A DNA stretch of 64,000 bases from Solilutibacter silvestris (GTDB taxonomy: Bacteria; Pseudomonadota; Gammaproteobacteria; Xanthomonadales; Xanthomonadaceae), in NCBI RefSeq assembly GCF_002895945.1, contig NZ_NPZB01000001.1, positions 1,193,501 to 1,257,500 on the forward strand, given 5' to 3'. Shown in pieces: positions 1-64,000 of this stretch. The position numbers were made by a program, and so were the translations under genes. Under the pieces are notes generated by a model. The model was not told the origin of the DNA, ran no database searches, and worked only from the letters and a program-made list of their open reading frames with translations. How positions within the stretch are numbered: the stretch's first letter is position 1; every line of letters begins with the position of its first letter.

Positions 1-261
1 AGTGATGAATTCATGCGTCATCCGGGCGTACTGGACGATGCGCTCCTGCTCAACGAAGGGCGCATGCCGATCTACTGGGTGCTCCTGCGCGACGGGCGTG
101 CGGTGCGCTGGAAGCAGGCACTCGTAAAGCCGTCATTGCCACAGGAATGGCGATGCGATCGCGTTCCCTTTGGGGACTACCTGCCTGAAGAGGGTAAATT
201 CCCCCCGGACAATACGTGCTACGGCGAGATCTACTCACATCAGGGCACGCGCGTCAAATGA
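1..261 (+). CDS. 3' end of an unrecognised protein
   Basis: An open frame runs from the left edge of the window to a TGA at 259-261. An ATG at 13 could start an 82-residue protein, but the frame is open upstream of it, so this may be the end of a longer gene. The peptide is polar, with aromatic residues near YWVLLRDGRAVRW and a C-terminal CYGEIYSHQG segment. I recognise no family. It converges on miaB, whose stop codon lies one base away, so both genes would need to share a terminator that I do not see. Codon use resembles the neighbours, which supports a real gene. Confidence 0.55.
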   Translation, partial: SDEFMRHPGVLDDALLLNEGRMPIYWVLLRDGRAVRWKQALVKPSLPQEWRCDRVPFGDYLPEEGKFPPDNTCYGEIYSHQGTRVK

Positions 262-262
262 T

Positions 263-1633
263 TCAGGCGTCGATAGTGTCTTCCGCCGTGGCGATGCGCC
301 CGCGCAACGAATTCGGCAATGCATCGGTGATGACGACATCGACGAATCCGCCCACCAGGCGCGGATGACCGGCGAAATTCACCTGGCGCATGTTCTCGGT
401 CTTGCCGGTGAGTTCGCTGCTGTCCTTGCGCGACGTTCCGGTGACGAGGATGCGCTGCGTCGTGCCGACCATCGCCTTCGACAACTCGAAACTGTGCGCA
501 TTGATATGCGCCTGCAAGCGTGACAGTCGCGCGCGCTTGGTTTCGTCGCTGACGTCGTCGGCGAGATCTGCGGCAGGTGTACCGGGTCGGCGTGAATAGA
601 TGAAGGAGTACGACTGATCGAAACCGACGTCCTCGATCAGCTTCATCGTCTTGTCGAAATCGGCATCGCTTTCGCCGGGGAAACCGACGATGAAATCGGA
701 ACTGATGGCGATGTCCGGACGGACCGCGCGCAACTTGCGGATCTTCTGCTTGAACTCGAGCGCCGTGTAGCCGCGCTTCATCGCCGAGAGGATGCGATCG
801 CTACCTGACTGTACCGGTAGGTGCAGGTAGTTGGCGAGCTTGGGCACGTCGCGGTAGGCCTCGATCAGCGAGTCCGAAAACTCCAGCGGATGCGAGGTGG
901 TGAAACGAATGCGGTCGACACCGTCGATCTCGGCGATGGTACGGATCAACAGCGCGAGGTCCGCCATTTCTTCACTGTCACTGATCGGGCCGCGATAGGC
1001 GTTGACGTTCTGGCCGAGCAGGTTGATCTCGCGCACGCCCTTGGCCGCGAGTTGCGCCACTTCCACCAGCACGTCCTCGAACGGGCGACTCACTTCCTCG
1101 CCGCGGGTATAGGGCACCACGCAGAACGAGCAGTATTTCGAGCAGCCTTCCATGATCGAGACGAAGGCGGTCGGGCCGTCGGCGCGCGGTGCGGGCAGGG
1201 CGTCGAACTTCTCGATCTCGGGGAAGCTGATATCCACCTGCGGACGACCGGATTCGCGGCGGGCGCGGATCAGCTCGGGCAGGCGATGCAGGGTCTGTGG
1301 TCCGAACACCAGATCGACGTAGGGCGCGCGCTTGACGATGCCTTCGCCTTCCTGGCTGGCCACGCAGCCGCCGACACCGATCAGCACCGGTTTGTCGCCC
1401 TGTTTCAGGCTGCGCCAACGCCCAAGTTGGCTGAAGACCTTTTCCTGGGCTTTTTCGCGTATCGAACAGGTATTGATCAGGATCACGTCTGCTTCTTCGG
1501 CGATCGTGGTCAGTTCCAAGCCTTCGTGCTCGGCGAGAACATCGGCCATCTTCGCCGAATCGTACTCGTTCATCTGGCAACCATGGGTCTCGATGAACAG
1601 CTTGCCGCGCGGCGCGGCGATGGTGTCGGACAT
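263..1633 (-). CDS. miaB: tRNA-2-methylthio-N6-dimethylallyladenosine synthase MiaB
   Basis: This 456-residue radical SAM methylthiotransferase converts i6A37 to ms2i6A37 in tRNAs reading UNN codons. Three N-terminal cysteines (in HGCQ, NTCS and GGCV) should hold the auxiliary 4Fe-4S cluster. The SAM-binding cluster motif is C164-x3-C168-x2-C171. The C-terminus resembles the TRAM RNA-binding domain. I chose ATG at 1633 because GGAG precedes it by a normal distance; an upstream in-frame ATG at 1684 would add 17 proline/arginine-rich residues absent from the family. It is divergent from the lytic transglycosylase. TAGAAT on the minus strand at 1685-1690 is a plausible -10 element. Length and motifs are normal for MiaB. 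Confidence 0.97.
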
Positions 1634-1746
1634 TGCGTACTCCGGGGCGCGGTGGGGAATCCGGGCCGGATGGGTGGGCCGCATATTCTATGCCGCCCTC
1701 GCGCTCCCGACTTGAATTCCCCGGGATTTCGTGGAGACTCCGCAAG

Positions 1747-2646
1747 ATGATCGGGGGTCGTCTCGCATTGCTGTTGCTCGCCCTGTCGCTGGCCGGATCG
1801 GCCACGGCTGGCACGCTGTATCGCTGCGAGGGCACCGGCGGCACCACCTATTCGGGCACTCGCTTGGCCGGGATGCGCTGCACCGCGATGAGCACCTATC
1901 GCTCCAGCCCGGGGACGAAGGCCACGGAGCAAGCGCCGGTATCGGTCACGCCAGTCGTTGCCACGACCACGCCTCCTCCAGCGCCGAGCCCATCTGCCGA
2001 AATCCAGCCTCCGGCGGCGATTCCGACCATTTCCGCGACCGGTAGCGCCAGCCCGGGTCGTGGCGAGCGCCATGTCTCCGGTGCCGTCTACTCCTATATG
2101 AAGGATGGCGTCCGCTACGTCACCAGCAAGCCGCCGCGCGGCATGGCCATCGCCGACGTGCGCACCATTCGCTATTCCTTCATCGAACGCTGCTTCGCCT
2201 GCGATCCCACCTCGCACATCAACTTCCGCACCCTGAGCCTGAACACCTCCGCCTACCAGCAGGAGATCACTGCGGCCGCCAAGCTCTATGGCGTCGAGGA
2301 GGCGGTGGTGCGCGCCATCATCCACGCCGAATCGGCCTACAACCCGCGCGCGCTGTCGCGGGCCGGGGCCCAGGGGCTGATGCAGCTGATGCCGGCCACC
2401 GCCCGTCGCTTCGGGGTCTCCGATACCTTCAATGCCGCCCAGAACATCCAGGGCGGCGTGCAATACCTGGCCTGGCTGGCCAAGCGCTATGGCGGTGATA
2501 TCACCCGAATTGCCGCCGGTTACAACGCCGGCGAGGGTGCCGTGGACAAGTACGGCGGGGTGCCGCCCTACAGCGAGACCCGGGCCTATGTCGAGCGGGT
2601 ACGGACCCTGGCCGACCGCTACCGGGCGCGCAGCAGCGCCAACTGA
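1747..2646 (+). CDS. Secreted lytic transglycosylase, SLT family
   Basis: The protein has 299 residues. A signal peptide (hydrophobic LALLLLALSLAG, then AxA-like cleavage near residue 20) sends it to the periplasm or outer membrane. A short DUF4124-like segment follows, then a threonine/proline-rich linker, and from about residue 175 a soluble lytic transglycosylase domain. That domain has catalytic E195 in HAESAYNP, followed by GLMQLMPATA and AGYNAGEGAV, the standard goose-lysozyme-like signatures. It should cleave the MurNAc-GlcNAc bond of peptidoglycan with 1,6-anhydro product formation. The start at 1747 places the signal peptide at the N-terminus; the longer frame from 1633 overlaps the miaB start and has no signal sequence. 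The usual place of this gene is next to petABC in this group. Confidence 0.93.
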   Translation: MIGGRLALLLLALSLAGSATAGTLYRCEGTGGTTYSGTRLAGMRCTAMSTYRSSPGTKATEQAPVSVTPVVATTTPPPAPSPSAEIQPPAAIPTISATGSASPGRGERHVSGAVYSYMKDGVRYVTSKPPRGMAIADVRTIRYSFIERCFACDPTSHINFRTLSLNTSAYQQEITAAAKLYGVEEAVVRAIIHAESAYNPRALSRAGAQGLMQLMPATARRFGVSDTFNAAQNIQGGVQYLAWLAKRYGGDITRIAAGYNAGEGAVDKYGGVPPYSETRAYVERVRTLADRYRARSSAN

Positions 2647-2680
2647 GCACCGCGTCTCGGCCCATGGGGTGGGCCGGAGA

Positions 2681-2710
2681 TTGTCGATTCGTTAAGCCTT
2701 CCGCTACAAT
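2681..2710 (+). promoter_or_regulatory. Putative sigma-70 promoter of petABC
   Basis: TTGTCG (2681-2686) and TACAAT (2705-2710) are separated by 18 bases in the gap between the transglycosylase and petA. That leaves an 82-base leader before the petA ATG. The match is by eye; no start site is known. Confidence 0.5.
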
Positions 2711-2792
2711 TTCCGGTCGAACGATGGCTGGGCGCGGCAACGTGTCCCTGCGGGTCGCCAACCTATCAACATCTTTGCTTTCGGAGTGCCGG

Positions 2793-3410
2793 ATGGCCAA
2801 CAACGAAGTACACGACGGTCCGGGCAATCCGGGACGTCGGCGCTTCCTGACCGCGACCACCGTGGTCGTGGGTGCGGTAGGCGCGGGTTTCGCGGCGGTT
2901 CCCTTCATCAAGTCCTGGAATCCCAGTGCGCGCGCCAAGGTGGCGGGCGGCCCGGTGACCGTGAACGTCGCCAACCTGGTGGCGGGACAAATCCTTGGCG
3001 GTGACGTCGCCTGGCGCGGCCAGCCGGTCTACGTCATCAAGCGCACTCCGAAGATGCTGGAAATGCTGCCGCAGATGGATGCGCTGGTGGCCGATCCGAA
3101 ATCCCAGAACATCGACCAGCAGCCCAAGTACGCGCAGAACGAGCACCGCTCGCTCAAGCCCGACGTGCTGGTGCTGATTGGCGTCTGCACCCATCTGGGT
3201 TGCGCCCCCGAGCTGCATTCCGAGGTCAAGCCGGAACCGTTCGATCCCGACTGGAAGGGCGGTTTCTTCTGCCCCTGCCACAAGTCAAAGTACGACATGG
3301 CCGGACGCGTGCTGAAGTCGCAGCCGGCGCCGGCCAACCTGCCGGTGCCGCCGTACCACTTCGAGGGCGACAGCCTCGTCATCGGCATCGACCCGCCGGG
3401 AGCCGCGTAA
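2793..3410 (+). CDS. petA: Ubiquinol-cytochrome c reductase, Rieske iron-sulfur subunit
   Basis: This 205-residue subunit of the bc1 complex passes electrons from ubiquinol to cytochrome c1. An N-terminal GRRRFLTATT sequence followed by a hydrophobic helix is a Tat-type signal anchor, usual for Rieske proteins. The 2Fe-2S ligands are visible as C132-T-H134-L-G-C137 and C160-P-C162-H163. C137 and C162 form the structural disulfide by family analogy. ATG at 2793 follows GGAGTGCCGG and gives the standard N-terminus; the longer frame from 2664 lacks homology. It is the first gene of petABC, immediately followed by petB with no gap. Confidence 0.98.
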   Translation: MANNEVHDGPGNPGRRRFLTATTVVVGAVGAGFAAVPFIKSWNPSARAKVAGGPVTVNVANLVAGQILGGDVAWRGQPVYVIKRTPKMLEMLPQMDALVADPKSQNIDQQPKYAQNEHRSLKPDVLVLIGVCTHLGCAPELHSEVKPEPFDPDWKGGFFCPCHKSKYDMAGRVLKSQPAPANLPVPPYHFEGDSLVIGIDPPGAA

Positions 3411-4685
3411 ATGAGTAACGTCGTCACGCGCACCGCGCAGGGTGTCATGGACTGGGTCAACGAGCGGGCGCCGGCACTGATGCCGATCTACCGCAAGCAC
3501 ATGACCGAGTACTACGCGCCGAAGAATTTCAACTTCTGGTACTACTTCGGCGTACTCAGCCTGTTGGTGCTGGTCAACCAGATCCTGACCGGCATCTTCC
3601 TGACGATGCACTACAAGCCGGATGCCAAGGAGGCCTTCGACTCGGTCGAATACATCATGCGTGATGTCGACTGGGGCTGGCTGATCCGCTACATGCACTC
3701 GACCGGCGCATCGCTGTTCTTCATCGCCGTCTACCTGCACATGTTCCGCGGCCTGATGTACGGCAGCTACCGCAAGCCGCGCGAGCTGGTGTGGTTGCTC
3801 GGCATGGTGATCTATCTGGTGCTGATGGCCGAAGCCTTCATGGGCTACGTGCTGCCGTGGGGCCAGATGTCGTTCTGGGGCGCCAAGGTGATCATCTCGC
3901 TGTTCGGCGCGATCCCGGTGATCGGCACCGACCTGACGCACTGGATCATGGGCGATTACATCCCGTCCGATGCCACGCTCAACCGCTTCTTCGCGCTGCA
4001 CGTGATCGCGTTGCCGATCGTGTTGCTGTTGCTGGTGGTGTTGCATCTCGGCGCCTTGCATGAAGTCGGGTCGAACAATCCGGACGGCGTCGACATCAAG
4101 AAGGGCCCGAAGGGCAACCACTGGGACGCGAACAAGCCGGCCGACGGCATTCCGTTCCATCCGTACTACACCGTGCACGACCTGGTCGGGATCGGTTTCT
4201 TCCTGATGTTCGCCGCGTTCGTGATCTTCTTCATCCCGAACTTCGGCGGCCTGTTCCTGGAGCACGACAACTTCACCGCGGCCAACCCGATGGTGACGCC
4301 GGCGCACATCAAGCCGGTGTGGTACTTCACCCCGTACTACGCGATGTTGCGCGTGGTGCCGTCGTTCTTCGGCATCAAGCTGTGGGGCGTGCTGGTGATG
4401 TTCGGCGCCATCGTGCTGCTGTTCCTGGTGCCGTGGCTGGACCGTTCGCCGGTCAAGTCGTATCGCTACCGCGGCAAGCTGTCGTGGACGATGCTGCTGG
4501 GCTTCGCGGCGTGCTTCATCTGGCTGGCCAAGATCGGCGGAGGTCCGGGCACCGATCCCAACGAGGCGGTCCTCGGCCGCGTGCTGACGGTCTACTACTA
4601 CCTCTTCTTCCTGACCATGCCGATCTGGACCAAGATCGACAAGACCAAGCCGGTGCCGGAGCGGGTGACGTTCAATCATGACTAA
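3411..4685 (+). CDS. petB: Cytochrome b of the bc1 complex
   Basis: The protein has 424 residues and about eight to nine transmembrane helices. It is the quinol-oxidising and quinone-reducing membrane core of the bc1 complex, holding two b hemes. Family features include the histidines in RYMHSTGASLFF and YLHMFRG, the VLPWGQMSFWGA segment near the Qo site, and paired histidines in the later FFALHVIALP helix. The first base follows the petA stop directly, and the last eight bases overlap petC, so translation of all three is probably coupled. The length corresponds to the proteobacterial form, not the split b6/subunit IV form. Confidence 0.98.
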   Translation: MSNVVTRTAQGVMDWVNERAPALMPIYRKHMTEYYAPKNFNFWYYFGVLSLLVLVNQILTGIFLTMHYKPDAKEAFDSVEYIMRDVDWGWLIRYMHSTGASLFFIAVYLHMFRGLMYGSYRKPRELVWLLGMVIYLVLMAEAFMGYVLPWGQMSFWGAKVIISLFGAIPVIGTDLTHWIMGDYIPSDATLNRFFALHVIALPIVLLLLVVLHLGALHEVGSNNPDGVDIKKGPKGNHWDANKPADGIPFHPYYTVHDLVGIGFFLMFAAFVIFFIPNFGGLFLEHDNFTAANPMVTPAHIKPVWYFTPYYAMLRVVPSFFGIKLWGVLVMFGAIVLLFLVPWLDRSPVKSYRYRGKLSWTMLLGFAACFIWLAKIGGGPGTDPNEAVLGRVLTVYYYLFFLTMPIWTKIDKTKPVPERVTFNHD

Positions 4686-5502
4686 GTCGATGACACCGAA
4701 ACACCTGTTGAAGTCGCTCGTCGCGTTCGCATTGCTCGGACTGCTGTCCGCGCCGGTGCTGGCGTCGGAGGATGGCGTCGCGCTGCAATCCGCGGGCACC
4801 GATCTCACCGACAAGGGCTCGCTGCAACGCGGCGCCAAGGACTTCCTGAGCTATTGCGCCGGCTGCCACTCGCTGAAGCACCTGCGCTATTCGCGCCTTG
4901 GTGACGACCTCGGCCTGTCCGAGCAGGAAGTGATGGACCAGCTCAACGTCACCGGCGTCAAGAACATCGGCGAGCCGATCATCGCGTCGATGACGCCGGA
5001 GATGGCCAAGGCAGCGTTCAACAAGGAACCGCCGGATCTCTCGCTGATCGCGCGCGTGCGTGGCAGCGACTGGATCTATACCTACCTGAAGACGTTCTAT
5101 CTCGACCCGACCCGTCCGGTGGGCTGGAACAACACGACCTTCCCGGGCGCGTCGATGCCGAACCCGCTGTGGTCGCTGCAGGGCACCCAGTTGCCGGAAT
5201 ACACCGCGAAGGTGGCGACCGGCGAGAAGGACGAGAAGGGTCAGGCAATCATGGCCTGTCCGCATGGCACCACCGATACCGACCAAGGTTGCATCAAGGG
5301 TCTGATGGTGCATCAGGCGGGCACGCTGAAACCGCAGCAGTTCGATCAGGTGGCGCGTGACATCACCACCTTCCTCGAATATGCCGGCGAGCCCGCGGGG
5401 CTGAAACGTCCGAGCATCGGTGTGTGGGTGCTGGCGTTCCTGGCGCTGTTCACGTTCCTGGCGTGGCTGCTCAACCGCGAATATTGGAAGGACGTGCACT
5501 GA
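4678..5502 (+). CDS. petC: Cytochrome c1 of the bc1 complex
   Basis: The protein has 274 residues. A signal peptide ends near VLAS, a heme c site reads CAGCH at about residue 59, and a C-terminal anchor (VLAFLALFTFLAWLL) holds the heme domain on the periplasmic face of the membrane. It accepts electrons from the Rieske protein and passes them to soluble cytochrome c. The ATG at 4678 lies inside the last codons of petB; a second ATG at 4690 is a possible alternative. It completes petABC and is followed after 52 bases by sspA, the usual order in Xanthomonadales. Confidence 0.97.
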   Translation: MTKSMTPKHLLKSLVAFALLGLLSAPVLASEDGVALQSAGTDLTDKGSLQRGAKDFLSYCAGCHSLKHLRYSRLGDDLGLSEQEVMDQLNVTGVKNIGEPIIASMTPEMAKAAFNKEPPDLSLIARVRGSDWIYTYLKTFYLDPTRPVGWNNTTFPGASMPNPLWSLQGTQLPEYTAKVATGEKDEKGQAIMACPHGTTDTDQGCIKGLMVHQAGTLKPQQFDQVARDITTFLEYAGEPAGLKRPSIGVWVLAFLALFTFLAWLLNREYWKDVH

Positions 5503-5554
5503 AGACCGCACGCAAAGAAGGCGCCGGCACCTGTCGGCCCGAGAGGAGAGATTG

Positions 5555-6205
5555 ATGATGACGATGGCATCCGTAGGCGCACCGCGTTCGCGCAACACCC
5601 TGACCCTGTATTCCGCGCTGGACGACGTGGTCTGTCATCGCGTGCGGCTGGTGCTGGCGGCAAAGGGCGTGACTTACGATCTCGTTCCGGTCGATCCACA
5701 ATCGCCGCCGGAAGACCTGATCGATCTCAACCCGTATCAGTCCGTGCCGACCCTGGTCGAGCGCGACCTGGTGCTGTACGCGGCTTCGGTGGTGAGCGAA
5801 TACCTTGACGAGCGTTATCCGCATCCGACATTGATGCCGATGGACCCGATTTCGCGCGCGCGGGTGCGCTTGGCGATGTTGCGCATCGAGCACGATTGGG
5901 TGCCGCAGGTGCAGGCGATCCAGCTCGGCAACAAGACCCAGGCCGAGGCCGGTCGCAAGCGTCTGGCCGAGCTGCTGGTGCAGTCGATCCCGCTGTTCAA
6001 GGCCAGCAAGTTCTTCCTCAATACCGAGATGAGCCTGGCCGATTGCGCGATGGCGCCGATCATCTGGCGCCTGCACGCGCTGGACGTGCCGCTACCCAAG
6101 GACGGCAAGGTGATCGAGGATTACGGCAACCGCATCTTCCGCAATCCGGGCTTCGCCCGCAGCCTGACCGAGGCGGAAAAGAAGCTGCGCGCGATGCCGG
6201 AGTGA
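5555..6205 (+). CDS. sspA: Stringent starvation protein A, glutathione-transferase fold
   Basis: The protein has 216 residues. The N-terminal thioredoxin-like half (LTLYSALDDVVCHRVRLVL, then NPYQSVPTLVE) and the all-alpha C-terminal half are those of SspA, an RNA-polymerase-associated relative of glutathione S-transferases that acts in stationary phase and acid survival. SspA proteins lack transferase activity; that is family knowledge, not visible here. The start at 5555 follows GAGAGGAGAG. Adjacent ATG triplets at 5555 and 5558 are both possible. sspB follows after 20 bases, so the pair is probably one transcript, perhaps continuing from petABC. Confidence 0.95.
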   Translation: MMTMASVGAPRSRNTLTLYSALDDVVCHRVRLVLAAKGVTYDLVPVDPQSPPEDLIDLNPYQSVPTLVERDLVLYAASVVSEYLDERYPHPTLMPMDPISRARVRLAMLRIEHDWVPQVQAIQLGNKTQAEAGRKRLAELLVQSIPLFKASKFFLNTEMSLADCAMAPIIWRLHALDVPLPKDGKVIEDYGNRIFRNPGFARSLTEAEKKLRAMPE

Positions 6206-6225
6206 GCGGCGGCGACAGCCCGGCG

Positions 6226-6720
6226 ATGACCAGCCAGCGCCCGTACCTGTTGCGGGCGATTTACGAGTGGATCGCCGACAACGGGATGACCCCGCATCTG
6301 CTGGTGGACGCGAAGCGTCCCGGCGTCAGTGTTCCGCCGTCCACCGTGCGCGATGGTCAGGTGGTGTTGAACATCGCTGATCGCGCGGTGGGACAACTGC
6401 GCATGGATAATGATTTGATCGCGTTCAATGCGCGTTTCGGTGGCGTGAGCCACGCGATATTCGTGCCGATCGATGCGGTGTTGGCGATCTATGCGCGCGA
6501 AACCGGAATGGGCATGGCGTTGCCCGCCGATCCGGTGACGGATGCGGACGGTGGCGACGAAGGCAACATGCTGGTCGAAAACACGGATGCGCCCGCTCCG
6601 CAACCGTCGCCGTTGCGTGGCGTGCCGACGGAAGCACAGGACAATGATGGTGGTGACGACAACACGCCATCACCGACGCCGCCGCCAAAGCGCGGCGCGC
6701 ATTTGAAGGTGGTCAAATAG
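6226..6720 (+). CDS. sspB: ClpXP protease specificity-enhancing factor SspB
   Basis: This 164-residue adaptor delivers ssrA-tagged proteins to ClpXP. The folded domain occupies about residues 1-110 (SQRPYLLRAIYEWIADNGMTPHLLVDA, then FGGVSHAIFVPIDAVLAIYARETG). An acidic, proline-rich linker follows, and the extreme C-terminus reads LKVVK, which matches the ClpX-docking tail of SspB. ATG at 6226 gives the standard N-terminus. It follows sspA at the expected position and converges with a DUF3301 gene across a GC-rich hairpin. Confidence 0.95.
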   Translation: MTSQRPYLLRAIYEWIADNGMTPHLLVDAKRPGVSVPPSTVRDGQVVLNIADRAVGQLRMDNDLIAFNARFGGVSHAIFVPIDAVLAIYARETGMGMALPADPVTDADGGDEGNMLVENTDAPAPQPSPLRGVPTEAQDNDGGDDNTPSPTPPPKRGAHLKVVK

Positions 6721-6733
6721 CGTCGCAGTGGAG

Positions 6734-6754
6734 GCCCGCGCTAGCTTCGCGGGC
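6734..6754. terminator. Hairpin between convergent sspB and DUF3301 genes
   Basis: GCCCGCG (6734-6740), a seven-base loop and CGCGGGC (6748-6754) form a perfect stem in the 43-base gap between two convergent genes. No T-run follows on either strand, so if it terminates transcription it does so weakly or with a factor. Confidence 0.4.
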
Positions 6755-6763
6755 GCTTGCAAC

Positions 6764-7117
6764 TCAGTGCAGCGTTGAACCGAAATCCGCGTAGGCCACC
6801 GGCTCCGGTTTCGCTGGCCCGGCGAATTCGACCAGCCGCGTTCCCAGCAACACCAGGTGCCCGGCGTGGCGATCATTGCCGTCCGTCGAATACTCGAAAC
6901 GGAAACGCCGCTCGATCTTGAGCCAGCCATCGCCGGGATCGCGGCGCAGGCGCAGGCCCGCGCTTTGCACGCTTTCGTCGAGCCATTGCACTTGCGCGGC
7001 GCTGCAGGCATTGCGACCGAGATCGCGCGCGCGGTCGTAGGCGCCGCGGGCGGATTGCCACCACCACAAGCCGATGCCGAACACGATCAGCGCGATCAGC
7101 GGAGTTGCGTCACTCAT
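6764..7117 (-). CDS. DUF3301-like single-span membrane protein
   Basis: The protein has 117 residues. One N-terminal membrane helix (LIALIVFGIGLWWW) is followed by a soluble domain with GLRLRRDPGDGWLKIERRFRFEYS and GHLVLLGTRLVEF, the pattern I associate with DUF3301. The function of that family is unknown. ATG at 7117 overlaps the TGA of the upstream DUF2272 gene in an ATGA junction, which fixes the start and indicates coupled translation. It is the last gene of a leftward group: Trm112-like, nadC, DUF2272, DUF3301. Confidence 0.75.
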   Translation of the reverse strand: MSDATPLIALIVFGIGLWWWQSARGAYDRARDLGRNACSAAQVQWLDESVQSAGLRLRRDPGDGWLKIERRFRFEYSTDGNDRHAGHLVLLGTRLVEFAGPAKPEPVAYADFGSTLH

Positions 7118-8166
7118 GGATCGCGCAAGCGCAGCAGCGCCGCCCAATTCTGGCGGTTGAAGCCGCAGGCGGATTCGTTGTCGGGTGAGCAACCGACCTG
7201 GAGATCGTCTTCTTCGCCCTGCATGCCGATGTTGACCGGGCGCGGCAGGACCAACAATCCCTGTGCATCGAGTTGCAGTTTGCGCAACGTCACCGCGTTC
7301 TCGACATTGCCGCCGATGGCTTCGATGAAATGCTTGTTGAAGTCGGTGCGGACGACCACGTCGCAGTGCGCGGCCTGGTTCAACGACGGATTCGCGGCGA
7401 AGGCGGCGCGCAGTCCGTCATAACCGATGATGGTGCGTGACAACCGCACGTAGCACAGCAGGTCGCCGATCTGCGGGCGCGAAATGCCCGGGTTGATCGC
7501 GAAGTACGGGCCACGGTTCGCGAAGGCATCGCGGATGTAATCGATGTGACGCGGCGAAACGTGGAAGCCGGGAATTTGCGCTTTCGTCATCACATAGGAA
7601 ATGAAGGCCGCCGACCATGGCGTGTCGACGACGAAACCGCGGCAATCGGCGCGGATGCCGGCGGTGACCGTGCCGAACGCGGATTCGCAGGCGCTGGCAC
7701 CGGGACGGCCACCGTCGACCATTTCTCCCAATGTGTTGCCATCGCGCCAGTACTCGGCGACTTTCTGCCAGGCTTCGTTGCCATCATTCAGATGCGAACG
7801 TTCGGCTTCGGTGACGGGCAATGTGCGCAGGCCACCATCGATGGCGATGAAAGGCGAATACCAGTTGCGATTCTCGCGCTGGGCGACTTCGAGGATGCGC
7901 TGCGATGGCGATCCAGTGGGGACATAGGCGCGCGCTGATGATGCAGGCGCGGGGATGGGGGATTGCGTCGCAGGCGGCTGTTGCGATGGTGATTGCGCCG
8001 GCTGTTGTTGCGTCTGCGTCTGCGGCTGTTGCCGCTGCGATTGCGGCCGCGCAACTGGCGGCGTGGCAGGCGCTGGCGTGATCTGCGATTGCGCCGATGC
8101 CGTGGCAGCCACGCATGCGAGCATCGCGACAAAGAAGGTGGTGGAGATCCGGTTGGCCATGGTCAT
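7114..8166 (-). CDS. Exported DUF2272-like protein
   Basis: The protein has 350 residues. A signal peptide ends near ATASAQ. Residues 26-75 are a low-complexity glutamine/proline/serine-rich stretch, and the rest is a compact domain containing NWYSPFIAIDGG, DTPWSAAFISYVM and GDLLCYVRLS. The WSAAFISY and GDLLCY segments resemble DUF2272 and NlpC/CHAP-like folds, so a cell-wall hydrolase role is possible but not shown. ATG at 8166 was kept; an ATG two codons later is an alternative. It overlaps the DUF3301 gene by four bases and lies 31 bases after nadC. Confidence 0.72.
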   Translation of the reverse strand: MTMANRISTTFFVAMLACVAATASAQSQITPAPATPPVARPQSQRQQPQTQTQQQPAQSPSQQPPATQSPIPAPASSARAYVPTGSPSQRILEVAQRENRNWYSPFIAIDGGLRTLPVTEAERSHLNDGNEAWQKVAEYWRDGNTLGEMVDGGRPGASACESAFGTVTAGIRADCRGFVVDTPWSAAFISYVMTKAQIPGFHVSPRHIDYIRDAFANRGPYFAINPGISRPQIGDLLCYVRLSRTIIGYDGLRAAFAANPSLNQAAHCDVVVRTDFNKHFIEAIGGNVENAVTLRKLQLDAQGLLVLPRPVNIGMQGEEDDLQVGCSPDNESACGFNRQNWAALLRLRDP

Positions 8167-8197
8167 GATCCTGTGTTGGGTCCCCTGGTGCGGAAAT

Positions 8198-9082
8198 TCA
8201 AGCGAGATGTGATGGTACCGGCCCCAGCTTCATCGACAGATCAACGGCGTGCACGTGCTTGGTGAGCGCGCCGATGGAGATGCAATCGACCCCGTCCTCG
8301 GCGATCGCGCGCAGCGACGCCAGATCGACGCCGCCCGAGACTTCCAGTGGCGTCCGTCCGCCGAATTCGTCATGCGCGATCCGCACCGCCTCGCGCCGCA
8401 TCGCTGCATCGAAATCGTCGATCAGGATGCGCGTGCAGCCGGTCGCCAGCGCTTCGCGCAATTGTTCGATCGTCTCGACTTCGATCACCAATGGCAGTTG
8501 CGGGAACTTCTCCTGCGCCGATGCAACGGCGGAAGCAATCGAGCCCGCGGCGCGGATATGGTTTTCCTTCAGCATCACCGTGTCGTACAGGCCGATGCGA
8601 TGGTTGTGGCCACCACCCATGCGCACCGCGTATTTCTGCGCGATGCGCAGGCCGGGCAGGGTCTTGCGGGTATCAAGGAGTTGCGTGCGCGTGCCGGCGA
8701 CGGCGGCGACATGGTGTGCAGTCGTGGTCGCGGTGGCGGAGAGTGTCTGCAGGAAATTCAGCGCTGCCCGTTCCGCCGTCACCAGCGCGCGGCTGCGGCC
8801 CTGGAGAATCGCGAGAACGGTGTTGGCGGCGACATGCGCGCCTTCATCGACGCGCCAGTCGATGCGGACGTCGGGATCGAGCGCGCGATGGCAGGCATCG
8901 AACCACGGGCGTCCGGCGATTACCGCGTCTTCCTTGCACAGCAGGTACGCGTTGTCGGCGCTGTCGGGCAGCAGGCTGGCGGTGGCGTCGCCGTTGCCGA
9001 TGTCTTCCGCCAACGCAGCGCGCACGTTCTCGGCGATCACCGCCGGATCGGGCGGTTGCACGCTCGGCGGGACGAAACTCAT
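8198..9082 (-). CDS. nadC: Nicotinate-nucleotide diphosphorylase (carboxylating)
   Basis: This 294-residue quinolinate phosphoribosyltransferase makes nicotinate mononucleotide, carbon dioxide and pyrophosphate from quinolinate and PRPP in de novo NAD synthesis. Characteristic segments are AEDIGNGDATASLL near the N-terminus, TRKTLPGLR with the substrate-binding arginine and lysine, KYAVRMGGGHNHR, LKENH and the C-terminal SGGVDLASLRAIAEDGVDCISIGALT. Its ATG at 9082 overlaps the stop of the small Trm112-like gene (ATGA), so both are translated from one message. Length is normal. Confidence 0.97.
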   Translation of the reverse strand: MSFVPPSVQPPDPAVIAENVRAALAEDIGNGDATASLLPDSADNAYLLCKEDAVIAGRPWFDACHRALDPDVRIDWRVDEGAHVAANTVLAILQGRSRALVTAERAALNFLQTLSATATTTAHHVAAVAGTRTQLLDTRKTLPGLRIAQKYAVRMGGGHNHRIGLYDTVMLKENHIRAAGSIASAVASAQEKFPQLPLVIEVETIEQLREALATGCTRILIDDFDAAMRREAVRIAHDEFGGRTPLEVSGGVDLASLRAIAEDGVDCISIGALTKHVHAVDLSMKLGPVPSHLA

Positions 9083-9345
9083 CCCTGCGGCGGTCCGGCC
9101 AGCGATCCCGCGTCCAATGCTTCGTCCGGCAGCAGCACCGGGATGCCGTCATCGATGCGATAGATGCGCTTGCCGTCGCGCGTCACCAGCGCCTCGCGCA
9201 GGGCGTCGGTCTGGCGGTGCTCGCCGAACTGCGCGCCGGACTGGCCGATGATGGCGTTCAGGGCTTTCAGGCGTTCGCCATCGAGCAGGGTCAGCGGCTG
9301 GCGGGTGACCGGGCAGGCCAGGATGTCGAGCAACTTCTTGTCCAT
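9079..9345 (-). CDS. Trm112-like protein
   Basis: The protein has 88 residues, starting MDKKLLDILACPVTRQPL and ending with YRIDDGIPVLLPDEA. This is the Trm112p-like/UPF0434 pattern, to which E. coli YcaR belongs. Only one cysteine remains in the first knuckle, so zinc binding looks lost, as in many family members. The start at 9345 removes an 81-residue unsupported extension that would run through the purE promoter region. It overlaps nadC by four bases and is divergent from purE. Confidence 0.88.
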   Translation of the reverse strand: MDKKLLDILACPVTRQPLTLLDGERLKALNAIIGQSGAQFGEHRQTDALREALVTRDGKRIYRIDDGIPVLLPDEALDAGSLAGPPQG

Positions 9346-9410
9346 GCGCTGGATTTGACGGAACTTGGCGGGAGAACCGATAGAATACGTCTTTACATGT
9401 GGAGACGGCG

Positions 9411-9917
9411 ATGAGCGGCGATCACCCGGCCCCCCTGGTGGGCATCGTGATGGGTTCGCGATCCGACTGGGAGACCATGCTGCATGCGGCTGAAAAGCTG
9501 CAGGCGCTGGGAATTCCGCACGAAGCGCGGGTGGTGTCGGCGCATCGCACGCCCGACGTCTTGTTCGACTACGCCGAAACCGCGGCATCGCGTGGTCTAC
9601 GCGTGATCATCGCCGGCGCCGGTGGCGCCGCGCACTTGCCGGGCATGCTGGCGGCCAAGACCGCAGTGCCGATCCTCGGCGTGCCGGTGCAATCGAAGGC
9701 GTTGAGCGGTCTCGACTCGTTGCTGTCGATCGTGCAGATGCCGGCCGGCATTCCCGTCGCGACCTTTGCCATCGGTCATGCCGGCGCGGCCAATGCCGCG
9801 TTGTTCGCGGCGGCGATGCTGGCGACCACCGATGCCGCCATCGCCGAAAAACTCGTCGCGTTCCGCAAGAAGCAGACCGACGACGTGATGGCGACCGCCG
9901 ACCCGCGCACCGCATGA
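9411..9917 (+). CDS. purE: 5-(carboxyamino)imidazole ribonucleotide mutase
   Basis: The 168-residue class I PurE moves the carboxyl group of N5-CAIR to carbon 4 to give CAIR in purine synthesis. The signature [13 protein letters not shown] is followed by VVSAHRTP, and [11 protein letters not shown] and [22 protein letters not shown] line the active site in the family. ATG at 9411 has GGAGACGGCG before it; an in-frame ATG four codons upstream lacks this spacing. purK follows after 13 bases. TAGAAT at 9381-9386 may be the -10 element. Confidence 0.97.
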
Positions 9918-9930
9918 CCACGGCGTACCT

Positions 9931-11079
9931 ATGACAAGCATTGGCATCCTCGGCGGCGGCCAACTCGCGCGCATGATGGCCTTGGCCGGCGCGCCGCTCG
10001 GCCTGCGTTTCCTGGTGCTCGACAGTGTCGCCGATGCCTGCGCAGGGCAGTTCGCGCCGATGGTGGTCGGCGATTACACCGATGAAGCCGCGCTGGCCGA
10101 ATTCGCTTCGCGCATCGACATCGCCACCTTCGATTTCGAGAACGTGCCGGCGCAGTCGGCGCAGTGGCTGACCGATCGCGTGCCGGTGTTCCCGAATCCG
10201 CGCGCGCTCGCATTGACACAGGATCGACTCGCCGAGAAAACCCTGTTCCGCGAACTCGGCATCCCGGTGCCGGAGTTCGCTGACGTGGCGGATCGCGCAG
10301 CGCTCACGGCCGCAGTGAAAACGATCGGCGTGCCGTGCATCCTCAAGACACGTCGCCTCGGCTACGACGGCAAGGGTCAGTTCCGCTTGCGCGATGATCG
10401 CCCGGAAACGCTCGATGCCGCATGGGCCGCGCTCGGCGCGCAGGCCGACCGCACCGGGTTGATTCTCGAAGCCTTCGTGCCGTTTGAAGCCGAAGCATCG
10501 GTGGTGGCAGTGCGTGGACGCGATGGCGAATTCCGCGCGTGGCCGCTCACCCGCAACTGGCATGTCGATGGCGTGCTGTCGGCCAGCCTCGCGCCGGCGA
10601 TGTTTCCTGCGGATATCGAAACGCTGGCGGTGGCGCATGCGCGCACGCTGGCGGAAGCACTCGATTACGTCGGCGTGTTCGCGTTGGAGTTGTTCGTGCG
10701 CGACGGCAAGCTGATGGCCAACGAGATCGCGCCACGCGTGCACAACTCCGGCCACTGGACCATCGAAGGCGCGGAAACCTCGCAATTCCAGAACCATCTG
10801 CGCGCGATCCTTGGCTTGCCGCTCGGCAGCACGCGCATGGTCGGCCACGCCAGCATGCTCAACTGGATCGGCGCGTTGCCCGATGCCAAACCGGTACTGG
10901 CCGAAGCCGGTGGCCACTGGCACGACTACGGCAAGGAATCACGCGCGGGTCGCAAGGTCGGGCATGCCACCTTGCGTGAGGATTCAGCGCAGGCGTTGGC
11001 GGATGCGTTGCAACGCGTGGGCGTGGCGATGCGGCGTGAAGAGCAGGTTGCGCCGGTAATCGAGGCGTTGAAGCGCTGA
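9931..11079 (+). CDS. purK: N5-carboxyaminoimidazole ribonucleotide synthase
   Basis: The 382-residue ATP-grasp enzyme makes N5-CAIR from AIR, ATP and bicarbonate, the substrate for PurE encoded just upstream. The N-terminal GILGGGQLARMM motif binds AIR by family analogy. The central ATP-grasp region includes KTRRLGYDGKGQ and ILEAFVPFEAEASVV, and NEIAPRVHNSGHWTIEG is the metal-binding and AIR-binding segment. Length and domain order are standard. It converges with a small membrane protein gene with 36 bases between stops. Confidence 0.97.
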   Translation: MTSIGILGGGQLARMMALAGAPLGLRFLVLDSVADACAGQFAPMVVGDYTDEAALAEFASRIDIATFDFENVPAQSAQWLTDRVPVFPNPRALALTQDRLAEKTLFRELGIPVPEFADVADRAALTAAVKTIGVPCILKTRRLGYDGKGQFRLRDDRPETLDAAWAALGAQADRTGLILEAFVPFEAEASVVAVRGRDGEFRAWPLTRNWHVDGVLSASLAPAMFPADIETLAVAHARTLAEALDYVGVFALELFVRDGKLMANEIAPRVHNSGHWTIEGAETSQFQNHLRAILGLPLGSTRMVGHASMLNWIGALPDAKPVLAEAGGHWHDYGKESRAGRKVGHATLREDSAQALADALQRVGVAMRREEQVAPVIEALKR

Positions 11080-11115
11080 GATCGGTGGCTTGCGTCACGC
11101 TGCTTTGGCGCAACG

Positions 11116-11619
11116 TCACACCTGCGGCGGATGCTCGCCTAGCTCACGCATGCGCAGGATCAACCCGATGCTGTAGACCAGCGTGTAGGCGATCAGTGCG
11201 GCAGCGATCGCCATCGTCAGCACGCTGGGTTGCTGCTGTGCACCCGTCATCCCGCCGCCTTGGGTGAAACGCCAGACCAAGCGTCCGGCCAGCGCCAGTG
11301 TCAGGAATCCGCCCACCCAGGGATTGGGGATGTAGGTGCGCACGCCAGCGCGCCATTCGGCGTGGGTATGACGCAGGCCGATCCAGCCGAGCAACACACC
11401 GGCCGCAAGTCCACCCGCCATCGGCGCTGCCGCATGTGGAACGAAGACTGCGGCGAAAGTGAGCATCACCGCCACCAGCGAAATCAGCGCGAGCCGAATG
11501 TACGTGCGCTTCGGTGTCCATGCCTGCGGCCCGAAGTTGCGGCGCACGCGGCGAAAGAACATCCACGCGATGAACACAGGCATGGCATAGGGCAACAATT
11601 GGTTCGGCGTGAATGTCAA
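11116..11619 (-). CDS. Integral membrane protein, possibly DUF1453/CcdC-like
   Basis: The protein has 167 residues and four to five predicted membrane helices (starting LPYAMPVFIAWMFF, then LALISLVAVMLTFAAVFVP). A conserved-looking central segment reads RTYIPNPWVGGF. The topology and the motif resemble DUF1453/CcdC-like proteins, but I cannot confirm the family. No enzymatic residues stand out. It lies downstream of sodB on the same strand, separated by a strong hairpin, so it may be a separate transcript. Confidence 0.7.
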   Translation of the reverse strand: MTFTPNQLLPYAMPVFIAWMFFRRVRRNFGPQAWTPKRTYIRLALISLVAVMLTFAAVFVPHAAAPMAGGLAAGVLLGWIGLRHTHAEWRAGVRTYIPNPWVGGFLTLALAGRLVWRFTQGGGMTGAQQQPSVLTMAIAAALIAYTLVYSIGLILRMRELGEHPPQV

Positions 11620-11638
11620 GGCGTTGCCTGCATGGAAT

Positions 11639-11661
11639 GATGGCCGGGAAGCCCGGCCATC
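11639..11661 (-). terminator. Hairpin downstream of sodB
   Basis: GATGGCCGGG (11639-11648) and CCCGGCCATC (11652-11661) form a perfect ten-base-pair stem with a three-base loop, 26 bases after the sodB stop. Only a short T-run follows on the minus strand. The same stem arms recur in the terminator at 17425. Confidence 0.6.
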
Positions 11662-11687
11662 GTGGCATCATCAAATGAATCGCGCGC

Positions 11688-12266
11688 TTACTTCATGTTG
11701 CCGGCGACGAAGTCCCAGTTCACCACGTTCCAGAACTGCGTGACATACATCGGGCGCTGGTTCTGGTAATCGAGATAGTAGGCGTGTTCCCACACGTCGC
11801 AGGTCATCAGCGCGGTATCTTCGCCGGTCAGCGGCGTTGCGGCGTTGGACGTGCTGACCAGTGCCAGCGAACCATCCTTGCGTTGCACCAGCCATGCCCA
11901 GCCGGAACCGAAGGTGCCGACCGCGGTCTTGGCGAATTCTTCCTTGAACGCGTCGAAACTGCCGAACGCCTTGTTGATGGCATCGGCCAGCTTGCCGCTG
12001 GGTTCGCCGCCGCCATTCTGCTTCATGCAGTTCCAGTAGAAGGTGTGATTCCACACCTGCGCGGCGTTGTTGAACATGCCGCCCTGGGACTTCTTCACGA
12101 TGTCCACCAGGTCCATGTTCTCGAACTCGGTGCCGGCGATCAGCTTGTTGAGATTGGTCACGTAGGCCTGGTGATGCTTGCCGTAGTGGTAATCGAGGGT
12201 TTCGCCGGAAATGTACGGTTCCAGTGCGGTGCGGTCGTAGGGGAGGGCGGGCAATTCAATGGCCAT
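11688..12266 (-). CDS. sodB: Superoxide dismutase, iron type
   Basis: The 192-residue enzyme converts superoxide to oxygen and hydrogen peroxide in the cytoplasm. Metal ligands are H27 in [12 protein letters not shown], the histidine in WNHTFYW, and the aspartate and histidine of [13 protein letters not shown]. The FYWNCM and TFGSGWAWL segments favour the Fe group over Mn, but this is only a sequence guess. The start at 12266 is preceded by GAGG and gives the usual [10 protein letters not shown] terminus; the longer frame from 12350 would cover the shared promoter region. It is divergent from grxD across an 83-base gap holding an inverted repeat. Confidence 0.97.
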
Positions 12267-12287
12267 GGGGGAACCTCGGTCAGGCGG

Positions 12288-12303
12288 TAGAATGTGCATT
12301 CTA
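12288..12303. promoter_or_regulatory. Inverted repeat between sodB and grxD
   Basis: TAGAATGTGCATTCTA is an inverted repeat with seven-base arms around TG. Each arm contains TAGAAT reading outward, so it could supply the -10 elements of both divergent genes and also be an operator. The regulator is unknown. Confidence 0.45.
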
Positions 12304-12349
12304 ACGGGCCGACAGCTGCGTGGCCCGTCATGCATCGGAGACACATCCA

Positions 12350-12670
12350 ATGTCCGTCATGGACCGCATCAAGGCCGACGTCGAAGGCCACCCCATCGTC
12401 CTGTACATGAAGGGAACGCCGCAGTTCCCGATGTGCGGGTTCTCCAGCCGCGCCGTCCAGGCCCTCAAAAGTGCCGGCGCCGGCGAACTGTTCACCGTCA
12501 ACGTGCTGGAAGATCCGGAAGTGCGCGCCAATCTGCCGCGCTATTCCAACTGGCCGACCTTCCCGCAGCTCTTCATCAATGGCGAGTTGATCGGCGGCTG
12601 CGACATCGTCAGCGAACTGCATGAATCGGGCGAACTGGCCCGGATTGTTTCGGAAGCCGGCAAGGCGTGA
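12350..12670 (+). CDS. grxD: Monothiol glutaredoxin, Grx4 type
   Basis: The protein has 106 residues. The monothiol CGFS motif is at C29, with KGTP upstream and the glutathione-binding segments [19 protein letters not shown] downstream. CGFS glutaredoxins carry a bridging 2Fe-2S cluster with glutathione and work in iron-sulfur transfer, not in disulfide reduction. ATG at 12350 follows CGGAGACACATCC. The stop overlaps the GTG start of the next gene. It is divergent from sodB, an arrangement consistent with a shared response to oxidants or iron. Confidence 0.96.
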
Positions 12671-13395
12671 GCGAAGCGCGTCGCCTCCACGGGCGCGTGG
12701 TTCTCGTGACTGGTGCCACCGGTGGCCTCGGTCGCGAGGCCGCGCTGGCCTGCGCGCGCGACGGCGCGACGGTGGTGATCCTCGGGCGCAAACTGGCCAA
12801 GCTGCATCGCGTCCACGATGCCATCGCCGCGGAAGGCGGCGAGGTGGCGATCTATCCGCTGGATCTTGAAGGCGCCAGCCCGGACGATCACCTCGAACTG
12901 GCCGACAAGCTCGCCAGCGAGTTCGGTCGTCTCGATGGCTTGCTGCATTGCGCTGCGCATTTCAAGGCGCTGGCGCCGTTCCAGCACAGCGATCCCGCCG
13001 ACATCGCCCGCACGCTGCACGTCAATGCCACCGCGCCGACCTGGCTGACCATGGCCTGCCTGCCGGTGATGGAAAAAGCGGGCGACGCCGCTGTGGTGTT
13101 CGTGGTCGATGCACCGGAACGCTGCGAACGTCCGTTCTGGGGCGGCTATGGCCTGGCGAATACGGCTCGGCGTGCTTTGGTGCCGATGCTGGCTGGCGAA
13201 TTCGTGGCGGAATCGAACGTCCGCATCCATGGCCTGCAACCGGGGCCGATGAAAACCGACCTGCGCGGCCGTGCCTGGATGGAAGACTTTGACCCGATGG
13301 TGCGTCCGCCATCCGCGTATGCATCCGCCTGCGTTGACCTGTTGTCTCCCGCAGGGCGTCCCTTCGCCGGACAGATCCAGGCAGTGCAGGCATGA
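12667..13395 (+). CDS. Short-chain dehydrogenase with altered catalytic triad
   Basis: The protein has 242 residues with a Rossmann fold: TGATGGLG near residue 15 binds the dinucleotide, and LGRK at the end of the second strand suggests NADP. In the usual S-x12-Y-x3-K motif the tyrosine is present (Y161), but the serine position is D148 and the lysine position is N165. The NAG motif is also changed (LLHCAAH). Normal reductase activity is therefore doubtful. Overall layout resembles YciK-like proteins. The GTG start at 12667 overlaps the grxD stop, and the gene overlaps marC by four bases, so all three are probably translated together. Confidence 0.85.
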   Translation: MSEARRLHGRVVLVTGATGGLGREAALACARDGATVVILGRKLAKLHRVHDAIAAEGGEVAIYPLDLEGASPDDHLELADKLASEFGRLDGLLHCAAHFKALAPFQHSDPADIARTLHVNATAPTWLTMACLPVMEKAGDAAVVFVVDAPERCERPFWGGYGLANTARRALVPMLAGEFVAESNVRIHGLQPGPMKTDLRGRAWMEDFDPMVRPPSAYASACVDLLSPAGRPFAGQIQAVQA

Positions 13396-13988
13396 CCCTC
13401 GCATCCGCCACTTTGATGCTGTTCCTGATCCTCGATCCGCTCGGCAATGTCCCGGTGGTGCTGGGCCTACTGCGGCCGCTGCCGAACGAGCGCCGCCGCG
13501 TGATCCTGGTCCGCGAGCTGCTGATCGCGCTGGGCGTGCTGATGGTATTCCTGTGGATGGGGCCGGCAGTGCTGCGGCTGATGCACCTCGACCAGCAGGC
13601 GGTATCGATCGCCGGCGGCATCATCCTGTTCCTGATCGGCATCCGCATGATCTTTCCGGTTCCGGAAGGGATCATGGGCGAACTGCCGGAAGGTGAACCG
13701 TTCATCGTTCCCATCGCCGTGCCGATGGTGGCTGGCCCCTCGGGCATGGCCGCGGTGATGCTGCTCAGTACCCAGACACCCCATCAGGAGCTGCGCTGGA
13801 GCCTGGCTCTTTTGCTGGCCTGGGCTGGAACATCCGTCATCCTGCTGTCATCCACCCTTCTTTATCGCCTGTTGGGGATGCGGGTGTTGACCGCCGTGGA
13901 GCGCCTGATGGGCATGCTGCTGGTGGCCATTTCCGTGCAAATGTGCCTGGACGGCGTGCGCCTGTATCTGGGAACCGCCGGCGGCTGA
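13392..13988 (+). CDS. MarC/YhgN family integral membrane protein
   Basis: The protein has 198 residues with six predicted membrane helices. The N-terminal LILDPLGNVPVVL and the central IPIAVPMVAGPSGMAAVM-like segment are the duplicated MarC motifs (DPxGNxP and PxxxGPG). The biochemical function of the family is not established; the old link to multiple antibiotic resistance was not upheld. It starts inside the stop of the SDR gene (ATGA), so it belongs to the grxD-SDR-marC unit. The next gene is 173 bases away. Confidence 0.9.
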   Translation: MTLASATLMLFLILDPLGNVPVVLGLLRPLPNERRRVILVRELLIALGVLMVFLWMGPAVLRLMHLDQQAVSIAGGIILFLIGIRMIFPVPEGIMGELPEGEPFIVPIAVPMVAGPSGMAAVMLLSTQTPHQELRWSLALLLAWAGTSVILLSSTLLYRLLGMRVLTAVERLMGMLLVAISVQMCLDGVRLYLGTAGG

Positions 13989-14022
13989 TCCTGTGCGCGG
14001 CGTCAGGTATTGCGCAAGCGGT

Positions 14023-14038
14023 TGACACAACACTGTCA
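14023..14038. promoter_or_regulatory. Inverted repeat upstream of the first TonB receptor
   Basis: TGACA-N6-TGTCA lies 124 bases before the receptor ATG, and TTGACA within it (14022-14027) could double as a -35 box. The TGACA/TGTCA arms resemble operators of LacI-family regulators found before TonB receptors in related bacteria. No matching regulator gene is in the window. Confidence 0.35.
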
Positions 14039-14161
14039 CCTCGCCCCCCTAAGGTTTAATATTCGTTAACCCTGCCGTGGCGAGTGGGTAGTACCCGCGC
14101 GCGAACGGCAGCTGTGGCGTCCGTCCAACAATTCATGAATCGATTCCCAAGGGGGAACTGC

Positions 14162-17100
14162 ATGTCGTCTTCGAAGCTTCGGTTGTCCAAGCTGGCTCTC
14201 GGCCTGACTGTCGCGCTTGCCGCGGCGCCCGTGTTCGCGCAAAGCACCTCGTCCGGTATCGCCGGTCGCATCACCACTGACAATGGCCAGGCCGTTGCCG
14301 GTGCAGAAGTGACCATCACGCACGTCGAATCCGGCACCACCAGCCGCACGACCACCGACGCCAATGGCCGCTATGCCGCCAACGGCTTGCGCCCCGGTGG
14401 CCCGTATGTCGTGAAGGTGCATTCGGCGGCAGGGGACAAGGCCCAGAGCGACGTGTTCCTGACCCTGAACAATGTGGCCCAGGTGGACGAAACGGTGGGC
14501 GCGAGTGGCAATGACCTTGGTAAGGTCACTGTGACCGGCCGCGCCACTGCCGAGCTTTTCAACCCCGACAAGAAGGGGTTGAGCACCAACATCAGTGGTC
14601 GCCGCCTGGAAACCACGCCGTCCGGCAATCGTTCGCTTGATGACGTTGCGCGCCTCGATCCGCGCATCAACGTCACCGACCCCAGCGACGGCTCGATCTC
14701 CATGGCCGGCCTGCCGAACCGCTACAACAACATTTCCGTCGATGGCCTCGGTCAGGGCGACCCCTTCGGCCTGAATTCAAACGGCATGCCGTACACCGGT
14801 TCGCCGATTTCGCGCGATACCATCGCTGCGTACAACATCTCGACCACCGACTTTGACGTCGGCTCGGACACGGTCGGCGCCAACGTCAATGCCGTCACCA
14901 AGTCAGGCACCAACCAGTTCCATGGCTCGCTCTACGGCGCCTACAAGAATGCGAACAGCATGGTCGGCACCTATCCCAACGGTGGCGGCCACTACACCGG
15001 CTTCGGCAAGGACATGACCTACGGTTTCACCGTTGGCGGTCCGATCATCAAGGACCGGTTGTTCTTCTTCCTCGCAGCTGAAAAAGAAACCATCACCAAA
15101 CTCGGTACGCCGCCGAGCACCGGCTTGCAGGCCGGCAAGGTGACCCAGGCCGAAATCGATGCCGTGAGCCAGGCCGCGACCAAGTGGGGCCTGACCCCGG
15201 GCAACGTGGTTTCCAGCGGACAGGATCTGAACAACAAGCGCTACCTCGCCAAGATCGACTGGAACATCAGCGACAAGCATCGCGCCAGCCTGACCCTGCA
15301 GCGCACCAGCGAAACCAAGCCGACTCCGTACGACCAGAGCAGCAGCTCGGTCGTTTTCAGCAGCCATTGGTACAACGTCAATAGTTTGACCAAGAATGCT
15401 GCGCTGCAGTTGTTCAGTGACTGGACCAGCAATTTCAGTACCGAGGCCAAGGTCAGCTACCAGAAGTTCGACCAGATCGCCGGCAACGCCATCAACCAGC
15501 CGCACATCCAGGTGTTCACGCCGGAAGGCGGAACGATCTATCTGGGCGAAGATCAGTTCCGTCACGAAAACGAAATCCACACCAAGAAATGGACTGGCAG
15601 CCTGATCGGCACCTTGTTGCTGGGCAGCCACACCATCAAGGGCGGCTTCGACTATCAGCGCACCCAGGTGGGAGACCTGTTTGGTCGCCGCCTGCACGGC
15701 TTCTATGTGTTCAACACCGCGGCTGATTTCGCCAATGGCATCTACATGACCACGGGGTCCAACCAGGCGCAGCGGACTTATATCCCGGCTGGCGAATCGC
15801 TGGGCGACATCGCCGGTACCTGGACGTACTCGCAGCTCAGCCCGTTTATCCAGGACAGCTGGCAGGTCACCGACAAGTTCTCGCTGGTGTACGGCGTGCG
15901 CGTGAACCTGCCGAAGGCCGACCATGCCCCGCCGCTCAATCCGAACTATGCCGCGGTCACCGGCTTCCCGAACAACTCCACCTTGGGCAGCAAGAACAAG
16001 GTGGTCGAACCGCGCATCGGCTTCAACTACCTGATCAACAGCAAGAACCTGATGCAGTTGCGCGGTGGCGCGGGCATCTTCCAGACCGTTCCGCCGGTCG
16101 TGTGGATGACCAACCCCTACTTGAACAATGGTGTCACCAGCCTGATCACCGTGCCGGTGACGGCTCCGTTCGGCACCGTCGTGAATGACGTCAGCAACAA
16201 GCAGGCCGCCTCCAGCGTCAATCCGGTCGGCGCGCAAATCGATGCGATCACGCCGAACTTCAAGCTGCCGACCGCACTGAAGGCCAGCCTGGCATTCGAT
16301 GCCGCGCTGCCGATGGGCGGCCTGATCGGGTCGATCGAATACCAGTACATCAAGGCGCGCAACGCCATCCTGTACACGGAGCCGAATGTTGGCGTGCCGA
16401 GCACCAGATTCCTGATGCCTGACGGCCGCCAGTCGTACTGGAGCACGGCACTGGGAACTGGCGTCAACAACGGTCGCAACCCGGCGATCGCCTACAACTC
16501 CACCTTGCTGGGCAATACCAACAAGGGCGAATCGAATTCGCTGACACTGGCGTTGACCAAGCCGACCAACAAGTTCGGTTTCAGCGGCAATTTCAGCGCC
16601 ACGTTCACCCATGCCACCGAAGTCAACCCAGGCAACAGCTCGCAGGCGAACTCGAACTACCAGGTCGCGATGGTGAATCCGAACGAAAACATCGCGCCGC
16701 CGGCGGCGCGCGGCATCTCGCGTTCGATCAAGGCCACGGCGTCGTGGGAACACGCCTTCTTCGGTGACTACAAGACCAGCGTCTCGGCTTACTACAACGG
16801 CCGTACCGGTTCGCGCTATTCGTGGATCTATGGCAGCGGCAGCGGCATCCTCGGCGACGTCAACGGCGACAACCAGAGCGGTTACGACCTGGCCTACATT
16901 CCGAACGTGAATGATTCGCGCGTGGTGTACGTCAATGGCACCGGTGCAGGTGCTCCGGCAGCCACGGCGGCGCAGATCGCAGCGTTCCAGAACTACATCG
17001 ACCAGGATCCGTACCTGCACACGCATCGCGGCCAGATCGCTTCGCGCAACAGCTCGGTCACGCCATGGAGCAACCAGCTCGACCTCGGCATCCAGCAGGA

Positions 17101-17398
17101 GTTCCCGGGCTTCTTCAAGGGCAACAAGTCGGTCGTGCGGCTGGATGTCTCCAACTTTCTGAATCTGTTGAACAGGAACTGGGGCGTCACACAGGTCGTC
17201 AGCGCGTCAAATGGCTCTTTCAACGCCCGCCGCACGTTGGCTTACGTTTCCGGCTTCACGGCAACCGGTCAATACAAGTACGACCTGAGCAAGACGCCCG
17301 ATTCGCTGCAGACGTACTACCTCAACGGTACCTCCGGTGTCGCCACACGTCCGGTGTCGCTGTGGTCGGTCATGCTGACCGTGAAATACACCTTCTGA
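14162..17398 (+). CDS. TonB-dependent receptor, Oar-like, with carboxypeptidase-regulatory domain
   Basis: The protein has 1078 residues. A signal peptide ends at VFAQ. A carboxypeptidase-regulatory-like domain covers about residues 33-115 (GIAGRITTDNGQAVAGAEVTI). A plug domain follows (SLDDVARLDPRINVTD, then DVGSDTVGANVNAVTKSGTNQFHGSLYG), and the remainder is an outer-membrane beta-barrel ending in aromatic YTF. The plug and the KSGTNxFHGSLYG segment are typical of the Oar-like group, whose substrates are mostly unknown. ATG at 14162 follows AAGGGGGAACTGC; an upstream frame from 14084 lacks a signal peptide. A strong terminator follows the gene, so it is likely monocistronic. Confidence 0.93.
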   Translation: MSSSKLRLSKLALGLTVALAAAPVFAQSTSSGIAGRITTDNGQAVAGAEVTITHVESGTTSRTTTDANGRYAANGLRPGGPYVVKVHSAAGDKAQSDVFLTLNNVAQVDETVGASGNDLGKVTVTGRATAELFNPDKKGLSTNISGRRLETTPSGNRSLDDVARLDPRINVTDPSDGSISMAGLPNRYNNISVDGLGQGDPFGLNSNGMPYTGSPISRDTIAAYNISTTDFDVGSDTVGANVNAVTKSGTNQFHGSLYGAYKNANSMVGTYPNGGGHYTGFGKDMTYGFTVGGPIIKDRLFFFLAAEKETITKLGTPPSTGLQAGKVTQAEIDAVSQAATKWGLTPGNVVSSGQDLNNKRYLAKIDWNISDKHRASLTLQRTSETKPTPYDQSSSSVVFSSHWYNVNSLTKNAALQLFSDWTSNFSTEAKVSYQKFDQIAGNAINQPHIQVFTPEGGTIYLGEDQFRHENEIHTKKWTGSLIGTLLLGSHTIKGGFDYQRTQVGDLFGRRLHGFYVFNTAADFANGIYMTTGSNQAQRTYIPAGESLGDIAGTWTYSQLSPFIQDSWQVTDKFSLVYGVRVNLPKADHAPPLNPNYAAVTGFPNNSTLGSKNKVVEPRIGFNYLINSKNLMQLRGGAGIFQTVPPVVWMTNPYLNNGVTSLITVPVTAPFGTVVNDVSNKQAASSVNPVGAQIDAITPNFKLPTALKASLAFDAALPMGGLIGSIEYQYIKARNAILYTEPNVGVPSTRFLMPDGRQSYWSTALGTGVNNGRNPAIAYNSTLLGNTNKGESNSLTLALTKPTNKFGFSGNFSATFTHATEVNPGNSSQANSNYQVAMVNPNENIAPPAARGISRSIKATASWEHAFFGDYKTSVSAYYNGRTGSRYSWIYGSGSGILGDVNGDNQSGYDLAYIPNVNDSRVVYVNGTGAGAPAATAAQIAAFQNYIDQDPYLHTHRGQIASRNSSVTPWSNQLDLGIQQEFPGFFKGNKSVVRLDVSNFLNLLNRNWGVTQVVSASNGSFNARRTLAYVSGFTATGQYKYDLSKTPDSLQTYYLNGTSGVATRPVSLWSVMLTVKYTF

Positions 17399-17424
17399 TC
17401 CATCGCATCAGCAAGCATCACCAC

Positions 17425-17456
17425 GATGGCCGGGGCAACCCGGCCATCATTTTTTT
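17425..17456 (+). terminator. Rho-independent terminator of the TonB receptor gene
   Basis: A perfect ten-base-pair stem (GATGGCCGGG/CCCGGCCATC) capped by a GCAA tetraloop is followed by A and seven T. It starts 27 bases after the receptor stop codon. Confidence 0.92.
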
Positions 17457-17470
17457 GGAGAAGGGTGAAA

Positions 17471-17498
17471 TTGCTCCGGTCGCAAACGGCGCTAGAAT
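17471..17498 (+). promoter_or_regulatory. Putative promoter of ppnN
   Basis: TTGCTC (17471-17476) and TAGAAT (17493-17498) are 16 bases apart. The -10 element ends seven bases before the ATG at 17506, which would make the message leaderless or nearly so if that ATG is used. Confidence 0.5.
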
Positions 17499-17505
17499 CG
17501 GAGTC

Positions 17506-18921
17506 ATGAATACGACAACGATGAATTCCGCGACCGATCCCGAGCCCTTGGAGGGCCAGACCAACACCACCGTCGATGCCAGCCTGTATCCCAAGGGCAG
17601 CCTCGACATTCTCTCCCGCGAGGAAGTCGCGCGCCTGCGCGATGCCTCCGCCGGCGGCATGCACGACCTGTTGCGCAAATGCGCGCTGGCGGTGCTGACC
17701 AGCGGCAGCGCATCGGACGACCCGCATCTCGCCAGCCGCAAATACGCCGACTTCGACATCCAGGTGCAGCAGCAGGATCGCGGCGTCCGCATCGAATTGA
17801 AGAACGCACCGGCGATGGCTTTCGTCGATGGCCACATCATCCGCGGCGTCGCCGACCTGTTGTTCGCGGTGGTGCGCGACATCGCCTGGACGGCGATGGA
17901 AATGGGCCCGGAAGACGCCCAGCAACTTGAGAATTCCGCCGACATCACCGACGCGGTGTTCCGCCTGCTGCGCCACGCACGCATGCTCCGCCACGGCGAC
18001 CCGAATTTGGTGGTGTGCTGGGGTGGTCATTCGATCAGTCGCGAGGAATACCTCTACACCAAGGAAGTCGGCTACGAGCTCGGCCTGCGTGGACTCGACA
18101 TCTGCACCGGCTGCGGTCCCGGCGCGATGAAGGGGCCGATGAAGGGCGCGACCATCGCGCATGCCAAGCAGCGTCGCACGAATCCGCGCTACATCGGCAT
18201 CACCGAGCCGGGCATCATCGCTGCGGAATCGCCGAATCCGATCGTCAACAACCTCGTCATCATGCCGGACATCGAGAAGCGCCTCGAAGCCTTCGTCCGC
18301 GTGGCGCACGGGATCATCGTGTTCCCGGGTGGCGCTGGCACCGCCGAGGAAATCCTTTACCTGCTCGGCGTGTTGTTGCGCGAGGAGAACGCTGGGCTGC
18401 CGTATCCGATGATCCTCACCGGGCCGAAGGATTCCGCCGCGTATTTCGAGGAGATCGATCGCTTCATCCGCCTGACACTGGGCGAGGACGCCACGAAGCA
18501 TTACCGCATCATCGTCGACGATCCGGAAGATGTCGCGCGCACGATGATCGCTGGCATTCGCAAGGTGCGCGAATACCGCATCGAGCATCGCGATTCGTTC
18601 TACTTCAATTGGTCGCTGGATATTCCGCTCGACCTGCAGCGCCCGTTCGACCCCACGCACGAAGCGATGGCTGCGCTCGATCTGCACCATGGTCGTCGTC
18701 CGCAGGATCTCGCCGCCGACCTGCGTCGCGCGTTCTCTGGGATCGTCGCCGGCAACGTCAAGGAAGCCGGCGTGCGTCGCATCCACGAACGCGGACCGTT
18801 CGAGATCCATGGTGACGCCGACATCATGGCCGCACTCGACGACATGCTGCGCAGCTTCGTGGAACAGCGGCGCATGAAGATTTCCGGCGAATACAACCCG
18901 TGTTATCGGGTTATTCGCTGA
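17506..18921 (+). CDS. ppnN: Pyrimidine/purine-5'-nucleotide nucleosidase, LOG family
   Basis: The protein has 471 residues. The central LOG domain contains the PGGAGTAEE motif (P274 to E282), which binds nucleotide phosphate and performs hydrolysis of the N-glycosidic bond in this family. The flanking N- and C-terminal extensions (DUF4478 and DUF3412-like) are those of PpnN/YgdH, a (p)ppGpp-responsive enzyme that releases free bases from nucleoside monophosphates. CTGCGPGAMKGPMKGA is also conserved. The ATG at 17506 lies seven bases after TAGAAT; ATG at 17521 is an alternative that would allow a short leader. The 3' end overlaps the convergent histidine kinase gene by 11 bases. Confidence 0.93.
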   Translation: MNTTTMNSATDPEPLEGQTNTTVDASLYPKGSLDILSREEVARLRDASAGGMHDLLRKCALAVLTSGSASDDPHLASRKYADFDIQVQQQDRGVRIELKNAPAMAFVDGHIIRGVADLLFAVVRDIAWTAMEMGPEDAQQLENSADITDAVFRLLRHARMLRHGDPNLVVCWGGHSISREEYLYTKEVGYELGLRGLDICTGCGPGAMKGPMKGATIAHAKQRRTNPRYIGITEPGIIAAESPNPIVNNLVIMPDIEKRLEAFVRVAHGIIVFPGGAGTAEEILYLLGVLLREENAGLPYPMILTGPKDSAAYFEEIDRFIRLTLGEDATKHYRIIVDDPEDVARTMIAGIRKVREYRIEHRDSFYFNWSLDIPLDLQRPFDPTHEAMAALDLHHGRRPQDLAADLRRAFSGIVAGNVKEAGVRRIHERGPFEIHGDADIMAALDDMLRSFVEQRRMKISGEYNPCYRVIR

Positions 18922-19936
18922 ACGGGATCCGCACCCGCGCGACGTAACGCTCGCCTTCGACGGCCGCACTGAAACCGCCGCCTGCCTCGCGCAGACGCGC
19001 GGTGACTGCGGCCTGCCCGACACGATGCCCGCGATCCCTGGGCGACGAGGATGGATCGGGCAGCGGATTGGTGATTTCCACCACGACATCGCGCGCTTCA
19101 TCGAAGACGCGGATGGTCACCACGCCGCCATCCATGCGCGGCTCGATGCCGTGATGAATCGCGTTCTCCACCAGGGGTTGGATCGATAGCGCCGGAAGCA
19201 ACATGTGCGGGAGTGTGTCGGGCGCATCCCATTCCACCTGCAAGCGCGGACCGAAACGCAGTTGTTCGATGTCGAGATAGCGACGCGCGAGGTCGAGCTC
19301 GTCCGCCAGCATGATCGAACGCGGGCCAGCCAGCGCCGCACGGAACAGATCGGCAAGATCGAGCAGCAATTGTTCGGCGGCATCGGGGCGCGCATGCACC
19401 AATGCGACACCGGTGTTGAGGGTGTTGAACAGGAAGTGCGGATCGACGCGGGCCTGCAGTGCCTGCAGCTCGGCCTGTTGTGTCTGCCACGCCGCGCGCT
19501 GGGCACTCCAGTGACTGCGCAATGCGAGCAGGCCGAAGGTGGACATGGAAAGCAGGCAGACATAGAAGCGCAGCGTGCCGACAAACCATGGTGCGCTTTG
19601 GTCAGCGAACACATCGCCAAATAGCGAACTGACTGATGCGCCCGACAGCAACGTCACCAGCAGCATCAAGGTCATCGCCAGGACGATCACTCCGCGCGCG
19701 CCGAACCCGGTCAACTTCGTGCGCAGCAGATACAGGCCACTGAGCGTGAACAACACCACCCACTGGATGGCGAACGAGGCCAGTCCGAATTTCACCAGCA
19801 CCGAGCCGCTGGCCAATGGCGAGCCGAGGGCGAGGATGATGGCCAGCAGCTCGCCAGCGGCAAAGATCGACAGCAGGGTGGCCGGCTGCCAGAGGATATC
19901 GATCGGGTGTTCGCTGGATGGGGATGTGCGGTCCAT
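18911..19936 (-). CDS. LytS/AlgZ-type sensor histidine kinase
   Basis: The protein has 341 residues. The N-terminal half contains four to five membrane helices. A His_kinase domain follows with phosphoacceptor H167 in ARVDPHFLFNTLN and the N-box-like LVENAIHHGIEP. A short C-terminal ATPase domain (ITNPLP, then GHRVGQAAVTARLREAGG) completes it. This layout matches AlgZ/FimS, which together with AlgR controls type IV pili and alginate in Pseudomonas. It is divergent from the minor pilin operon, which makes a pilus role plausible. No response-regulator gene is in the window, so it looks like an orphan or its partner lies elsewhere. Confidence 0.88.
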   Translation of the reverse strand: MDRTSPSSEHPIDILWQPATLLSIFAAGELLAIILALGSPLASGSVLVKFGLASFAIQWVVLFTLSGLYLLRTKLTGFGARGVIVLAMTLMLLVTLLSGASVSSLFGDVFADQSAPWFVGTLRFYVCLLSMSTFGLLALRSHWSAQRAAWQTQQAELQALQARVDPHFLFNTLNTGVALVHARPDAAEQLLLDLADLFRAALAGPRSIMLADELDLARRYLDIEQLRFGPRLQVEWDAPDTLPHMLLPALSIQPLVENAIHHGIEPRMDGGVVTIRVFDEARDVVVEITNPLPDPSSSPRDRGHRVGQAAVTARLREAGGGFSAAVEGERYVARVRIPFSE

Positions 19937-20040
19937 GGCCCATGCTACGACGCCGCGGAGCCGTTCAGCCGTCCGGAATCACCGCCTGTCAGCCAGACCG
20001 GCAGGGTAGGCGGGCCACGCGTAATGTGCCCGACGTGGAA

Positions 20041-20601
20041 ATGGGGATGGCCGAACGGATGGCGCGACAGATGATAAGACGGCGCGAGCGGGGCTTCACC
20101 CTGATCGAACTCATGGTGACAGTGGCGGTGCTGGCGATTGTTGCGGCCATTGCAGCGCCGAGTTTCACGCAATTGATCCTGAGGAGCCGCCTGACATCAA
20201 CGGCCAACGAAGTGGTGGCTGCGTTGCAGTTGGCGAGAATGGAGGCGATCCGTAGAAATGGCAGCACAGATGTGTGCCCTACCACGGATGGAAGCACATG
20301 CAGTGGCGCCAACTGGAGTCGTTTCATCGTGGTCTCTCATAAAGGAGGGGATCAGGTCGTTCGCGAAGTTGTCCTGGCTCAACAAGCAGTCGCGATTGGC
20401 AATGCCGATACGACTGCCGGTAGCAACAAAATCGGTTTTGGCGCCGACGGTTTTGCAATCGTTGGTGGGGGCAGGCAAGGTGGCGTTCTGGTCTGCATGC
20501 CAAAACTCCCGGCTGCCAGCAGCACTATGCAGATTGATGTGCAAGTCAGTCGTGTCACCGTGACCCCTTCAAATTCAGCCGTCGCAGGGTGTGCTCCGTG
20601 A
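20041..20601 (+). CDS. fimT: Minor pseudopilin FimT/GspH family
   Basis: The protein has up to 186 residues. The prepilin motif RGFTLIELMVTVAVLAIVAAIAAPSF is split by PilD between G and F, leaving a methylated phenylalanine. The soluble part has the GspH/FimT pattern with four cysteines. Starts at 20041, 20047, 20059 and 20071 are all in frame; the leader would be 9 to 19 residues long, and no strong Shine-Dalgarno separates them. First gene of the minor pilin operon: its stop overlaps the GTG start of pilV. In relatives FimT binds DNA during natural transformation; this is an analogy. Confidence 0.88.
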   Translation: MGMAERMARQMIRRRERGFTLIELMVTVAVLAIVAAIAAPSFTQLILRSRLTSTANEVVAALQLARMEAIRRNGSTDVCPTTDGSTCSGANWSRFIVVSHKGGDQVVREVVLAQQAVAIGNADTTAGSNKIGFGADGFAIVGGGRQGGVLVCMPKLPAASSTMQIDVQVSRVTVTPSNSAVAGCAP

Positions 20602-21047
20602 GCAAAATGCAGATATCGGCTCGCAGGCAAGCGGGCGTTGGAATGATCGAAGTAATGGTTGCAGTTCTGGTGCTCGCTATAGGCATCTTGGGTATTGCGG
20701 CGCTGCAGGCGATCACGCTGAAAAACGCGGGAAGTTCGGCAGAGCGCACGCAGGCGCTTGTCCACGTGTATGAGATGGGAGATGTGTTGCGTGCGAATCG
20801 TACACGGTTGACCGCTTTCGATACCGGTGGATACATGTGCAAGGCCGATGCGGTTGCGAGCACCGATCCAGTACTCAAGGATTGGCTCGACAGGTTGACG
20901 ACAGATGTGTCCCCGTCGGCCTGCGGAACCGTGTCCTGCAATGGTGGAACGCTGTGCGACGTCGGTGTTCGCTGGGACGACACACGTGGGACGGGCGGCT
21001 CGACGCCATCGGCATCGGGCGACATCCGTACAAACATCCAGATATGA
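20598..21047 (+). CDS. pilV: Minor pilin PilV
   Basis: The protein has 149 residues. The prepilin segment reads AGVGMIEVMVAVLVLAIGILGIAALQA, with G-M at the cleavage site instead of G-F, which is common for PilV. A C-terminal cysteine pair (CGTVSCNGGTLC) probably forms disulfides. A GTG at 20598 overlaps the fimT stop; GTG at 20589 and ATG at 20607 are alternatives. PilV, PilW, PilX and PilE form the priming tip complex with PilY1 in type IV pili. The stop overlaps the start of pilW. Confidence 0.9.
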   Translation: MSKMQISARRQAGVGMIEVMVAVLVLAIGILGIAALQAITLKNAGSSAERTQALVHVYEMGDVLRANRTRLTAFDTGGYMCKADAVASTDPVLKDWLDRLTTDVSPSACGTVSCNGGTLCDVGVRWDDTRGTGGSTPSASGDIRTNIQI

Positions 21048-22078
21048 ATATGCCTACAGAATTTTCTCGAAACAAGCAGGCAGGGTTCACGCTGATCGAA
21101 CTCATGGTTGCGCTCGTGCTGGGCCTGTTGGTCGTGGGTGCTGCTTCGGCATTGTTCCTGTCCAATCGGCGCACGTATGGGACAACGACTGCGGTCAACA
21201 GGATCCAGGAAAACGGCCGGGCTGCATTCGAATTCCTGTCGCGGGATCTTCGAGTTGCAGGTAGCAATCCCTGCAGCGCCAATATAGTGAACATGCTAGT
21301 CAACAGGATGTCCCCGCAATGGGCTGCCTGGAACCTGGGCTTGAGTGGAACCGAAGGTGGCGCGACGCCTGATTCCGTGACGGTGTATTACACCGACAGG
21401 ATTGCTGATCCTGCGAATCCAACCAGATCCGATCTTCTCATCAGCAGTCACGCCGATCCATTGGCTGATGTCCAAGTGGGTAGTTCGGGTGGAATTGCCG
21501 TCGGGGATGTGTTGATGGCTTGCACCCCGCAGGAATCGGTGATCTTTGCCGCGACTTCCATTCAACCCACCGCGATCAAACATGATGTCGGCACCCTAAA
21601 TGCAATGACCGCGTTCCAGACAGATCAAACCAAGGTGCTTTCGGGGGCGGGTACGGTCGGTTATTGCTTCACCAAGCCGGCAACTACGAATGTGAACTGC
21701 CTGGATGTTGGCGACGGGCCTGCCATGCTGGTTCGCCCGATTTCCGTGAGCTGGGCAATTGCAGCGAATACCAACGGCGGAAAATCGCTCTATCGCGCTG
21801 TCAGCAAAAATGGAGTGCAGATTTCCAATGATGAAATCGCGGCTGGCGTGAATGACATGCAATTGACCTATTTGCTGTCAGGCGCAACGAGCTTTGTCGA
21901 TGCGAACGCCGTGGCAGGACAATGGGGAACTGTGGATGCAATCAAACTGGTGCTGACACTGCAGCCTGAAGCTGGGGCATTGACGACGGGGGATCGCAAA
22001 GGCACGGGTGGACAGCTGCTGACACGCACGGTGTCGAGCACGATTTCCATCCGCAATCGCAAGGATATACGGGGATGA
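21044..22078 (+). CDS. pilW: Minor pilin PilW
   Basis: The protein has 344 residues. Prepilin motif QAGFTLIELMVALVLGLLVVGAA is followed by a long soluble domain that includes VNRIQENGRAAFEFLSRDLRVAG, a hallmark of PilW and related type II secretion pseudopilins. The start at 21044 shares an ATGA with the pilV stop; ATG at 21050 is also possible. It overlaps pilX by four bases. The acceptance of glutamate at position five after cleavage suggests normal assembly into the pilus. Confidence 0.92.
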   Translation: MNMPTEFSRNKQAGFTLIELMVALVLGLLVVGAASALFLSNRRTYGTTTAVNRIQENGRAAFEFLSRDLRVAGSNPCSANIVNMLVNRMSPQWAAWNLGLSGTEGGATPDSVTVYYTDRIADPANPTRSDLLISSHADPLADVQVGSSGGIAVGDVLMACTPQESVIFAATSIQPTAIKHDVGTLNAMTAFQTDQTKVLSGAGTVGYCFTKPATTNVNCLDVGDGPAMLVRPISVSWAIAANTNGGKSLYRAVSKNGVQISNDEIAAGVNDMQLTYLLSGATSFVDANAVAGQWGTVDAIKLVLTLQPEAGALTTGDRKGTGGQLLTRTVSSTISIRNRKDIRG

Positions 22079-22614
22079 ACAGGAATCTTCCGAATCGAAA
22101 CGAGCGTGGTGCAGCGTTGATCGTGGTGTTGATGTTGTTGGTGATCGTCACGTTGCTGGGACTGGTCGCCATGCGCGAGGCCATCTTGCAGGAGCGGATG
22201 GCGGGCTACACCATCGCGCGAGGCTATGCCTTTCAAGCTGCCGAGGAAGCGCTGAGGGTGGCCGAAGATTTCGCGAAAGGTCATCCGGCTATTCCGACAA
22301 GCGGCTGCAACAATGGCGTTTGTGCCACGCCAGCAACTGGGCAGGCTTCGCTCTATGAGACGCAATCCAGTTTCTGGACAACGGCTGGAAATTACCAGAA
22401 TGCGGCTGTCGACCCGAATGGCATCACGCCAAAATTCAGCCTTGAAGGATATGGGACGAAGAGTGCGAGCGGAACACTCGGCGACACATGTTTCGGTGAC
22501 GGCTGCGTCAACGCGGGGAGCACCGTACGCGCCCAGGTTTATCGGATCACGGTACTGAGCCAAGCCCCCAACGGGACCGAAGTGATGCTGCAATCCCTGT
22601 ATCAGGCACCATGA
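22075..22614 (+). CDS. pilX: Minor pilin PilX
   Basis: The protein has 179 residues. The N-terminus, ERGAALIVVLMLLVIVTLLGLVAMR, lacks the usual FTLIE sequence and instead matches PilX and GspK-type proteins, where alanine follows the cleaved glycine. QERMAGYTIARGYAFQAAEEALRVAE is the conserved helix in the family. Four cysteines lie in the soluble part. Stop and start codons overlap with both neighbours (pilW and pilY1), so expression is tightly coupled. Confidence 0.92.
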   Translation: MNRNLPNRNERGAALIVVLMLLVIVTLLGLVAMREAILQERMAGYTIARGYAFQAAEEALRVAEDFAKGHPAIPTSGCNNGVCATPATGQASLYETQSSFWTTAGNYQNAAVDPNGITPKFSLEGYGTKSASGTLGDTCFGDGCVNAGSTVRAQVYRITVLSQAPNGTEVMLQSLYQAP

Positions 22615-25600
22615 AAGTGGACTCTCCGATCATGAATAAAATCAAATCACGGATGCGCAACGCGGCGATTGCCTGCTGTATAACCCAGCTCGCGCTCCCG
22701 GTGAATGCGGCGACTTCGTTTCCCGACAATCCACTACTGAGTCAGAACAAGCGCATACCGCCCAACATCCTGATGGTGCTGGATGATTCCGGATCGATGG
22801 CCTGGGAATACATGCCGGACAAAGATCCCAATGGCGGCAGTTGGCCAACTTTTCTGAGGAAGAATCCGAACGTCAATCCGCTGGCCTACGATCCCCGCAA
22901 GGCCGACTACAAGCCGTGGATGACCTGGACAGGGGCGCGCCTGACTCTCGGGCAGTCCTACAGCGCAGTCTATGACGACGACACATTGGCGAAGACAGCC
23001 GATGACGTGGCATTGTCAACTGTTGCGGATCTCAGGAGCACAAGCAAAACCGTCTTGTTCTATTTGCCCAAGAGCACATCGGTTGCATCCGGAGATACAT
23101 CGCAATCCAATTATTACGAGTACTCGGTTAAATTCACGCAATCGAGTGGCATTTGGAGCGCGCCTGTCGTTAGGCAGTGCAGCTGGTCATCAGGGAGTAA
23201 TTCCTTTACTTCTGGCTGCGTAATAGTGGCCACGCCTGCGACTGCAAGCGTGACGGTATCTTCGCGCGCAACCTGGGATATCGAGCTTGCCAACTACGCG
23301 ACCTGGTATTCCTACCAGCGCACTCGCAACAAGATGGCCAAGGCTGGTGCAGCGGAAGGCTTCGGGAAGCTGGACGACAACTATCGTGTCGGCTTCGATA
23401 CGATCTGGAATCGTGACTGGAAAACGAATACGGACGGGAGTGGCGGAAATCCTAGTGGAAGTTCGCCTGCGCTTCCGATCCCAACAGGCGCAGGGCTGTT
23501 CTCTGGTGCAAACAGGCAGGCATGGTTCAATCAACTATTCTACAGTCAGGCATCCAACGGCACGCCGCTCAAGGGCGCCCTTCAGCGCGCCGGACGCTAC
23601 TATCAGACCAAGGCACCGTGGAACAGCGTTGACGACAAGGGTGCAGCAACCTATCTGGCGTGCCGTCAGGCGTTCACCATCCTGACCACCGATGGCTTCT
23701 GGAACGATTCTTCCGGATTCAACTCGATAGGGGACGTCGACGGCGCGAATGGTCCGGTCTACACCGCCACCGATGGCACGACCACGGGTGGCTACAAGGC
23801 GGGGCCGCCGTACAAGGATGGCGCGTCGGTGAGCTATTCCGACACGCTGGCCGATGTCGCCATGTATTTCTGGGAACACGATTTGCGCACCGACTTGCCT
23901 GATGCCGTACCAGCGACGACTCAGGATCCGGCGTTCTGGCAACACATGAGCACGTTTGCAATTTCCATCGGTGCCCAGGGCACGTTGAATCAGACCACCG
24001 ACTGGCCAAAGCTGCAGAAACAGCAGATCAATTGGCCTCAGCCAGTAGCAGATTCGCTGACCGCGATTGATGACCTTTGGCACGCAGCGGTCAACGGACA
24101 TGGCCAATTCACCCCCGCGACCAGCCCCGATATCTTTGCGCAGGCCTTGAGTAACGCATTGGGCAGCATCACGGGACGCACGGCCTCCGGTTCGAACCTG
24201 GCGTCCAATGGCCCGTATGCGACGACCAATTCATACAAATACAGCGCGATCTACCACAGCAGCCAGTACTGGGGCGACTTGCGTGCATTTCCTCGCAATG
24301 CCACCAACGTCGGATATTCAAGTACCCCGACATGGTTGTTGTCGACGGTGGTGAATGCGGATGCCAATTTCCTGACGCGGCCAGTATTGACATGGAATGG
24401 CAGCATGGGCGCCTCGTTCGTGGCAACCCATCTGGCGGATTCGACATTCGCACCCGCCGCGCGACCTCTGGTGACGGCGCCCGCCAATTTGAACTATCTG
24501 ATCGGTGATCGCACCAACGAAAGCCTGCTGCCGGATGTGTATCGCAAACGACAGCTGTCTCCGATCGGCGATATCGTCGATTCGACCCCGGTCTTCGTCA
24601 ACGACAGCGGCTACCTGTTCGTCGGCGCGAACGATGGCATGCTTCACGGCATCGATTCCAGAACGGGAAAGGTGGGGTTTTCCTACGTTCCTGCCGGCAT
24701 CAATTTCAGCGACATGGCCAGCTTGAGCGATCCGGCGTACACCCACAAATTCTTCGTCGACGGGCAGTTATACGTCAGCAAGATACAGAACGCGGGCGAC
24801 AAGAATTATCTGGTGGGTACCTTGGGCCGTGGTGGGCGCGGCGTGTTTGCGCTGGACGTGAGCACTCCCACGAGCGCGGGTATGACAGCAAGCAAGGTGT
24901 TGTGGGACAAGAGTTTCCAGACGGGCGCAGCAGGCGCTGTCGCCGATATGGGGTATGTGTTGGGTTCCCCGACCATCAAGAAGGGTCAGGATGGCAAGAC
25001 GATCGCGCTCGTCCCGAATGGAATCGAGAGCGATTCGGGAAAAGCGGCCCTCTTCATGTATGACATGACGACAGGAACTTCTACTGAGTTGGTTGCGGAT
25101 GCGGGTTCCGGCAACGGATTGATGACGCTGGAGACAGCCGACCTGGACGGTGATGGGAAGATCGATCTGGTTTATGGCGGCGACTTGAAAGGCAACCTGT
25201 GGCGCTGGGATCTGCGCGTGGCCACCCCGACGGCTGTGAAATTGTTCACGGCAACAAGTCCGTCCCCGGCCGGGAACTTGCAGGCAATCACTGGTGGCAT
25301 CACGGTGGCCCGCGAAGGATCGACAGGAAACATCTTCGTGGCTTTTGGCACGGGGCGCTTGATTTCCAGTGGCGACTTGCCGTGGGATACGACCAATGCC
25401 GGTCAGCATGCCGATACCCAGTCGATTTACGGACTCATCGACAATCTCGCGTCAGATTCGACGGCGACCATCAGTGGTCGCGCCCAACTGAAGCAGCGTA
25501 CTTTCCCCTACACCGGGACAGATAGCGCAGGCCATGCCGCACGCAGCCCGGAGGTCTACTCGGCGCTTCCCTCTGGAGTACGTGGCTGGTATATCGATCT

Positions 25601-26087
25601 GGGGGTCCCCACTCCGTTTGCGAACGGGGAGCGCGTGATCAGTGCACCGGTGATTGACGGGCGTGTGCTGGCGATCAACAGCATGTGGCCCAAGCAGGCC
25701 AGCAGTGACTGCAATTCCTCGGCGGGCGACGGATACCAGAATGCGTTCGATGTCTTTACCGGAACCAATCCGTCTATTACCGGAGATGCGGGTGGGACTT
25801 ACGGCTATTTCGACATCAATGGCAATAGCCAGAAGGACGACAAGCTGGCCAGTTACGTGAATGCAAGTGGACAGGTTGTAACCGGATCTCCAACGGGTTC
25901 TGCCGGCGCCGACGGTTTCGTCGGGTCCGTATCGAACGGCGGTGCGCCTGGCAAAGCGGATGTTTCAGACCAAGATGTGTGCGTCCAGCAGGATAATGGA
26001 CAGCTGGTGTGTACAAAGAAGAATCAACCCGGCGGGACAGCACACCCGGAACGTCTCATTTGGCGGGAGTTGATCAACCATGGCTGA
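22611..26087 (+). CDS. pilY1: Type IV pilus tip adhesin PilY1
   Basis: The protein has 1158 residues. A hydrophobic signal (AAIACCITQLALPVNAA) ends near residue 34; internal ATGs at codons 8 and 15 could give shorter leaders. A VWA-like region starts at once, with the MIDAS motif D58-x-S60-x-S62. The C-terminal half is a beta-propeller (SPIGDIVDSTPVFV, VGANDGMLHG, LGRGGRGVFALDV). It has an EF-hand-like calcium loop D844-x-D846-x-D848-x-K850-x-D852, as in Pseudomonas PilY1, where calcium binding controls pilus retraction. It probably sits at the pilus tip with the minor pilins encoded around it. Confidence 0.95.
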   Translation: MKVDSPIMNKIKSRMRNAAIACCITQLALPVNAATSFPDNPLLSQNKRIPPNILMVLDDSGSMAWEYMPDKDPNGGSWPTFLRKNPNVNPLAYDPRKADYKPWMTWTGARLTLGQSYSAVYDDDTLAKTADDVALSTVADLRSTSKTVLFYLPKSTSVASGDTSQSNYYEYSVKFTQSSGIWSAPVVRQCSWSSGSNSFTSGCVIVATPATASVTVSSRATWDIELANYATWYSYQRTRNKMAKAGAAEGFGKLDDNYRVGFDTIWNRDWKTNTDGSGGNPSGSSPALPIPTGAGLFSGANRQAWFNQLFYSQASNGTPLKGALQRAGRYYQTKAPWNSVDDKGAATYLACRQAFTILTTDGFWNDSSGFNSIGDVDGANGPVYTATDGTTTGGYKAGPPYKDGASVSYSDTLADVAMYFWEHDLRTDLPDAVPATTQDPAFWQHMSTFAISIGAQGTLNQTTDWPKLQKQQINWPQPVADSLTAIDDLWHAAVNGHGQFTPATSPDIFAQALSNALGSITGRTASGSNLASNGPYATTNSYKYSAIYHSSQYWGDLRAFPRNATNVGYSSTPTWLLSTVVNADANFLTRPVLTWNGSMGASFVATHLADSTFAPAARPLVTAPANLNYLIGDRTNESLLPDVYRKRQLSPIGDIVDSTPVFVNDSGYLFVGANDGMLHGIDSRTGKVGFSYVPAGINFSDMASLSDPAYTHKFFVDGQLYVSKIQNAGDKNYLVGTLGRGGRGVFALDVSTPTSAGMTASKVLWDKSFQTGAAGAVADMGYVLGSPTIKKGQDGKTIALVPNGIESDSGKAALFMYDMTTGTSTELVADAGSGNGLMTLETADLDGDGKIDLVYGGDLKGNLWRWDLRVATPTAVKLFTATSPSPAGNLQAITGGITVAREGSTGNIFVAFGTGRLISSGDLPWDTTNAGQHADTQSIYGLIDNLASDSTATISGRAQLKQRTFPYTGTDSAGHAARSPEVYSALPSGVRGWYIDLGVPTPFANGERVISAPVIDGRVLAINSMWPKQASSDCNSSAGDGYQNAFDVFTGTNPSITGDAGGTYGYFDINGNSQKDDKLASYVNASGQVVTGSPTGSAGADGFVGSVSNGGAPGKADVSDQDVCVQQDNGQLVCTKKNQPGGTAHPERLIWRELINHG

Positions 26088-26568
26088 CATTCATTCAAGC
26101 TGCATTGTTGATTGCCGTGACCTGAAATACGCCATGACTTCTTCTGAATTGAGAGAGCAGAATGGTTTTACACTGATCGAATTGATGGTCGTGGTAGCGA
26201 TTATCGCGATTCTTGCCGGGATCGCGTACCCGAGTTACATCGAGCACGTGAAGAAAACACGCCGTTCGGCCGCCGCCGCATGTTTGATGGAACGCGCTCA
26301 ATTCATGGAGCGTTTCTATACCACCAACATGGCGTACGACAAGGATACGGGCAACACCCCAGTGGCGATTCCAGTTTCAGGGTGTGTAACCGATTTGGCT
26401 GCCTTCTACACATTTGGTGCGCCCTCGAATCTCGCGCCGTCGACATTCACCCTGACTGCCACCCGGGCGGGGGCACAATCGAGCGATGCATGCGGCGATT
26501 TGAGTATCAATCAAGCGGGCACCAAATCAGTGGCTAACGGAAGCATGCCCGTGGCGCAGTGTTTCTGA
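26080..26568 (+). CDS. pilE: Minor pilin PilE-like
   Basis: The protein has 162 residues. Prepilin motif NGFTLIELMVVVAIIAILAGIAYPSY is followed by YIEHVKKTRRSAAAACLMERAQFMERFY, which is typical of PilE-type minor pilins, and two conserved cysteine pairs. The ATG at 26080 has GGGAG ten bases upstream and overlaps the pilY1 stop, but gives an unusually long 29-residue leader; ATG at 26134 would give a normal 11-residue leader without a clear ribosome site. It is the last gene of the operon and is followed by a terminator. Confidence 0.9.
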   Translation: MADIHSSCIVDCRDLKYAMTSSELREQNGFTLIELMVVVAIIAILAGIAYPSYIEHVKKTRRSAAAACLMERAQFMERFYTTNMAYDKDTGNTPVAIPVSGCVTDLAAFYTFGAPSNLAPSTFTLTATRAGAQSSDACGDLSINQAGTKSVANGSMPVAQCF

Positions 26569-26595
26569 CTTAATCCAGTTATCGCGTATCCAAGG

Positions 26596-26622
26596 CCCCG
26601 CCATCGGCGGGGTTTTGTTTTG
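26596..26622 (+). terminator. Rho-independent terminator of the minor pilin operon
   Basis: CCCCGCC and GGCGGGG form a seven-base-pair stem with an ATC loop, followed by TTTTGTTTTG. It lies 28 bases after the pilE stop. Confidence 0.9.
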
Positions 26623-26733
26623 TCGCGGCGCAACAGCGCAGGGCTTTCCGCATCATCCTGACCCAGTTGCACATTCCCCCCACATGCATGACGCTATGGC
26701 CAACGCCATTACCCCAATGCCACGGGAGAGTTC

Positions 26734-28056
26734 ATGCATCGGATCATCGTGGTCGGCGGCGGTGCGGGCGGCCTGGAACTAGCCACGCGGCTCGGTGATC
26801 GCTACGGCCGTCGCCGTCGCTCGCCACTGGCCAGCATCACCCTGGTCGATCGCTACGCCTCGCACCTGTGGAAGCCGCTGCTGCATGAAGTGGCAGCCGG
26901 CAGCATGGACGCACCGATCCATCAGGTTGATTACGCGGCGCAGGCGTATTGGCATGGTTTCGAATTCAACCAGGGAGCGATGACCGGGCTGGATCGCGCG
27001 GCACGCGTGTTGAAGCTCGATCAGGTCGTTGACGATCAGGGCGTGCAGATATTCCCTGCGCGCGAACTTCCGTACGACACCCTGGTGATCGCGGTCGGCA
27101 GCACCACCAATTATTTCGGCGTGCCGGGTGCGCAAGAGTATGCGTACGCGCTCGATACGGTGAACGATGCCGAACAGTTCCGCCGGCGCTTGCTGGCTGC
27201 ATGCGCGCGTGCGCATCGCGATGACGTAGGCGACAGCAGGAAGGCCGTGCGCATCGTCATCGTCGGTGGCGGAGCCACTGGCGTCGAGCTGGCGGCGGAG
27301 TTGCGCCAGACCGCACAGGTATTGTCCGTCTACGGACTGCACCGGCTGGATCCGGTGCGCGATATCGGCATCACGATCGTCGAAGCCGGGCCGCGCATCC
27401 TCGGTGCGTTGCCGGAACGGGTGTCCTCGTCTGCCGCCGCGTTGCTGCGCGAATACGACATCGACATCGCCACGCGCGAACAGGTCGCCGAGGTCACGGT
27501 CGACGGCCTGCGCACGGCGGAGGGCAAGTTCATCGGTGCCGACCTGATCGTCTGGGCCGCCGGCATCAAGGCGTTGCCGGTCCTCGCCGATCTCGATGGC
27601 CTGGCGGTGGGCAAACGCGGCCAATTGATCGTCAGGCCGACCTTGCAGTGCGAGAACGACGATGCCGTGTTCGCGCTTGGCGATTGCGCGCAATGCAACT
27701 GGGAGGGGCCGGATTCCTGGGTGCCGCCGCGGGCGCAGGCGGCGCATCAGCAGGCGTCGTTCCTGGTGCGTGCGATCGCCATCACCTTGCGCGAGGGTGC
27801 GCGGGCCAAGCTCCCGGCCTTCCATTACCGCGACCTCGGTTCGCTGGTATCGCTGGGCCGGCTGGGGGCGACCGGCAACCTGATGGGCGGCCTGATCGGC
27901 GGCAAGATGTTCGTTGACGGGCTGCTGGCGCGATTGATGTATGTTTCGCTCTACCGCATGCATACGGTGGCGTTGCATGGCTGGTGGCGGACCGGGATCG
28001 ACGTCGCCGCCAACTTCTTCCGCCGGACCATTTCGCCGCGTGTGAAGCTCCACTGA
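26734..28056 (+). CDS. ndh: Type II NADH:quinone oxidoreductase
   Basis: The protein has 440 residues. Two dinucleotide folds are visible: VVGGGAGGLELA at the N-terminus for FAD, and IVIVGGGATGVELAAELR near residue 180 for NADH. A third conserved segment, VFALGDCAQC, contacts FAD. The C-terminal region (LMGGLIGGKMFVDGLLARLMYVSLYRMH) has the amphipathic and hydrophobic character that anchors NDH-2 to the inner membrane face. It oxidises NADH without pumping protons. GGGAGAG precedes the ATG. It lies just upstream of cydAB, a likely non-pumping respiratory partner. Related sulfide:quinone reductases lack this C-terminus. Confidence 0.92.
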   Translation: MHRIIVVGGGAGGLELATRLGDRYGRRRRSPLASITLVDRYASHLWKPLLHEVAAGSMDAPIHQVDYAAQAYWHGFEFNQGAMTGLDRAARVLKLDQVVDDQGVQIFPARELPYDTLVIAVGSTTNYFGVPGAQEYAYALDTVNDAEQFRRRLLAACARAHRDDVGDSRKAVRIVIVGGGATGVELAAELRQTAQVLSVYGLHRLDPVRDIGITIVEAGPRILGALPERVSSSAAALLREYDIDIATREQVAEVTVDGLRTAEGKFIGADLIVWAAGIKALPVLADLDGLAVGKRGQLIVRPTLQCENDDAVFALGDCAQCNWEGPDSWVPPRAQAAHQQASFLVRAIAITLREGARAKLPAFHYRDLGSLVSLGRLGATGNLMGGLIGGKMFVDGLLARLMYVSLYRMHTVALHGWWRTGIDVAANFFRRTISPRVKLH

Positions 28057-28198
28057 TAAGCAATGCTTTTCAAGTCATAAGCAGCAATGGCGGCAGGGGT
28101 GGGATAACGCGATTTAGCGCCGGGTTCGCGCTTGACCGCGCTGTTTTCGCGGGATAGCTTGCAGGCAACTGCGACCACATTGCACGGATGAAGACACC

Positions 28199-29602
28199 AT
28201 GCCGATCTTCGATGCCATCCATCTCGCGCGATTGCAGTTCGCGTTCACCGTGTCCTTCCATATCATCTTCCCGGCCATCAGCATCGGCATGGCGGGATTC
28301 CTCGCCGTCCTCGAGGGCATGTGGCTGAAGACGCGCGACGATGTCTACCGCGACATGTTCTCATTCTGGTCGAAGATCTTCGCGGTCGGCTTCGGCATGG
28401 GCGTGGTCTCCGGCGTGGTGATGGCCTACGAATTCGGCGCCAACTGGGCCGGGTTCTCCAACATCGCCGGATCGATCACCGGTGCGTTGCTGACCTACGA
28501 GGTGCTGACGGCGTTCTTCCTCGAAGCCGGCTTCCTCGGCGTGATGCTGTTCGGCTGGGGCCGGGTGGGCGAGCGCGCGCATTTCATGGCGACGCTGATG
28601 GTGGCGATCGGCACGCTGATCTCGACGTTCTGGATCCTCGCGTCCAACAGTTTCATGCAGACGCCGCAGGGCTACGCCATCGAGAACGGCAAGCTGATCC
28701 CGGTGGATTGGCTGAAGATCATCTTCAATCCCTCGTTTCCGTATCGCCTGGTGCACATGACGCTGGCGGCGTACATCTCCGCCGCGTTCCTCGTCGCTGC
28801 CTGCGCCGGCTACCACTTGCTGAAGGGACGCCGCGACGGCGCGGTCAAGCGCAGTTTCTCGATGGCGTTGTGGATCCTGCTGATCCTCGCGCCGGTGCAG
28901 ATTTTCGTGGGCGACGCGCACGGCCTCAATACCCGCGAATACCAGCCGGCCAAGATCGCCGCGATCGAAGGATTGTGGGAAACCGAACACGGTGGCACCT
29001 CGTTGAATCTGGTTGGCCTGCCCGACATGAAGGCCGAGGAGACCAAATACGCCGTGCAGGTGCCGCATCTCGGCAGCCTGATCCTGACCCACAGTTGGGA
29101 TGGCGAGATCAAGGGGCTGAAGAGTTTCCCGCCGGAAGACCGCCCGTTTTCGCCGATCATTTTCTGGACTTTCCGCATCATGGCGGGTCTGGGCATGCTG
29201 ATGCTGCTGATGGCGGTGGTCGCGCTGCTGTTGCGCAAGGGTGGTCGCCTGTACGAATCGCGCTGGTTCCAGCGCTGGGCGGTGCTGATGGGACCATCGG
29301 GATTGATCGCGCTGCTGGCCGGCTGGGTCACCACCGAGGTCGGACGCCAGCCGTGGACGGTCTACGGCGTGTTGCGCACGGTCGATTCGGCATCGCCGCT
29401 GGATGCGCAGCAGGTCGGCACTTCGCTGCTGATCTTCGTGATCGTCTACTTCGTGGTGTTCGGCACCGGCATCTACTACATGCTCAAGTTGATGAAGAAC
29501 GGGCCGTCGCCTGATCCGCACCACATGCCGAAAACGACCCCGCATCCCGCGTTGGAAAGCAATGCGATGTATCACCCCCACGATTCCATCGACGACGCCT
29601 GA
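28199..29602 (+). CDS. cydA: Cytochrome bd quinol oxidase subunit I, cyanide-insensitive type
   Basis: The protein has 467 residues and nine predicted helices. Heme-related residues include H21 in SFHIIFPA and a histidine near residue 186 in HMTLAAYISA. FWTFRIMAGLGM and WVTTEVGRQPWTVYG are conserved signatures. The periplasmic Q-loop is short, which places the protein in the CioA-like group, not the long-loop E. coli CydA group. It oxidises quinol and reduces oxygen to water, often at low oxygen or with cyanide or sulfide present. cydB starts seven bases after the stop. Confidence 0.95.
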   Translation: MPIFDAIHLARLQFAFTVSFHIIFPAISIGMAGFLAVLEGMWLKTRDDVYRDMFSFWSKIFAVGFGMGVVSGVVMAYEFGANWAGFSNIAGSITGALLTYEVLTAFFLEAGFLGVMLFGWGRVGERAHFMATLMVAIGTLISTFWILASNSFMQTPQGYAIENGKLIPVDWLKIIFNPSFPYRLVHMTLAAYISAAFLVAACAGYHLLKGRRDGAVKRSFSMALWILLILAPVQIFVGDAHGLNTREYQPAKIAAIEGLWETEHGGTSLNLVGLPDMKAEETKYAVQVPHLGSLILTHSWDGEIKGLKSFPPEDRPFSPIIFWTFRIMAGLGMLMLLMAVVALLLRKGGRLYESRWFQRWAVLMGPSGLIALLAGWVTTEVGRQPWTVYGVLRTVDSASPLDAQQVGTSLLIFVIVYFVVFGTGIYYMLKLMKNGPSPDPHHMPKTTPHPALESNAMYHPHDSIDDA

Positions 29603-29609
29603 GGCCGCC

Positions 29610-30617
29610 ATGAACATTGATCTTCCAATGGTTTGGGCCGGGATCATCGCCCTCGGTTTGTTCCTCTACGTGATGCTCGACGGCTTCGACCTCGGCATCG
29701 GCCTGATCTTCCCGTTCTTCGAGAAGAGCAGCGAGCGCCAGGTGCTGCTCAATACCGTTGCACCGGTGTGGGACGGCAACGAAACCTTCATGGTGCTGGG
29801 TGGTGCGGGCTTGTACGGCGCGTTCCCGGTGGCCTACGCCACGCTGCTGCCGGCCAACTACCTGCCAGTGGTGTTGATGCTCGCCGGCCTGATCTTCCGT
29901 GGTGCGGCCTTCGAGTTGCGCGGCAAGGCCAAGCGCAGCCTGCCGTTGTGGGATCTCGCCTTCATTTTCGGTTCGGTGCAGGCCACGTTCTTCCAGGGCG
30001 TGCTGCTGGGATCGCTGTTGCAGGGCATCAAGATCCACAACGGCCAATTCGTCGGCGCCGCGTTCGACTGGATGTCGCCGTTCAGCATATTTTGCGGCCT
30101 CGGACTGATGTTCACCTATGCGGTGCTCGGTTGCGGCTGGCTGATCATCAAGACCGACGGCATGCTGCAGGAACGCATGTACGCGTTGATGAAGCCGCTG
30201 ACCTTCATCCTGTTGGGCGTCATCATGGTGGTCAGCGCGTGGACCGCACTTGGCCAGCCGACAGTGGCGCAACGCTGGTTCACTGGCCACAACCTGCTGT
30301 ACTTCCTGCCAGTGCCGCTGCTGGTGCTGGTCAGTGTCTGGGGCATCTTCCGCGCGGTGGACATGCGCATCGAAGCCGCGCCATTCCGCTTGGCGCTGTT
30401 GTTGCTGTTCCTCGGCTACACCGGCTTCATCATCAGCATCTGGCCGAACATCATCCCGCCGTCGCTGACGATCTGGGAGGCGTCCGCCACCCATTCCAGC
30501 CAGCTGTTCTCGCTGGTCGGTACGGTCATCATCCTGCCGATCATCCTCGTCTACAGTTACATGCAATACCGCGTGTTCCGCGGCAAGGTGCGCGAAGGCG
30601 ACCATGGTTACCACTGA
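29610..30617 (+). CDS. cydB: Cytochrome bd quinol oxidase subunit II
   Basis: The protein has 335 residues and about eight membrane helices. The N-terminal VWAGIIALGLFLYVMLDGFDLGIG and the following NTVAPVWDGNETFMVLGG are the classic CydB/CioB motifs. It pairs with CydA to hold the oxidase together. ATG at 29610 follows GAGGCCGCC; an upstream frame from 29562 overlaps cydA without homology. The last 14 bases overlap a tiny DUF2474 gene, indicating a three-subunit operon. Confidence 0.95.
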   Translation: MNIDLPMVWAGIIALGLFLYVMLDGFDLGIGLIFPFFEKSSERQVLLNTVAPVWDGNETFMVLGGAGLYGAFPVAYATLLPANYLPVVLMLAGLIFRGAAFELRGKAKRSLPLWDLAFIFGSVQATFFQGVLLGSLLQGIKIHNGQFVGAAFDWMSPFSIFCGLGLMFTYAVLGCGWLIIKTDGMLQERMYALMKPLTFILLGVIMVVSAWTALGQPTVAQRWFTGHNLLYFLPVPLLVLVSVWGIFRAVDMRIEAAPFRLALLLLFLGYTGFIISIWPNIIPPSLTIWEASATHSSQLFSLVGTVIILPIILVYSYMQYRVFRGKVREGDHGYH

Positions 30618-30759
30618 GAAGCCGCCACGCTCCGGCGATGGCGCGCCGTGGTGGCGCAAGCTCGGCTGGTTCGTGTTGCTGTGGGTGTGCGGCGTGCTGG
30701 TGACCTTCGCTGTCGCCAGCGTGTTCAAGTTCCTGATCCTGGGCGCGGTCACGCATTGA
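30604..30759 (+). CDS. DUF2474 small membrane protein, CydX-like
   Basis: The 51-residue peptide starts within the end of cydB. After a charged N-terminus it has WWRKLGWFVLLWVCGV followed by VLVTFAVASVFKFLIL, a single membrane helix. The WxRxLxWFxxLW pattern matches DUF2474, a family found directly after CioAB-type oxidases. By analogy with CydX of E. coli it may stabilise the hemes. No separate Shine-Dalgarno is obvious, so translational coupling with cydB is likely. It is short enough to be missed by many annotation pipelines. Confidence 0.85.
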   Translation: MVTTEKPPRSGDGAPWWRKLGWFVLLWVCGVLVTFAVASVFKFLILGAVTH

Positions 30760-30778
30760 TTGACGGGACGCGTAGATG

Positions 30779-30812
30779 AAAAAGCCCGCCTTGGTAAGGC
30801 GGGCTTCTTGTT
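30779..30812. terminator. Bidirectional terminator between cydB-DUF2474 and the molybdopterin oxidoreductase gene
   Basis: AAGCCCGCCTT (30782-30792) and AAGGCGGGCTT (30796-30806) form an 11-base-pair stem. On the minus strand it ends in five T; on the plus strand in TTCTTGTT. It serves two convergent genes. Confidence 0.88.
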
Positions 30813-30830
30813 GCAACGATGCCGCGTCGA

Positions 30831-33134
<2,304 letters not shown>

Positions 33135-33279
33135 GACGAACCTCGTAGTGGGGAGTTGGACCAGCCATGTTTCGGCGCAACGCGCCAGACAACACGAAGT
33201 GCCGTCGAAATCGGACCTGTGCGGTTGCAAGTGTGTCCATCCGTCGATGGCACGTCAAAGTCACCAGGGTTACCGAGTG

Positions 33280-33294
33280 ATAAGAGCTGCTTAT
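33280..33294. promoter_or_regulatory. Candidate LysR-type binding site
   Basis: ATAAG-N5-CTTAT is a perfect inverted repeat of T-N11-A type. It overlaps the lysR stop codon and lies about 150 bases before the start of the molybdopterin oxidoreductase gene, the likely target. Confidence 0.35.
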
Positions 33295-34229
33295 GACGCG
33301 CGGTGCACGGCGTGGATTTCGTCTTCCAGGACACGGTCGAGCGTGCCCTGCAGATCCTGTTCCGCAGTAACACGCCAAGCTTCCTCGATCAGCGGCGGCA
33401 TCATGCTCTGGCGCAGCCGCAACATCGCCACCAATGCGCCGTGGGCCGGCTCCAGTCGGTGCAGGGTGATGTCGCGGCCGATGAAGAAACCGGGCAACGC
33501 ACTGAGCGGCATCACGCTGTACATTTCGCCATTGCGGACCATCGCGTAAAGCATGCTGATGGTGTTGGTCTCGACCATTACCCGTGGCGTCACCCCGGCC
33601 TGGCGGAATGCCATGTCGATGATTTCGCGGTTGTGCATCTCGCGCCCGAACAGGCATAGAGGCAACTGCGCGGCATCCTTCCAGTCGAGCGCGGGGGGTA
33701 GCGTCTGGCCGGCATTCGCGCTGGCGACCAGGATATAGCGTTCGGTATAGAGTGGTTGCACTTCGAACGCCTGCTGCGGGATCTGATCGAGATAGGTGAT
33801 ACCGAGATGCGCTTCGTGCCGCTTCACGCGCTGCAGGATGGCGCGGGTGCTGAGGGAGTGCAGGCCCAGTCGCAGTTCCGGCACTGCCCGGCGATAGGCG
33901 ATGGTGAGCAGCATTGATGCCTGCAGGGACGATGGCACGACGCCGAGTTCCAGATGGCCGCCCGACAGCGTTTTGGAGAGTTCCGCCTCCTGCCGCAGGC
34001 TGTCCAGCGAGGCCAGCATCTGGCGCGCCCACAGCAGCACGCGCTCGCCTTCCGGCGTGAAGCCGTTGAAGCGGCGATCGCGGCGGATGATGGTGATGCC
34101 GAGCTCCTTTTCGAGCTGGCGCAGGCCCGCGGACAGCGCCGGCTGCGAGACATTGCAGCTTTCGGCGGCCTGGGCGAAGTGGCGATGCTGGGACAGCGCG
34201 ACGAGGTAGGTCAGTTGTCGGACGAACAA
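33291..34229 (-). CDS. LysR family transcriptional regulator
   Basis: The protein has 312 residues. The N-terminal winged helix-turn-helix reads RHFAQAAESCNVSQPALSAGLRQLEKELGI, with the substrate-binding domain after residue 90 (LGVVPSSLQASMLLTI, then GREMHNREIIDMAF). No ATG gives a full-length product; TTG at 34229, six bases after GGAG, provides the normal N-terminus LFVRQLTYLVALSQH. The overall pattern resembles OxyR/CysB-like regulators but I cannot name an orthologue. It is divergent from the MoaE-MoeB fusion and upstream of the YdeP-like gene, either of which it may control. Confidence 0.9.
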   Translation of the reverse strand: MFVRQLTYLVALSQHRHFAQAAESCNVSQPALSAGLRQLEKELGITIIRRDRRFNGFTPEGERVLLWARQMLASLDSLRQEAELSKTLSGGHLELGVVPSSLQASMLLTIAYRRAVPELRLGLHSLSTRAILQRVKRHEAHLGITYLDQIPQQAFEVQPLYTERYILVASANAGQTLPPALDWKDAAQLPLCLFGREMHNREIIDMAFRQAGVTPRVMVETNTISMLYAMVRNGEMYSVMPLSALPGFFIGRDITLHRLEPAHGALVAMLRLRQSMMPPLIEEAWRVTAEQDLQGTLDRVLEDEIHAVHRAS

Positions 34230-34357
34230 GAGGGGCTCCGCGGTTCGCCAGTGTGCTGAACGATGAGCCGAGCATACCTGTCCGCACGACAACTTTTGCG
34301 TGAGAATGGCGGCGGCAGCTCTTTTCGCTGATTCATCCACTGCAAGGTTTCCAGGGC

Positions 34358-35923
34358 ATGACGCATTTTGCGATTTCGACCACGGCAATCGACGCCGGCG
34401 CGCTGGCCGATGGCCTGCGTCATCCCGGTGCGGGTGGCTTCTGTTCGTTCGAAGGCTGGGTGCGCAACAGCAATGAAGGCCGCGATGTCGACGGGCTGGA
34501 ATACGAGGCCTATGTCGAGCTGGCGATCGCCGAGGGCGAGCGCATCGTTGCCGAGGCGCTGCAACGCTACGGCGTGAGCGACGCCTGCTGCGTGCATCGC
34601 ACTGGTGACCTGACGATCGGCGACATGGCGGTGTGGGTCGGCGCGTCGGCACCGCATCGCGACGAAGCATTTCGCGCCTGCCGTTACATCATCGACGAGA
34701 TCAAGCACCGCCTGCCGATCTGGAAGAAGGAACACTACGTCACCGGCGAAACCAGCTGGGTCGCGTGCACGCATGTCTATCGCGAGCATGAACACGAAGA
34801 TGCGCATGGTCACGGCCATCATCACCATCACCACGATGAAGCGCCGCAGTCGTTCACGCCGGATTATTCGCGGCAGGTGCGATTGACTGAGGTCGGTGCG
34901 GCAGGCCAGGCGAAACTGGCCGCCGCGCGCGTGCTAGTGATCGGCGCCGGCGGACTCGGCGCGCCGGTAATCAGTTATCTCGCGGGCGCCGGCATTGGCA
35001 AGCTGGGTATTGTCGATGGCGACCGTCTCGACGCCAGCAACCTGCATCGCCAGACGATCTATTCCGCGCGCGACATCGGCCATTTGAAGGTCGATCTCGC
35101 CGCGCGCCACGTCGCCGCGCTCAATCCGTCCGTGCAAGTGCAGACGTATTCCGAACCGTTGCACGCCGGCAACGTGGTCGAGGTGTTCTCGCAATACGAT
35201 CTCGTGCTGGAATGCACCGACGACATGCGCAGCCGTTACCTCAGCAGCGATGCGGCGACGGTCACCGCGACGCCGCTGGTGCTGGCCAGCGTCTACCAGT
35301 ACGAAGGCCAGTTGCAGGTGATGGACGGACGTGCCGGCTCACCATGCCTGCGTTGCCTGTGGCCGCGCGAACCGTCGCCCGAAGCGGTTGGCAGTTGCGC
35401 GCTGTCCGGCGTGCTTGGCCCGGTGCCGGGCGTGCTCGGTGCGATGCAGGCGATGGAAGCGCTGAAGCTGCTGCTCGATCTGCCGCGCCCGCGCGCGGAC
35501 GCGCTGGTGCTGGTGAATTTGCTCGACAACACGATGCAACGCCTGCCGATCGATCCCGCTTCCGGATGCGTATTGCACGGCGGCTGCATCGAACAGGCGC
35601 AGCGCGCGCTGGAGCAGGCGCGCCTGCAGGCCGACGTCGAACTGGTGTTTCCTACCCTCGCTGCTGCGATCGATTCCGGTTTCCGCCTGGTCGATCTGCG
35701 CGGCAGTGACGAAATCGCCATGACACCGCTGGGGGACGTGCACGCTCGTGAAATCCCTTCCGGCGACATCATGGCGCACGCCGGCGAGCTGGGCCGGGAT
35801 CGCGTATTGCTGGTCTGCGCGACCGGTCGCCGCAGTTATTACGCGGCCGAACAGTTGCGCGCCGCCGGCCTCGGCGACGTCCATTCGCTGGCGGGTGGCA
35901 TCGCCGCGCTCGCTCGCGCCTAG
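34358..35923 (+). CDS. MoaE-MoeB-rhodanese fusion protein
   Basis: The 521-residue protein has three parts. Residues 1-143 are MoaE, the large subunit of molybdopterin synthase (FEGWVRN, then PIWKKEHYVTGE with the active lysines). Residues 144-162 are histidine-rich and contain six consecutive histidines. Residues 168-420 are MoeB, the enzyme that adenylates the MoaD C-terminus (VIGAGGLGAPVISYLAGAG; a cysteine pair at 330/333; and a second pair altered to C404-x5-C410). Residues 430-521 are a rhodanese domain with active-site C487 in CATGRRS, which could supply sulfur. One chain may thus activate, sulfurate and use MoaD. The stop codon shares CTAG with that of fdhD. Confidence 0.92.
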   Translation: MTHFAISTTAIDAGALADGLRHPGAGGFCSFEGWVRNSNEGRDVDGLEYEAYVELAIAEGERIVAEALQRYGVSDACCVHRTGDLTIGDMAVWVGASAPHRDEAFRACRYIIDEIKHRLPIWKKEHYVTGETSWVACTHVYREHEHEDAHGHGHHHHHHDEAPQSFTPDYSRQVRLTEVGAAGQAKLAAARVLVIGAGGLGAPVISYLAGAGIGKLGIVDGDRLDASNLHRQTIYSARDIGHLKVDLAARHVAALNPSVQVQTYSEPLHAGNVVEVFSQYDLVLECTDDMRSRYLSSDAATVTATPLVLASVYQYEGQLQVMDGRAGSPCLRCLWPREPSPEAVGSCALSGVLGPVPGVLGAMQAMEALKLLLDLPRPRADALVLVNLLDNTMQRLPIDPASGCVLHGGCIEQAQRALEQARLQADVELVFPTLAAAIDSGFRLVDLRGSDEIAMTPLGDVHAREIPSGDIMAHAGELGRDRVLLVCATGRRSYYAAEQLRAAGLGDVHSLAGGIAALARA

Positions 35924-36741
35924 TCGGCGCGAATGCGTTCGGGGTGCGCGTAGATGTTGTAGCCGTGGGGCCGCGCGAAGCCGATCAGGCAGATGCCGGC
36001 GCTGCGCGCGAGTTCGATCGCCAGTGCGGTCGGTGCGGAGATCGCCGCCATCAAGCCGATGCCGGCGGAGGCCGCCTTGGTGACCATTTCGTAGCTGGCG
36101 CGGCTGGTCAGCAGCAACATGCCGGCATCCGGCGCGATTCCGGCGCGCGCCATCGCGCCGATCAGTTTGTCCAGCGCGTTGTGGCGACCGACATCCTCGC
36201 GTGCAAGGATGATGCGACCATCGAGATCGGCCCACGCGGCGGCGTGCACGGCGCCGGTCGCGGCATTCATCGGCTGATGCTGCGACAACGCGGCCAATGC
36301 CTGTTCAAGCGCGCTGGCGCGGAACGAGGTTTCGGCGACCACGGGCGAGGGCTGGCGGATCGCATCCTCGAGGTCGCGGGTGCCGCAGATGCCGCAGCTG
36401 CCGCGGCCGGGCAGCAGGCGTTCGCGGCGGCCATCCAGTCGCGCGGCGGCGGCCTCGGGCGCGACCGTCATCGCCAGCTGGATGCCTTCCAGCAAGTCGC
36501 TGCGTTCGATCGCCAGCAATTGCGCGGGGGACTCGATCAAGCCTTCGCTCAGCGAGAAACCGAGGGCGAAGTCCCCGAGGTCGGCCGGCGTCGTCATCAT
36601 CACCGCGAACGACACGCCGTTGTAGAGCATCGCGATCGGCGTTTCCTCGGCGATGCGATCCTCCGTGCGCTCGCCATGGCCATCGCGGATGCGTTCGATG
36701 GCGCGCTGGACGACTCCGGGTGGGTTGGCGGGCAGGGTCAT
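35920..36741 (-). CDS. fdhD: Formate dehydrogenase accessory sulfurtransferase FdhD
   Basis: The 273-residue protein passes sulfur from IscS to the bis-MGD cofactor, which formate dehydrogenases need for activity. The redox cysteines C-x2-C are in GSCGICGTRD, and EDVGRHNALDKLIG, TSRASYEMVTKAA and GFARPHGYNIY are the standard FdhD blocks. The ATG at 36741 is chosen by homology to the N-terminus; the frame extends upstream to 37095 without matching the family. It is divergent from the molybdenum operon (71-base gap) and convergent with the MoaE fusion, sharing a four-base overlap. It presumably serves FdoG encoded 16 kb away. Confidence 0.96.
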   Translation of the reverse strand: MTLPANPPGVVQRAIERIRDGHGERTEDRIAEETPIAMLYNGVSFAVMMTTPADLGDFALGFSLSEGLIESPAQLLAIERSDLLEGIQLAMTVAPEAAAARLDGRRERLLPGRGSCGICGTRDLEDAIRQPSPVVAETSFRASALEQALAALSQHQPMNAATGAVHAAAWADLDGRIILAREDVGRHNALDKLIGAMARAGIAPDAGMLLLTSRASYEMVTKAASAGIGLMAAISAPTALAIELARSAGICLIGFARPHGYNIYAHPERIRAD

Positions 36742-36812
36742 GCGTGAAGGATAGCCGAGCGGGCGAGCGACGCGCTCGGGCAAGATGGCGGGGTTCCGTG
36801 CAGAATCCAGAC

Positions 36813-38159
36813 ATGAGCCACAACCCCGAAACCCCCGGTCCAGCCACTGCGAAGCGCCACATCGACCGGGTGCGCGGCGCGATCGGTTACGAGGAGGCCG
36901 TGCGACGATTGCTGGCGCAAGCGACGGCATTGCCTGCTGAAACCTGTCCGCTCGCGCTGGCATCGGGACGGGTGCTCGCGCGTGATGTTCGCAGCCCGAT
37001 GGACCTGCCGAGTTTCGATCATGCGGCGATGGACGGTTATGCACTGAGTGCGGGAACGGGCATCGCAAGTGGCGCGGAGTTCGATGTCCTTGCATCGCAG
37101 GCGGCGGGCGATGGTCCGCGCCAGATCGACAGCGGTGGCTGCGAAATCATGACCGGTGCACGCATGCCCGAAGGTGTCGACGCGGTCATTCCGGTGGAAC
37201 AGACGCAACTGCTGGCCAGCAACAACGATGGCAGTCCCGCGCGCATCCGCGTGTTGCAGGAGGTGCGCACGGGACAGAACGTGCGCCTGGCTGGTTCCGA
37301 TATCGCCAACGGTGCGAACGCGATCGCCGCCGGCACGTGCATCGATGCGGCGACGACGATGCTGCTGGCCGCGCTTGGCCAGGCGCACGTGGATGTGGTG
37401 CGCCAACCGCGCGTCGCCATCATCTGCACCGGCAAGGAGTTGCAGGCCGATGCCACGCAGCCGCTCGATGCCGATCGCATCCACGCATCCAACGGGCCGT
37501 ATCTCGCTTCGGCGCTGGCTGCGGCCGGCGCGCGAGTCACCGCCTGCCTGACGGTGGACGACACTGCGGTCACCTTCGCCGATGCCTTGCGCGGCGTTTT
37601 GCGCGATGGCGTCGATCTGGTGATCAGTACCGGCGCAGTGTCGATGGGACGTTACGACTTCATTCCGGAATTGCTGCGCGAATCGGGCGCCGAGTTGCTG
37701 TTCCATGGTGTGGCGATGCGTCCGGGCAAACCCTTGCTGTGTGCACGGCTCGCCAACGGCCCGTTGCTGCTGGCGATGCCAGGCACGCCGATGGCGGTTG
37801 CGGTAGCGATGCGCTTTTTCGTCAATCCATTGTTGCGCGCGATGCTCGGGCAGGCGCCGGAAACCACGGTGCCGGCGGCACTCACTACCGCACAATCGCC
37901 GAAGCCGGGACTGCGCCATTTCCTGCGCGGACAGCTCCATGTCGATGACAACGGATGCCTGCAGGCGACGCCATTGCCGCAACAACAGCCGTTCCGCATC
38001 CACGCGTTCGCGCAAGCCGATGCGTGGATCATCCTCGATGGCGAATCCGCCGAATGTCCGGTCGGTACGATGGTCGCCATCGCCAGTCTGGTGGCGGGCG
38101 TGCCGATGCAGATCGCCCGAACACGATCCGCGAATGCGCGCGCAGGAGAGCCGGCATGA
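36813..38159 (+). CDS. MoeA-like molybdopterin molybdenumtransferase, divergent copy
   Basis: The protein has 448 residues. The MoeA domain order is complete: domain II with FDHAAMDGYAL, EIMTGARMPEGVDAVIPVEQ, the MogA-like domain III, and a C-terminal barrel. Two normally invariant positions are changed. TGDEL reads TGKEL (K208), and PGNP reads PGTP (T325). These lie in the MPT-AMP and molybdate site of MoeA, so activity or metal preference may differ from the second MoeA copy downstream. First gene of a long rightward operon; it overlaps the next gene by four bases. Confidence 0.9.
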   Translation: MSHNPETPGPATAKRHIDRVRGAIGYEEAVRRLLAQATALPAETCPLALASGRVLARDVRSPMDLPSFDHAAMDGYALSAGTGIASGAEFDVLASQAAGDGPRQIDSGGCEIMTGARMPEGVDAVIPVEQTQLLASNNDGSPARIRVLQEVRTGQNVRLAGSDIANGANAIAAGTCIDAATTMLLAALGQAHVDVVRQPRVAIICTGKELQADATQPLDADRIHASNGPYLASALAAAGARVTACLTVDDTAVTFADALRGVLRDGVDLVISTGAVSMGRYDFIPELLRESGAELLFHGVAMRPGKPLLCARLANGPLLLAMPGTPMAVAVAMRFFVNPLLRAMLGQAPETTVPAALTTAQSPKPGLRHFLRGQLHVDDNGCLQATPLPQQQPFRIHAFAQADAWIILDGESAECPVGTMVAIASLVAGVPMQIARTRSANARAGEPA

Positions 38160-38518
38160 AAGTGCAACTGGACGGACAACAACTGCGCCTGCGCATCGAT
38201 GAGGATGAACTCGCGCGCTTGCTGACAGGCGACGCCGTGGCTGCGCAGACGCGCTTCGGTGATCGCTTCATCGTGCACGCGACGCTGCAGGTTGATGATC
38301 GTGTCGCACCCATGCTGGATGGTGATATCGAAGATTGGCGCTTCATCCTGCCCGAGAGTGATGTGCGTGCGCTGGCCGCGCGCCTGCCGACGCGCGATGG
38401 CCTCGGCTGGACGCTGCCGTCCGCCGATGGTGCAGCGCTGGAATTGCGTTTCGATGTCGATGTGCGTGACAGCGCACGCCGCTTGCGTGATCGCAAGCAT
38501 TCGGAGCGCGGATCATGA
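38156..38518 (+). CDS. Small protein between two moeA genes, possibly DUF7009-like
   Basis: The protein has 120 residues, starts MKVQLDGQQLRLRIDEDELARLL and ends in a charged tail. No signal or membrane segment and no cysteines are present. The N-terminal pattern resembles small proteins I associate with DUF7009, but I am not certain. The stop and start codons overlap with both moeA genes, which links it firmly to molybdenum cofactor synthesis. Its function is unknown. Confidence 0.78.
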   Translation: MKVQLDGQQLRLRIDEDELARLLTGDAVAAQTRFGDRFIVHATLQVDDRVAPMLDGDIEDWRFILPESDVRALAARLPTRDGLGWTLPSADGAALELRFDVDVRDSARRLRDRKHSERGS

Positions 38519-39723
38519 GCGGATTGCTGCACGTTGATGCTGCCGATGTCGCGATTGCACGACACATGCCGCGTTACGACGCCGTCTCGGTGCCGCTGGC
38601 CGAAGCGGCGGGGCGCATCCTGCGGCAGCCGATCCACGCCGGTCACGATCATCCGCCGTTCGATCGCGTGATGATGGATGGCATCGCCGTGCACTGGTGC
38701 GAGCCACTGCCGCGCGCATTCGCCATCGCTGGCCAACAGTTCGCCGGCACGACCGGAACGACGCTGGATGCGAACAGGGATTCCTGTATTGAAATCGCCA
38801 CTGGTGCGATGTTGCCGGACGGTTGCGATTGCGTGATTCCGATCGAACAATTGCGGCGCGAGGGTGGCCGCTATCTGTTGATGGACGATTGCCAGCCGCG
38901 GCGTGGGCAGTTCGTGCATCCGCGCGGCAGCGATTGCGTTGCCGGCAGCGAGTTGCTGGAGACGGGCATGCGCCTGGGTGCACCGGAAATGGCCGTGCTC
39001 GCATCCAATGGATTCGCCAATGTCGAGGTGGCGGCGACGCCGTCGATCGCGATTCTTTCGACCGGAGATGAATTGCTGGCGGTCGATGCGCAGGAGCAGC
39101 AAGCCGGTTCGATTCGTCGCTCCAACGACATCGCGATCGCCACGGCATTGCGTCTGCATGGATTCGATCGGGTGGTGTGCGAACACGTTGGCGACGACCG
39201 CGTCGAAACCGAGGCAATGATCGGTCGTCTGCTCGCCGCGCACGATGTCCTGATCCTCTCCGGCGGCGTTTCCAAGGGCCAGCGCGATCACGTGCCGGCG
39301 GCATTGCAGGCGCATGGCGTCGAACGCGTGTTCCATGGCATCGCCCAGCGCCCCGGCAAACCGATGTGGTTCGGCATCGGTCCACGCGGACAAGCGGTGT
39401 TCGCGTTGCCGGGAAACCCGGTGTCGGCGCTGGTGTGCACGATTCGTTACGTGAGGCCGGCGTTGTTGGCGGCGCAAGGTGCATCACGATCGCTGTCGGG
39501 ATCGGCCGTGCTGGCAGAGGCGGTGGAGACCAGCGATACCCTGACCATCTTCGTGCCGGCACGTTTGCACATCGACGGTGATGGGCGACAGATCGCCACC
39601 GCGGTGCCGACGCGCACCTCCGGCGATTTCACCGCCTTGCCGCGCAGTGATTGCGTGGTGGAACTTCCAGTCGCGGGCACGCGTTTGCCCGCAGGTCATG
39701 TCGTGGCTTTCCATGAGTGGTGA
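38515..39723 (+). CDS. moeA: Molybdopterin molybdenumtransferase MoeA, canonical copy
   Basis: The 402-residue enzyme inserts molybdate into adenylylated molybdopterin. Active-site motifs are intact: FDRVMMDGIAV (DG), EIATGAMLPDGCDCVIPIEQ, ILSTGDELL, SGGVSKGQRDHV and ALPGNPVSALV. It is shorter than the divergent copy upstream, and identity between the two is low by eye, which suggests an old duplication or separate origin and not a recent one. It overlaps the upstream small gene by four bases, and moaA starts at or just after its stop. Confidence 0.92.
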   Translation: MSGLLHVDAADVAIARHMPRYDAVSVPLAEAAGRILRQPIHAGHDHPPFDRVMMDGIAVHWCEPLPRAFAIAGQQFAGTTGTTLDANRDSCIEIATGAMLPDGCDCVIPIEQLRREGGRYLLMDDCQPRRGQFVHPRGSDCVAGSELLETGMRLGAPEMAVLASNGFANVEVAATPSIAILSTGDELLAVDAQEQQAGSIRRSNDIAIATALRLHGFDRVVCEHVGDDRVETEAMIGRLLAAHDVLILSGGVSKGQRDHVPAALQAHGVERVFHGIAQRPGKPMWFGIGPRGQAVFALPGNPVSALVCTIRYVRPALLAAQGASRSLSGSAVLAEAVETSDTLTIFVPARLHIDGDGRQIATAVPTRTSGDFTALPRSDCVVELPVAGTRLPAGHVVAFHEW

Positions 39724-39724
39724 G

Positions 39725-40741
39725 ATGAACCCCCGCGATCGCCTCGGTCGGCCGCTGCGCGACTTGCGCATATCGGTGATGGATCGCTGCAACTTCCGCT
39801 GCCCGTACTGCATGCCGGAATCGACCTATGGCGAGCACTACACCTTCCTCGGCAATGACGAGCGCTTGAGCTTCGACGAAATCGAACGCGTCAGTCGGCT
39901 CGCGGCGCGGCTGGGCGTGAGCAAGCTGCGCCTGACCGGTGGCGAACCGTTGCTGCGACCCAATCTGTCCGAACTGGTCGCGCGCCTGCGGCGCATCGAT
40001 GGCATCGACGATCTCGCGGTGACCACCAATGGCACGTTGCTGGCGCGTCAGGCACAGGAGCTACGCGATGCCGGACTGGATCGCGTCACCGTCAGTCTCG
40101 ACACGCTCGACCCCACCTTGTTCCATCGCATGAGCGGCGGCCGCGGCGAACTCGCCGACGTGCTGGCCGGCATCGATGCCGCATCCGCCGTCAATTTCCC
40201 ACGCGGCGTGAAGATCAACACCGTGGTCCAGCGCGGCGTCAACGAAGCGGGCGTGGTGGATCTGGTCGAACGTTTCCGTGGCACCGGCATCGTGGTCCGC
40301 TTCATCGAATACATGGATGTCGGCAATCGCAACGACTGGCACGCCGAGGATGTGGTGCCGTCGAGCGTGCTGTTGGCGAGCATTGGTGCGCGCTGGCCGC
40401 TCGAAGCAATTCCACCGAAGTACGCGGGCGAAGTGGCGACGCGCTACCGCTTCAGCGATGGTGCCGGAGAGATCGGCGTGATCTCGTCGATCAGCCAGCC
40501 GTTCTGCGGCGATTGCAGCCGTGCGCGGCTGTCGTCGGAAGGCGTGCTCTACACCTGTCTGTTCGCCATCCGTGGCACCGATCTGCGCAGCCGGTTGCGC
40601 GACGGCAGTTCCGACGAAGCATTGCTCGACACCCTGCGCAATATCTGGCTCGCCCGCGGCGACCGCTACAGCGAGGAGCGCGAGGCGCTGCGCCAGAAGG
40701 GTGCGGCCCGCAAGATCGAAATGCACTACATCGGCGGTTGA
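39725..40741 (+). CDS. moaA: GTP 3',8-cyclase MoaA
   Basis: The protein has 338 residues. The radical SAM cluster motif is C22-x3-C26-x2-C29, and a second 4Fe-4S cluster that binds GTP is held by C261-x2-C264-x13-C278. The C-terminal double glycine needed for activity is present (MHYIGG). It performs the first step of molybdenum cofactor synthesis, turning GTP into 3',8-cyclo-7,8-dihydro-GTP for MoaC. An ATG at 39713, inside the moeA end, is an alternative start that adds four residues. It lies in the moeA-moaA-moaC-mobA-moaD order. Confidence 0.97.
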   Translation: MNPRDRLGRPLRDLRISVMDRCNFRCPYCMPESTYGEHYTFLGNDERLSFDEIERVSRLAARLGVSKLRLTGGEPLLRPNLSELVARLRRIDGIDDLAVTTNGTLLARQAQELRDAGLDRVTVSLDTLDPTLFHRMSGGRGELADVLAGIDAASAVNFPRGVKINTVVQRGVNEAGVVDLVERFRGTGIVVRFIEYMDVGNRNDWHAEDVVPSSVLLASIGARWPLEAIPPKYAGEVATRYRFSDGAGEIGVISSISQPFCGDCSRARLSSEGVLYTCLFAIRGTDLRSRLRDGSSDEALLDTLRNIWLARGDRYSEEREALRQKGAARKIEMHYIGG

Positions 40742-40799
40742 CGGCGCCGGCGTTATCCTTGCCGTTGCCGACGTGTCCCACATTGTTTCCGGAGTCCCT

Positions 40800-41291
40800 G
40801 TGCCAAATCCTCCCGCCACGCTGTCCCATGTCGACGATGCACAGCGCCCGCAGATGGTGGACGTTGGCGACAAGCCGGTGACCCGGCGCACCGCGCAGGC
40901 GCGCGCGCGGGTGACGTTTCCGGCCGAGGTTGCGCAGGCCTTGCGCGGATCCGGCCACGTCACGGCGAAGGGTGCGGTGTTCACCGTCGCCCACATCGCA
41001 GGCGTGATGGGTGCCAAGGCCACTTCGCAGCTGATCCCGCTATGCCATCCGCTGGCGTTGAGCCGCTGCGATTTCGATATCCGCATGGAAGGGGACGATG
41101 CGCTGATCGATTGCACGGTATCGTGCGCCGGCACCACCGGCGTCGAGATGGAAGCGTTGACCGGTGCGTCCATCGCTGCGCTGACCGTGTACGACATGTG
41201 CAAGGCGTTGTCGCACGACATCGTGATCGGCGAAATCCGCCTGCTGAAGAAGACCGGCGGCAAGAGCGATTATCTGGAGAATCCGGCATGA
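40800..41291 (+). CDS. moaC: Cyclic pyranopterin monophosphate synthase MoaC
   Basis: The 163-residue protein rearranges the MoaA product to cPMP. Conserved blocks are MVDVGDKPVTRRTAQA, KGAVFTVAHIAGVMGAKATSQLIPLCHPL, GTTGVEMEALTGASIAALTVYDMCK and LLKKTGGKS. The GTG at 40800, five bases after GGAG, is the best start; no nearby ATG gives a full MoaC. The stop overlaps the mobA start. The 58-base gap to moaA is one of the longer spaces in the operon. Confidence 0.97.
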   Translation: MPNPPATLSHVDDAQRPQMVDVGDKPVTRRTAQARARVTFPAEVAQALRGSGHVTAKGAVFTVAHIAGVMGAKATSQLIPLCHPLALSRCDFDIRMEGDDALIDCTVSCAGTTGVEMEALTGASIAALTVYDMCKALSHDIVIGEIRLLKKTGGKSDYLENPA

Positions 41292-41878
41292 CGGCGCCGT
41301 TGTACGGTTTGCTGCTGAGCGGTGGCGAAAGCCGGCGCATGCAACAGGACAAGGCCGCGCTCGACTATCTCGGCGAGCCGCAATTGCTGCGCGCGTGGCG
41401 CTTGCTCGAAGACGTGACCGAACGCGCCTTCGTGTCGGTGCGAGATGCCCAGACCGCGGACCCGTTGCGCGCCGGATTGCCGCAGATCGTTGATCGTTAT
41501 CCCGCGGTCGGCCCGATCGCGGGGATTCTGTCCGCCCAAGCCGAATATCCCGACGTCGCGTGGCTGGTGCTCGCCTGCGATCTGCCGCTGCTCGATGAAA
41601 CGACCTTGCATGAATTGATCGCCCGGCGCGATCCGCAACTCGATGCCACGGTCTATGCCAGCAGCCACGATGGCTTGCCTGAACCGTTGTGCGCGATCTG
41701 GGAGCCATCCTCGGCTGTCACGCTGCTGCAACGTTATCGCGACGGCAGCCATTGCCCGCGCAAGGCGCTAGCCATCCTGCGCACCCTCGTGTTGCCTTCG
41801 CCGGGCGAGGCATTGGACAATGCCAATACCCCCGCCGAGCGGGAAGACATCCGACGCCGCCTCGGGGCCACGACATGA
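41288..41878 (+). CDS. mobA: Molybdenum cofactor guanylyltransferase MobA
   Basis: The 196-residue protein attaches GMP to the molybdenum cofactor, giving bis-MGD used by DMSO-reductase-family enzymes such as formate dehydrogenase. The N-terminal LLSGGESRRMQQDKAAL is the GTP-binding signature (LAGGxSxRMGxDK in the family), and VLACDLPLLDE holds the metal-binding aspartates. AALDY and GPIAGILSA are also typical. Start and stop codons overlap moaC and moaD by four bases each. Confidence 0.95.
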   Translation: MTAPLYGLLLSGGESRRMQQDKAALDYLGEPQLLRAWRLLEDVTERAFVSVRDAQTADPLRAGLPQIVDRYPAVGPIAGILSAQAEYPDVAWLVLACDLPLLDETTLHELIARRDPQLDATVYASSHDGLPEPLCAIWEPSSAVTLLQRYRDGSHCPRKALAILRTLVLPSPGEALDNANTPAEREDIRRRLGATT

Positions 41879-42117
41879 CGACCGTGCAACTCCAGTACTA
41901 CGCGCAGCTGCGCGAGCAGGCCGGACGCAGCAGCGAGACGGTCTCGACCGCGGCCGCCGACCTGCGCGCGCTGTATCGCGAACTGCGCGAACGCCACGGA
42001 TTTTCGCTGGATAGCGATGCGTTGAAGGTCGCGGTGAACAACGAATTCAGCACCTGGGATCGCGCGCTGCACGAAGGCGACACGGTGGTCTTCATCCCGC
42101 CGGTTGCCGGCGGTTGA
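41875..42117 (+). CDS. moaD: Molybdopterin synthase sulfur carrier subunit MoaD
   Basis: The protein has 80 residues with a ubiquitin-like fold and the C-terminal Gly-Gly (PPVAGG) that is adenylated by MoeB and then thiocarboxylated. It is the partner of the MoaE and MoeB domains in the fusion protein encoded 6 kb upstream on the same strand. The ATG at 41875 overlaps the mobA stop. QLREQAGRSSETV and DTVVFIPPVAGG match the family. Confidence 0.95.
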   Translation: MTTVQLQYYAQLREQAGRSSETVSTAAADLRALYRELRERHGFSLDSDALKVAVNNEFSTWDRALHEGDTVVFIPPVAGG

Positions 42118-42142
42118 GCGCAACGGGAACCGGGAGACGGCC

Positions 42143-43066
42143 ATGATCGTTCGTCCGAACAACTCGCAATCGGTGATGACGCTGCTGTTCGCGCTCAAGG
42201 GCTCGATCCTTCCGGTGATCTGGCCGCAGGTGCTCTACACCATGCTGCTGTCGCTGGCGGTGGTAATCGCGGAGCGCTTCGGGTTCGTCCTGCAGTTCAC
42301 GTTGAACGCGGCCTACCTGATGTTGCTCGGCCTGACGCTGGCGATCTTCCTCGGTTTCCGCAATACCGTCGCCTACCAGCGCTGGTGGGAAGCGCGCACC
42401 CTGTGGGGCGAACTGGTGATCGCCAGTCGCAATTTGGGGCGACAGACGCTCGCGTTCATGCCGACGCTGGCGGAGTCGCAACGACGCGAGTTGTTCCACG
42501 GCATGATTGCTTTCACCCAAGCGCTGCGCCATCACCTGCGCGGAACGGATGGCGAATCCGATCTGCGACGCTGGCTGTCGCCGCAAATGTACGCCGCCGT
42601 CGCGGCATCGCCGACGCCACCCAATGCCGTGCTCACTGCATTGGGCGAGGCATATGCGCGCGATGCCCGCGCCACTGGCACCGACAGCATGCTGCTCGGA
42701 ACCATGGACCACGAGTTGTGCAAGCTCTCCACCGTGCTGGGGGGCTGCGAACGCATCCGCAACACGCCGATTCCCTTTGCCTACATCCTGCTGCTGCATC
42801 GCACGGTGCATGTCTACTGTTTCATCCTGCCGTTTTGCCTGATCAGTACGCTGGGCTGGCTGACGCCGATTGCGGTCGGGATCCTCGCGTATACGTTCTT
42901 CGGGCTCGATGCCATCGGCACCCAGATCGAGGAGCCATTCGACACCTTGCCCAATGATCTGCCGCTGGATGCGTTGAGCCGCAATATCGAAATCAACCTG
43001 CTGGCGATGCTGGGCGACACCGATCTCCCCGCGCCGCTGGAACCGCGTGATTGCATCCTCTACTGA
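42143..43066 (+). CDS. Bestrophin-family anion channel protein
   Basis: The protein has 307 residues. Features of the bestrophin/UPF0187 group are the early membrane helices, FLGFRNTVAYQRWWEARTLWGELV, IPFAYILLLHRTVHVYC and FFGLDAIGTQIEEPFDTLPNDLPLD. Bacterial bestrophins form pentameric channels. The ATG at 42143 follows CGGGAGACGG. It sits between moaD and modA with gaps of 25 and 21 bases, so it belongs to the molybdenum operon. What ion it moves here is unknown. Confidence 0.9.
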   Translation: MIVRPNNSQSVMTLLFALKGSILPVIWPQVLYTMLLSLAVVIAERFGFVLQFTLNAAYLMLLGLTLAIFLGFRNTVAYQRWWEARTLWGELVIASRNLGRQTLAFMPTLAESQRRELFHGMIAFTQALRHHLRGTDGESDLRRWLSPQMYAAVAASPTPPNAVLTALGEAYARDARATGTDSMLLGTMDHELCKLSTVLGGCERIRNTPIPFAYILLLHRTVHVYCFILPFCLISTLGWLTPIAVGILAYTFFGLDAIGTQIEEPFDTLPNDLPLDALSRNIEINLLAMLGDTDLPAPLEPRDCILY

Positions 43067-43087
43067 CCGCAGACCGGAGAGCCCACC

Positions 43088-43870
43088 ATGATGAAGACGA
43101 CATCCGCCCGCTTGATCCTGGCGTGCGCGCTTTCATTCGCACTGTCCCTGCCGGCCACCGCGCAAACGAAGATTTCCGTGGCGGCCGCCGCGGACCTGCA
43201 CGGCGTACTCGACCGCATCATCGAGACCTACAACAGCGAGCATCCGGGTGTGCAGATCGATGTGGTCTACGGATCGTCCGGCAATCTCACCACGCAGATC
43301 GAACAGGGCGCGCCGTTCGACGTGTTCTTTTCCGCCGACAGTGATTTTCCGGAACGTCTGGTCCGCAACGGCAAGGCGGTCGGCAAGCCGTTGCAATACG
43401 CCGAAGGCCATATCGTGCTGTGGAGCGCGAGCATGGACCTGAAGGGCGTGACGGTGCAGCAGTTGACGCAGCCGCGCTTCACCCGCATCGCCATCGCCAA
43501 TCCCGCGCATGCGCCCTACGGCAAGCGTTCGGAGCAGGCCTTGCGCGCGGCCGGTGTCTGGGATGCCGTGCAGCCGAAGATCGTGATGGGCGAGAACATC
43601 GCACAAACCGCACAATTCATCCGCAGTGGCAATGCACAGATCGGCTTCGTCGCAGAATCGTTCGCGCGCAGCCCGGAAGCCAAGGGCAGTTACGTCGTGG
43701 TGCCGACCAGCATGTACCAGCCACTCAAGCAGAGCTTCGTACTGACGCAGCATGGCGCCAACGCTGCACTGGCGAAGGACTTCATGGCCTATGTGCAAGG
43801 GTCGAAGGCGCGTGCGGTGTTCGTGCAATACGGGTTTTACGTCCCCGAAATCGCCGCGCCGGTCCACTGA
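43088..43870 (+). CDS. modA: Molybdate-binding periplasmic protein ModA
   Basis: The protein has 260 residues. A signal peptide ends at ATAQ. The binding-protein fold has SVAAAADLHGVLDRI at the N-terminus and GSSGNLTTQIEQGAPFDVFFSAD around the oxyanion site, matching ModA. It captures molybdate (or tungstate) and passes it to ModBC. Either of two adjacent ATGs could start it; GGAGAG precedes both. It is followed nine bases later by modB. Confidence 0.96.
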   Translation: MMKTTSARLILACALSFALSLPATAQTKISVAAAADLHGVLDRIIETYNSEHPGVQIDVVYGSSGNLTTQIEQGAPFDVFFSADSDFPERLVRNGKAVGKPLQYAEGHIVLWSASMDLKGVTVQQLTQPRFTRIAIANPAHAPYGKRSEQALRAAGVWDAVQPKIVMGENIAQTAQFIRSGNAQIGFVAESFARSPEAKGSYVVVPTSMYQPLKQSFVLTQHGANAALAKDFMAYVQGSKARAVFVQYGFYVPEIAAPVH

Positions 43871-43879
43871 TCGACAGGC

Positions 43880-44557
43880 ATGGGGGCCTTCTCCGCAGCC
43901 GATACGCAGGCGTTCCTGCTGACGTTGCGGTTGGCCGCCACGGTCACGCTGTTGTTGCTGGCGATTGGCATGCCGATCGCCTGGTGGTTGGCGCATTCGC
44001 GCTCATGGCCGAGTCGCGTGGCGGGCGCGGTGGTGGCGTTGCCGTTGGTGCTGCCGCCGACCGTGCTCGGTTTCTACCTGCTGCTGTTGCTGGGTCCGAA
44101 TGGCTGGATCGGCAAGATGATGGCGTCGATGCATCTCGACACTTTGCCGTTCACCTTCAAGGGCCTGGTGGTGGCATCGATGCTGTATTCGCTGCCGTTC
44201 GTGGTGCAACCGCTGCAGGGCACGTTTGAAGCGATCGGCAGGCGCTCGCTGGAAGTCGCGTCCACGCTCGGTGCTGGCCCGCTGGATCGTTTCCTCTCGG
44301 TGATCGTGCCGATGTCATGGCCGGGCATTGTTGCGGCAGCCGTGCTGGGATTCGCGCATACGATCGGCGAATTCGGCGTGGTGATGATGATCGGCGGCAA
44401 TCGTCCGGGAGAAACCCGGGTGATGTCGATCGCGATCTACGATCATTTCGAAGCCGGGGAATTCGCGCAGGCGAACACGCTGGCGTTGTCGCTGGTGGTG
44501 GTGTCGTTCGCGGCGTTGCTGGCGATGTACCTGCTGCGACGGAAGGCGAAAGCATGA
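43880..44557 (+). CDS. modB: Molybdate ABC transporter permease ModB
   Basis: The protein has 225 residues and five to six membrane helices. The EAA loop contacting the ATPase reads LEVASTLGAGPLDRFLSVIVPMSWPGI, and ALPLVLPPTVLGFYLLLLLGPNG is typical of ModB. It forms the membrane channel with ModA and ModC. The end overlaps the modC start by four bases. Confidence 0.96.
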   Translation: MGAFSAADTQAFLLTLRLAATVTLLLLAIGMPIAWWLAHSRSWPSRVAGAVVALPLVLPPTVLGFYLLLLLGPNGWIGKMMASMHLDTLPFTFKGLVVASMLYSLPFVVQPLQGTFEAIGRRSLEVASTLGAGPLDRFLSVIVPMSWPGIVAAAVLGFAHTIGEFGVVMMIGGNRPGETRVMSIAIYDHFEAGEFAQANTLALSLVVVSFAALLAMYLLRRKAKA

Positions 44558-45639
44558 GTGCCGCGAACGATGGACTGCGCGCCGCACTGTCGATCCGGCG
44601 CGGTGCCTTGTCTCTGGATCTCGATATCGCGTTACCAGCGCATGGAGTGACTGTGCTGTTCGGTGCGTCCGGTTCGGGCAAGACCAGTTGCCTGCGCGCG
44701 ATCGCCGGACTCGAGCACAGTCCAGGCACGGTGACGTTCAAAGACGCCTGCTGGCAGGACGATGCGCGCGGTCTGTTCGTGCCGACGTACCAGCGCCGCG
44801 TCGGTTACGTGTTCCAGGAATCGAGCCTGTTCGATCACCTCACGGTCGCCGGCAATCTCGATTACGGATTCCGTCGCGCCGGTCGGCCATCATCCATTGA
44901 TGCTGCGCGATGGATCGACGATTTCGGCGTGCGCCCGCTGCTGGCGCGTCGTGTCGCCGCGTTGTCTGGCGGCGAACGCCAGCGTGTTGCCATCGTGCGT
45001 GCGTTGATGGCGAATCCGCGGCTGTTGTTGCTGGACGAACCGTTGTCGGCGCTGGATGGGTCGGCGAAGACGCGGCTGCTGGCGGAACTGGAACGGCTGC
45101 GCACGACGCTGCCGATTCCGCTGATCTATGTGAGTCACAGTGTCGAGGAAGTCGCGCGCCTCGCCGATCACCTGGTCCTGCTCGATGGCGGCCGGGTCGT
45201 GGCGCAAGGGCCGTTGCAACAGACGCTGGCGCGAATCGACTTACCATGCGCGCTGATCGAGACATTGGGCAGCGTGGTCGAGGGCAAGGTCTCCGCATTG
45301 CATCGCAACGACAACCTAATGGAACTGGCGTTCGCCGGTGGCACGCTGTGTTTGCCGCATGCCGAAGAAACCGTTGGCCAGACATTGCGATGCCGGATCG
45401 ATGCGCGCGACGTGGTGATCGCCCGCGACCGCGCGACCGCATCGAGCGCGTTGAACCAGATCCATTGCGAGGTGGTTGCTGTCATCGCCGCCGATCACCC
45501 GGCGCAATGCCTGGTGCAACTCGATGCGCACGGCACGCGCTTGCTCGCGCGCATCACTTGGCATTCCTGGCACGCGCTGGGATTGGCGCCGGGCGATGCC
45601 GTGTGGGCGCAGGTGAAAGCGGTCGCGCTCGGCAGTTAG
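44554..45639 (+). CDS. modC: Molybdate ABC transporter ATP-binding protein ModC
   Basis: The protein has 361 residues. Walker A GASGSGKTS begins at G37, the signature is LSGGERQRVAIVRAL, Walker B is LLLLDEPLSALD, and a switch histidine lies in IYVSHSVEEV. The last 120 residues form a TOBE/Mop-like domain that senses molybdate. It powers molybdate uptake. It is the final gene of the molybdenum operon and stops three bases from the convergent selD stop. Confidence 0.96.
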   Translation: MSAANDGLRAALSIRRGALSLDLDIALPAHGVTVLFGASGSGKTSCLRAIAGLEHSPGTVTFKDACWQDDARGLFVPTYQRRVGYVFQESSLFDHLTVAGNLDYGFRRAGRPSSIDAARWIDDFGVRPLLARRVAALSGGERQRVAIVRALMANPRLLLLDEPLSALDGSAKTRLLAELERLRTTLPIPLIYVSHSVEEVARLADHLVLLDGGRVVAQGPLQQTLARIDLPCALIETLGSVVEGKVSALHRNDNLMELAFAGGTLCLPHAEETVGQTLRCRIDARDVVIARDRATASSALNQIHCEVVAVIAADHPAQCLVQLDAHGTRLLARITWHSWHALGLAPGDAVWAQVKAVALGS

Positions 45640-45642
45640 CGA

Positions 45643-46716
45643 TCAGCGCACGTCGACGGTCGGCGTTCCCGCACGGAGCATGCCGATCACCGTGGCTTGC
45701 GCGAAACCGGCGCCGTGGAATGCGGTGATCACGCTGTCGACCGCAGCAGGCGCACAACTGATCAGCAATCCGCCGCTGGTCTGTGGGTCGCTGAGCAGCG
45801 CCTGCCAGTCATCGGGCAGTGTCTGGTCGAGCCGCACGTCGGCGCCGTAGGACGCCCAGTTGCGGTGTGATGCGCCGGTGACGCAGCCGCGTTGCAGGAG
45901 ATCGAACGTCTGCGGCAACAGCGGCAGGCGCGCACTGTCGATCGTCGCTGCGAGATGGCTGGCGCGGCACACTTCCAGCAGATGGCCGAGCAGTCCGAAG
46001 CCGGTGACGTCGGTCATCGCGTGCACGCCGGGAATCGTCGCCAAGCGCGTGCCGATGCTGTTGAGGCGGGTCGTGGCATCGATCATCTGGCGATAGCCAT
46101 CATCATCAAGTACGCCTTTCTTTAGCGCCGACGAATACACGCCGACGCCGAGCGGTTTGCCCAGTACCAGCACGTCGCCGGGTTGTGCATCGCCATTGCG
46201 CTTGAGGTGGCGTGGATCGACCACGCCGATCGCCGCCAGCCCGTAGATCGGTTCCACCGAGTCGATGCTGTGGCCACCGGCCACCACGATGCCGGCGTCG
46301 GCGCAGGCCTGTTCGCCGCCGTGCAGGATCGCGCGGATAACGTCGTGGGGCAGGATATTGATCGGCATGCCGACGATGGCCAGCGCGAACAGCGGGCGCG
46401 CGCCCATCGCGTAGAGATCGGACAGCGCATTGGTGGCAGCGATGCGGCCGAAGTCGAACGGATCATCGACGATCGGCATGAAGAAATCGGTGGTGGCGAC
46501 GATTGCCTGATCGTCGTTGAGGCGATAGACCGCGGCGTCATCGGACGTCTCGCGTCCCACCAGCAGATCGGTCGAGGCCGGGAACAGCGGCACATCGCGC
46601 AACAATTCGCTGAGTACACCGGGTGCAATCTTGCATCCGCAACCGCCGCCATGGGCCAGCGAGGTCAGGCGCGGTGGCGTGGCGATGTCGGTGCCTGCGG
46701 GCGGTTGCGTGGTCAT
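45643..46716 (-). CDS. selD: Selenide, water dikinase
   Basis: The 357-residue enzyme makes selenophosphate from selenide and ATP, the selenium donor for SelA. The catalytic C26 and K29 lie in HGGGCGCKIAPGV; the residue is cysteine, not selenocysteine. Metal-binding TTDFFMPIVDDPFDFGRIAATNALSDLYAMGA and SDPQTSGGLL are conserved. It starts at 46716, 33 bases after the tRNA-Sec gene on the same strand, and is the last gene of the leftward operon starting with fdoG. Confidence 0.97.
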   Translation of the reverse strand: MTTQPPAGTDIATPPRLTSLAHGGGCGCKIAPGVLSELLRDVPLFPASTDLLVGRETSDDAAVYRLNDDQAIVATTDFFMPIVDDPFDFGRIAATNALSDLYAMGARPLFALAIVGMPINILPHDVIRAILHGGEQACADAGIVVAGGHSIDSVEPIYGLAAIGVVDPRHLKRNGDAQPGDVLVLGKPLGVGVYSSALKKGVLDDDGYRQMIDATTRLNSIGTRLATIPGVHAMTDVTGFGLLGHLLEVCRASHLAATIDSARLPLLPQTFDLLQRGCVTGASHRNWASYGADVRLDQTLPDDWQALLSDPQTSGGLLISCAPAAVDSVITAFHGAGFAQATVIGMLRAGTPTVDVR

Positions 46717-46749
46717 GCTGCATCTTCTCCCGGCGTGTGACCGGCAAAG

Positions 46750-46845
46750 TGGCGGAAGGCAGCAGGAGTCGAACCTACCAGGGAGCGATCGACGCCCCCT
46801 ACCGGGTTTGAAGCCCGGCCGCATGCCCGGATGCGCATGCCTTCC
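46750..46845 (-). tRNA. selC: tRNA-Sec (anticodon UCA)
   Basis: The 96-base gene has every hallmark of selenocysteine tRNA. The acceptor stem has eight pairs (GGAAGGCA with TGCCTTCC), the D stem CGCAT/ATGCG, the anticodon stem CCGGG/CCCGG with loop CTTCAAA carrying TCA (46809-46811), a long eight-pair variable arm and a five-pair T stem with loop TTCGACT. G and CCA follow the stem, so the CCA end is encoded. The 5' end lies six bases after the selB stop, so it is probably cut from the same transcript. Confidence 0.98.
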
Positions 46846-46851
46846 ATTGAT

Positions 46852-48783
46852 TCAAGTCTGATTGGCGTTCCACCGCATGTCGTCGCGCGGTCGATGCGTA
46901 TCGCCGACGCGTCGAGTGTAGCCAACGCGGTTGAAGAACTCCAAGATCTGGATGCTGCGCTTGCGGCCCAGGCCAATTGCATCACGGAACGCGGCGGCAT
47001 CGGTGGCGCCACCGTCCTGCACCAGCGCGGCGAGGGTCGCCGCAAGTTCGGCGATCCGGCGTGGATCGTAGAACAGGTCGGGCACGACCTGGAACAGTTC
47101 GCCGCGCGCCGCCGCACGCCGCAAGATGCCGCGAGTCTTTTCTTCGTCTTCGCCGGTTTGCGTGGCCAGCGTCCGCACCCATGGCGGATCGAAACCTCCC
47201 GCGTGCAGCAATGGAACGAGTCGTTGCAGCAGCGCGCGTTCGTGTTCCGGTGGCGCGCTGTCGTGGCCGGGCAGGCACCACCACGCGCCCAGGCGTTGCA
47301 AGGTGCCGTTGGCCTGAAGATCGTGCAGCAATGCCTGCCACAGCCCGGGCGCGAGATTGGGCAGGGTACTGCGCTGCAATCGCCCGCTGTCGATGCCGGG
47401 CTCATCCGGATGTCGCACATGCCACTCACTCACCGCAACCACGACCTTTGCACGCAAGGCCTGCCAATGCGTGGCGAGGATGATGAACGTGTCATCACGC
47501 GTGGCGATGCGCAACATATCTTCCGGCAACGCGATACGCTCGGCTGGGCGGCGGCAGTAGCGCACCAACGCCGACATGGCGACGCCAGTTGGTGCTTCCT
47601 GCAGCAACGGCGCGATGCCGTCACCGGCCGCGAGCTGTTCCAGCGCGGACAGCCAGGCGAGTCGCGCCGGGCTGCGCCGGCGGCGTTGCGGCGGATTGGG
47701 ATCGAGGACGATGCCGCCGCCGATGGTCGTGTTGGCGCCGGAATCGCGGGCGATGAAACGATCGCCGCACATCGCACACACGGGTGCAGCGAACACCAGT
47801 TGTACCAATGCGCCACGTTCGCCATCGCCATCGTCGAGCACCACTGCATGGGCGAGGCGATCCATCGTGCCCCAATGGATATGCAGTGGCGTCCAGTTGC
47901 GCAACGGCGGCGCATCCACGGACAGACGCAGGCGCACGTCGACGCGGGTGGTGGCGACGAAGGCGCGCGGATCTGCGATCCAGTCGCCGCGTGCGATGTC
48001 CTCGCAGGCGATCGCGGCAAGATTGAGCGCGCAACGCTGTCCAGCAACCGCGCGAGCGCTGGCGCGGTTCTGGGCGTGGATGCTGCGCACGCGCACGGTG
48101 GTGCCGGCAGGCATCAGGCGCGGAGTCGCGGATGTTTCGATCTGGCCGCCATGGATCGCGCCGGTGACCATGGTGCCGTGGCCGGGCAGGGTGAAGACGC
48201 GATCCACCGGCATCCTGAACAGTTCATCGCGGAGATCGTTGCCGGCGTCGTGCCGTGGTGATGCGGCCACTGCATGCAGATGGTCACGCAAGGCGGTGAT
48301 ACCGGGGTCATCGGTCGATGTGCTGTTGCAGGCGAACAGTAGTGATTCGCGCAAGGGCGACTTTGCCAGCAGCGTTGCGATTTCCGCTTCGACGTCGGCA
48401 ACGCGTTGCTGATCGACGCGATCGACTTTCGTCAGCGCTATCGCGCCGTGGCGCACGCCCAGCAGTTCGAGGATGGCGAGATGCTCGCGCGTCTGCGGCA
48501 TCACGCCGTCATCGGCGGCGATCACCAGCAACGCGAAATCGATGCCGGTCGCGCCTGCCACCATCGTGTGCACGAAGCGTTCGTGGCCGGGCACGTCGAC
48601 GAAGCCGAGTATCGTCGCGCTGTCTTCCGCGGTGTCAGCTTCGATCGGCACGTAGGCATAGCCGAGTTCGATGGAAATGCCGCGCGCTTTTTCTTCCTTC
48701 AGGCGATCGGTGTCGATCCCGGTGAGCGCGCGCACCAGGCTGGTCTTGCCATGATCGATGTGGCCCGCGGTGCCGACGATCAT
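46852..48783 (-). CDS. selB: Selenocysteine-specific elongation factor SelB
   Basis: The protein has 643 residues. The GTPase domain has [25 protein letters not shown] and TKVD. Domains II-III follow, then four winged helices (about residues 400-640) that bind the SECIS hairpin. SelB brings Sec-tRNA to UGA in fdoG. ATG at 48783 overlaps the selA stop (ATGA). An upstream ATG would add 24 residues within selA, without matching the family. Both the fdoG SECIS and the cognate tRNA are encoded nearby. Confidence 0.97.
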
Positions 48784-50198
48784 GGAGCGAGCGTGCTCCA
48801 TTGCACCAGGAATGCGGCTTCGTCTTCCACATCCAAGCAACGCAAGTCGAGCCACAGGGCATCGTCGGCGACGCGACCAAGCACCGGTCGCGGCAATGCG
48901 CGCAAACGCTTGCCGAGGCGATCAAGTCCACCGCGTTTGGTCGCGATCACGCGCAACCCGGCGCTGGCGAGGCGTGCTTGCGGTTGCGCGCCACTACCGA
49001 TCTGGCTGTCGAGGGTGGCGACTTCGATCGTGTATTCCGCTGACAACGCGTGACGGAGCGGTTCCAGCAAGCGTTGCGCCTGCGCGTGGATGTCGTCGCC
49101 CGATCGCGTCAATGCCTGCAAGGTCGGCAGGCGTTGTGCCAGCAGTTCCGGTTCGCGATAGAGCGCCAGCACCGCTTCCAGTGCGGCCAATCCCATCTTG
49201 TCCATGCGCAACGCGCGCTTGAGTGGATTGCGGTTGATGCGCGCGATCAGGTCGGCGCGCCCGGCGATGATTCCGGCCTGAGGGCCGCCCAGCAGTTTGT
49301 CGCCGCTGAAGGCCACCAGATCGGCGCCGGCGGCGAGCGTGTCCTGCACGGTCGGTTCGTGCGGCAAGCCGAAGGTGGCGAGATCGCACAGGCTGCCGCT
49401 GCCGAGATCGACGGCGAGCGGCACGCCATGTGCGCGGGCGATTTCGGCGAGCTGCGTGGTGGCGACTTTGGCGGTGAAACCGGTGATCGCGTAGTTGCTC
49501 GCATGCACCTCCATCAGCAGTGCGGTGCGCGCGCCGATGGCGTCGGCGTAATCGGAGGGGTGCGTCCGGTTGGTGGTACCGACTTCCACCAGCTTGGCGC
49601 CAGCGCTGCGCATCACGTCGGGGATGCGGAACGCGCCGCCGATCTCCACCAGTTCGCCGCGCGATACCACCACCTCGCGACGATTGGCCAAGGTGTTGAG
49701 CAGCAGCAGTACCGCTGCCGCATTGTTGTTGACCACGGTCGCGGCTTCGGCGCCGGTGAGTTCGCACACCAGCGCCCGCACCCTGGCATCGCGCTCGCCG
49801 CGGCGGCCGTGTGCGAGATCGAATTCGAGATCGACCGGGGAGGTCATCGCTTGCGTCACCGCGTGCACGGCCGCTGCAGGCAGCAGCGCGCGACCGAGGT
49901 TGGTATGGAGGATGGTTCCGGTCAGGTTGAACAGCGGCCGCAGATCGCGTCGTGCATCGATGGCGATGGCGTCATCGAGTGCCGACGACAACGCGGTGCC
50001 GTCGAGCGCGCGCTCCAGTTGCTGTGTCGAAAGCTTTCCGTCAGCGACACGTTCGCGCAACGCCTGCAACTGCGTGCGCAGCAGCTGGGTGACGCGGCTG
50101 CGTCCGTGCGCCGCGATCAGTGTCGCCAGTTGCGGCAAATGCAGCAGCCGGTCCAGCGAGGGCAGCGCACTGGTGGCTGCGGTGTCGGCGCGCGCCAT
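48780..50198 (-). CDS. selA: L-seryl-tRNA(Sec) selenium transferase
   Basis: The 472-residue PLP enzyme turns Ser-tRNA(Sec) into Sec-tRNA(Sec) using selenophosphate. The cofactor lysine is K301 in FSGDKLLGGPQAG. NLTGTILHTNLGRALL, VNNNAAAVLLLLN and DLGSGSL are SelA blocks. The ATG at 50198 follows GGGGATTGAACCG and lies four bases after the fdhE stop. It overlaps selB by four bases. Confidence 0.97.
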   Translation of the reverse strand: MARADTAATSALPSLDRLLHLPQLATLIAAHGRSRVTQLLRTQLQALRERVADGKLSTQQLERALDGTALSSALDDAIAIDARRDLRPLFNLTGTILHTNLGRALLPAAAVHAVTQAMTSPVDLEFDLAHGRRGERDARVRALVCELTGAEAATVVNNNAAAVLLLLNTLANRREVVVSRGELVEIGGAFRIPDVMRSAGAKLVEVGTTNRTHPSDYADAIGARTALLMEVHASNYAITGFTAKVATTQLAEIARAHGVPLAVDLGSGSLCDLATFGLPHEPTVQDTLAAGADLVAFSGDKLLGGPQAGIIAGRADLIARINRNPLKRALRMDKMGLAALEAVLALYREPELLAQRLPTLQALTRSGDDIHAQAQRLLEPLRHALSAEYTIEVATLDSQIGSGAQPQARLASAGLRVIATKRGGLDRLGKRLRALPRPVLGRVADDALWLDLRCLDVEDEAAFLVQWSTLAP

Positions 50199-50202
50199 CG
50201 GT

Positions 50203-51186
50203 TCAATCCCCGGAGGCTTGCCACAACAACGGATTCTGGCTGACGCGTTGGTAGCCTTCTTCGCCCAGCAGGAGGTCGAGCGCCAGCGTGCCGAGGTCGT
50301 CGGCCACCGGTTCGACGCCGGGATCCTTTTCCAGATAGAGGATCTTGCGATAGCCGTGGCAGTGATCACAGGTTTCGGCGCGCACGGCGGCATCGCGTGC
50401 AGCGGCGGCTTCGTCGCCATCGATGCCGGCGAGTGCGCGATAGGCGATGTCCTTGCCGACTCCACCGCAGTGGCTGCACTGCACGCGCACGAAATGCCAC
50501 TGGCAGGCGCATAGCGCGCACGACAGGTAGCGGTAGGACGAATGGGGCGCACGGGCGTGGACGACGCTGGCGACCGGCGGCGTGCCGCACAGCGGACACA
50601 GGCCGGGGGCGTCGGCCATCGGCGCGAGATCGGTGGGTTTGAACGCCAGCGCCAGCGCGGTCCAGTACACCTGCAGCGCGGCCATCACGAAGGGCGCGGT
50701 CACGGCATCGATGGCCGCTGCGCCCGGCACTTCCAGCACGGCATCGGCCTGGGCATCGAGCCACGCATCCGGCGCCGCGATCAGTCGTTCCAAGACACCA
50801 TGTGCTTCCGCCGGAAAGCCGCCGTGTTCGAGGCATGTCCGGCACAGCGCGCGCAGGATGGAACGCCATTCGTCATCGCGGGCGAGGCTGGCGGCGTGCA
50901 ATGGCGGCATCCCGGCTGCGGCGACGGCCGGCGGTTGTTGTGCCATCGCGGCGGATTGCAGTTCAGCGAGGCGTTCCGGCCTCAACGCGGCGAGTTGGGC
51001 GTGTTGGGCATCGACCAATACCGCGAGCAGTTGCAGGTAGTCGCCGATCGCGCTGGTCGCGGCCAACGCACGCAGGCGTTCCGCACGTGCCGCAAACAAT
51101 GAGTCGCGATCAGCCAGGATGATGCGCGGGACATCGCGCGAGGCGAGGGTCTCGATCTCGCCGGGTTCGAGGATGCGCTGTGCCAT
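50203..51186 (-). CDS. fdhE: Formate dehydrogenase accessory protein FdhE
   Basis: The 327-residue protein carries four Cys-x2-Cys pairs that bind iron (CPLCG, CALCACQW, CSHCGG, CDHCHGY), in the usual order, in its C-terminal half. FdhE is needed for activity of FdnG/FdoG-type enzymes and interacts with the catalytic subunit. It sits between fdoI and selA with small gaps, joining the enzyme genes to the selenocysteine genes. ATG at 51186 gives the standard N-terminus; an upstream extension has no homology. Confidence 0.95.
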   Translation of the reverse strand: MAQRILEPGEIETLASRDVPRIILADRDSLFAARAERLRALAATSAIGDYLQLLAVLVDAQHAQLAALRPERLAELQSAAMAQQPPAVAAAGMPPLHAASLARDDEWRSILRALCRTCLEHGGFPAEAHGVLERLIAAPDAWLDAQADAVLEVPGAAAIDAVTAPFVMAALQVYWTALALAFKPTDLAPMADAPGLCPLCGTPPVASVVHARAPHSSYRYLSCALCACQWHFVRVQCSHCGGVGKDIAYRALAGIDGDEAAAARDAAVRAETCDHCHGYRKILYLEKDPGVEPVADDLGTLALDLLLGEEGYQRVSQNPLLWQASGD

Positions 51187-51266
51187 GTGGACTCGGTCGC
51201 GGGAACGAATCCGTATCCTCGCCCTTGTTGCCGGCGGCGTCCAGCGCGGTCGCCCGCCGCGCCGGA

Positions 51267-51941
51267 TCAGTCGTTGTTGCGGCGTCCGGCGATGACCTCG
51301 CGGAACCAGCTGCGATGGTGCTTGTAGGCCCAGCCGTAGCTGACCTTGCCGCCGGTCATCGCCTTGACCGAACCCTTGATCCAGATCGCCGCGTAGATGT
51401 GGACGATGATCCCGCAGATCAGCACCCAGCCGCACAGCGCGTGGATCAGCACCGAGAAGCGGATCAGGCCGATCGGGAAGAGCTGGCTGAAATAGGCGCG
51501 CCAGATCACGAAGCCGGTCAGCAACAGCGCCGACAGGCAACCCACGATCGTCCAGAACAGCAATTTCTGGCCGGCGTTGAAGCGACCCACCGGCGGCAGG
51601 TTCTCGTCCTTGTTTTCCAGCACCTCGCGGATGTCGCGCAGCCAGGTGACGTCGTTCTTCGTCAGCAGGTTGTCGCGCCACATCCGCCAGCCGAGCAGGG
51701 CGAACGCGATCACCATCACCAGGCCGATGAACGGATGGAGGATGCGTGTCCACGGCCCGCCGCCGAACAACATGCTCAGCGGAAACAGCGCCGGATCGAA
51801 CAGGCTCAGTCCGGACAGCGCGACCAGCACGAAGCTGATCGCCAGGATCCAGTGGTTGATGCGGATCGGCCAGCGATAACGTTCGATCTCCAGTTGGCCA
51901 TCGTCGTTGCGACCGTCGCGGCTGTCATGGTCATGCGTCAT
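51267..51941 (-). CDS. fdoI: Formate dehydrogenase cytochrome b556 subunit
   Basis: The protein has 224 residues and four membrane helices. Histidines in [39 protein letters not shown] should ligate two hemes b. It transfers electrons from FdoH to quinone in the inner membrane. The N-terminus ([12 protein letters not shown]) is polar and cytoplasmic. Its ATG overlaps the fdoH coding end by 11 bases, so coupling is likely. Confidence 0.94.
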
Positions 51942-52854
51942 CGCGCACCTCCTCGCGGACCTTCTTGGCGTCGTCCTCGGCGATCTGTTCTTCCGCCTTG
52001 TCGACGGTATTGCGGCCGAAGCGGATGTAGTGGAGGAATGCGGCGACCGCGGTCCCGCCCAGTGCAAGCATGCCCAGCGGCTTGCCCACGCCCTTCCACA
52101 GCGACACCATCGGGCTGATGTGCGGATCCTTGGGCAGATCGCTGTACAGCTCCGGCTTGTCGGCGTGCTGCAACACGTACATCACGTGCGTGCCGCCCAC
52201 TCCTTGCGGATCGTAGAGACCCGCGTTGGCGTAGCCGCGCGATTTCAGATCCTCGACGCGCCCGGCGGCGTGCTCGGTCATCGCTTCCTTGCTGCCGAAG
52301 GTGATTGCGCCGGTCGGGCAGGTCTTGACGCAGGCCGGTTCCAGCCCGACCGCGACGCGATCCGAACACAACGTGCACTTGTAGGCTTTCTTGTCCTTCT
52401 TCGAGATGCGCGGAACGTCGAACGGGCAGCCAGTGACGCAGTAGCCGCAGCCGATGCAGTTTTCTTCGTGGAAATCGACGATGCCGTTGGCGTACTGCAC
52501 GATCGCGCCCGGCGACGGACACGCCTTGAGGCAGCCGGGGTCGGCACAGTGCATGCAGCCATCCTTGCGGATCAGCCATTCGAGGTTGCCCTGTTCGTCC
52601 TCGTACTCGTTGAACTTCATCACCGTCCACGATTCATGGCTGAGATCGGGCGGGTTGTTGTAGCTGCCGACGCAGGTGCCGACTTCGTCGCGCAGGTCGT
52701 TCCATTCCATGCACGCGACCTGGCAGGCCTTGCAGCCGATGCACTTGCTGACGTCGATCAGCTTGGCGACCTGGCCGGCAGGCGCACCACGCGCTTCCGG
52801 TTCGGGCGTGGTGGTGGCCGAGCGACGGATGATATCCAGTGACTGTAGTGGCAT
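51931..52854 (-). CDS. fdoH: Formate dehydrogenase iron-sulfur subunit
   Basis: The protein has 307 residues. Four 4Fe-4S motifs are visible: [36 protein letters not shown] and CTLC-to-CVKTCP. A C-terminal helix ([18 protein letters not shown]) anchors the periplasmic subunit, as in FdnH/FdoH. It moves electrons from FdoG to FdoI. ATG at 52854 is ten bases before the fdoG stop. There is no signal peptide of its own; it would travel with the Tat-exported FdoG, as known for the family. Confidence 0.95.
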
Positions 52855-52864
52855 GATCCGTCTC

Positions 52865-55800
52865 CTAAGCCTTTTCGACCTTGACCAGGAAGCACTTGGA
52901 TTCCGGGGTCTGCGAGTTGGCGTCACCGACCGCATTGGTCAGCGTGTTGGCCAGGTAACCTTTCTTGGTCTCGCCAAGGAAGCCCCAGTGGATCGGCACG
53001 CCGACCTGGTGCACGGTCTTGCCCTCGATCTTCAGCGCCTTGATCCGCTTGGTCACCATCGCGACCGCGAAGATGTGTCCGCGCTTGGAACTGACCTTGA
53101 CCTTGCTGCCGTTGGCGATGCCCAGTTCGTCGGCCAATGCCGCACCGATTTCCACGAACTGCTCGGGCTGGACGATCGCGTTCAACAACGAATGCTTGGT
53201 CCAGAAGTGGAAATGTTCGGTGAGGCGATAGGTGGTGCCGACATGCGGGAACTCGTCCGGCTTGCCGAACTGCGCGGCATCGTCCTTGAACACGCGCGCC
53301 GCCGGATTGTTCAAGGTCAGCGCCTGCTCCGGACTCAGCGGATTCTTCGCCAGTGGCGTGTCGAATGGCTCGTAGTGTTCGGGGAACGGGCCTTCGTTCA
53401 TGCCGCCGCGGGCAAAGAAACGCGCGGTGCCTTCCGGATTCATGATGAACGGGCCCATGCCGCCGTCGGGATTTTCATCGGCCTTGAAGTCGGGAATGTC
53501 GGCGCCGCCCCAAGCCGTGCCGTTCCAGCCGATCAACTTGCGCTTGGGATCCCAGGGCTTGCCGGCGGGGTCGCACGAGGCACGGTTGTACAACACGCGC
53601 CGGTTGGCCGGCCATGCCCACGCCCAGCCGATGGTGTTGCCGATGCCGGTCGGGTCCGAGTTGTCGCGCCGCGCCATCAGGTTGCCGGTCGGCCCCCACG
53701 CGCCGCAGAAGATCCACACGCCGCTCGCGGTGCTGCCGTCGTCGCGCAGTTCCGCGAATCCGGCGAGCTGTTCACCGGCCTTGCGGATCACCTTGGTCGG
53801 ATCCTTGGGATCGTAGACATCGGCCAATGCCTTGCCGCTGAATTCCATCGCCACTTCTTCCGGCGTCGGCGACTCCGGGTTGGAGTACTTCCAGGCGAGA
53901 TCGCGGATCGGATCCGGGTAGGTACCGCCATCCTTCGCATACAGTGCCTTAATGCGATGGAACAGCTCGGACATGATCTCGAGATCGCTGCGCGCTTCAC
54001 CCGGGGCGTCGGCGCCCTTCCAGTGCCACTGCAGCCAGCGCGACGAGTTGACGACGGAACCGTTTTCCTCGGCGAAGCAGGTGGTCGGCAAGCGGAACAC
54101 TTCGGTCTTGATGCTGGCGCTGTCGACGTCGTTGAACTCGCCGTAGTTCTTCCAGAACTCCATCGTCTCGGTGGACAGCGGGTCCATGTGGACCATGAAC
54201 TTCAGGGCCGAGAACGCCTTGATCAACTTGCCCTTGTTCGGAGCCGATGCCAGCGGATTGAAGCCCTGGCAGAGATAGCCGTTCATCTTGCCCTGGGCCA
54301 TCAACTCGTAGGCCTGCATCATGTCGTAGGGCTTGTCGAGCTTGGGCAGGTAGTCGTAGCACCAGTTGTTGTCCTTGGTCGCGGCATCGCCCCACCAGGA
54401 CTTCATCAGGCTGACGTGGAACTTCGGATAGTTCTGCCAATAGCTCATCTGGTTCGGGCGCATCGGCTTCTGTGTGCGCGTGCCGATATAGCCCTGGTAG
54501 TCCTGTTCGCTCTCGTTCGGCAGGGTGAGATAACCGGGCAGCAGGTTCGACATCAGGCCAATGTCGGTCAGTCCCTGGATGTTGGAATGCCCGCGCAAGG
54601 CGTTCATGCCGCCACCGGCGATGCCGATGTTGCCCAGCAGCAGCTGCACCATCGCGCCAATGCGGACGTTCTGCGCACCGACGCTGTGCTGGGTCCAGCC
54701 CAGCGCGTACAGGATCGTCATCGCCCGGTTCGGGGTCGACGTCGAAGCGATCATTTCCCAGATCTGCTTGATCTTGTCCGCGGGCGTGCCGCAGACGCGT
54801 TCGACCATGTCGACGGTGTAGCGCGCGTAGTGTTCCTTCAGCAGGTTGTAGACGCAGCGCGGATCCTGCAGCGTCGGATCGGTCTTGACGAAACCATCGG
54901 CGCCGACCACGTAGTCCCAGCTCGACTTGTCGTACTTGCGCTTGGCCGGGTCGTAGCCAGAATACAGGCCATCCTTGAAGGCGAATTCATCCTTCACGAT
55001 GAATGACATGTCGGTGTAGTTCTTGACGTATTCGTGCTGGATCTTGTCCTGCGTCAACAGGTAATTGATCAGCCCGCCCAGGAACACGATGTCGGTGCCG
55101 GCGCGGATCGGCGCGTAGACGTCGGCCACCGCGGCCGAACGGTTGAAGCGCGGATCGATCACGATCAGCCGCGCCTTGTTGTGCGCCTTCGCCTCGGTCA
55201 CCCATTTGAACCCGCACGGATGCGCCTCGGCGGCGTTGCCACCCATGATCAGGACCAGGTCGGCATTCTTGATGTCGACCCAGTGATTCGTCATCGCACC
55301 TCGGCCAAACGTCGGGGCAAGACCTGCCACCGTCGGGCCGTGTCAGACACGCGCCTGATTGTCGAAGACGAGCATCCCCATCGAACGCACGACCTTGTGC
55401 GTGACCACCGCGGTTTCGCTGCTGCTCGCCGAGGCCGCCAGCATGCCGGTGGTCAACCAGCGATTGACGGTCTGTCCGGCGTCGTTCTTGGCGACGAAAT
55501 TGGCATCGCGATCGGCCTTCATCAGCTTGGCGATGCGGTCCATCGCGTCGTCCCAGGACATCCGCACCCACTTGTCGGAACCGGGCGCGCGATATTCGGG
55601 ATGGAGCAGTCGCGACTTGCTGTGGATGATGTCGACCAGGCCGGCGCCCTTCGGGCACAGCGTGCCGCGATTGACCGGATGATCCGGATCGCCTTCGATA
55701 TGGTAGATGTTGCGTTCGGCGTTCTTGGCGCCGTCACCCAGCGAGTACATCAGGATCCCGCAGGCGACCGAACAATAGGTGCAGGTGTTGCGGGTTTCGA

Positions 55801-55933
55801 TCGCACGGGCCAGCTTGAATTGCCGGACCTCCGCGAGCGCAACCCCGGGCGCGAAGCCCATCAGTGCCAGACTGGAACCCACCATGGTGGTGCCGGTGAC
55901 TTTCAGGAACTGGCGGCGATTCATCGAAGACAT
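52865..55933 (-). CDS. fdoG: Selenocysteine formate dehydrogenase, catalytic subunit (FdnG/FdoG type)
   Basis: The protein has 1022 residues including one selenocysteine. Codon 197 is TGA (55343-55345), in the context NQARV-Sec-HGPTVAG; E. coli FdnG has Sec196 at this place. A twin-arginine signal ([10 protein letters not shown]) directs export. A 4Fe-4S cluster is held by C51, C54, C58 and C93. The rest is the bis-MGD-binding DMSO-reductase fold. GGAG precedes the ATG. A SECIS hairpin follows the TGA. Read as a stop, the gene would look like two frames, 55346-55933 and 52865-55330. It oxidises formate to CO2 in the periplasm and feeds FdoH and FdoI. Confidence 0.97.
55302..55345 (-). promoter_or_regulatory. 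Bacterial SECIS element of fdoG
   Basis: Directly after the TGA, CGGCC and GGCCG form a lower stem and GGCA/TGCC form an upper stem with a GGTCT apical loop, as in E. coli fdhF, where SelB reads this loop. The element lies inside the coding region. Confidence 0.9.
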
Positions 55934-55969
55934 GCCGTTCTCCTTGGTGAAACGACCGCAGATGGCCGA

Positions 55970-55996
55970 TTTATAGCACACGCCCGGTGGTGCCAA
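55970..55996 (-). promoter_or_regulatory. Putative promoter of the fdo-sel operon
   Basis: An extended -10 element TGCTATAAA (55970-55978) is preceded 15 bases upstream by TTGGCA (55991-55996). This gives a leader of about 30 bases before fdoG. No clear FNR or NarL site was found. Confidence 0.45.
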
Positions 55997-56169
55997 AGCA
56001 TCGGTTTCGACAAAAGATTTGGTCCTGCTTTAGGGCCCGGAAGGCGTCACGCCGATCACGTTCACCTGTCGGATCCAGCGGGCAGGGCGCTGGTCCGGTG
56101 GCACCTCCAGATGAGTGGTCCGGCAAGTCGCAGTAGGCTGGACGCCACACACTCGCCAGGCGCATTGCC

Positions 56170-57276
56170 ATGCCCGCCCCCAAACTGTTCGAGCCACTGA
56201 CCGTCGGCGGCCTGCAACTGGCCAACCGGATCGTGATCGCGCCGATGTGCCAGTACTCCGCCATCGATGGCGGCATGACCGACTGGCACCTCATCCATCT
56301 CGGCCAGCTGGCGTTGTCGGGTGCGGCATTGTTGACCATTGAGGCGACGGCGGTGGTGCCCGAAGGTCGCATCACCCATGCCGACGTCGGTCTATGGGAC
56401 GACCCCACCGAGGCGGCGATGGCGCGCGTGCTCGACGGCGTGCGCCGCTGGTCGGACATGCCGATCGCGATCCAACTCGCGCATGCCGGACGCAAGGCCT
56501 CGTGCGAAGTGCCATGGCTCGGTGGCGCGCAGATCGCGCCGGGGCAGGCGCACGGTTGGCAGACCGTGGCACCGTCGCCGCTGGCGTTCGCGCCCGGCGA
56601 TCATCCGCCGCAGGCGCTCGACAAGGATGGGCTGGCGCGCGTGCGTGATGGCTTCGTTGCAGCGGCGCGTCGCGCAGCGCGGCTGGGCATTGATGCGGTG
56701 CAGATCCACGCTGCGCACGGGTATCTGCTGCACGAGTTTCTTTCGCCGTTGTCGAACAGGCGCGATGACGAATATGGCGGCAGCCTGGAAAACCGCATGC
56801 GCTTTCCGCTGGAAGTCTTCGACGCGGTGCGTGCGGCGTTTCCGGTGGAACGTCCGGTCACCGTGCGCGTTTCCGGCACCGACTGGGTCGCCGGCGGCTG
56901 GGACATCGAACAGACCATCGTCTTCGCGCGGGCACTGGAAGCGCGTGGCTGCGCCTCGATCCACGTATCCAGCGGTGGCCTCGATCCCGCGCAATCGATT
57001 CCGGTCGGGCCGAGTTACCAGGTGCCGCTGGCGCGCGCGGTGAAGGCGCATATCGACATGCCTGTCATTGCAGTCGGCATGATCACCGGCTACGACCAGG
57101 CCGAAGCGATCGTCGGCACCGGCGAGGCCGACCTCATCGCGCTGGCCCGCGGCATCATCTATGACCCGCGCTGGCCGTGGCATGCGGCAGCGCATCTGGG
57201 CGCGACGGTGTCGGTACCGCCGCAATACCTGCGTTCGCAGCCGGCGCTGTTTCCGAAGCTCTTTCGCGCGGAGTGA
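56170..57276 (+). CDS. NADH:flavin oxidoreductase, old yellow enzyme family
   Basis: The 368-residue FMN enzyme is of the YqjM-like class: C27 and Y29 in APMCQYSA, QLAHAGRKAS and the active-site IHAAHGYLLHEFLSPLSNRR, with the phosphate-binding VGMI and GRGIIYDP regions. Such enzymes reduce activated alkenes with NADPH; the physiological substrate is unknown. It is divergent from fdoG across a 236-base gap, which contains the fdo promoter. It appears monocistronic. Confidence 0.92.
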   Translation: MPAPKLFEPLTVGGLQLANRIVIAPMCQYSAIDGGMTDWHLIHLGQLALSGAALLTIEATAVVPEGRITHADVGLWDDPTEAAMARVLDGVRRWSDMPIAIQLAHAGRKASCEVPWLGGAQIAPGQAHGWQTVAPSPLAFAPGDHPPQALDKDGLARVRDGFVAAARRAARLGIDAVQIHAAHGYLLHEFLSPLSNRRDDEYGGSLENRMRFPLEVFDAVRAAFPVERPVTVRVSGTDWVAGGWDIEQTIVFARALEARGCASIHVSSGGLDPAQSIPVGPSYQVPLARAVKAHIDMPVIAVGMITGYDQAEAIVGTGEADLIALARGIIYDPRWPWHAAAHLGATVSVPPQYLRSQPALFPKLFRAE

Positions 57277-57346
57277 TGTGCTTCGGATCCATCGGCGTTG
57301 TCGCTTGCTTCATGTCGTTGTAGCGCAGAGGAAATAAAAGCTTCAT

Positions 57347-57407
57347 AGCATCCACGTACGGTCACAAATGCTGTGGCCGACTGGGGAGATAGGCCAAGCA
57401 TCCACGT
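57347..57407. repeat. Two copies of AGCATCCACGT, 50 bases apart, upstream of a TonB receptor
   Basis: The 11-base sequence occurs at 57347-57357 and 57397-57407. The spacing equals about five helical turns, so a dimeric regulator could bind both. No binding protein is known to me. Confidence 0.4.
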
Positions 57408-57424
57408 GGCCTTCGGAGCTCCTC

Positions 57425-60268
57425 ATGTCTGCAAAACTCGGCGTCATCATCACGGGGGCGCTTGTCCTTCCCCTGATCTCCACATCTGCTATTGCCGCCG
57501 ATCTTGTGGGTCATATCGAAATTCCTCGCGGAAAGCATCCGGCGTCCGGAGTGGAAGTCCGTCTGCGTGAAACCGGCGCGACCACGATGGCCGATGCCAA
57601 CGGCAACTACACGTTCACCGGCTTGAAGGCCGCGATGTACACGCTCGATGTACTCACCGACGGCAAAGTGTCTGCATCGAAGACCGTCCGCGTCGGTGAT
57701 GGCGTCACGCGGGCCGACCTGAATTTCGATCGCAATGCCGGGGAGTTCGATCGCGTCGTTGTCCTCGCACAACGCACGACGACGGCGATCGCGCGCGCGA
57801 CCCAGCAAGAGGCGCCGAATCTCGTCAACCTGACCACGGCGGCCGAGATCCGCAAATTGCCCGACGTCAATGCTGCCGAAGCAGTACGCCGCGTCCCGGG
57901 CATTTCGCTTGAAACCGACACCGGCGAAGGCCGCTTCATCAATATCCGCGGCCTCGATTCCGATCTGAACAGCACGACGTTCGGCGGTTTGCGCCTGCCG
58001 CCGTCGAACAATGCCTCGCCGTTCGGTGGCGGTCGTGCGGTGGCGATGGATGCGATTCCGGCCGGTTTCATCGGCGCGCTGACCGTCACCAAGACCAATA
58101 TCCCCGAGCAGGATGCCGAAGCGCTTGGCGGCACGATCGAGATCACGCCGAAGACCGCGCCGCGGAATGCCCGCGCGTTTGTCGAAGGCCATATCGGTAC
58201 CGGTCGCGAGGATCAGCGCGGCGATGGCATCACTGACTTTTCGGTCACCGCCGGCGGTCGCTTCGGCTCCGGCAGCCACGACGACAAGGCGATCCAGGCG
58301 TACTCCGACCACCCGTTCTCGATTGTCGCCACCCTGGCGTATTACGAGAACAAGCGCAGCGTCGACGATATCGAGGCAGGTTACGTCGACAACCAGCCAA
58401 CGATTCCCGACAAGGCCTTTGCCGCATTCGAACAGCGTTACTACCTTTATCACCGCAAGCGCCACGGCTATGGTCTCGATTTCGGCTACCAACCCGACGC
58501 CGACAACCAGTACTACATCCGCGGTTTCGACGCGGGCTATACCGAAACGGTGAATCGCCAGCGCCTGTTGTACAACTTCGACGGCACGCCGATGGTCGAT
58601 CCCGCCAACAGGAACGGCCTGATCGACACGACGGCCAGCGGCGGGTTCGACAAGACGCTGCGTGACGAGCGGGAGCACATCGACAACAAGGTGTTTGCCT
58701 TGGGCGGCAGTAACCGGATCGGCGACAACACGCTGGACTATCGCGTCGGCTACACGCGCGGTTCGTTCAACAAACCCTATGACTACAACTCGGATTTCAA
58801 CTACCCGGCGCCGAACGGCGTCGTCACCTACGACAACACGACCGACCCGAACTTCCCGCGCTTTTCGACCACAGGCGCAACGCCGCTGAATTCCGCCAAT
58901 TACGCGCTGGCATCGGTGGTCAACAGCACGCAGGACATCCGCGATCGCGAGTCCTCGTACAACGTGAATTACAAGATTCCGATGCAGCTCTCCGGCTTTG
59001 CGGACGAAAATATCAAGTTCGGCCTCAACGTGCGCCTGCGCGATCGCACCGCATCGGGCACGCAGAATTCGTACGCGAACACCCCGTCGATGCCGCTCAC
59101 CAGCGCGATTTACGGACCGGACATCATCTTCTACGACGGCCACTACCAGAACGGGCCGCAGATCGACATGAACGCCATCCGCGGCCTGGTCAACGGATTG
59201 CAGCCATCGGTATCGACGAACAACACGGTGAACGGCCTGCTGCAGTACGCCAAGGACAAGGAAGATGTCTACGCAGGCTATGCGCAATACCAGTTCGGCT
59301 TCGGCAAGCTGAGCTTCATTACCGGTGTCCGTATCGAGGATACCCACGCGACCTACGGGGCGAATGGCGTATCGACCTCCAAGGACGCCAGCGGCAACAC
59401 CGTGATCAACGCGGTTGTCCCGGTGTCGTCATCCACCAGCTACCTGAACTTTTTCCCCAGCATCCAGGCGCGCTACGAAATTCGCGACGACCTGATCCTG
59501 CGTGCCGCGTTCTCCTCCACGATCGCGCGTCCCGGCTTCAATGAAGTCAGCGCCGCCCTCAACGTGAATCCCGGTGCCGGCCTGGTCGTGCAAGGCAATC
59601 CCGACCTCAAGCCGACCACGGCGCAGAGCTTCGATCTCTCGATCGAGAAATACCTGAATGATGGCGGCATCGCCTCGTTCGGATTGTTCGACAAGGAGCT
59701 GGGCAACTACATCGCCAGTGTCACCACGACGAAAGTCCTTCCGAACGATGGCTTGTTCGCCGGCTTCCTTGGGCCGGCCCACGTGATCACCTATGACAAC
59801 ATCGCTTCCGCGCGCGCGTGGGGATTCGAAGCGAACTACGAGCAGCGCTTCAAGCGGCTGCCGGGCTGGCTGAACGGTTTCGGCCTGGGCTTCAACTGGA
59901 CCTGGGTCGACTCGACATTCGCCATTCGCCCCGGTGAAAACAGCCCGTTGCCGTCGACTTCGCGGAACACGATCAACGCGGCGGCGTTCTACGAGCGCAA
60001 CGGTCTCATGTTGCATCTGGGGTACTACTACGTCTCGCGCAATCTGTTCGGAATCGGCGGATCAGCGGCCACGGATGTGTATTCCGAAGCGCGTACATCG
60101 CTTGATTTTGGCAGTTCCTATAGCTTCAACAAGAACCTCTCCGTCTACTTCAACGCGAAAAATCTCGGCAACACCAAGTTGAAGTTCACCGAGGGCACCG
60201 CGAACAGGCCGATCCAGCGCGAATTCTACGGGCGTACCTATCAGCTGGGTGTTTCGTTCGACTACTGA
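57425..60268 (+). CDS. TonB-dependent receptor with N-terminal carboxypeptidase-regulatory domain
   Basis: The protein has 947 residues. A signal peptide ends near IAA; a regulatory-like domain follows (VEVRLRETGATTMADANGNYTFTGLKA), then a plug (EIRKLPDVNAAEAVRRVPGISLETDTGEGRFINIRG) and an outer-membrane beta-barrel that ends in GVSFDY with a terminal aromatic residue. It is the type common in xanthomonads for carbohydrate uptake, but no substrate can be assigned. ATG at 57425 follows CGGAGCTCCTC. No TonB, ExbBD or sugar enzyme is encoded nearby. Confidence 0.92.
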   Translation: MSAKLGVIITGALVLPLISTSAIAADLVGHIEIPRGKHPASGVEVRLRETGATTMADANGNYTFTGLKAAMYTLDVLTDGKVSASKTVRVGDGVTRADLNFDRNAGEFDRVVVLAQRTTTAIARATQQEAPNLVNLTTAAEIRKLPDVNAAEAVRRVPGISLETDTGEGRFINIRGLDSDLNSTTFGGLRLPPSNNASPFGGGRAVAMDAIPAGFIGALTVTKTNIPEQDAEALGGTIEITPKTAPRNARAFVEGHIGTGREDQRGDGITDFSVTAGGRFGSGSHDDKAIQAYSDHPFSIVATLAYYENKRSVDDIEAGYVDNQPTIPDKAFAAFEQRYYLYHRKRHGYGLDFGYQPDADNQYYIRGFDAGYTETVNRQRLLYNFDGTPMVDPANRNGLIDTTASGGFDKTLRDEREHIDNKVFALGGSNRIGDNTLDYRVGYTRGSFNKPYDYNSDFNYPAPNGVVTYDNTTDPNFPRFSTTGATPLNSANYALASVVNSTQDIRDRESSYNVNYKIPMQLSGFADENIKFGLNVRLRDRTASGTQNSYANTPSMPLTSAIYGPDIIFYDGHYQNGPQIDMNAIRGLVNGLQPSVSTNNTVNGLLQYAKDKEDVYAGYAQYQFGFGKLSFITGVRIEDTHATYGANGVSTSKDASGNTVINAVVPVSSSTSYLNFFPSIQARYEIRDDLILRAAFSSTIARPGFNEVSAALNVNPGAGLVVQGNPDLKPTTAQSFDLSIEKYLNDGGIASFGLFDKELGNYIASVTTTKVLPNDGLFAGFLGPAHVITYDNIASARAWGFEANYEQRFKRLPGWLNGFGLGFNWTWVDSTFAIRPGENSPLPSTSRNTINAAAFYERNGLMLHLGYYYVSRNLFGIGGSAATDVYSEARTSLDFGSSYSFNKNLSVYFNAKNLGNTKLKFTEGTANRPIQREFYGRTYQLGVSFDY

Positions 60269-60323
60269 GTCGCGTCGACGCGGCGTGCGTCCAGCAACTG
60301 GTCGAGGGCGACGACGGCGCCCA

Positions 60324-60941
60324 TCAGTCGCGCCTGACCAGACCGCAGTACAAGCCTTCGATGGCGAAGTCGGCATCTTTCGGTACATCAATCGGCGCGT
60401 AGTCGGGATTGCGCGGCAACAGACGGATGCCACCCGCACCGATCTTCAGTCGCTTGATCGTGATCTCGCCATCAATGCGCGCCACCACGGTCTGGCCGTC
60501 CTCGGCCGAGCTCGCCTGCCGGATCGCGACCAGGTCGCCATCGAAAATGCCGTCATCGCGCATGGAGTCCCCTTGCACGCGCAGCAGGTAATCCGGGCGC
60601 TGGCGAAAGAGCGCACCGTCGACCACGAGCGATTCATCGAAGGTGTCCGCCGCGCCGATCGGGGCACCGGCCGCGACGCGGCCGAGGATGGGCAGGTCCA
60701 GTTGGTCGCGCGACCGCCGTGATCGCCGGGCCTGACGCAGGCGGATGCCGCGGGCGCGGTTGGGGATGAGTTCCAGATGGCCCTTGGCAGCCAGCGCCTC
60801 GAGGTGTTTGACGACCCCACGCGGACTGGCCAGATCGAAAGCGCCCTGGATCTCCGGGATGCTGGGCGGCATGCCCTCGCGCTCCACGAAGCGTTCGAGG
60901 AAGGAGAGGATTTCTGCCTGGCGGTCGGTCAGTTCGTTCAT
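60324..60941 (-). CDS. lexA: LexA repressor
   Basis: The protein has 205 residues. An N-terminal winged helix (TDRQAEILSFLERF, then PPSIPEIQGAFDLASPRGVVKHLEAL) is followed by the S24 peptidase-like domain, with the cleavage pair A91-G92, nucleophile S126 in GDSM and K163. RecA filaments would trigger self-cleavage and SOS induction. The ATG at 60941 sits immediately after a perfect palindrome, with no Shine-Dalgarno, so the mRNA may be leaderless. A TTG further upstream (60977) is a poor alternative. It converges with the TonB receptor gene. Confidence 0.95.
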   Translation of the reverse strand: MNELTDRQAEILSFLERFVEREGMPPSIPEIQGAFDLASPRGVVKHLEALAAKGHLELIPNRARGIRLRQARRSRRSRDQLDLPILGRVAAGAPIGAADTFDESLVVDGALFRQRPDYLLRVQGDSMRDDGIFDGDLVAIRQASSAEDGQTVVARIDGEITIKRLKIGAGGIRLLPRNPDYAPIDVPKDADFAIEGLYCGLVRRD

Positions 60942-60959
60942 GGTATAAATATTTATACC
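60942..60959. promoter_or_regulatory. Perfect 18-base palindrome, candidate LexA operator
   Basis: GGTATAAATATTTATACC reads the same on both strands and lies between lexA and the divergent GIY-YIG gene. Each arm contains TATAAA, so both promoters may overlap it. It does not match the TTAG-N6-TACTA or CTG-N10-CAG LexA boxes. Confidence 0.55.
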
Positions 60960-61039
60960 TTTCGGGGCGAAGTGCAACCCGCCCTAGGTTGCCCATCCGG
61001 ATCGCACCCGGTGAGACGAATCGGATTAAAGACTTGGAC

Positions 61040-61663
61040 ATGCCTTCTCCTCTGACCCATGAACCCCGCCCGGACACGCCAGAGGGCACGGCTGCGCAAA
61101 ACGACTACCGTGGCCGGGCCTTCCTCTACATCCTGCCGGCATCGGGCCCGGAGGACCTGCTCAAGGTCGGCATGACCCATGATCCGCTCGCGCGCTGGTC
61201 TGCCTTCCACCCGCGCTGGTTCGAAGTGTTCGATCTCGACCACAGCCTGCTGGTCGAAACCGAAACCCGCAGCGACGCCCAGGGACTGGAAACCCGGCTC
61301 CACCGGATGCTCGAGGCCTACAGCTGTCCCATGCCAATGACGATACGGGGCCAGGCCGGTGGCGCCACCGAGTGGTATCGGGGCGCGTATGCAGCGGTGC
61401 GGCGCTTCGTGAACGAGCAAGCGGTGCAGGGCTTTGTCGTGCACACGAATGCAATGCCGTGGCTGAAGGCGGCGATGCTTCAGCAGCAGAGTCGCCTGGA
61501 CGGATTGCTGCGACAGGCCTATGCCGATCACACAGCCGGGTGGCTGTCTCCTGCGCAACATCGTGCGTTGCAGGACTTGATCGATGCCCATCGCTGCATG
61601 GATCCGGATGTTTCAGCGCACTTGTCCGCTGACATCCTCGATGCCTTGGGCATCGAGGCATGA
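61040..61663 (+). CDS. GIY-YIG/T5orf172-like domain protein
   Basis: The protein has 207 residues. AFLYILPASGPEDLLKVGMTHDPLARWSAF resembles a T5orf172-type GIY-YIG domain (tyrosine, then KVGMT and an arginine), followed by LETRLHRML with a possible metal-binding glutamate. The rest, helical, is of unknown role. It lies divergent from lexA and overlaps the alkB-like gene by four bases. Nuclease activity is possible but unproven. Confidence 0.78.
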   Translation: MPSPLTHEPRPDTPEGTAAQNDYRGRAFLYILPASGPEDLLKVGMTHDPLARWSAFHPRWFEVFDLDHSLLVETETRSDAQGLETRLHRMLEAYSCPMPMTIRGQAGGATEWYRGAYAAVRRFVNEQAVQGFVVHTNAMPWLKAAMLQQQSRLDGLLRQAYADHTAGWLSPAQHRALQDLIDAHRCMDPDVSAHLSADILDALGIEA

Positions 61664-62268
61664 ATACCGCAGCGCTCCTGTTCGACGAGGGGCCACTCAC
61701 GCTCGTCGACGATCGTGAAGGCGGCATCCGCTATTGGCCACAGTGGATCGATTCCGAACTGGCGGATGAACTCTTCGTACGGCTACGTGACGGGATCGCC
61801 TGGCACAGCGAGCAACGCCCGATGTACGACCGCATCGTTGACGTGCCGCGGCTGCAAGCCACGGTCGCCTTGGCCAGCGCAGATCCGAATGATGGGCTGC
61901 GCCAAATTGCTGCCCGCATCGCAACAGTCGCGCCGGGCGGCTATTCCCATGTCGGCCTGAATTTCTATCGCGACGGTCATGACAGCGTGGCCATGCATAA
62001 CGATCGAACGCATGATCTTGTCGAAAGTGCGCCGATCGCCATCCTGTCATTGGGTGCACAACGCGACATGCTGATTCGTCGGCAGGACAAGAGTGCACGA
62101 GCAGTACGCATCACGCTGGAGCCCGGCAGCCTGCTGGTGATGAGCCATGCCAGCCAGTTCACGCACGAACATGGCATCCCGAAGACCACGCATCCGGTCG
62201 GTCCGCGGATCAGTTGTGCGTACCGTGCGCGCCAGTTTGGGCGGCTCGACGCCAACAACGTTTCATGA
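61660..62268 (+). CDS. AlkB-like Fe(II)/2-oxoglutarate dioxygenase
   Basis: The protein has 202 residues. Iron ligands are H113-x-D115 (HND) and a distal histidine, H169 or H171, in QFTHEHGIPKT; R183 and R189 in PRISCAYR bind 2-oxoglutarate and substrate, in the RxxxxxR pattern of AlkB. SHVGLNFYRDGHDSVAMHNDR is typical of the AlkB group. It probably repairs alkylated bases in nucleic acid by oxidative demethylation. It overlaps the GIY-YIG gene by four bases and so forms one unit near lexA. Confidence 0.9.
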   Translation: MNTAALLFDEGPLTLVDDREGGIRYWPQWIDSELADELFVRLRDGIAWHSEQRPMYDRIVDVPRLQATVALASADPNDGLRQIAARIATVAPGGYSHVGLNFYRDGHDSVAMHNDRTHDLVESAPIAILSLGAQRDMLIRRQDKSARAVRITLEPGSLLVMSHASQFTHEHGIPKTTHPVGPRISCAYRARQFGRLDANNVS

Positions 62269-62406
62269 TTCCAGTTGCATGCGCGGTGTCTTGATTTTTA
62301 TTGTCCAAAAAATTCACGGCCAGCCAATCCCGGATCGACAGCCGAGGCATCAGGACGATGCACGGGAATCCGAAAAGGAGTAATGCTTCGATTGCTTGCT
62401 CTTTCT

Positions 62407-62437
62407 AGGAGCGACGCTTGCCAGGAGCGGCGCTTGC
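62407..62437. repeat. Short tandem repeat of a 16-base unit
   Basis: AGGAGCGACGCTTGC and AGGAGCGGCGCTTGC lie in tandem with one mismatch in the gap between the alkB-like gene and the convergent sorbosone-dehydrogenase-like gene. I see no promoter or terminator in this 214-base gap. Confidence 0.5.
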
Positions 62438-62482
62438 TTCAGGTGCAGTTGTCTTGGTTGAACCTGGAAAGCTGGCGCAGCG

Positions 62483-63790
62483 CTATTTCCTCGCAGAAAC
62501 CCGCCAGATTCGATTGCCCACATCATCGGCAACAAGTAGCGATCCATCGCTCGCTACCGCGACGCCTACGGGGCGGCCTTTTGCACGCCCATCCTTGTCG
62601 ACGAACCCGGTCAGGATGTCTTGTGGCGGCCCTGCGGGACCGCCCTGCTTGAACGGCACGAAGATCACCTTGTAGCCGACCAGTTGATGGCGATTCCACG
62701 AACCATGCAAGCCGACGTAGGCGCCTTCGCTGTGCCCAGGCAAGGAGCTCCTGGTCGCGAATGCGAGCCCCAACGGAGCCACGTGCGAACCCAATGCGTA
62801 GTCCGGTGCAATGGCACGCGCCACCAAGTCGGGCTGTTGCGGATGCACGCGCGGATCAATGTGCTGTCCCCAGTAACTGTAGGGCCAGCCATAGAAGGCG
62901 CCCGCGCGTATCCGCGTGAGATAGTCCGGGACCAGATCGTCGCCCAATTCATCGCGCTCGTTCACGACGGCCCACAATGCGCCGGTGGTCGGTTCCCATG
63001 CCAGTCCCACCGGATTGCGCAATCCGGACGCATGCACGCGGGTCTTGCCACTGGCGATGTCGACCTCCAGGATATCGGCGCGATTCACTTCCTCGCCCAT
63101 GCCGTTTTCCGCGGCATTGCTGTTGGAACCGACGCCGACAAAGAGACGGCTGCCATCGCGACTGGCCAACAGGCTCTTGGTCCAGTGGTGGTTGCTCGGA
63201 CCGCCGGGCAAATCGACCAGCTTGCGCGGCGTTTCGACAATCGCATTCGCGCCCTTGCGCCAGGCGACGCTGACGATCGCATCGGCATTTGCAACGTACA
63301 GGCGATTGCCGACTACCGCCATCCCGAACGGCGAATGCAATCCGCGCAGCAGCACGCTGCGCGTTTCCGCGATTCCGTCGCCATTGGCGTCATGCAACAG
63401 GGTGATGCGATCGGCGCTTCCGCTGTTCGCCCCCGCGCGGCCCATGATTTTCTTCATGACCCACGTTCGCGGCCCACGCTCTGCCGGCTTCGGTGGCGCA
63501 TTGGTTTCGGCGACCAATATGTCGCCATTTGGCAACGCATAAAGCCAACGCGGATGGTCCAGCCCAGCGGCGAACACATTGACCGAAAGGCCCGGGGCAG
63601 CAACAGGTTTTTCGCCGGGTGCCCAGCCAATCGCGGGCGCTATGTTGACAGTTGGCACCAAGCGCCCTGTTTGTGGCGGCGGCAGCGTCGGATGCGGCCC
63701 GACTTGGGGCGGATAGAGACTTTGCGCGCCACCACTCATCGCCAAGAGCGCCAGAATCAAGCCGGAAAACCGGGCATGGACGATGCACAT
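62483..63790 (-). CDS. Secreted sorbosone dehydrogenase-like protein, six-bladed beta-propeller
   Basis: The protein has 435 residues. A signal peptide (GLILALLAMSGGAQ) is followed by a propeller with VFAAGLDHPRWLYALPNGDILVAETN, LHSPFGMAV, ASGLRNPVGLAWEPTTGALWAVVNERDELGDDLVPDYLTR and FKQGGPAGPPQDILTGFV. This layout matches the L-sorbosone/glucose dehydrogenase group, which uses PQQ, but the cofactor and substrate cannot be read from the sequence. ALWAVVNERD is the usual active-site strand. It is the only gene on its transcript here. Confidence 0.85.
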   Translation of the reverse strand: MCIVHARFSGLILALLAMSGGAQSLYPPQVGPHPTLPPPQTGRLVPTVNIAPAIGWAPGEKPVAAPGLSVNVFAAGLDHPRWLYALPNGDILVAETNAPPKPAERGPRTWVMKKIMGRAGANSGSADRITLLHDANGDGIAETRSVLLRGLHSPFGMAVVGNRLYVANADAIVSVAWRKGANAIVETPRKLVDLPGGPSNHHWTKSLLASRDGSRLFVGVGSNSNAAENGMGEEVNRADILEVDIASGKTRVHASGLRNPVGLAWEPTTGALWAVVNERDELGDDLVPDYLTRIRAGAFYGWPYSYWGQHIDPRVHPQQPDLVARAIAPDYALGSHVAPLGLAFATRSSLPGHSEGAYVGLHGSWNRHQLVGYKVIFVPFKQGGPAGPPQDILTGFVDKDGRAKGRPVGVAVASDGSLLVADDVGNRIWRVSARK

Positions 63791-63855
63791 GGTTGGAAGC
63801 GTGAGCCTTCTTCGATGATGTTCCTGTCAAGCCAGCAATGCACAAGCCAGGATGG

Positions 63856-64000
63856 TCATTTGCTATTCAGCAGCTTGACCACCAATGCTTCCCATTGCCG
63901 CTGGCCAAGCACGCCTTGCGCGGCTTGTGCCAACCATCGATTCGCCCATGCGTGATAGACGCGCGGATCTATATAGGAAGAACGGCACACGGCCGGCGTA
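63856..64000 (-). CDS. Type IB DNA topoisomerase, C-terminal fragment
   Basis: The frame runs from the right window edge to a TGA at 63856-63858. The last 47 residues include TPAVCRSSYIDPRVYHAW, which matches the C-terminal region of bacterial topoisomerase IB (TPAVxRxSYIxP), where the tyrosine forms the phosphotyrosine link to DNA. The remaining domains lie outside the window. The match rests on this motif only. Confidence 0.72.
   Translation of the reverse strand, partial: TPAVCRSSYIDPRVYHAWANRWLAQAAQGVLGQRQWEALVVKLLNSK

Follow-up and report, generated by a model that had tools for sequence, protein, structure and literature searches.

The fdoG gene of Solilutibacter silvestris almost certainly encodes a functional formate dehydrogenase of the FdnG/FdoG type, in which an in-frame TGA would be read as selenocysteine, and the set of genes needed for selenocysteine decoding is co-located with it. 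Within the window, i.e. the whole 64 kb stretch of DNA that was analysed, we directly observe the TGA codon, the SECIS element, the conservation of both, the full gene set and the co-occurrence of these components.

The TGA codon of fdoG and the SECIS hairpin

The fdoG gene occupies positions 52865..55933 of the minus strand and encodes an alpha subunit of the formate dehydrogenase-N type. When the TGA is translated as U, positions 55933-52865 yield an uninterrupted product of 1022 residues, whose only TGA is codon 197 (55343..55345, minus strand). Downstream of this codon there are 825 sense codons and then the true stop, which fits the continuation over 826 codons reported in the first-pass annotation. 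The product matches TIGR01553 with 1480.8 bits (cut-off 814.2) over model positions 2-1009 of 1009, and a twin-arginine-like motif, NRRQFLK, is seen at its N terminus. The same annotation had placed the TGA exactly at the selenocysteine position of FdnG/FdoG, and the alignment with the alpha subunit of E. coli FDH-N (PDB 1kqf, chain A) agrees, as residue 197 stands opposite X, a non-standard residue, selenocysteine. The reading of codon 197 as selenocysteine is based on translation, on this alignment and on the relatives; no other TGA-containing formate dehydrogenase was found in the S. silvestris genome.

A plain ORF caller cuts the gene at the TGA into frames of 217 and 821 residues, as if the TGA were due to faulty sequencing or were a genuine stop dividing a pseudogene. 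This interpretation is extremely improbable and is refuted by the conservation of the codon together with the co-occurring machinery: TGA is present at the aligned codon in all named relatives fetched (n = 80), these being independent records, which rules out the sequencing error that the first-pass annotation had considered; apart from codon 197, neither a stop nor a frameshift occurs across the 1022 codons; and the SECIS element and the complete sel genes are present. Just as improbable is a general reassignment of TGA to another amino acid, e.g. tryptophan, in favour of which nothing was found and which we rejected, as the sole tRNA in the window is tRNA-Sec with the anticodon TCA, selA, selB, selD and SECIS are all present, and the aligned residue of the solved homologue (1kqf) is X at the selenocysteine position.

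The SECIS element (55290..55348, minus strand) directly follows the UGA and has GGUCU at the hairpin tip, in line with the hairpin described in the first-pass annotation. In a search of the whole window, the Rfam model SECIS_3 (RF01989) matched positions 55348-55290 with 80.2 bits against the gathering cut-off of 63 (all 59 model positions, E = 2.3e-17), and the only other Rfam match was tRNA-Sec. Given its composition, the hairpin has an ordinary folding energy (z = -1.16). Thus, folding, which had been proposed as a check, does not make the hairpin distinctive by energy, and the support for it is taken instead from the family model, conservation and changes that keep the pairs.

Across the 80 relatives, synonymous variation in codons 197-214 of fdoG, which lie over the hairpin, is 0.23, compared with the gene mean of 0.58, and this is the lowest value among all 18-codon stretches of the gene (rank 1 of 985). 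In the divergent sequences L079 and/or L088, both sides of the hairpin pairs 21-33, 22-32, 24-30 and 11-45 have changed with the pairing kept; where these sequences carry such two-sided changes, the amino acids change as well. Most stem pairs are invariant among the relatives, which by itself says little, and in some sequences the pairing is lost in the lower stem (pairs 8-48, 12-44 and 15-42). Loss of the hairpin in close relatives retaining the TGA had been suggested as a point against the selenocysteine finding; close relatives keep both. The span originally assigned to the feature, 55300-55996, does contain the TGA, but its start drops the last 10 bases of SECIS, and it covers only the part of fdoG upstream of and around the TGA, whereas the gene runs to 52865.

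Gene neighbourhood and the predicted pathway

The genes adjoining fdoG lie on the same, minus strand, and include the complete selenocysteine pathway with its tRNA-Sec, which the first-pass annotation of fdoG did not mention. Directly downstream are fdoH (51931..52854; TIGR01582, 474.5 bits, cut-off 334.7) and fdoI (51267..51941; TIGR01583, 195.2 bits, cut-off 115.85), the iron-sulphur beta subunit and the cytochrome b gamma subunit of formate dehydrogenase, respectively, both matching above the cut-off, and then fdhE (50203..51174; TIGR01562, 248.5 bits, cut-off 187.65), the formate dehydrogenase accessory protein. The selenocysteine genes are all found within positions 45643-50202, each above its cut-off: selA, L-seryl-tRNA(Sec) selenium transferase (48780..50202, the start being approximate; TIGR00474, 580.4 bits, cut-off 267.9); selB, the selenocysteine-specific elongation factor (46852..48783; TIGR00475, 413.2 bits, cut-off 242.25); selC, tRNA-Sec with the anticodon TCA (46754..46845; RF01852, 66 bits, cut-off 47); and selD, selenide, water dikinase (45643..46716; TIGR00476, 424.1 bits, cut-off 125). 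The ATG of selB overlaps the stop of selA, and selC starts 6 nt past the stop of selB. The active-site residue of SelD is cysteine (GGGCGCK), not selenocysteine.

From what is known about these families we infer the expression of fdoG, the incorporation of selenium, the cofactor, the enzyme activity and the physiology. SelD would provide selenophosphate, SelA would turn Ser-tRNA(Sec), whose tRNA is encoded by selC, into Sec-tRNA(Sec), and SelB together with GTP would bring the latter to ribosomes at UGA 197, because SelB binds the SECIS hairpin just downstream. FdoG would contain a molybdopterin cofactor, with FdhD helping in its sulphuration and FdhE in maturation, and would probably be exported via the Tat route; in this case, formate would be oxidised in the periplasm, and the electrons would pass from FdoG via FdoH and FdoI to quinone.

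The neighbours on the other side of the sel genes are supportive. The modABC genes for molybdate uptake (43088..45639, plus strand) are convergent with the sel genes; modB (43880-44557) and modC (ending at 45639) were assigned by profile matches, and modA (43088-43870) by sequence and position only. A group of molybdenum-cofactor genes on the plus strand (34358..41878) comprises a moaE/moeB fusion, two moeA genes, moaA, moaC and mobA, and among them lies fdhD (ORF 35920-37095, minus strand). Profile matches were obtained for the moeB region, fdhD, the second moeA and moaA, while the moaE part, the first moeA, moaC and mobA were identified solely from their sequences. About 25 kb thus hold everything together: the genes of the enzyme, those of its cofactor and those of selenocysteine.

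Several other genes of the window were also observed. Next to the cytochrome bd oxidase genes (28199-30617), where the molybdenum-cofactor genes reach their far end, there is a gene for a molybdenum oxidoreductase of the FdhF/YdeP family (30831-33230, minus strand; TIGR01701, 976 bits, cut-off 582), which contains no TGA. An ORF between mobA and modA (42104-43066, plus strand) encodes a membrane protein of 320 residues with a bestrophin-like look, and an ORF of 1158 residues (22611-26087, plus strand) is situated in a stretch of lower G+C content (57% in positions 20001-24000); neither has an NCBIfam match at 1e-30.

Distribution and origin of the selenocysteine set

In the order, SECIS_3 was observed above the cut-off in 24 of the 250 sampled genomes. 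A tRNA-Sec match above 60 bits was also found in 24 genomes, and the two sets of genomes are identical. Only matches exceeding 60 bits were counted in this survey: at E <= 0.001 almost all of the genomes give matches to the tRNA-Sec model, with scores reaching about 55 bits, hence the count at that threshold is useless, and the matches below 60 bits are presumably ordinary tRNAs with long variable arms. Thus, the selenocysteine set is patchy in the order, occurring in about one genome in ten. The first-pass annotation had called selenoproteins rare here, which is only partly right, the set being patchy and not absent; it is already on record for Stenotrophomonas maltophilia (PMC2643945) and Rhodanobacteraceae (PMC8124441).

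In the family, FdoG with a single TGA is encoded in 7 of 120 genomes, S. silvestris included; identity to the query is 77-100% for six of these proteins and 60% for the remaining one. A second, deeply different type of FdoG (L088 from genome G257, of the same family; 60% identity) shares the position of the TGA, and the stem of its hairpin shows compensating changes. In the FdoG tree, S. silvestris groups with Stenotrophomonas and one further genome of Lysobacteraceae (SH-aLRT 100), inside the Lysobacterales group. The FdoG of Luteimonas granuli is placed among Alcaligenaceae, apart from other Lysobacteraceae, which suggests at least one horizontal transfer, the long branch of this sequence being a caveat.

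Among the 17 sampled species of the genus, S. silvestris is the sole carrier of fdoG and of selB above the cut-off, neither being found in the other 16, which is mildly notable; moaA above the cut-off is present in two of the 17 genomes, S. silvestris included. We consider the following alternatives: S. silvestris could be a recent recipient of the formate dehydrogenase-selenium set, transferred horizontally from within the family, or it could have kept the set while the genus lost it. The recent gain seems plausible, if not quite probable. It is favoured by the lack of fdoG and selB in the other sampled species, by the occurrence of moaA in just one of them, and by published transfers of the whole set (PMC5029168, PMC8124441, PMC1794560). 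Vice versa, the position of FdoG beside Lysobacteraceae in the tree would also be expected under vertical descent, and in G+C content the cluster (62-66%) does not look foreign against the window (63%). Both flanking proteins were used to look for an empty insertion site in the genus; these flanks are too diverged or absent to reveal one.

It is unlikely that molybdate uptake, cofactor synthesis, formate dehydrogenase and selenocysteine decoding were all acquired together, in a single block of about 25 kb, by one species of a genus otherwise devoid of selenocysteine and mostly of molybdenum-cofactor synthesis; if so, one event would have brought both the 21st amino acid and the only user known for it. 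Published cases include transfers in which the trait moved as a whole and formate dehydrogenase was the sole selenoprotein (PMC5029168, PMC1794560). The movement of fdoGHI-selABCD between Alpha-, Beta- and Gammaproteobacteria has been described as well, and so has the presence of selB-selC in Rhodanobacteraceae (PMC8124441), and a putative acquisition of the fdn and selenocysteine genes was reported for S. maltophilia K279a in 2008 (PMC2643945). The counts in the genus (one species of 17) and in the order (24 genomes of 250) fit this published picture of selenocysteine use gained or lost as a block, and leave it unchanged.

Comparison with known systems

The order fdoG-fdoH-fdoI-fdhE-selA-selB-selC, often followed by selD, is kept in most of the relatives' loci with enough flanking sequence. 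It recurs up to selC in Stenotrophomonas, Pseudoxanthomonas, Luteimonas, Rhodanobacteraceae, Achromobacter, Burkholderia, Paraburkholderia, Massilia and others, and is common in Beta- and Gammaproteobacteria. In E. coli, selA-selB, selC and selD are located elsewhere in the genome, whereas in S. silvestris the sel genes form one run behind fdoGHI-fdhE. In other respects the E. coli FdnG (PDB 1kqf) and its paralogue FdoG resemble the protein described here: the alignment is full-length (4-1022), the position of selenocysteine is the same, the N terminus is of the Tat type, the three subunits are encoded in a GHI operon, and SECIS directly follows the TGA.

Another close likeness is to S. maltophilia (K279a, PMC2643945; loci L002-L007), where the same genes are arranged in the same order, fdoGHI-fdhE-selA-selB-selC-selD; the difference is one of sequence divergence only, FdoG being 83-84% and SelB 72-74% identical. 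No match to the mod genes was found within 10 kb in these S. maltophilia loci. As the same gene set has already been described in close relatives, the find is real but ordinary: one more selenoprotein gene supported by sequence, and a reminder that gene callers will split this gene at the TGA.

The fdoGHI-selABCD cluster described in Alpha-, Beta- and Gammaproteobacteria (PMC8124441; PMC1794560; PMC5029168) has the same gene content and order as that of S. silvestris. An overlap of selB and selC has been described in some Dyella and Luteibacter, while in S. silvestris selB stops 6 nt short of selC.
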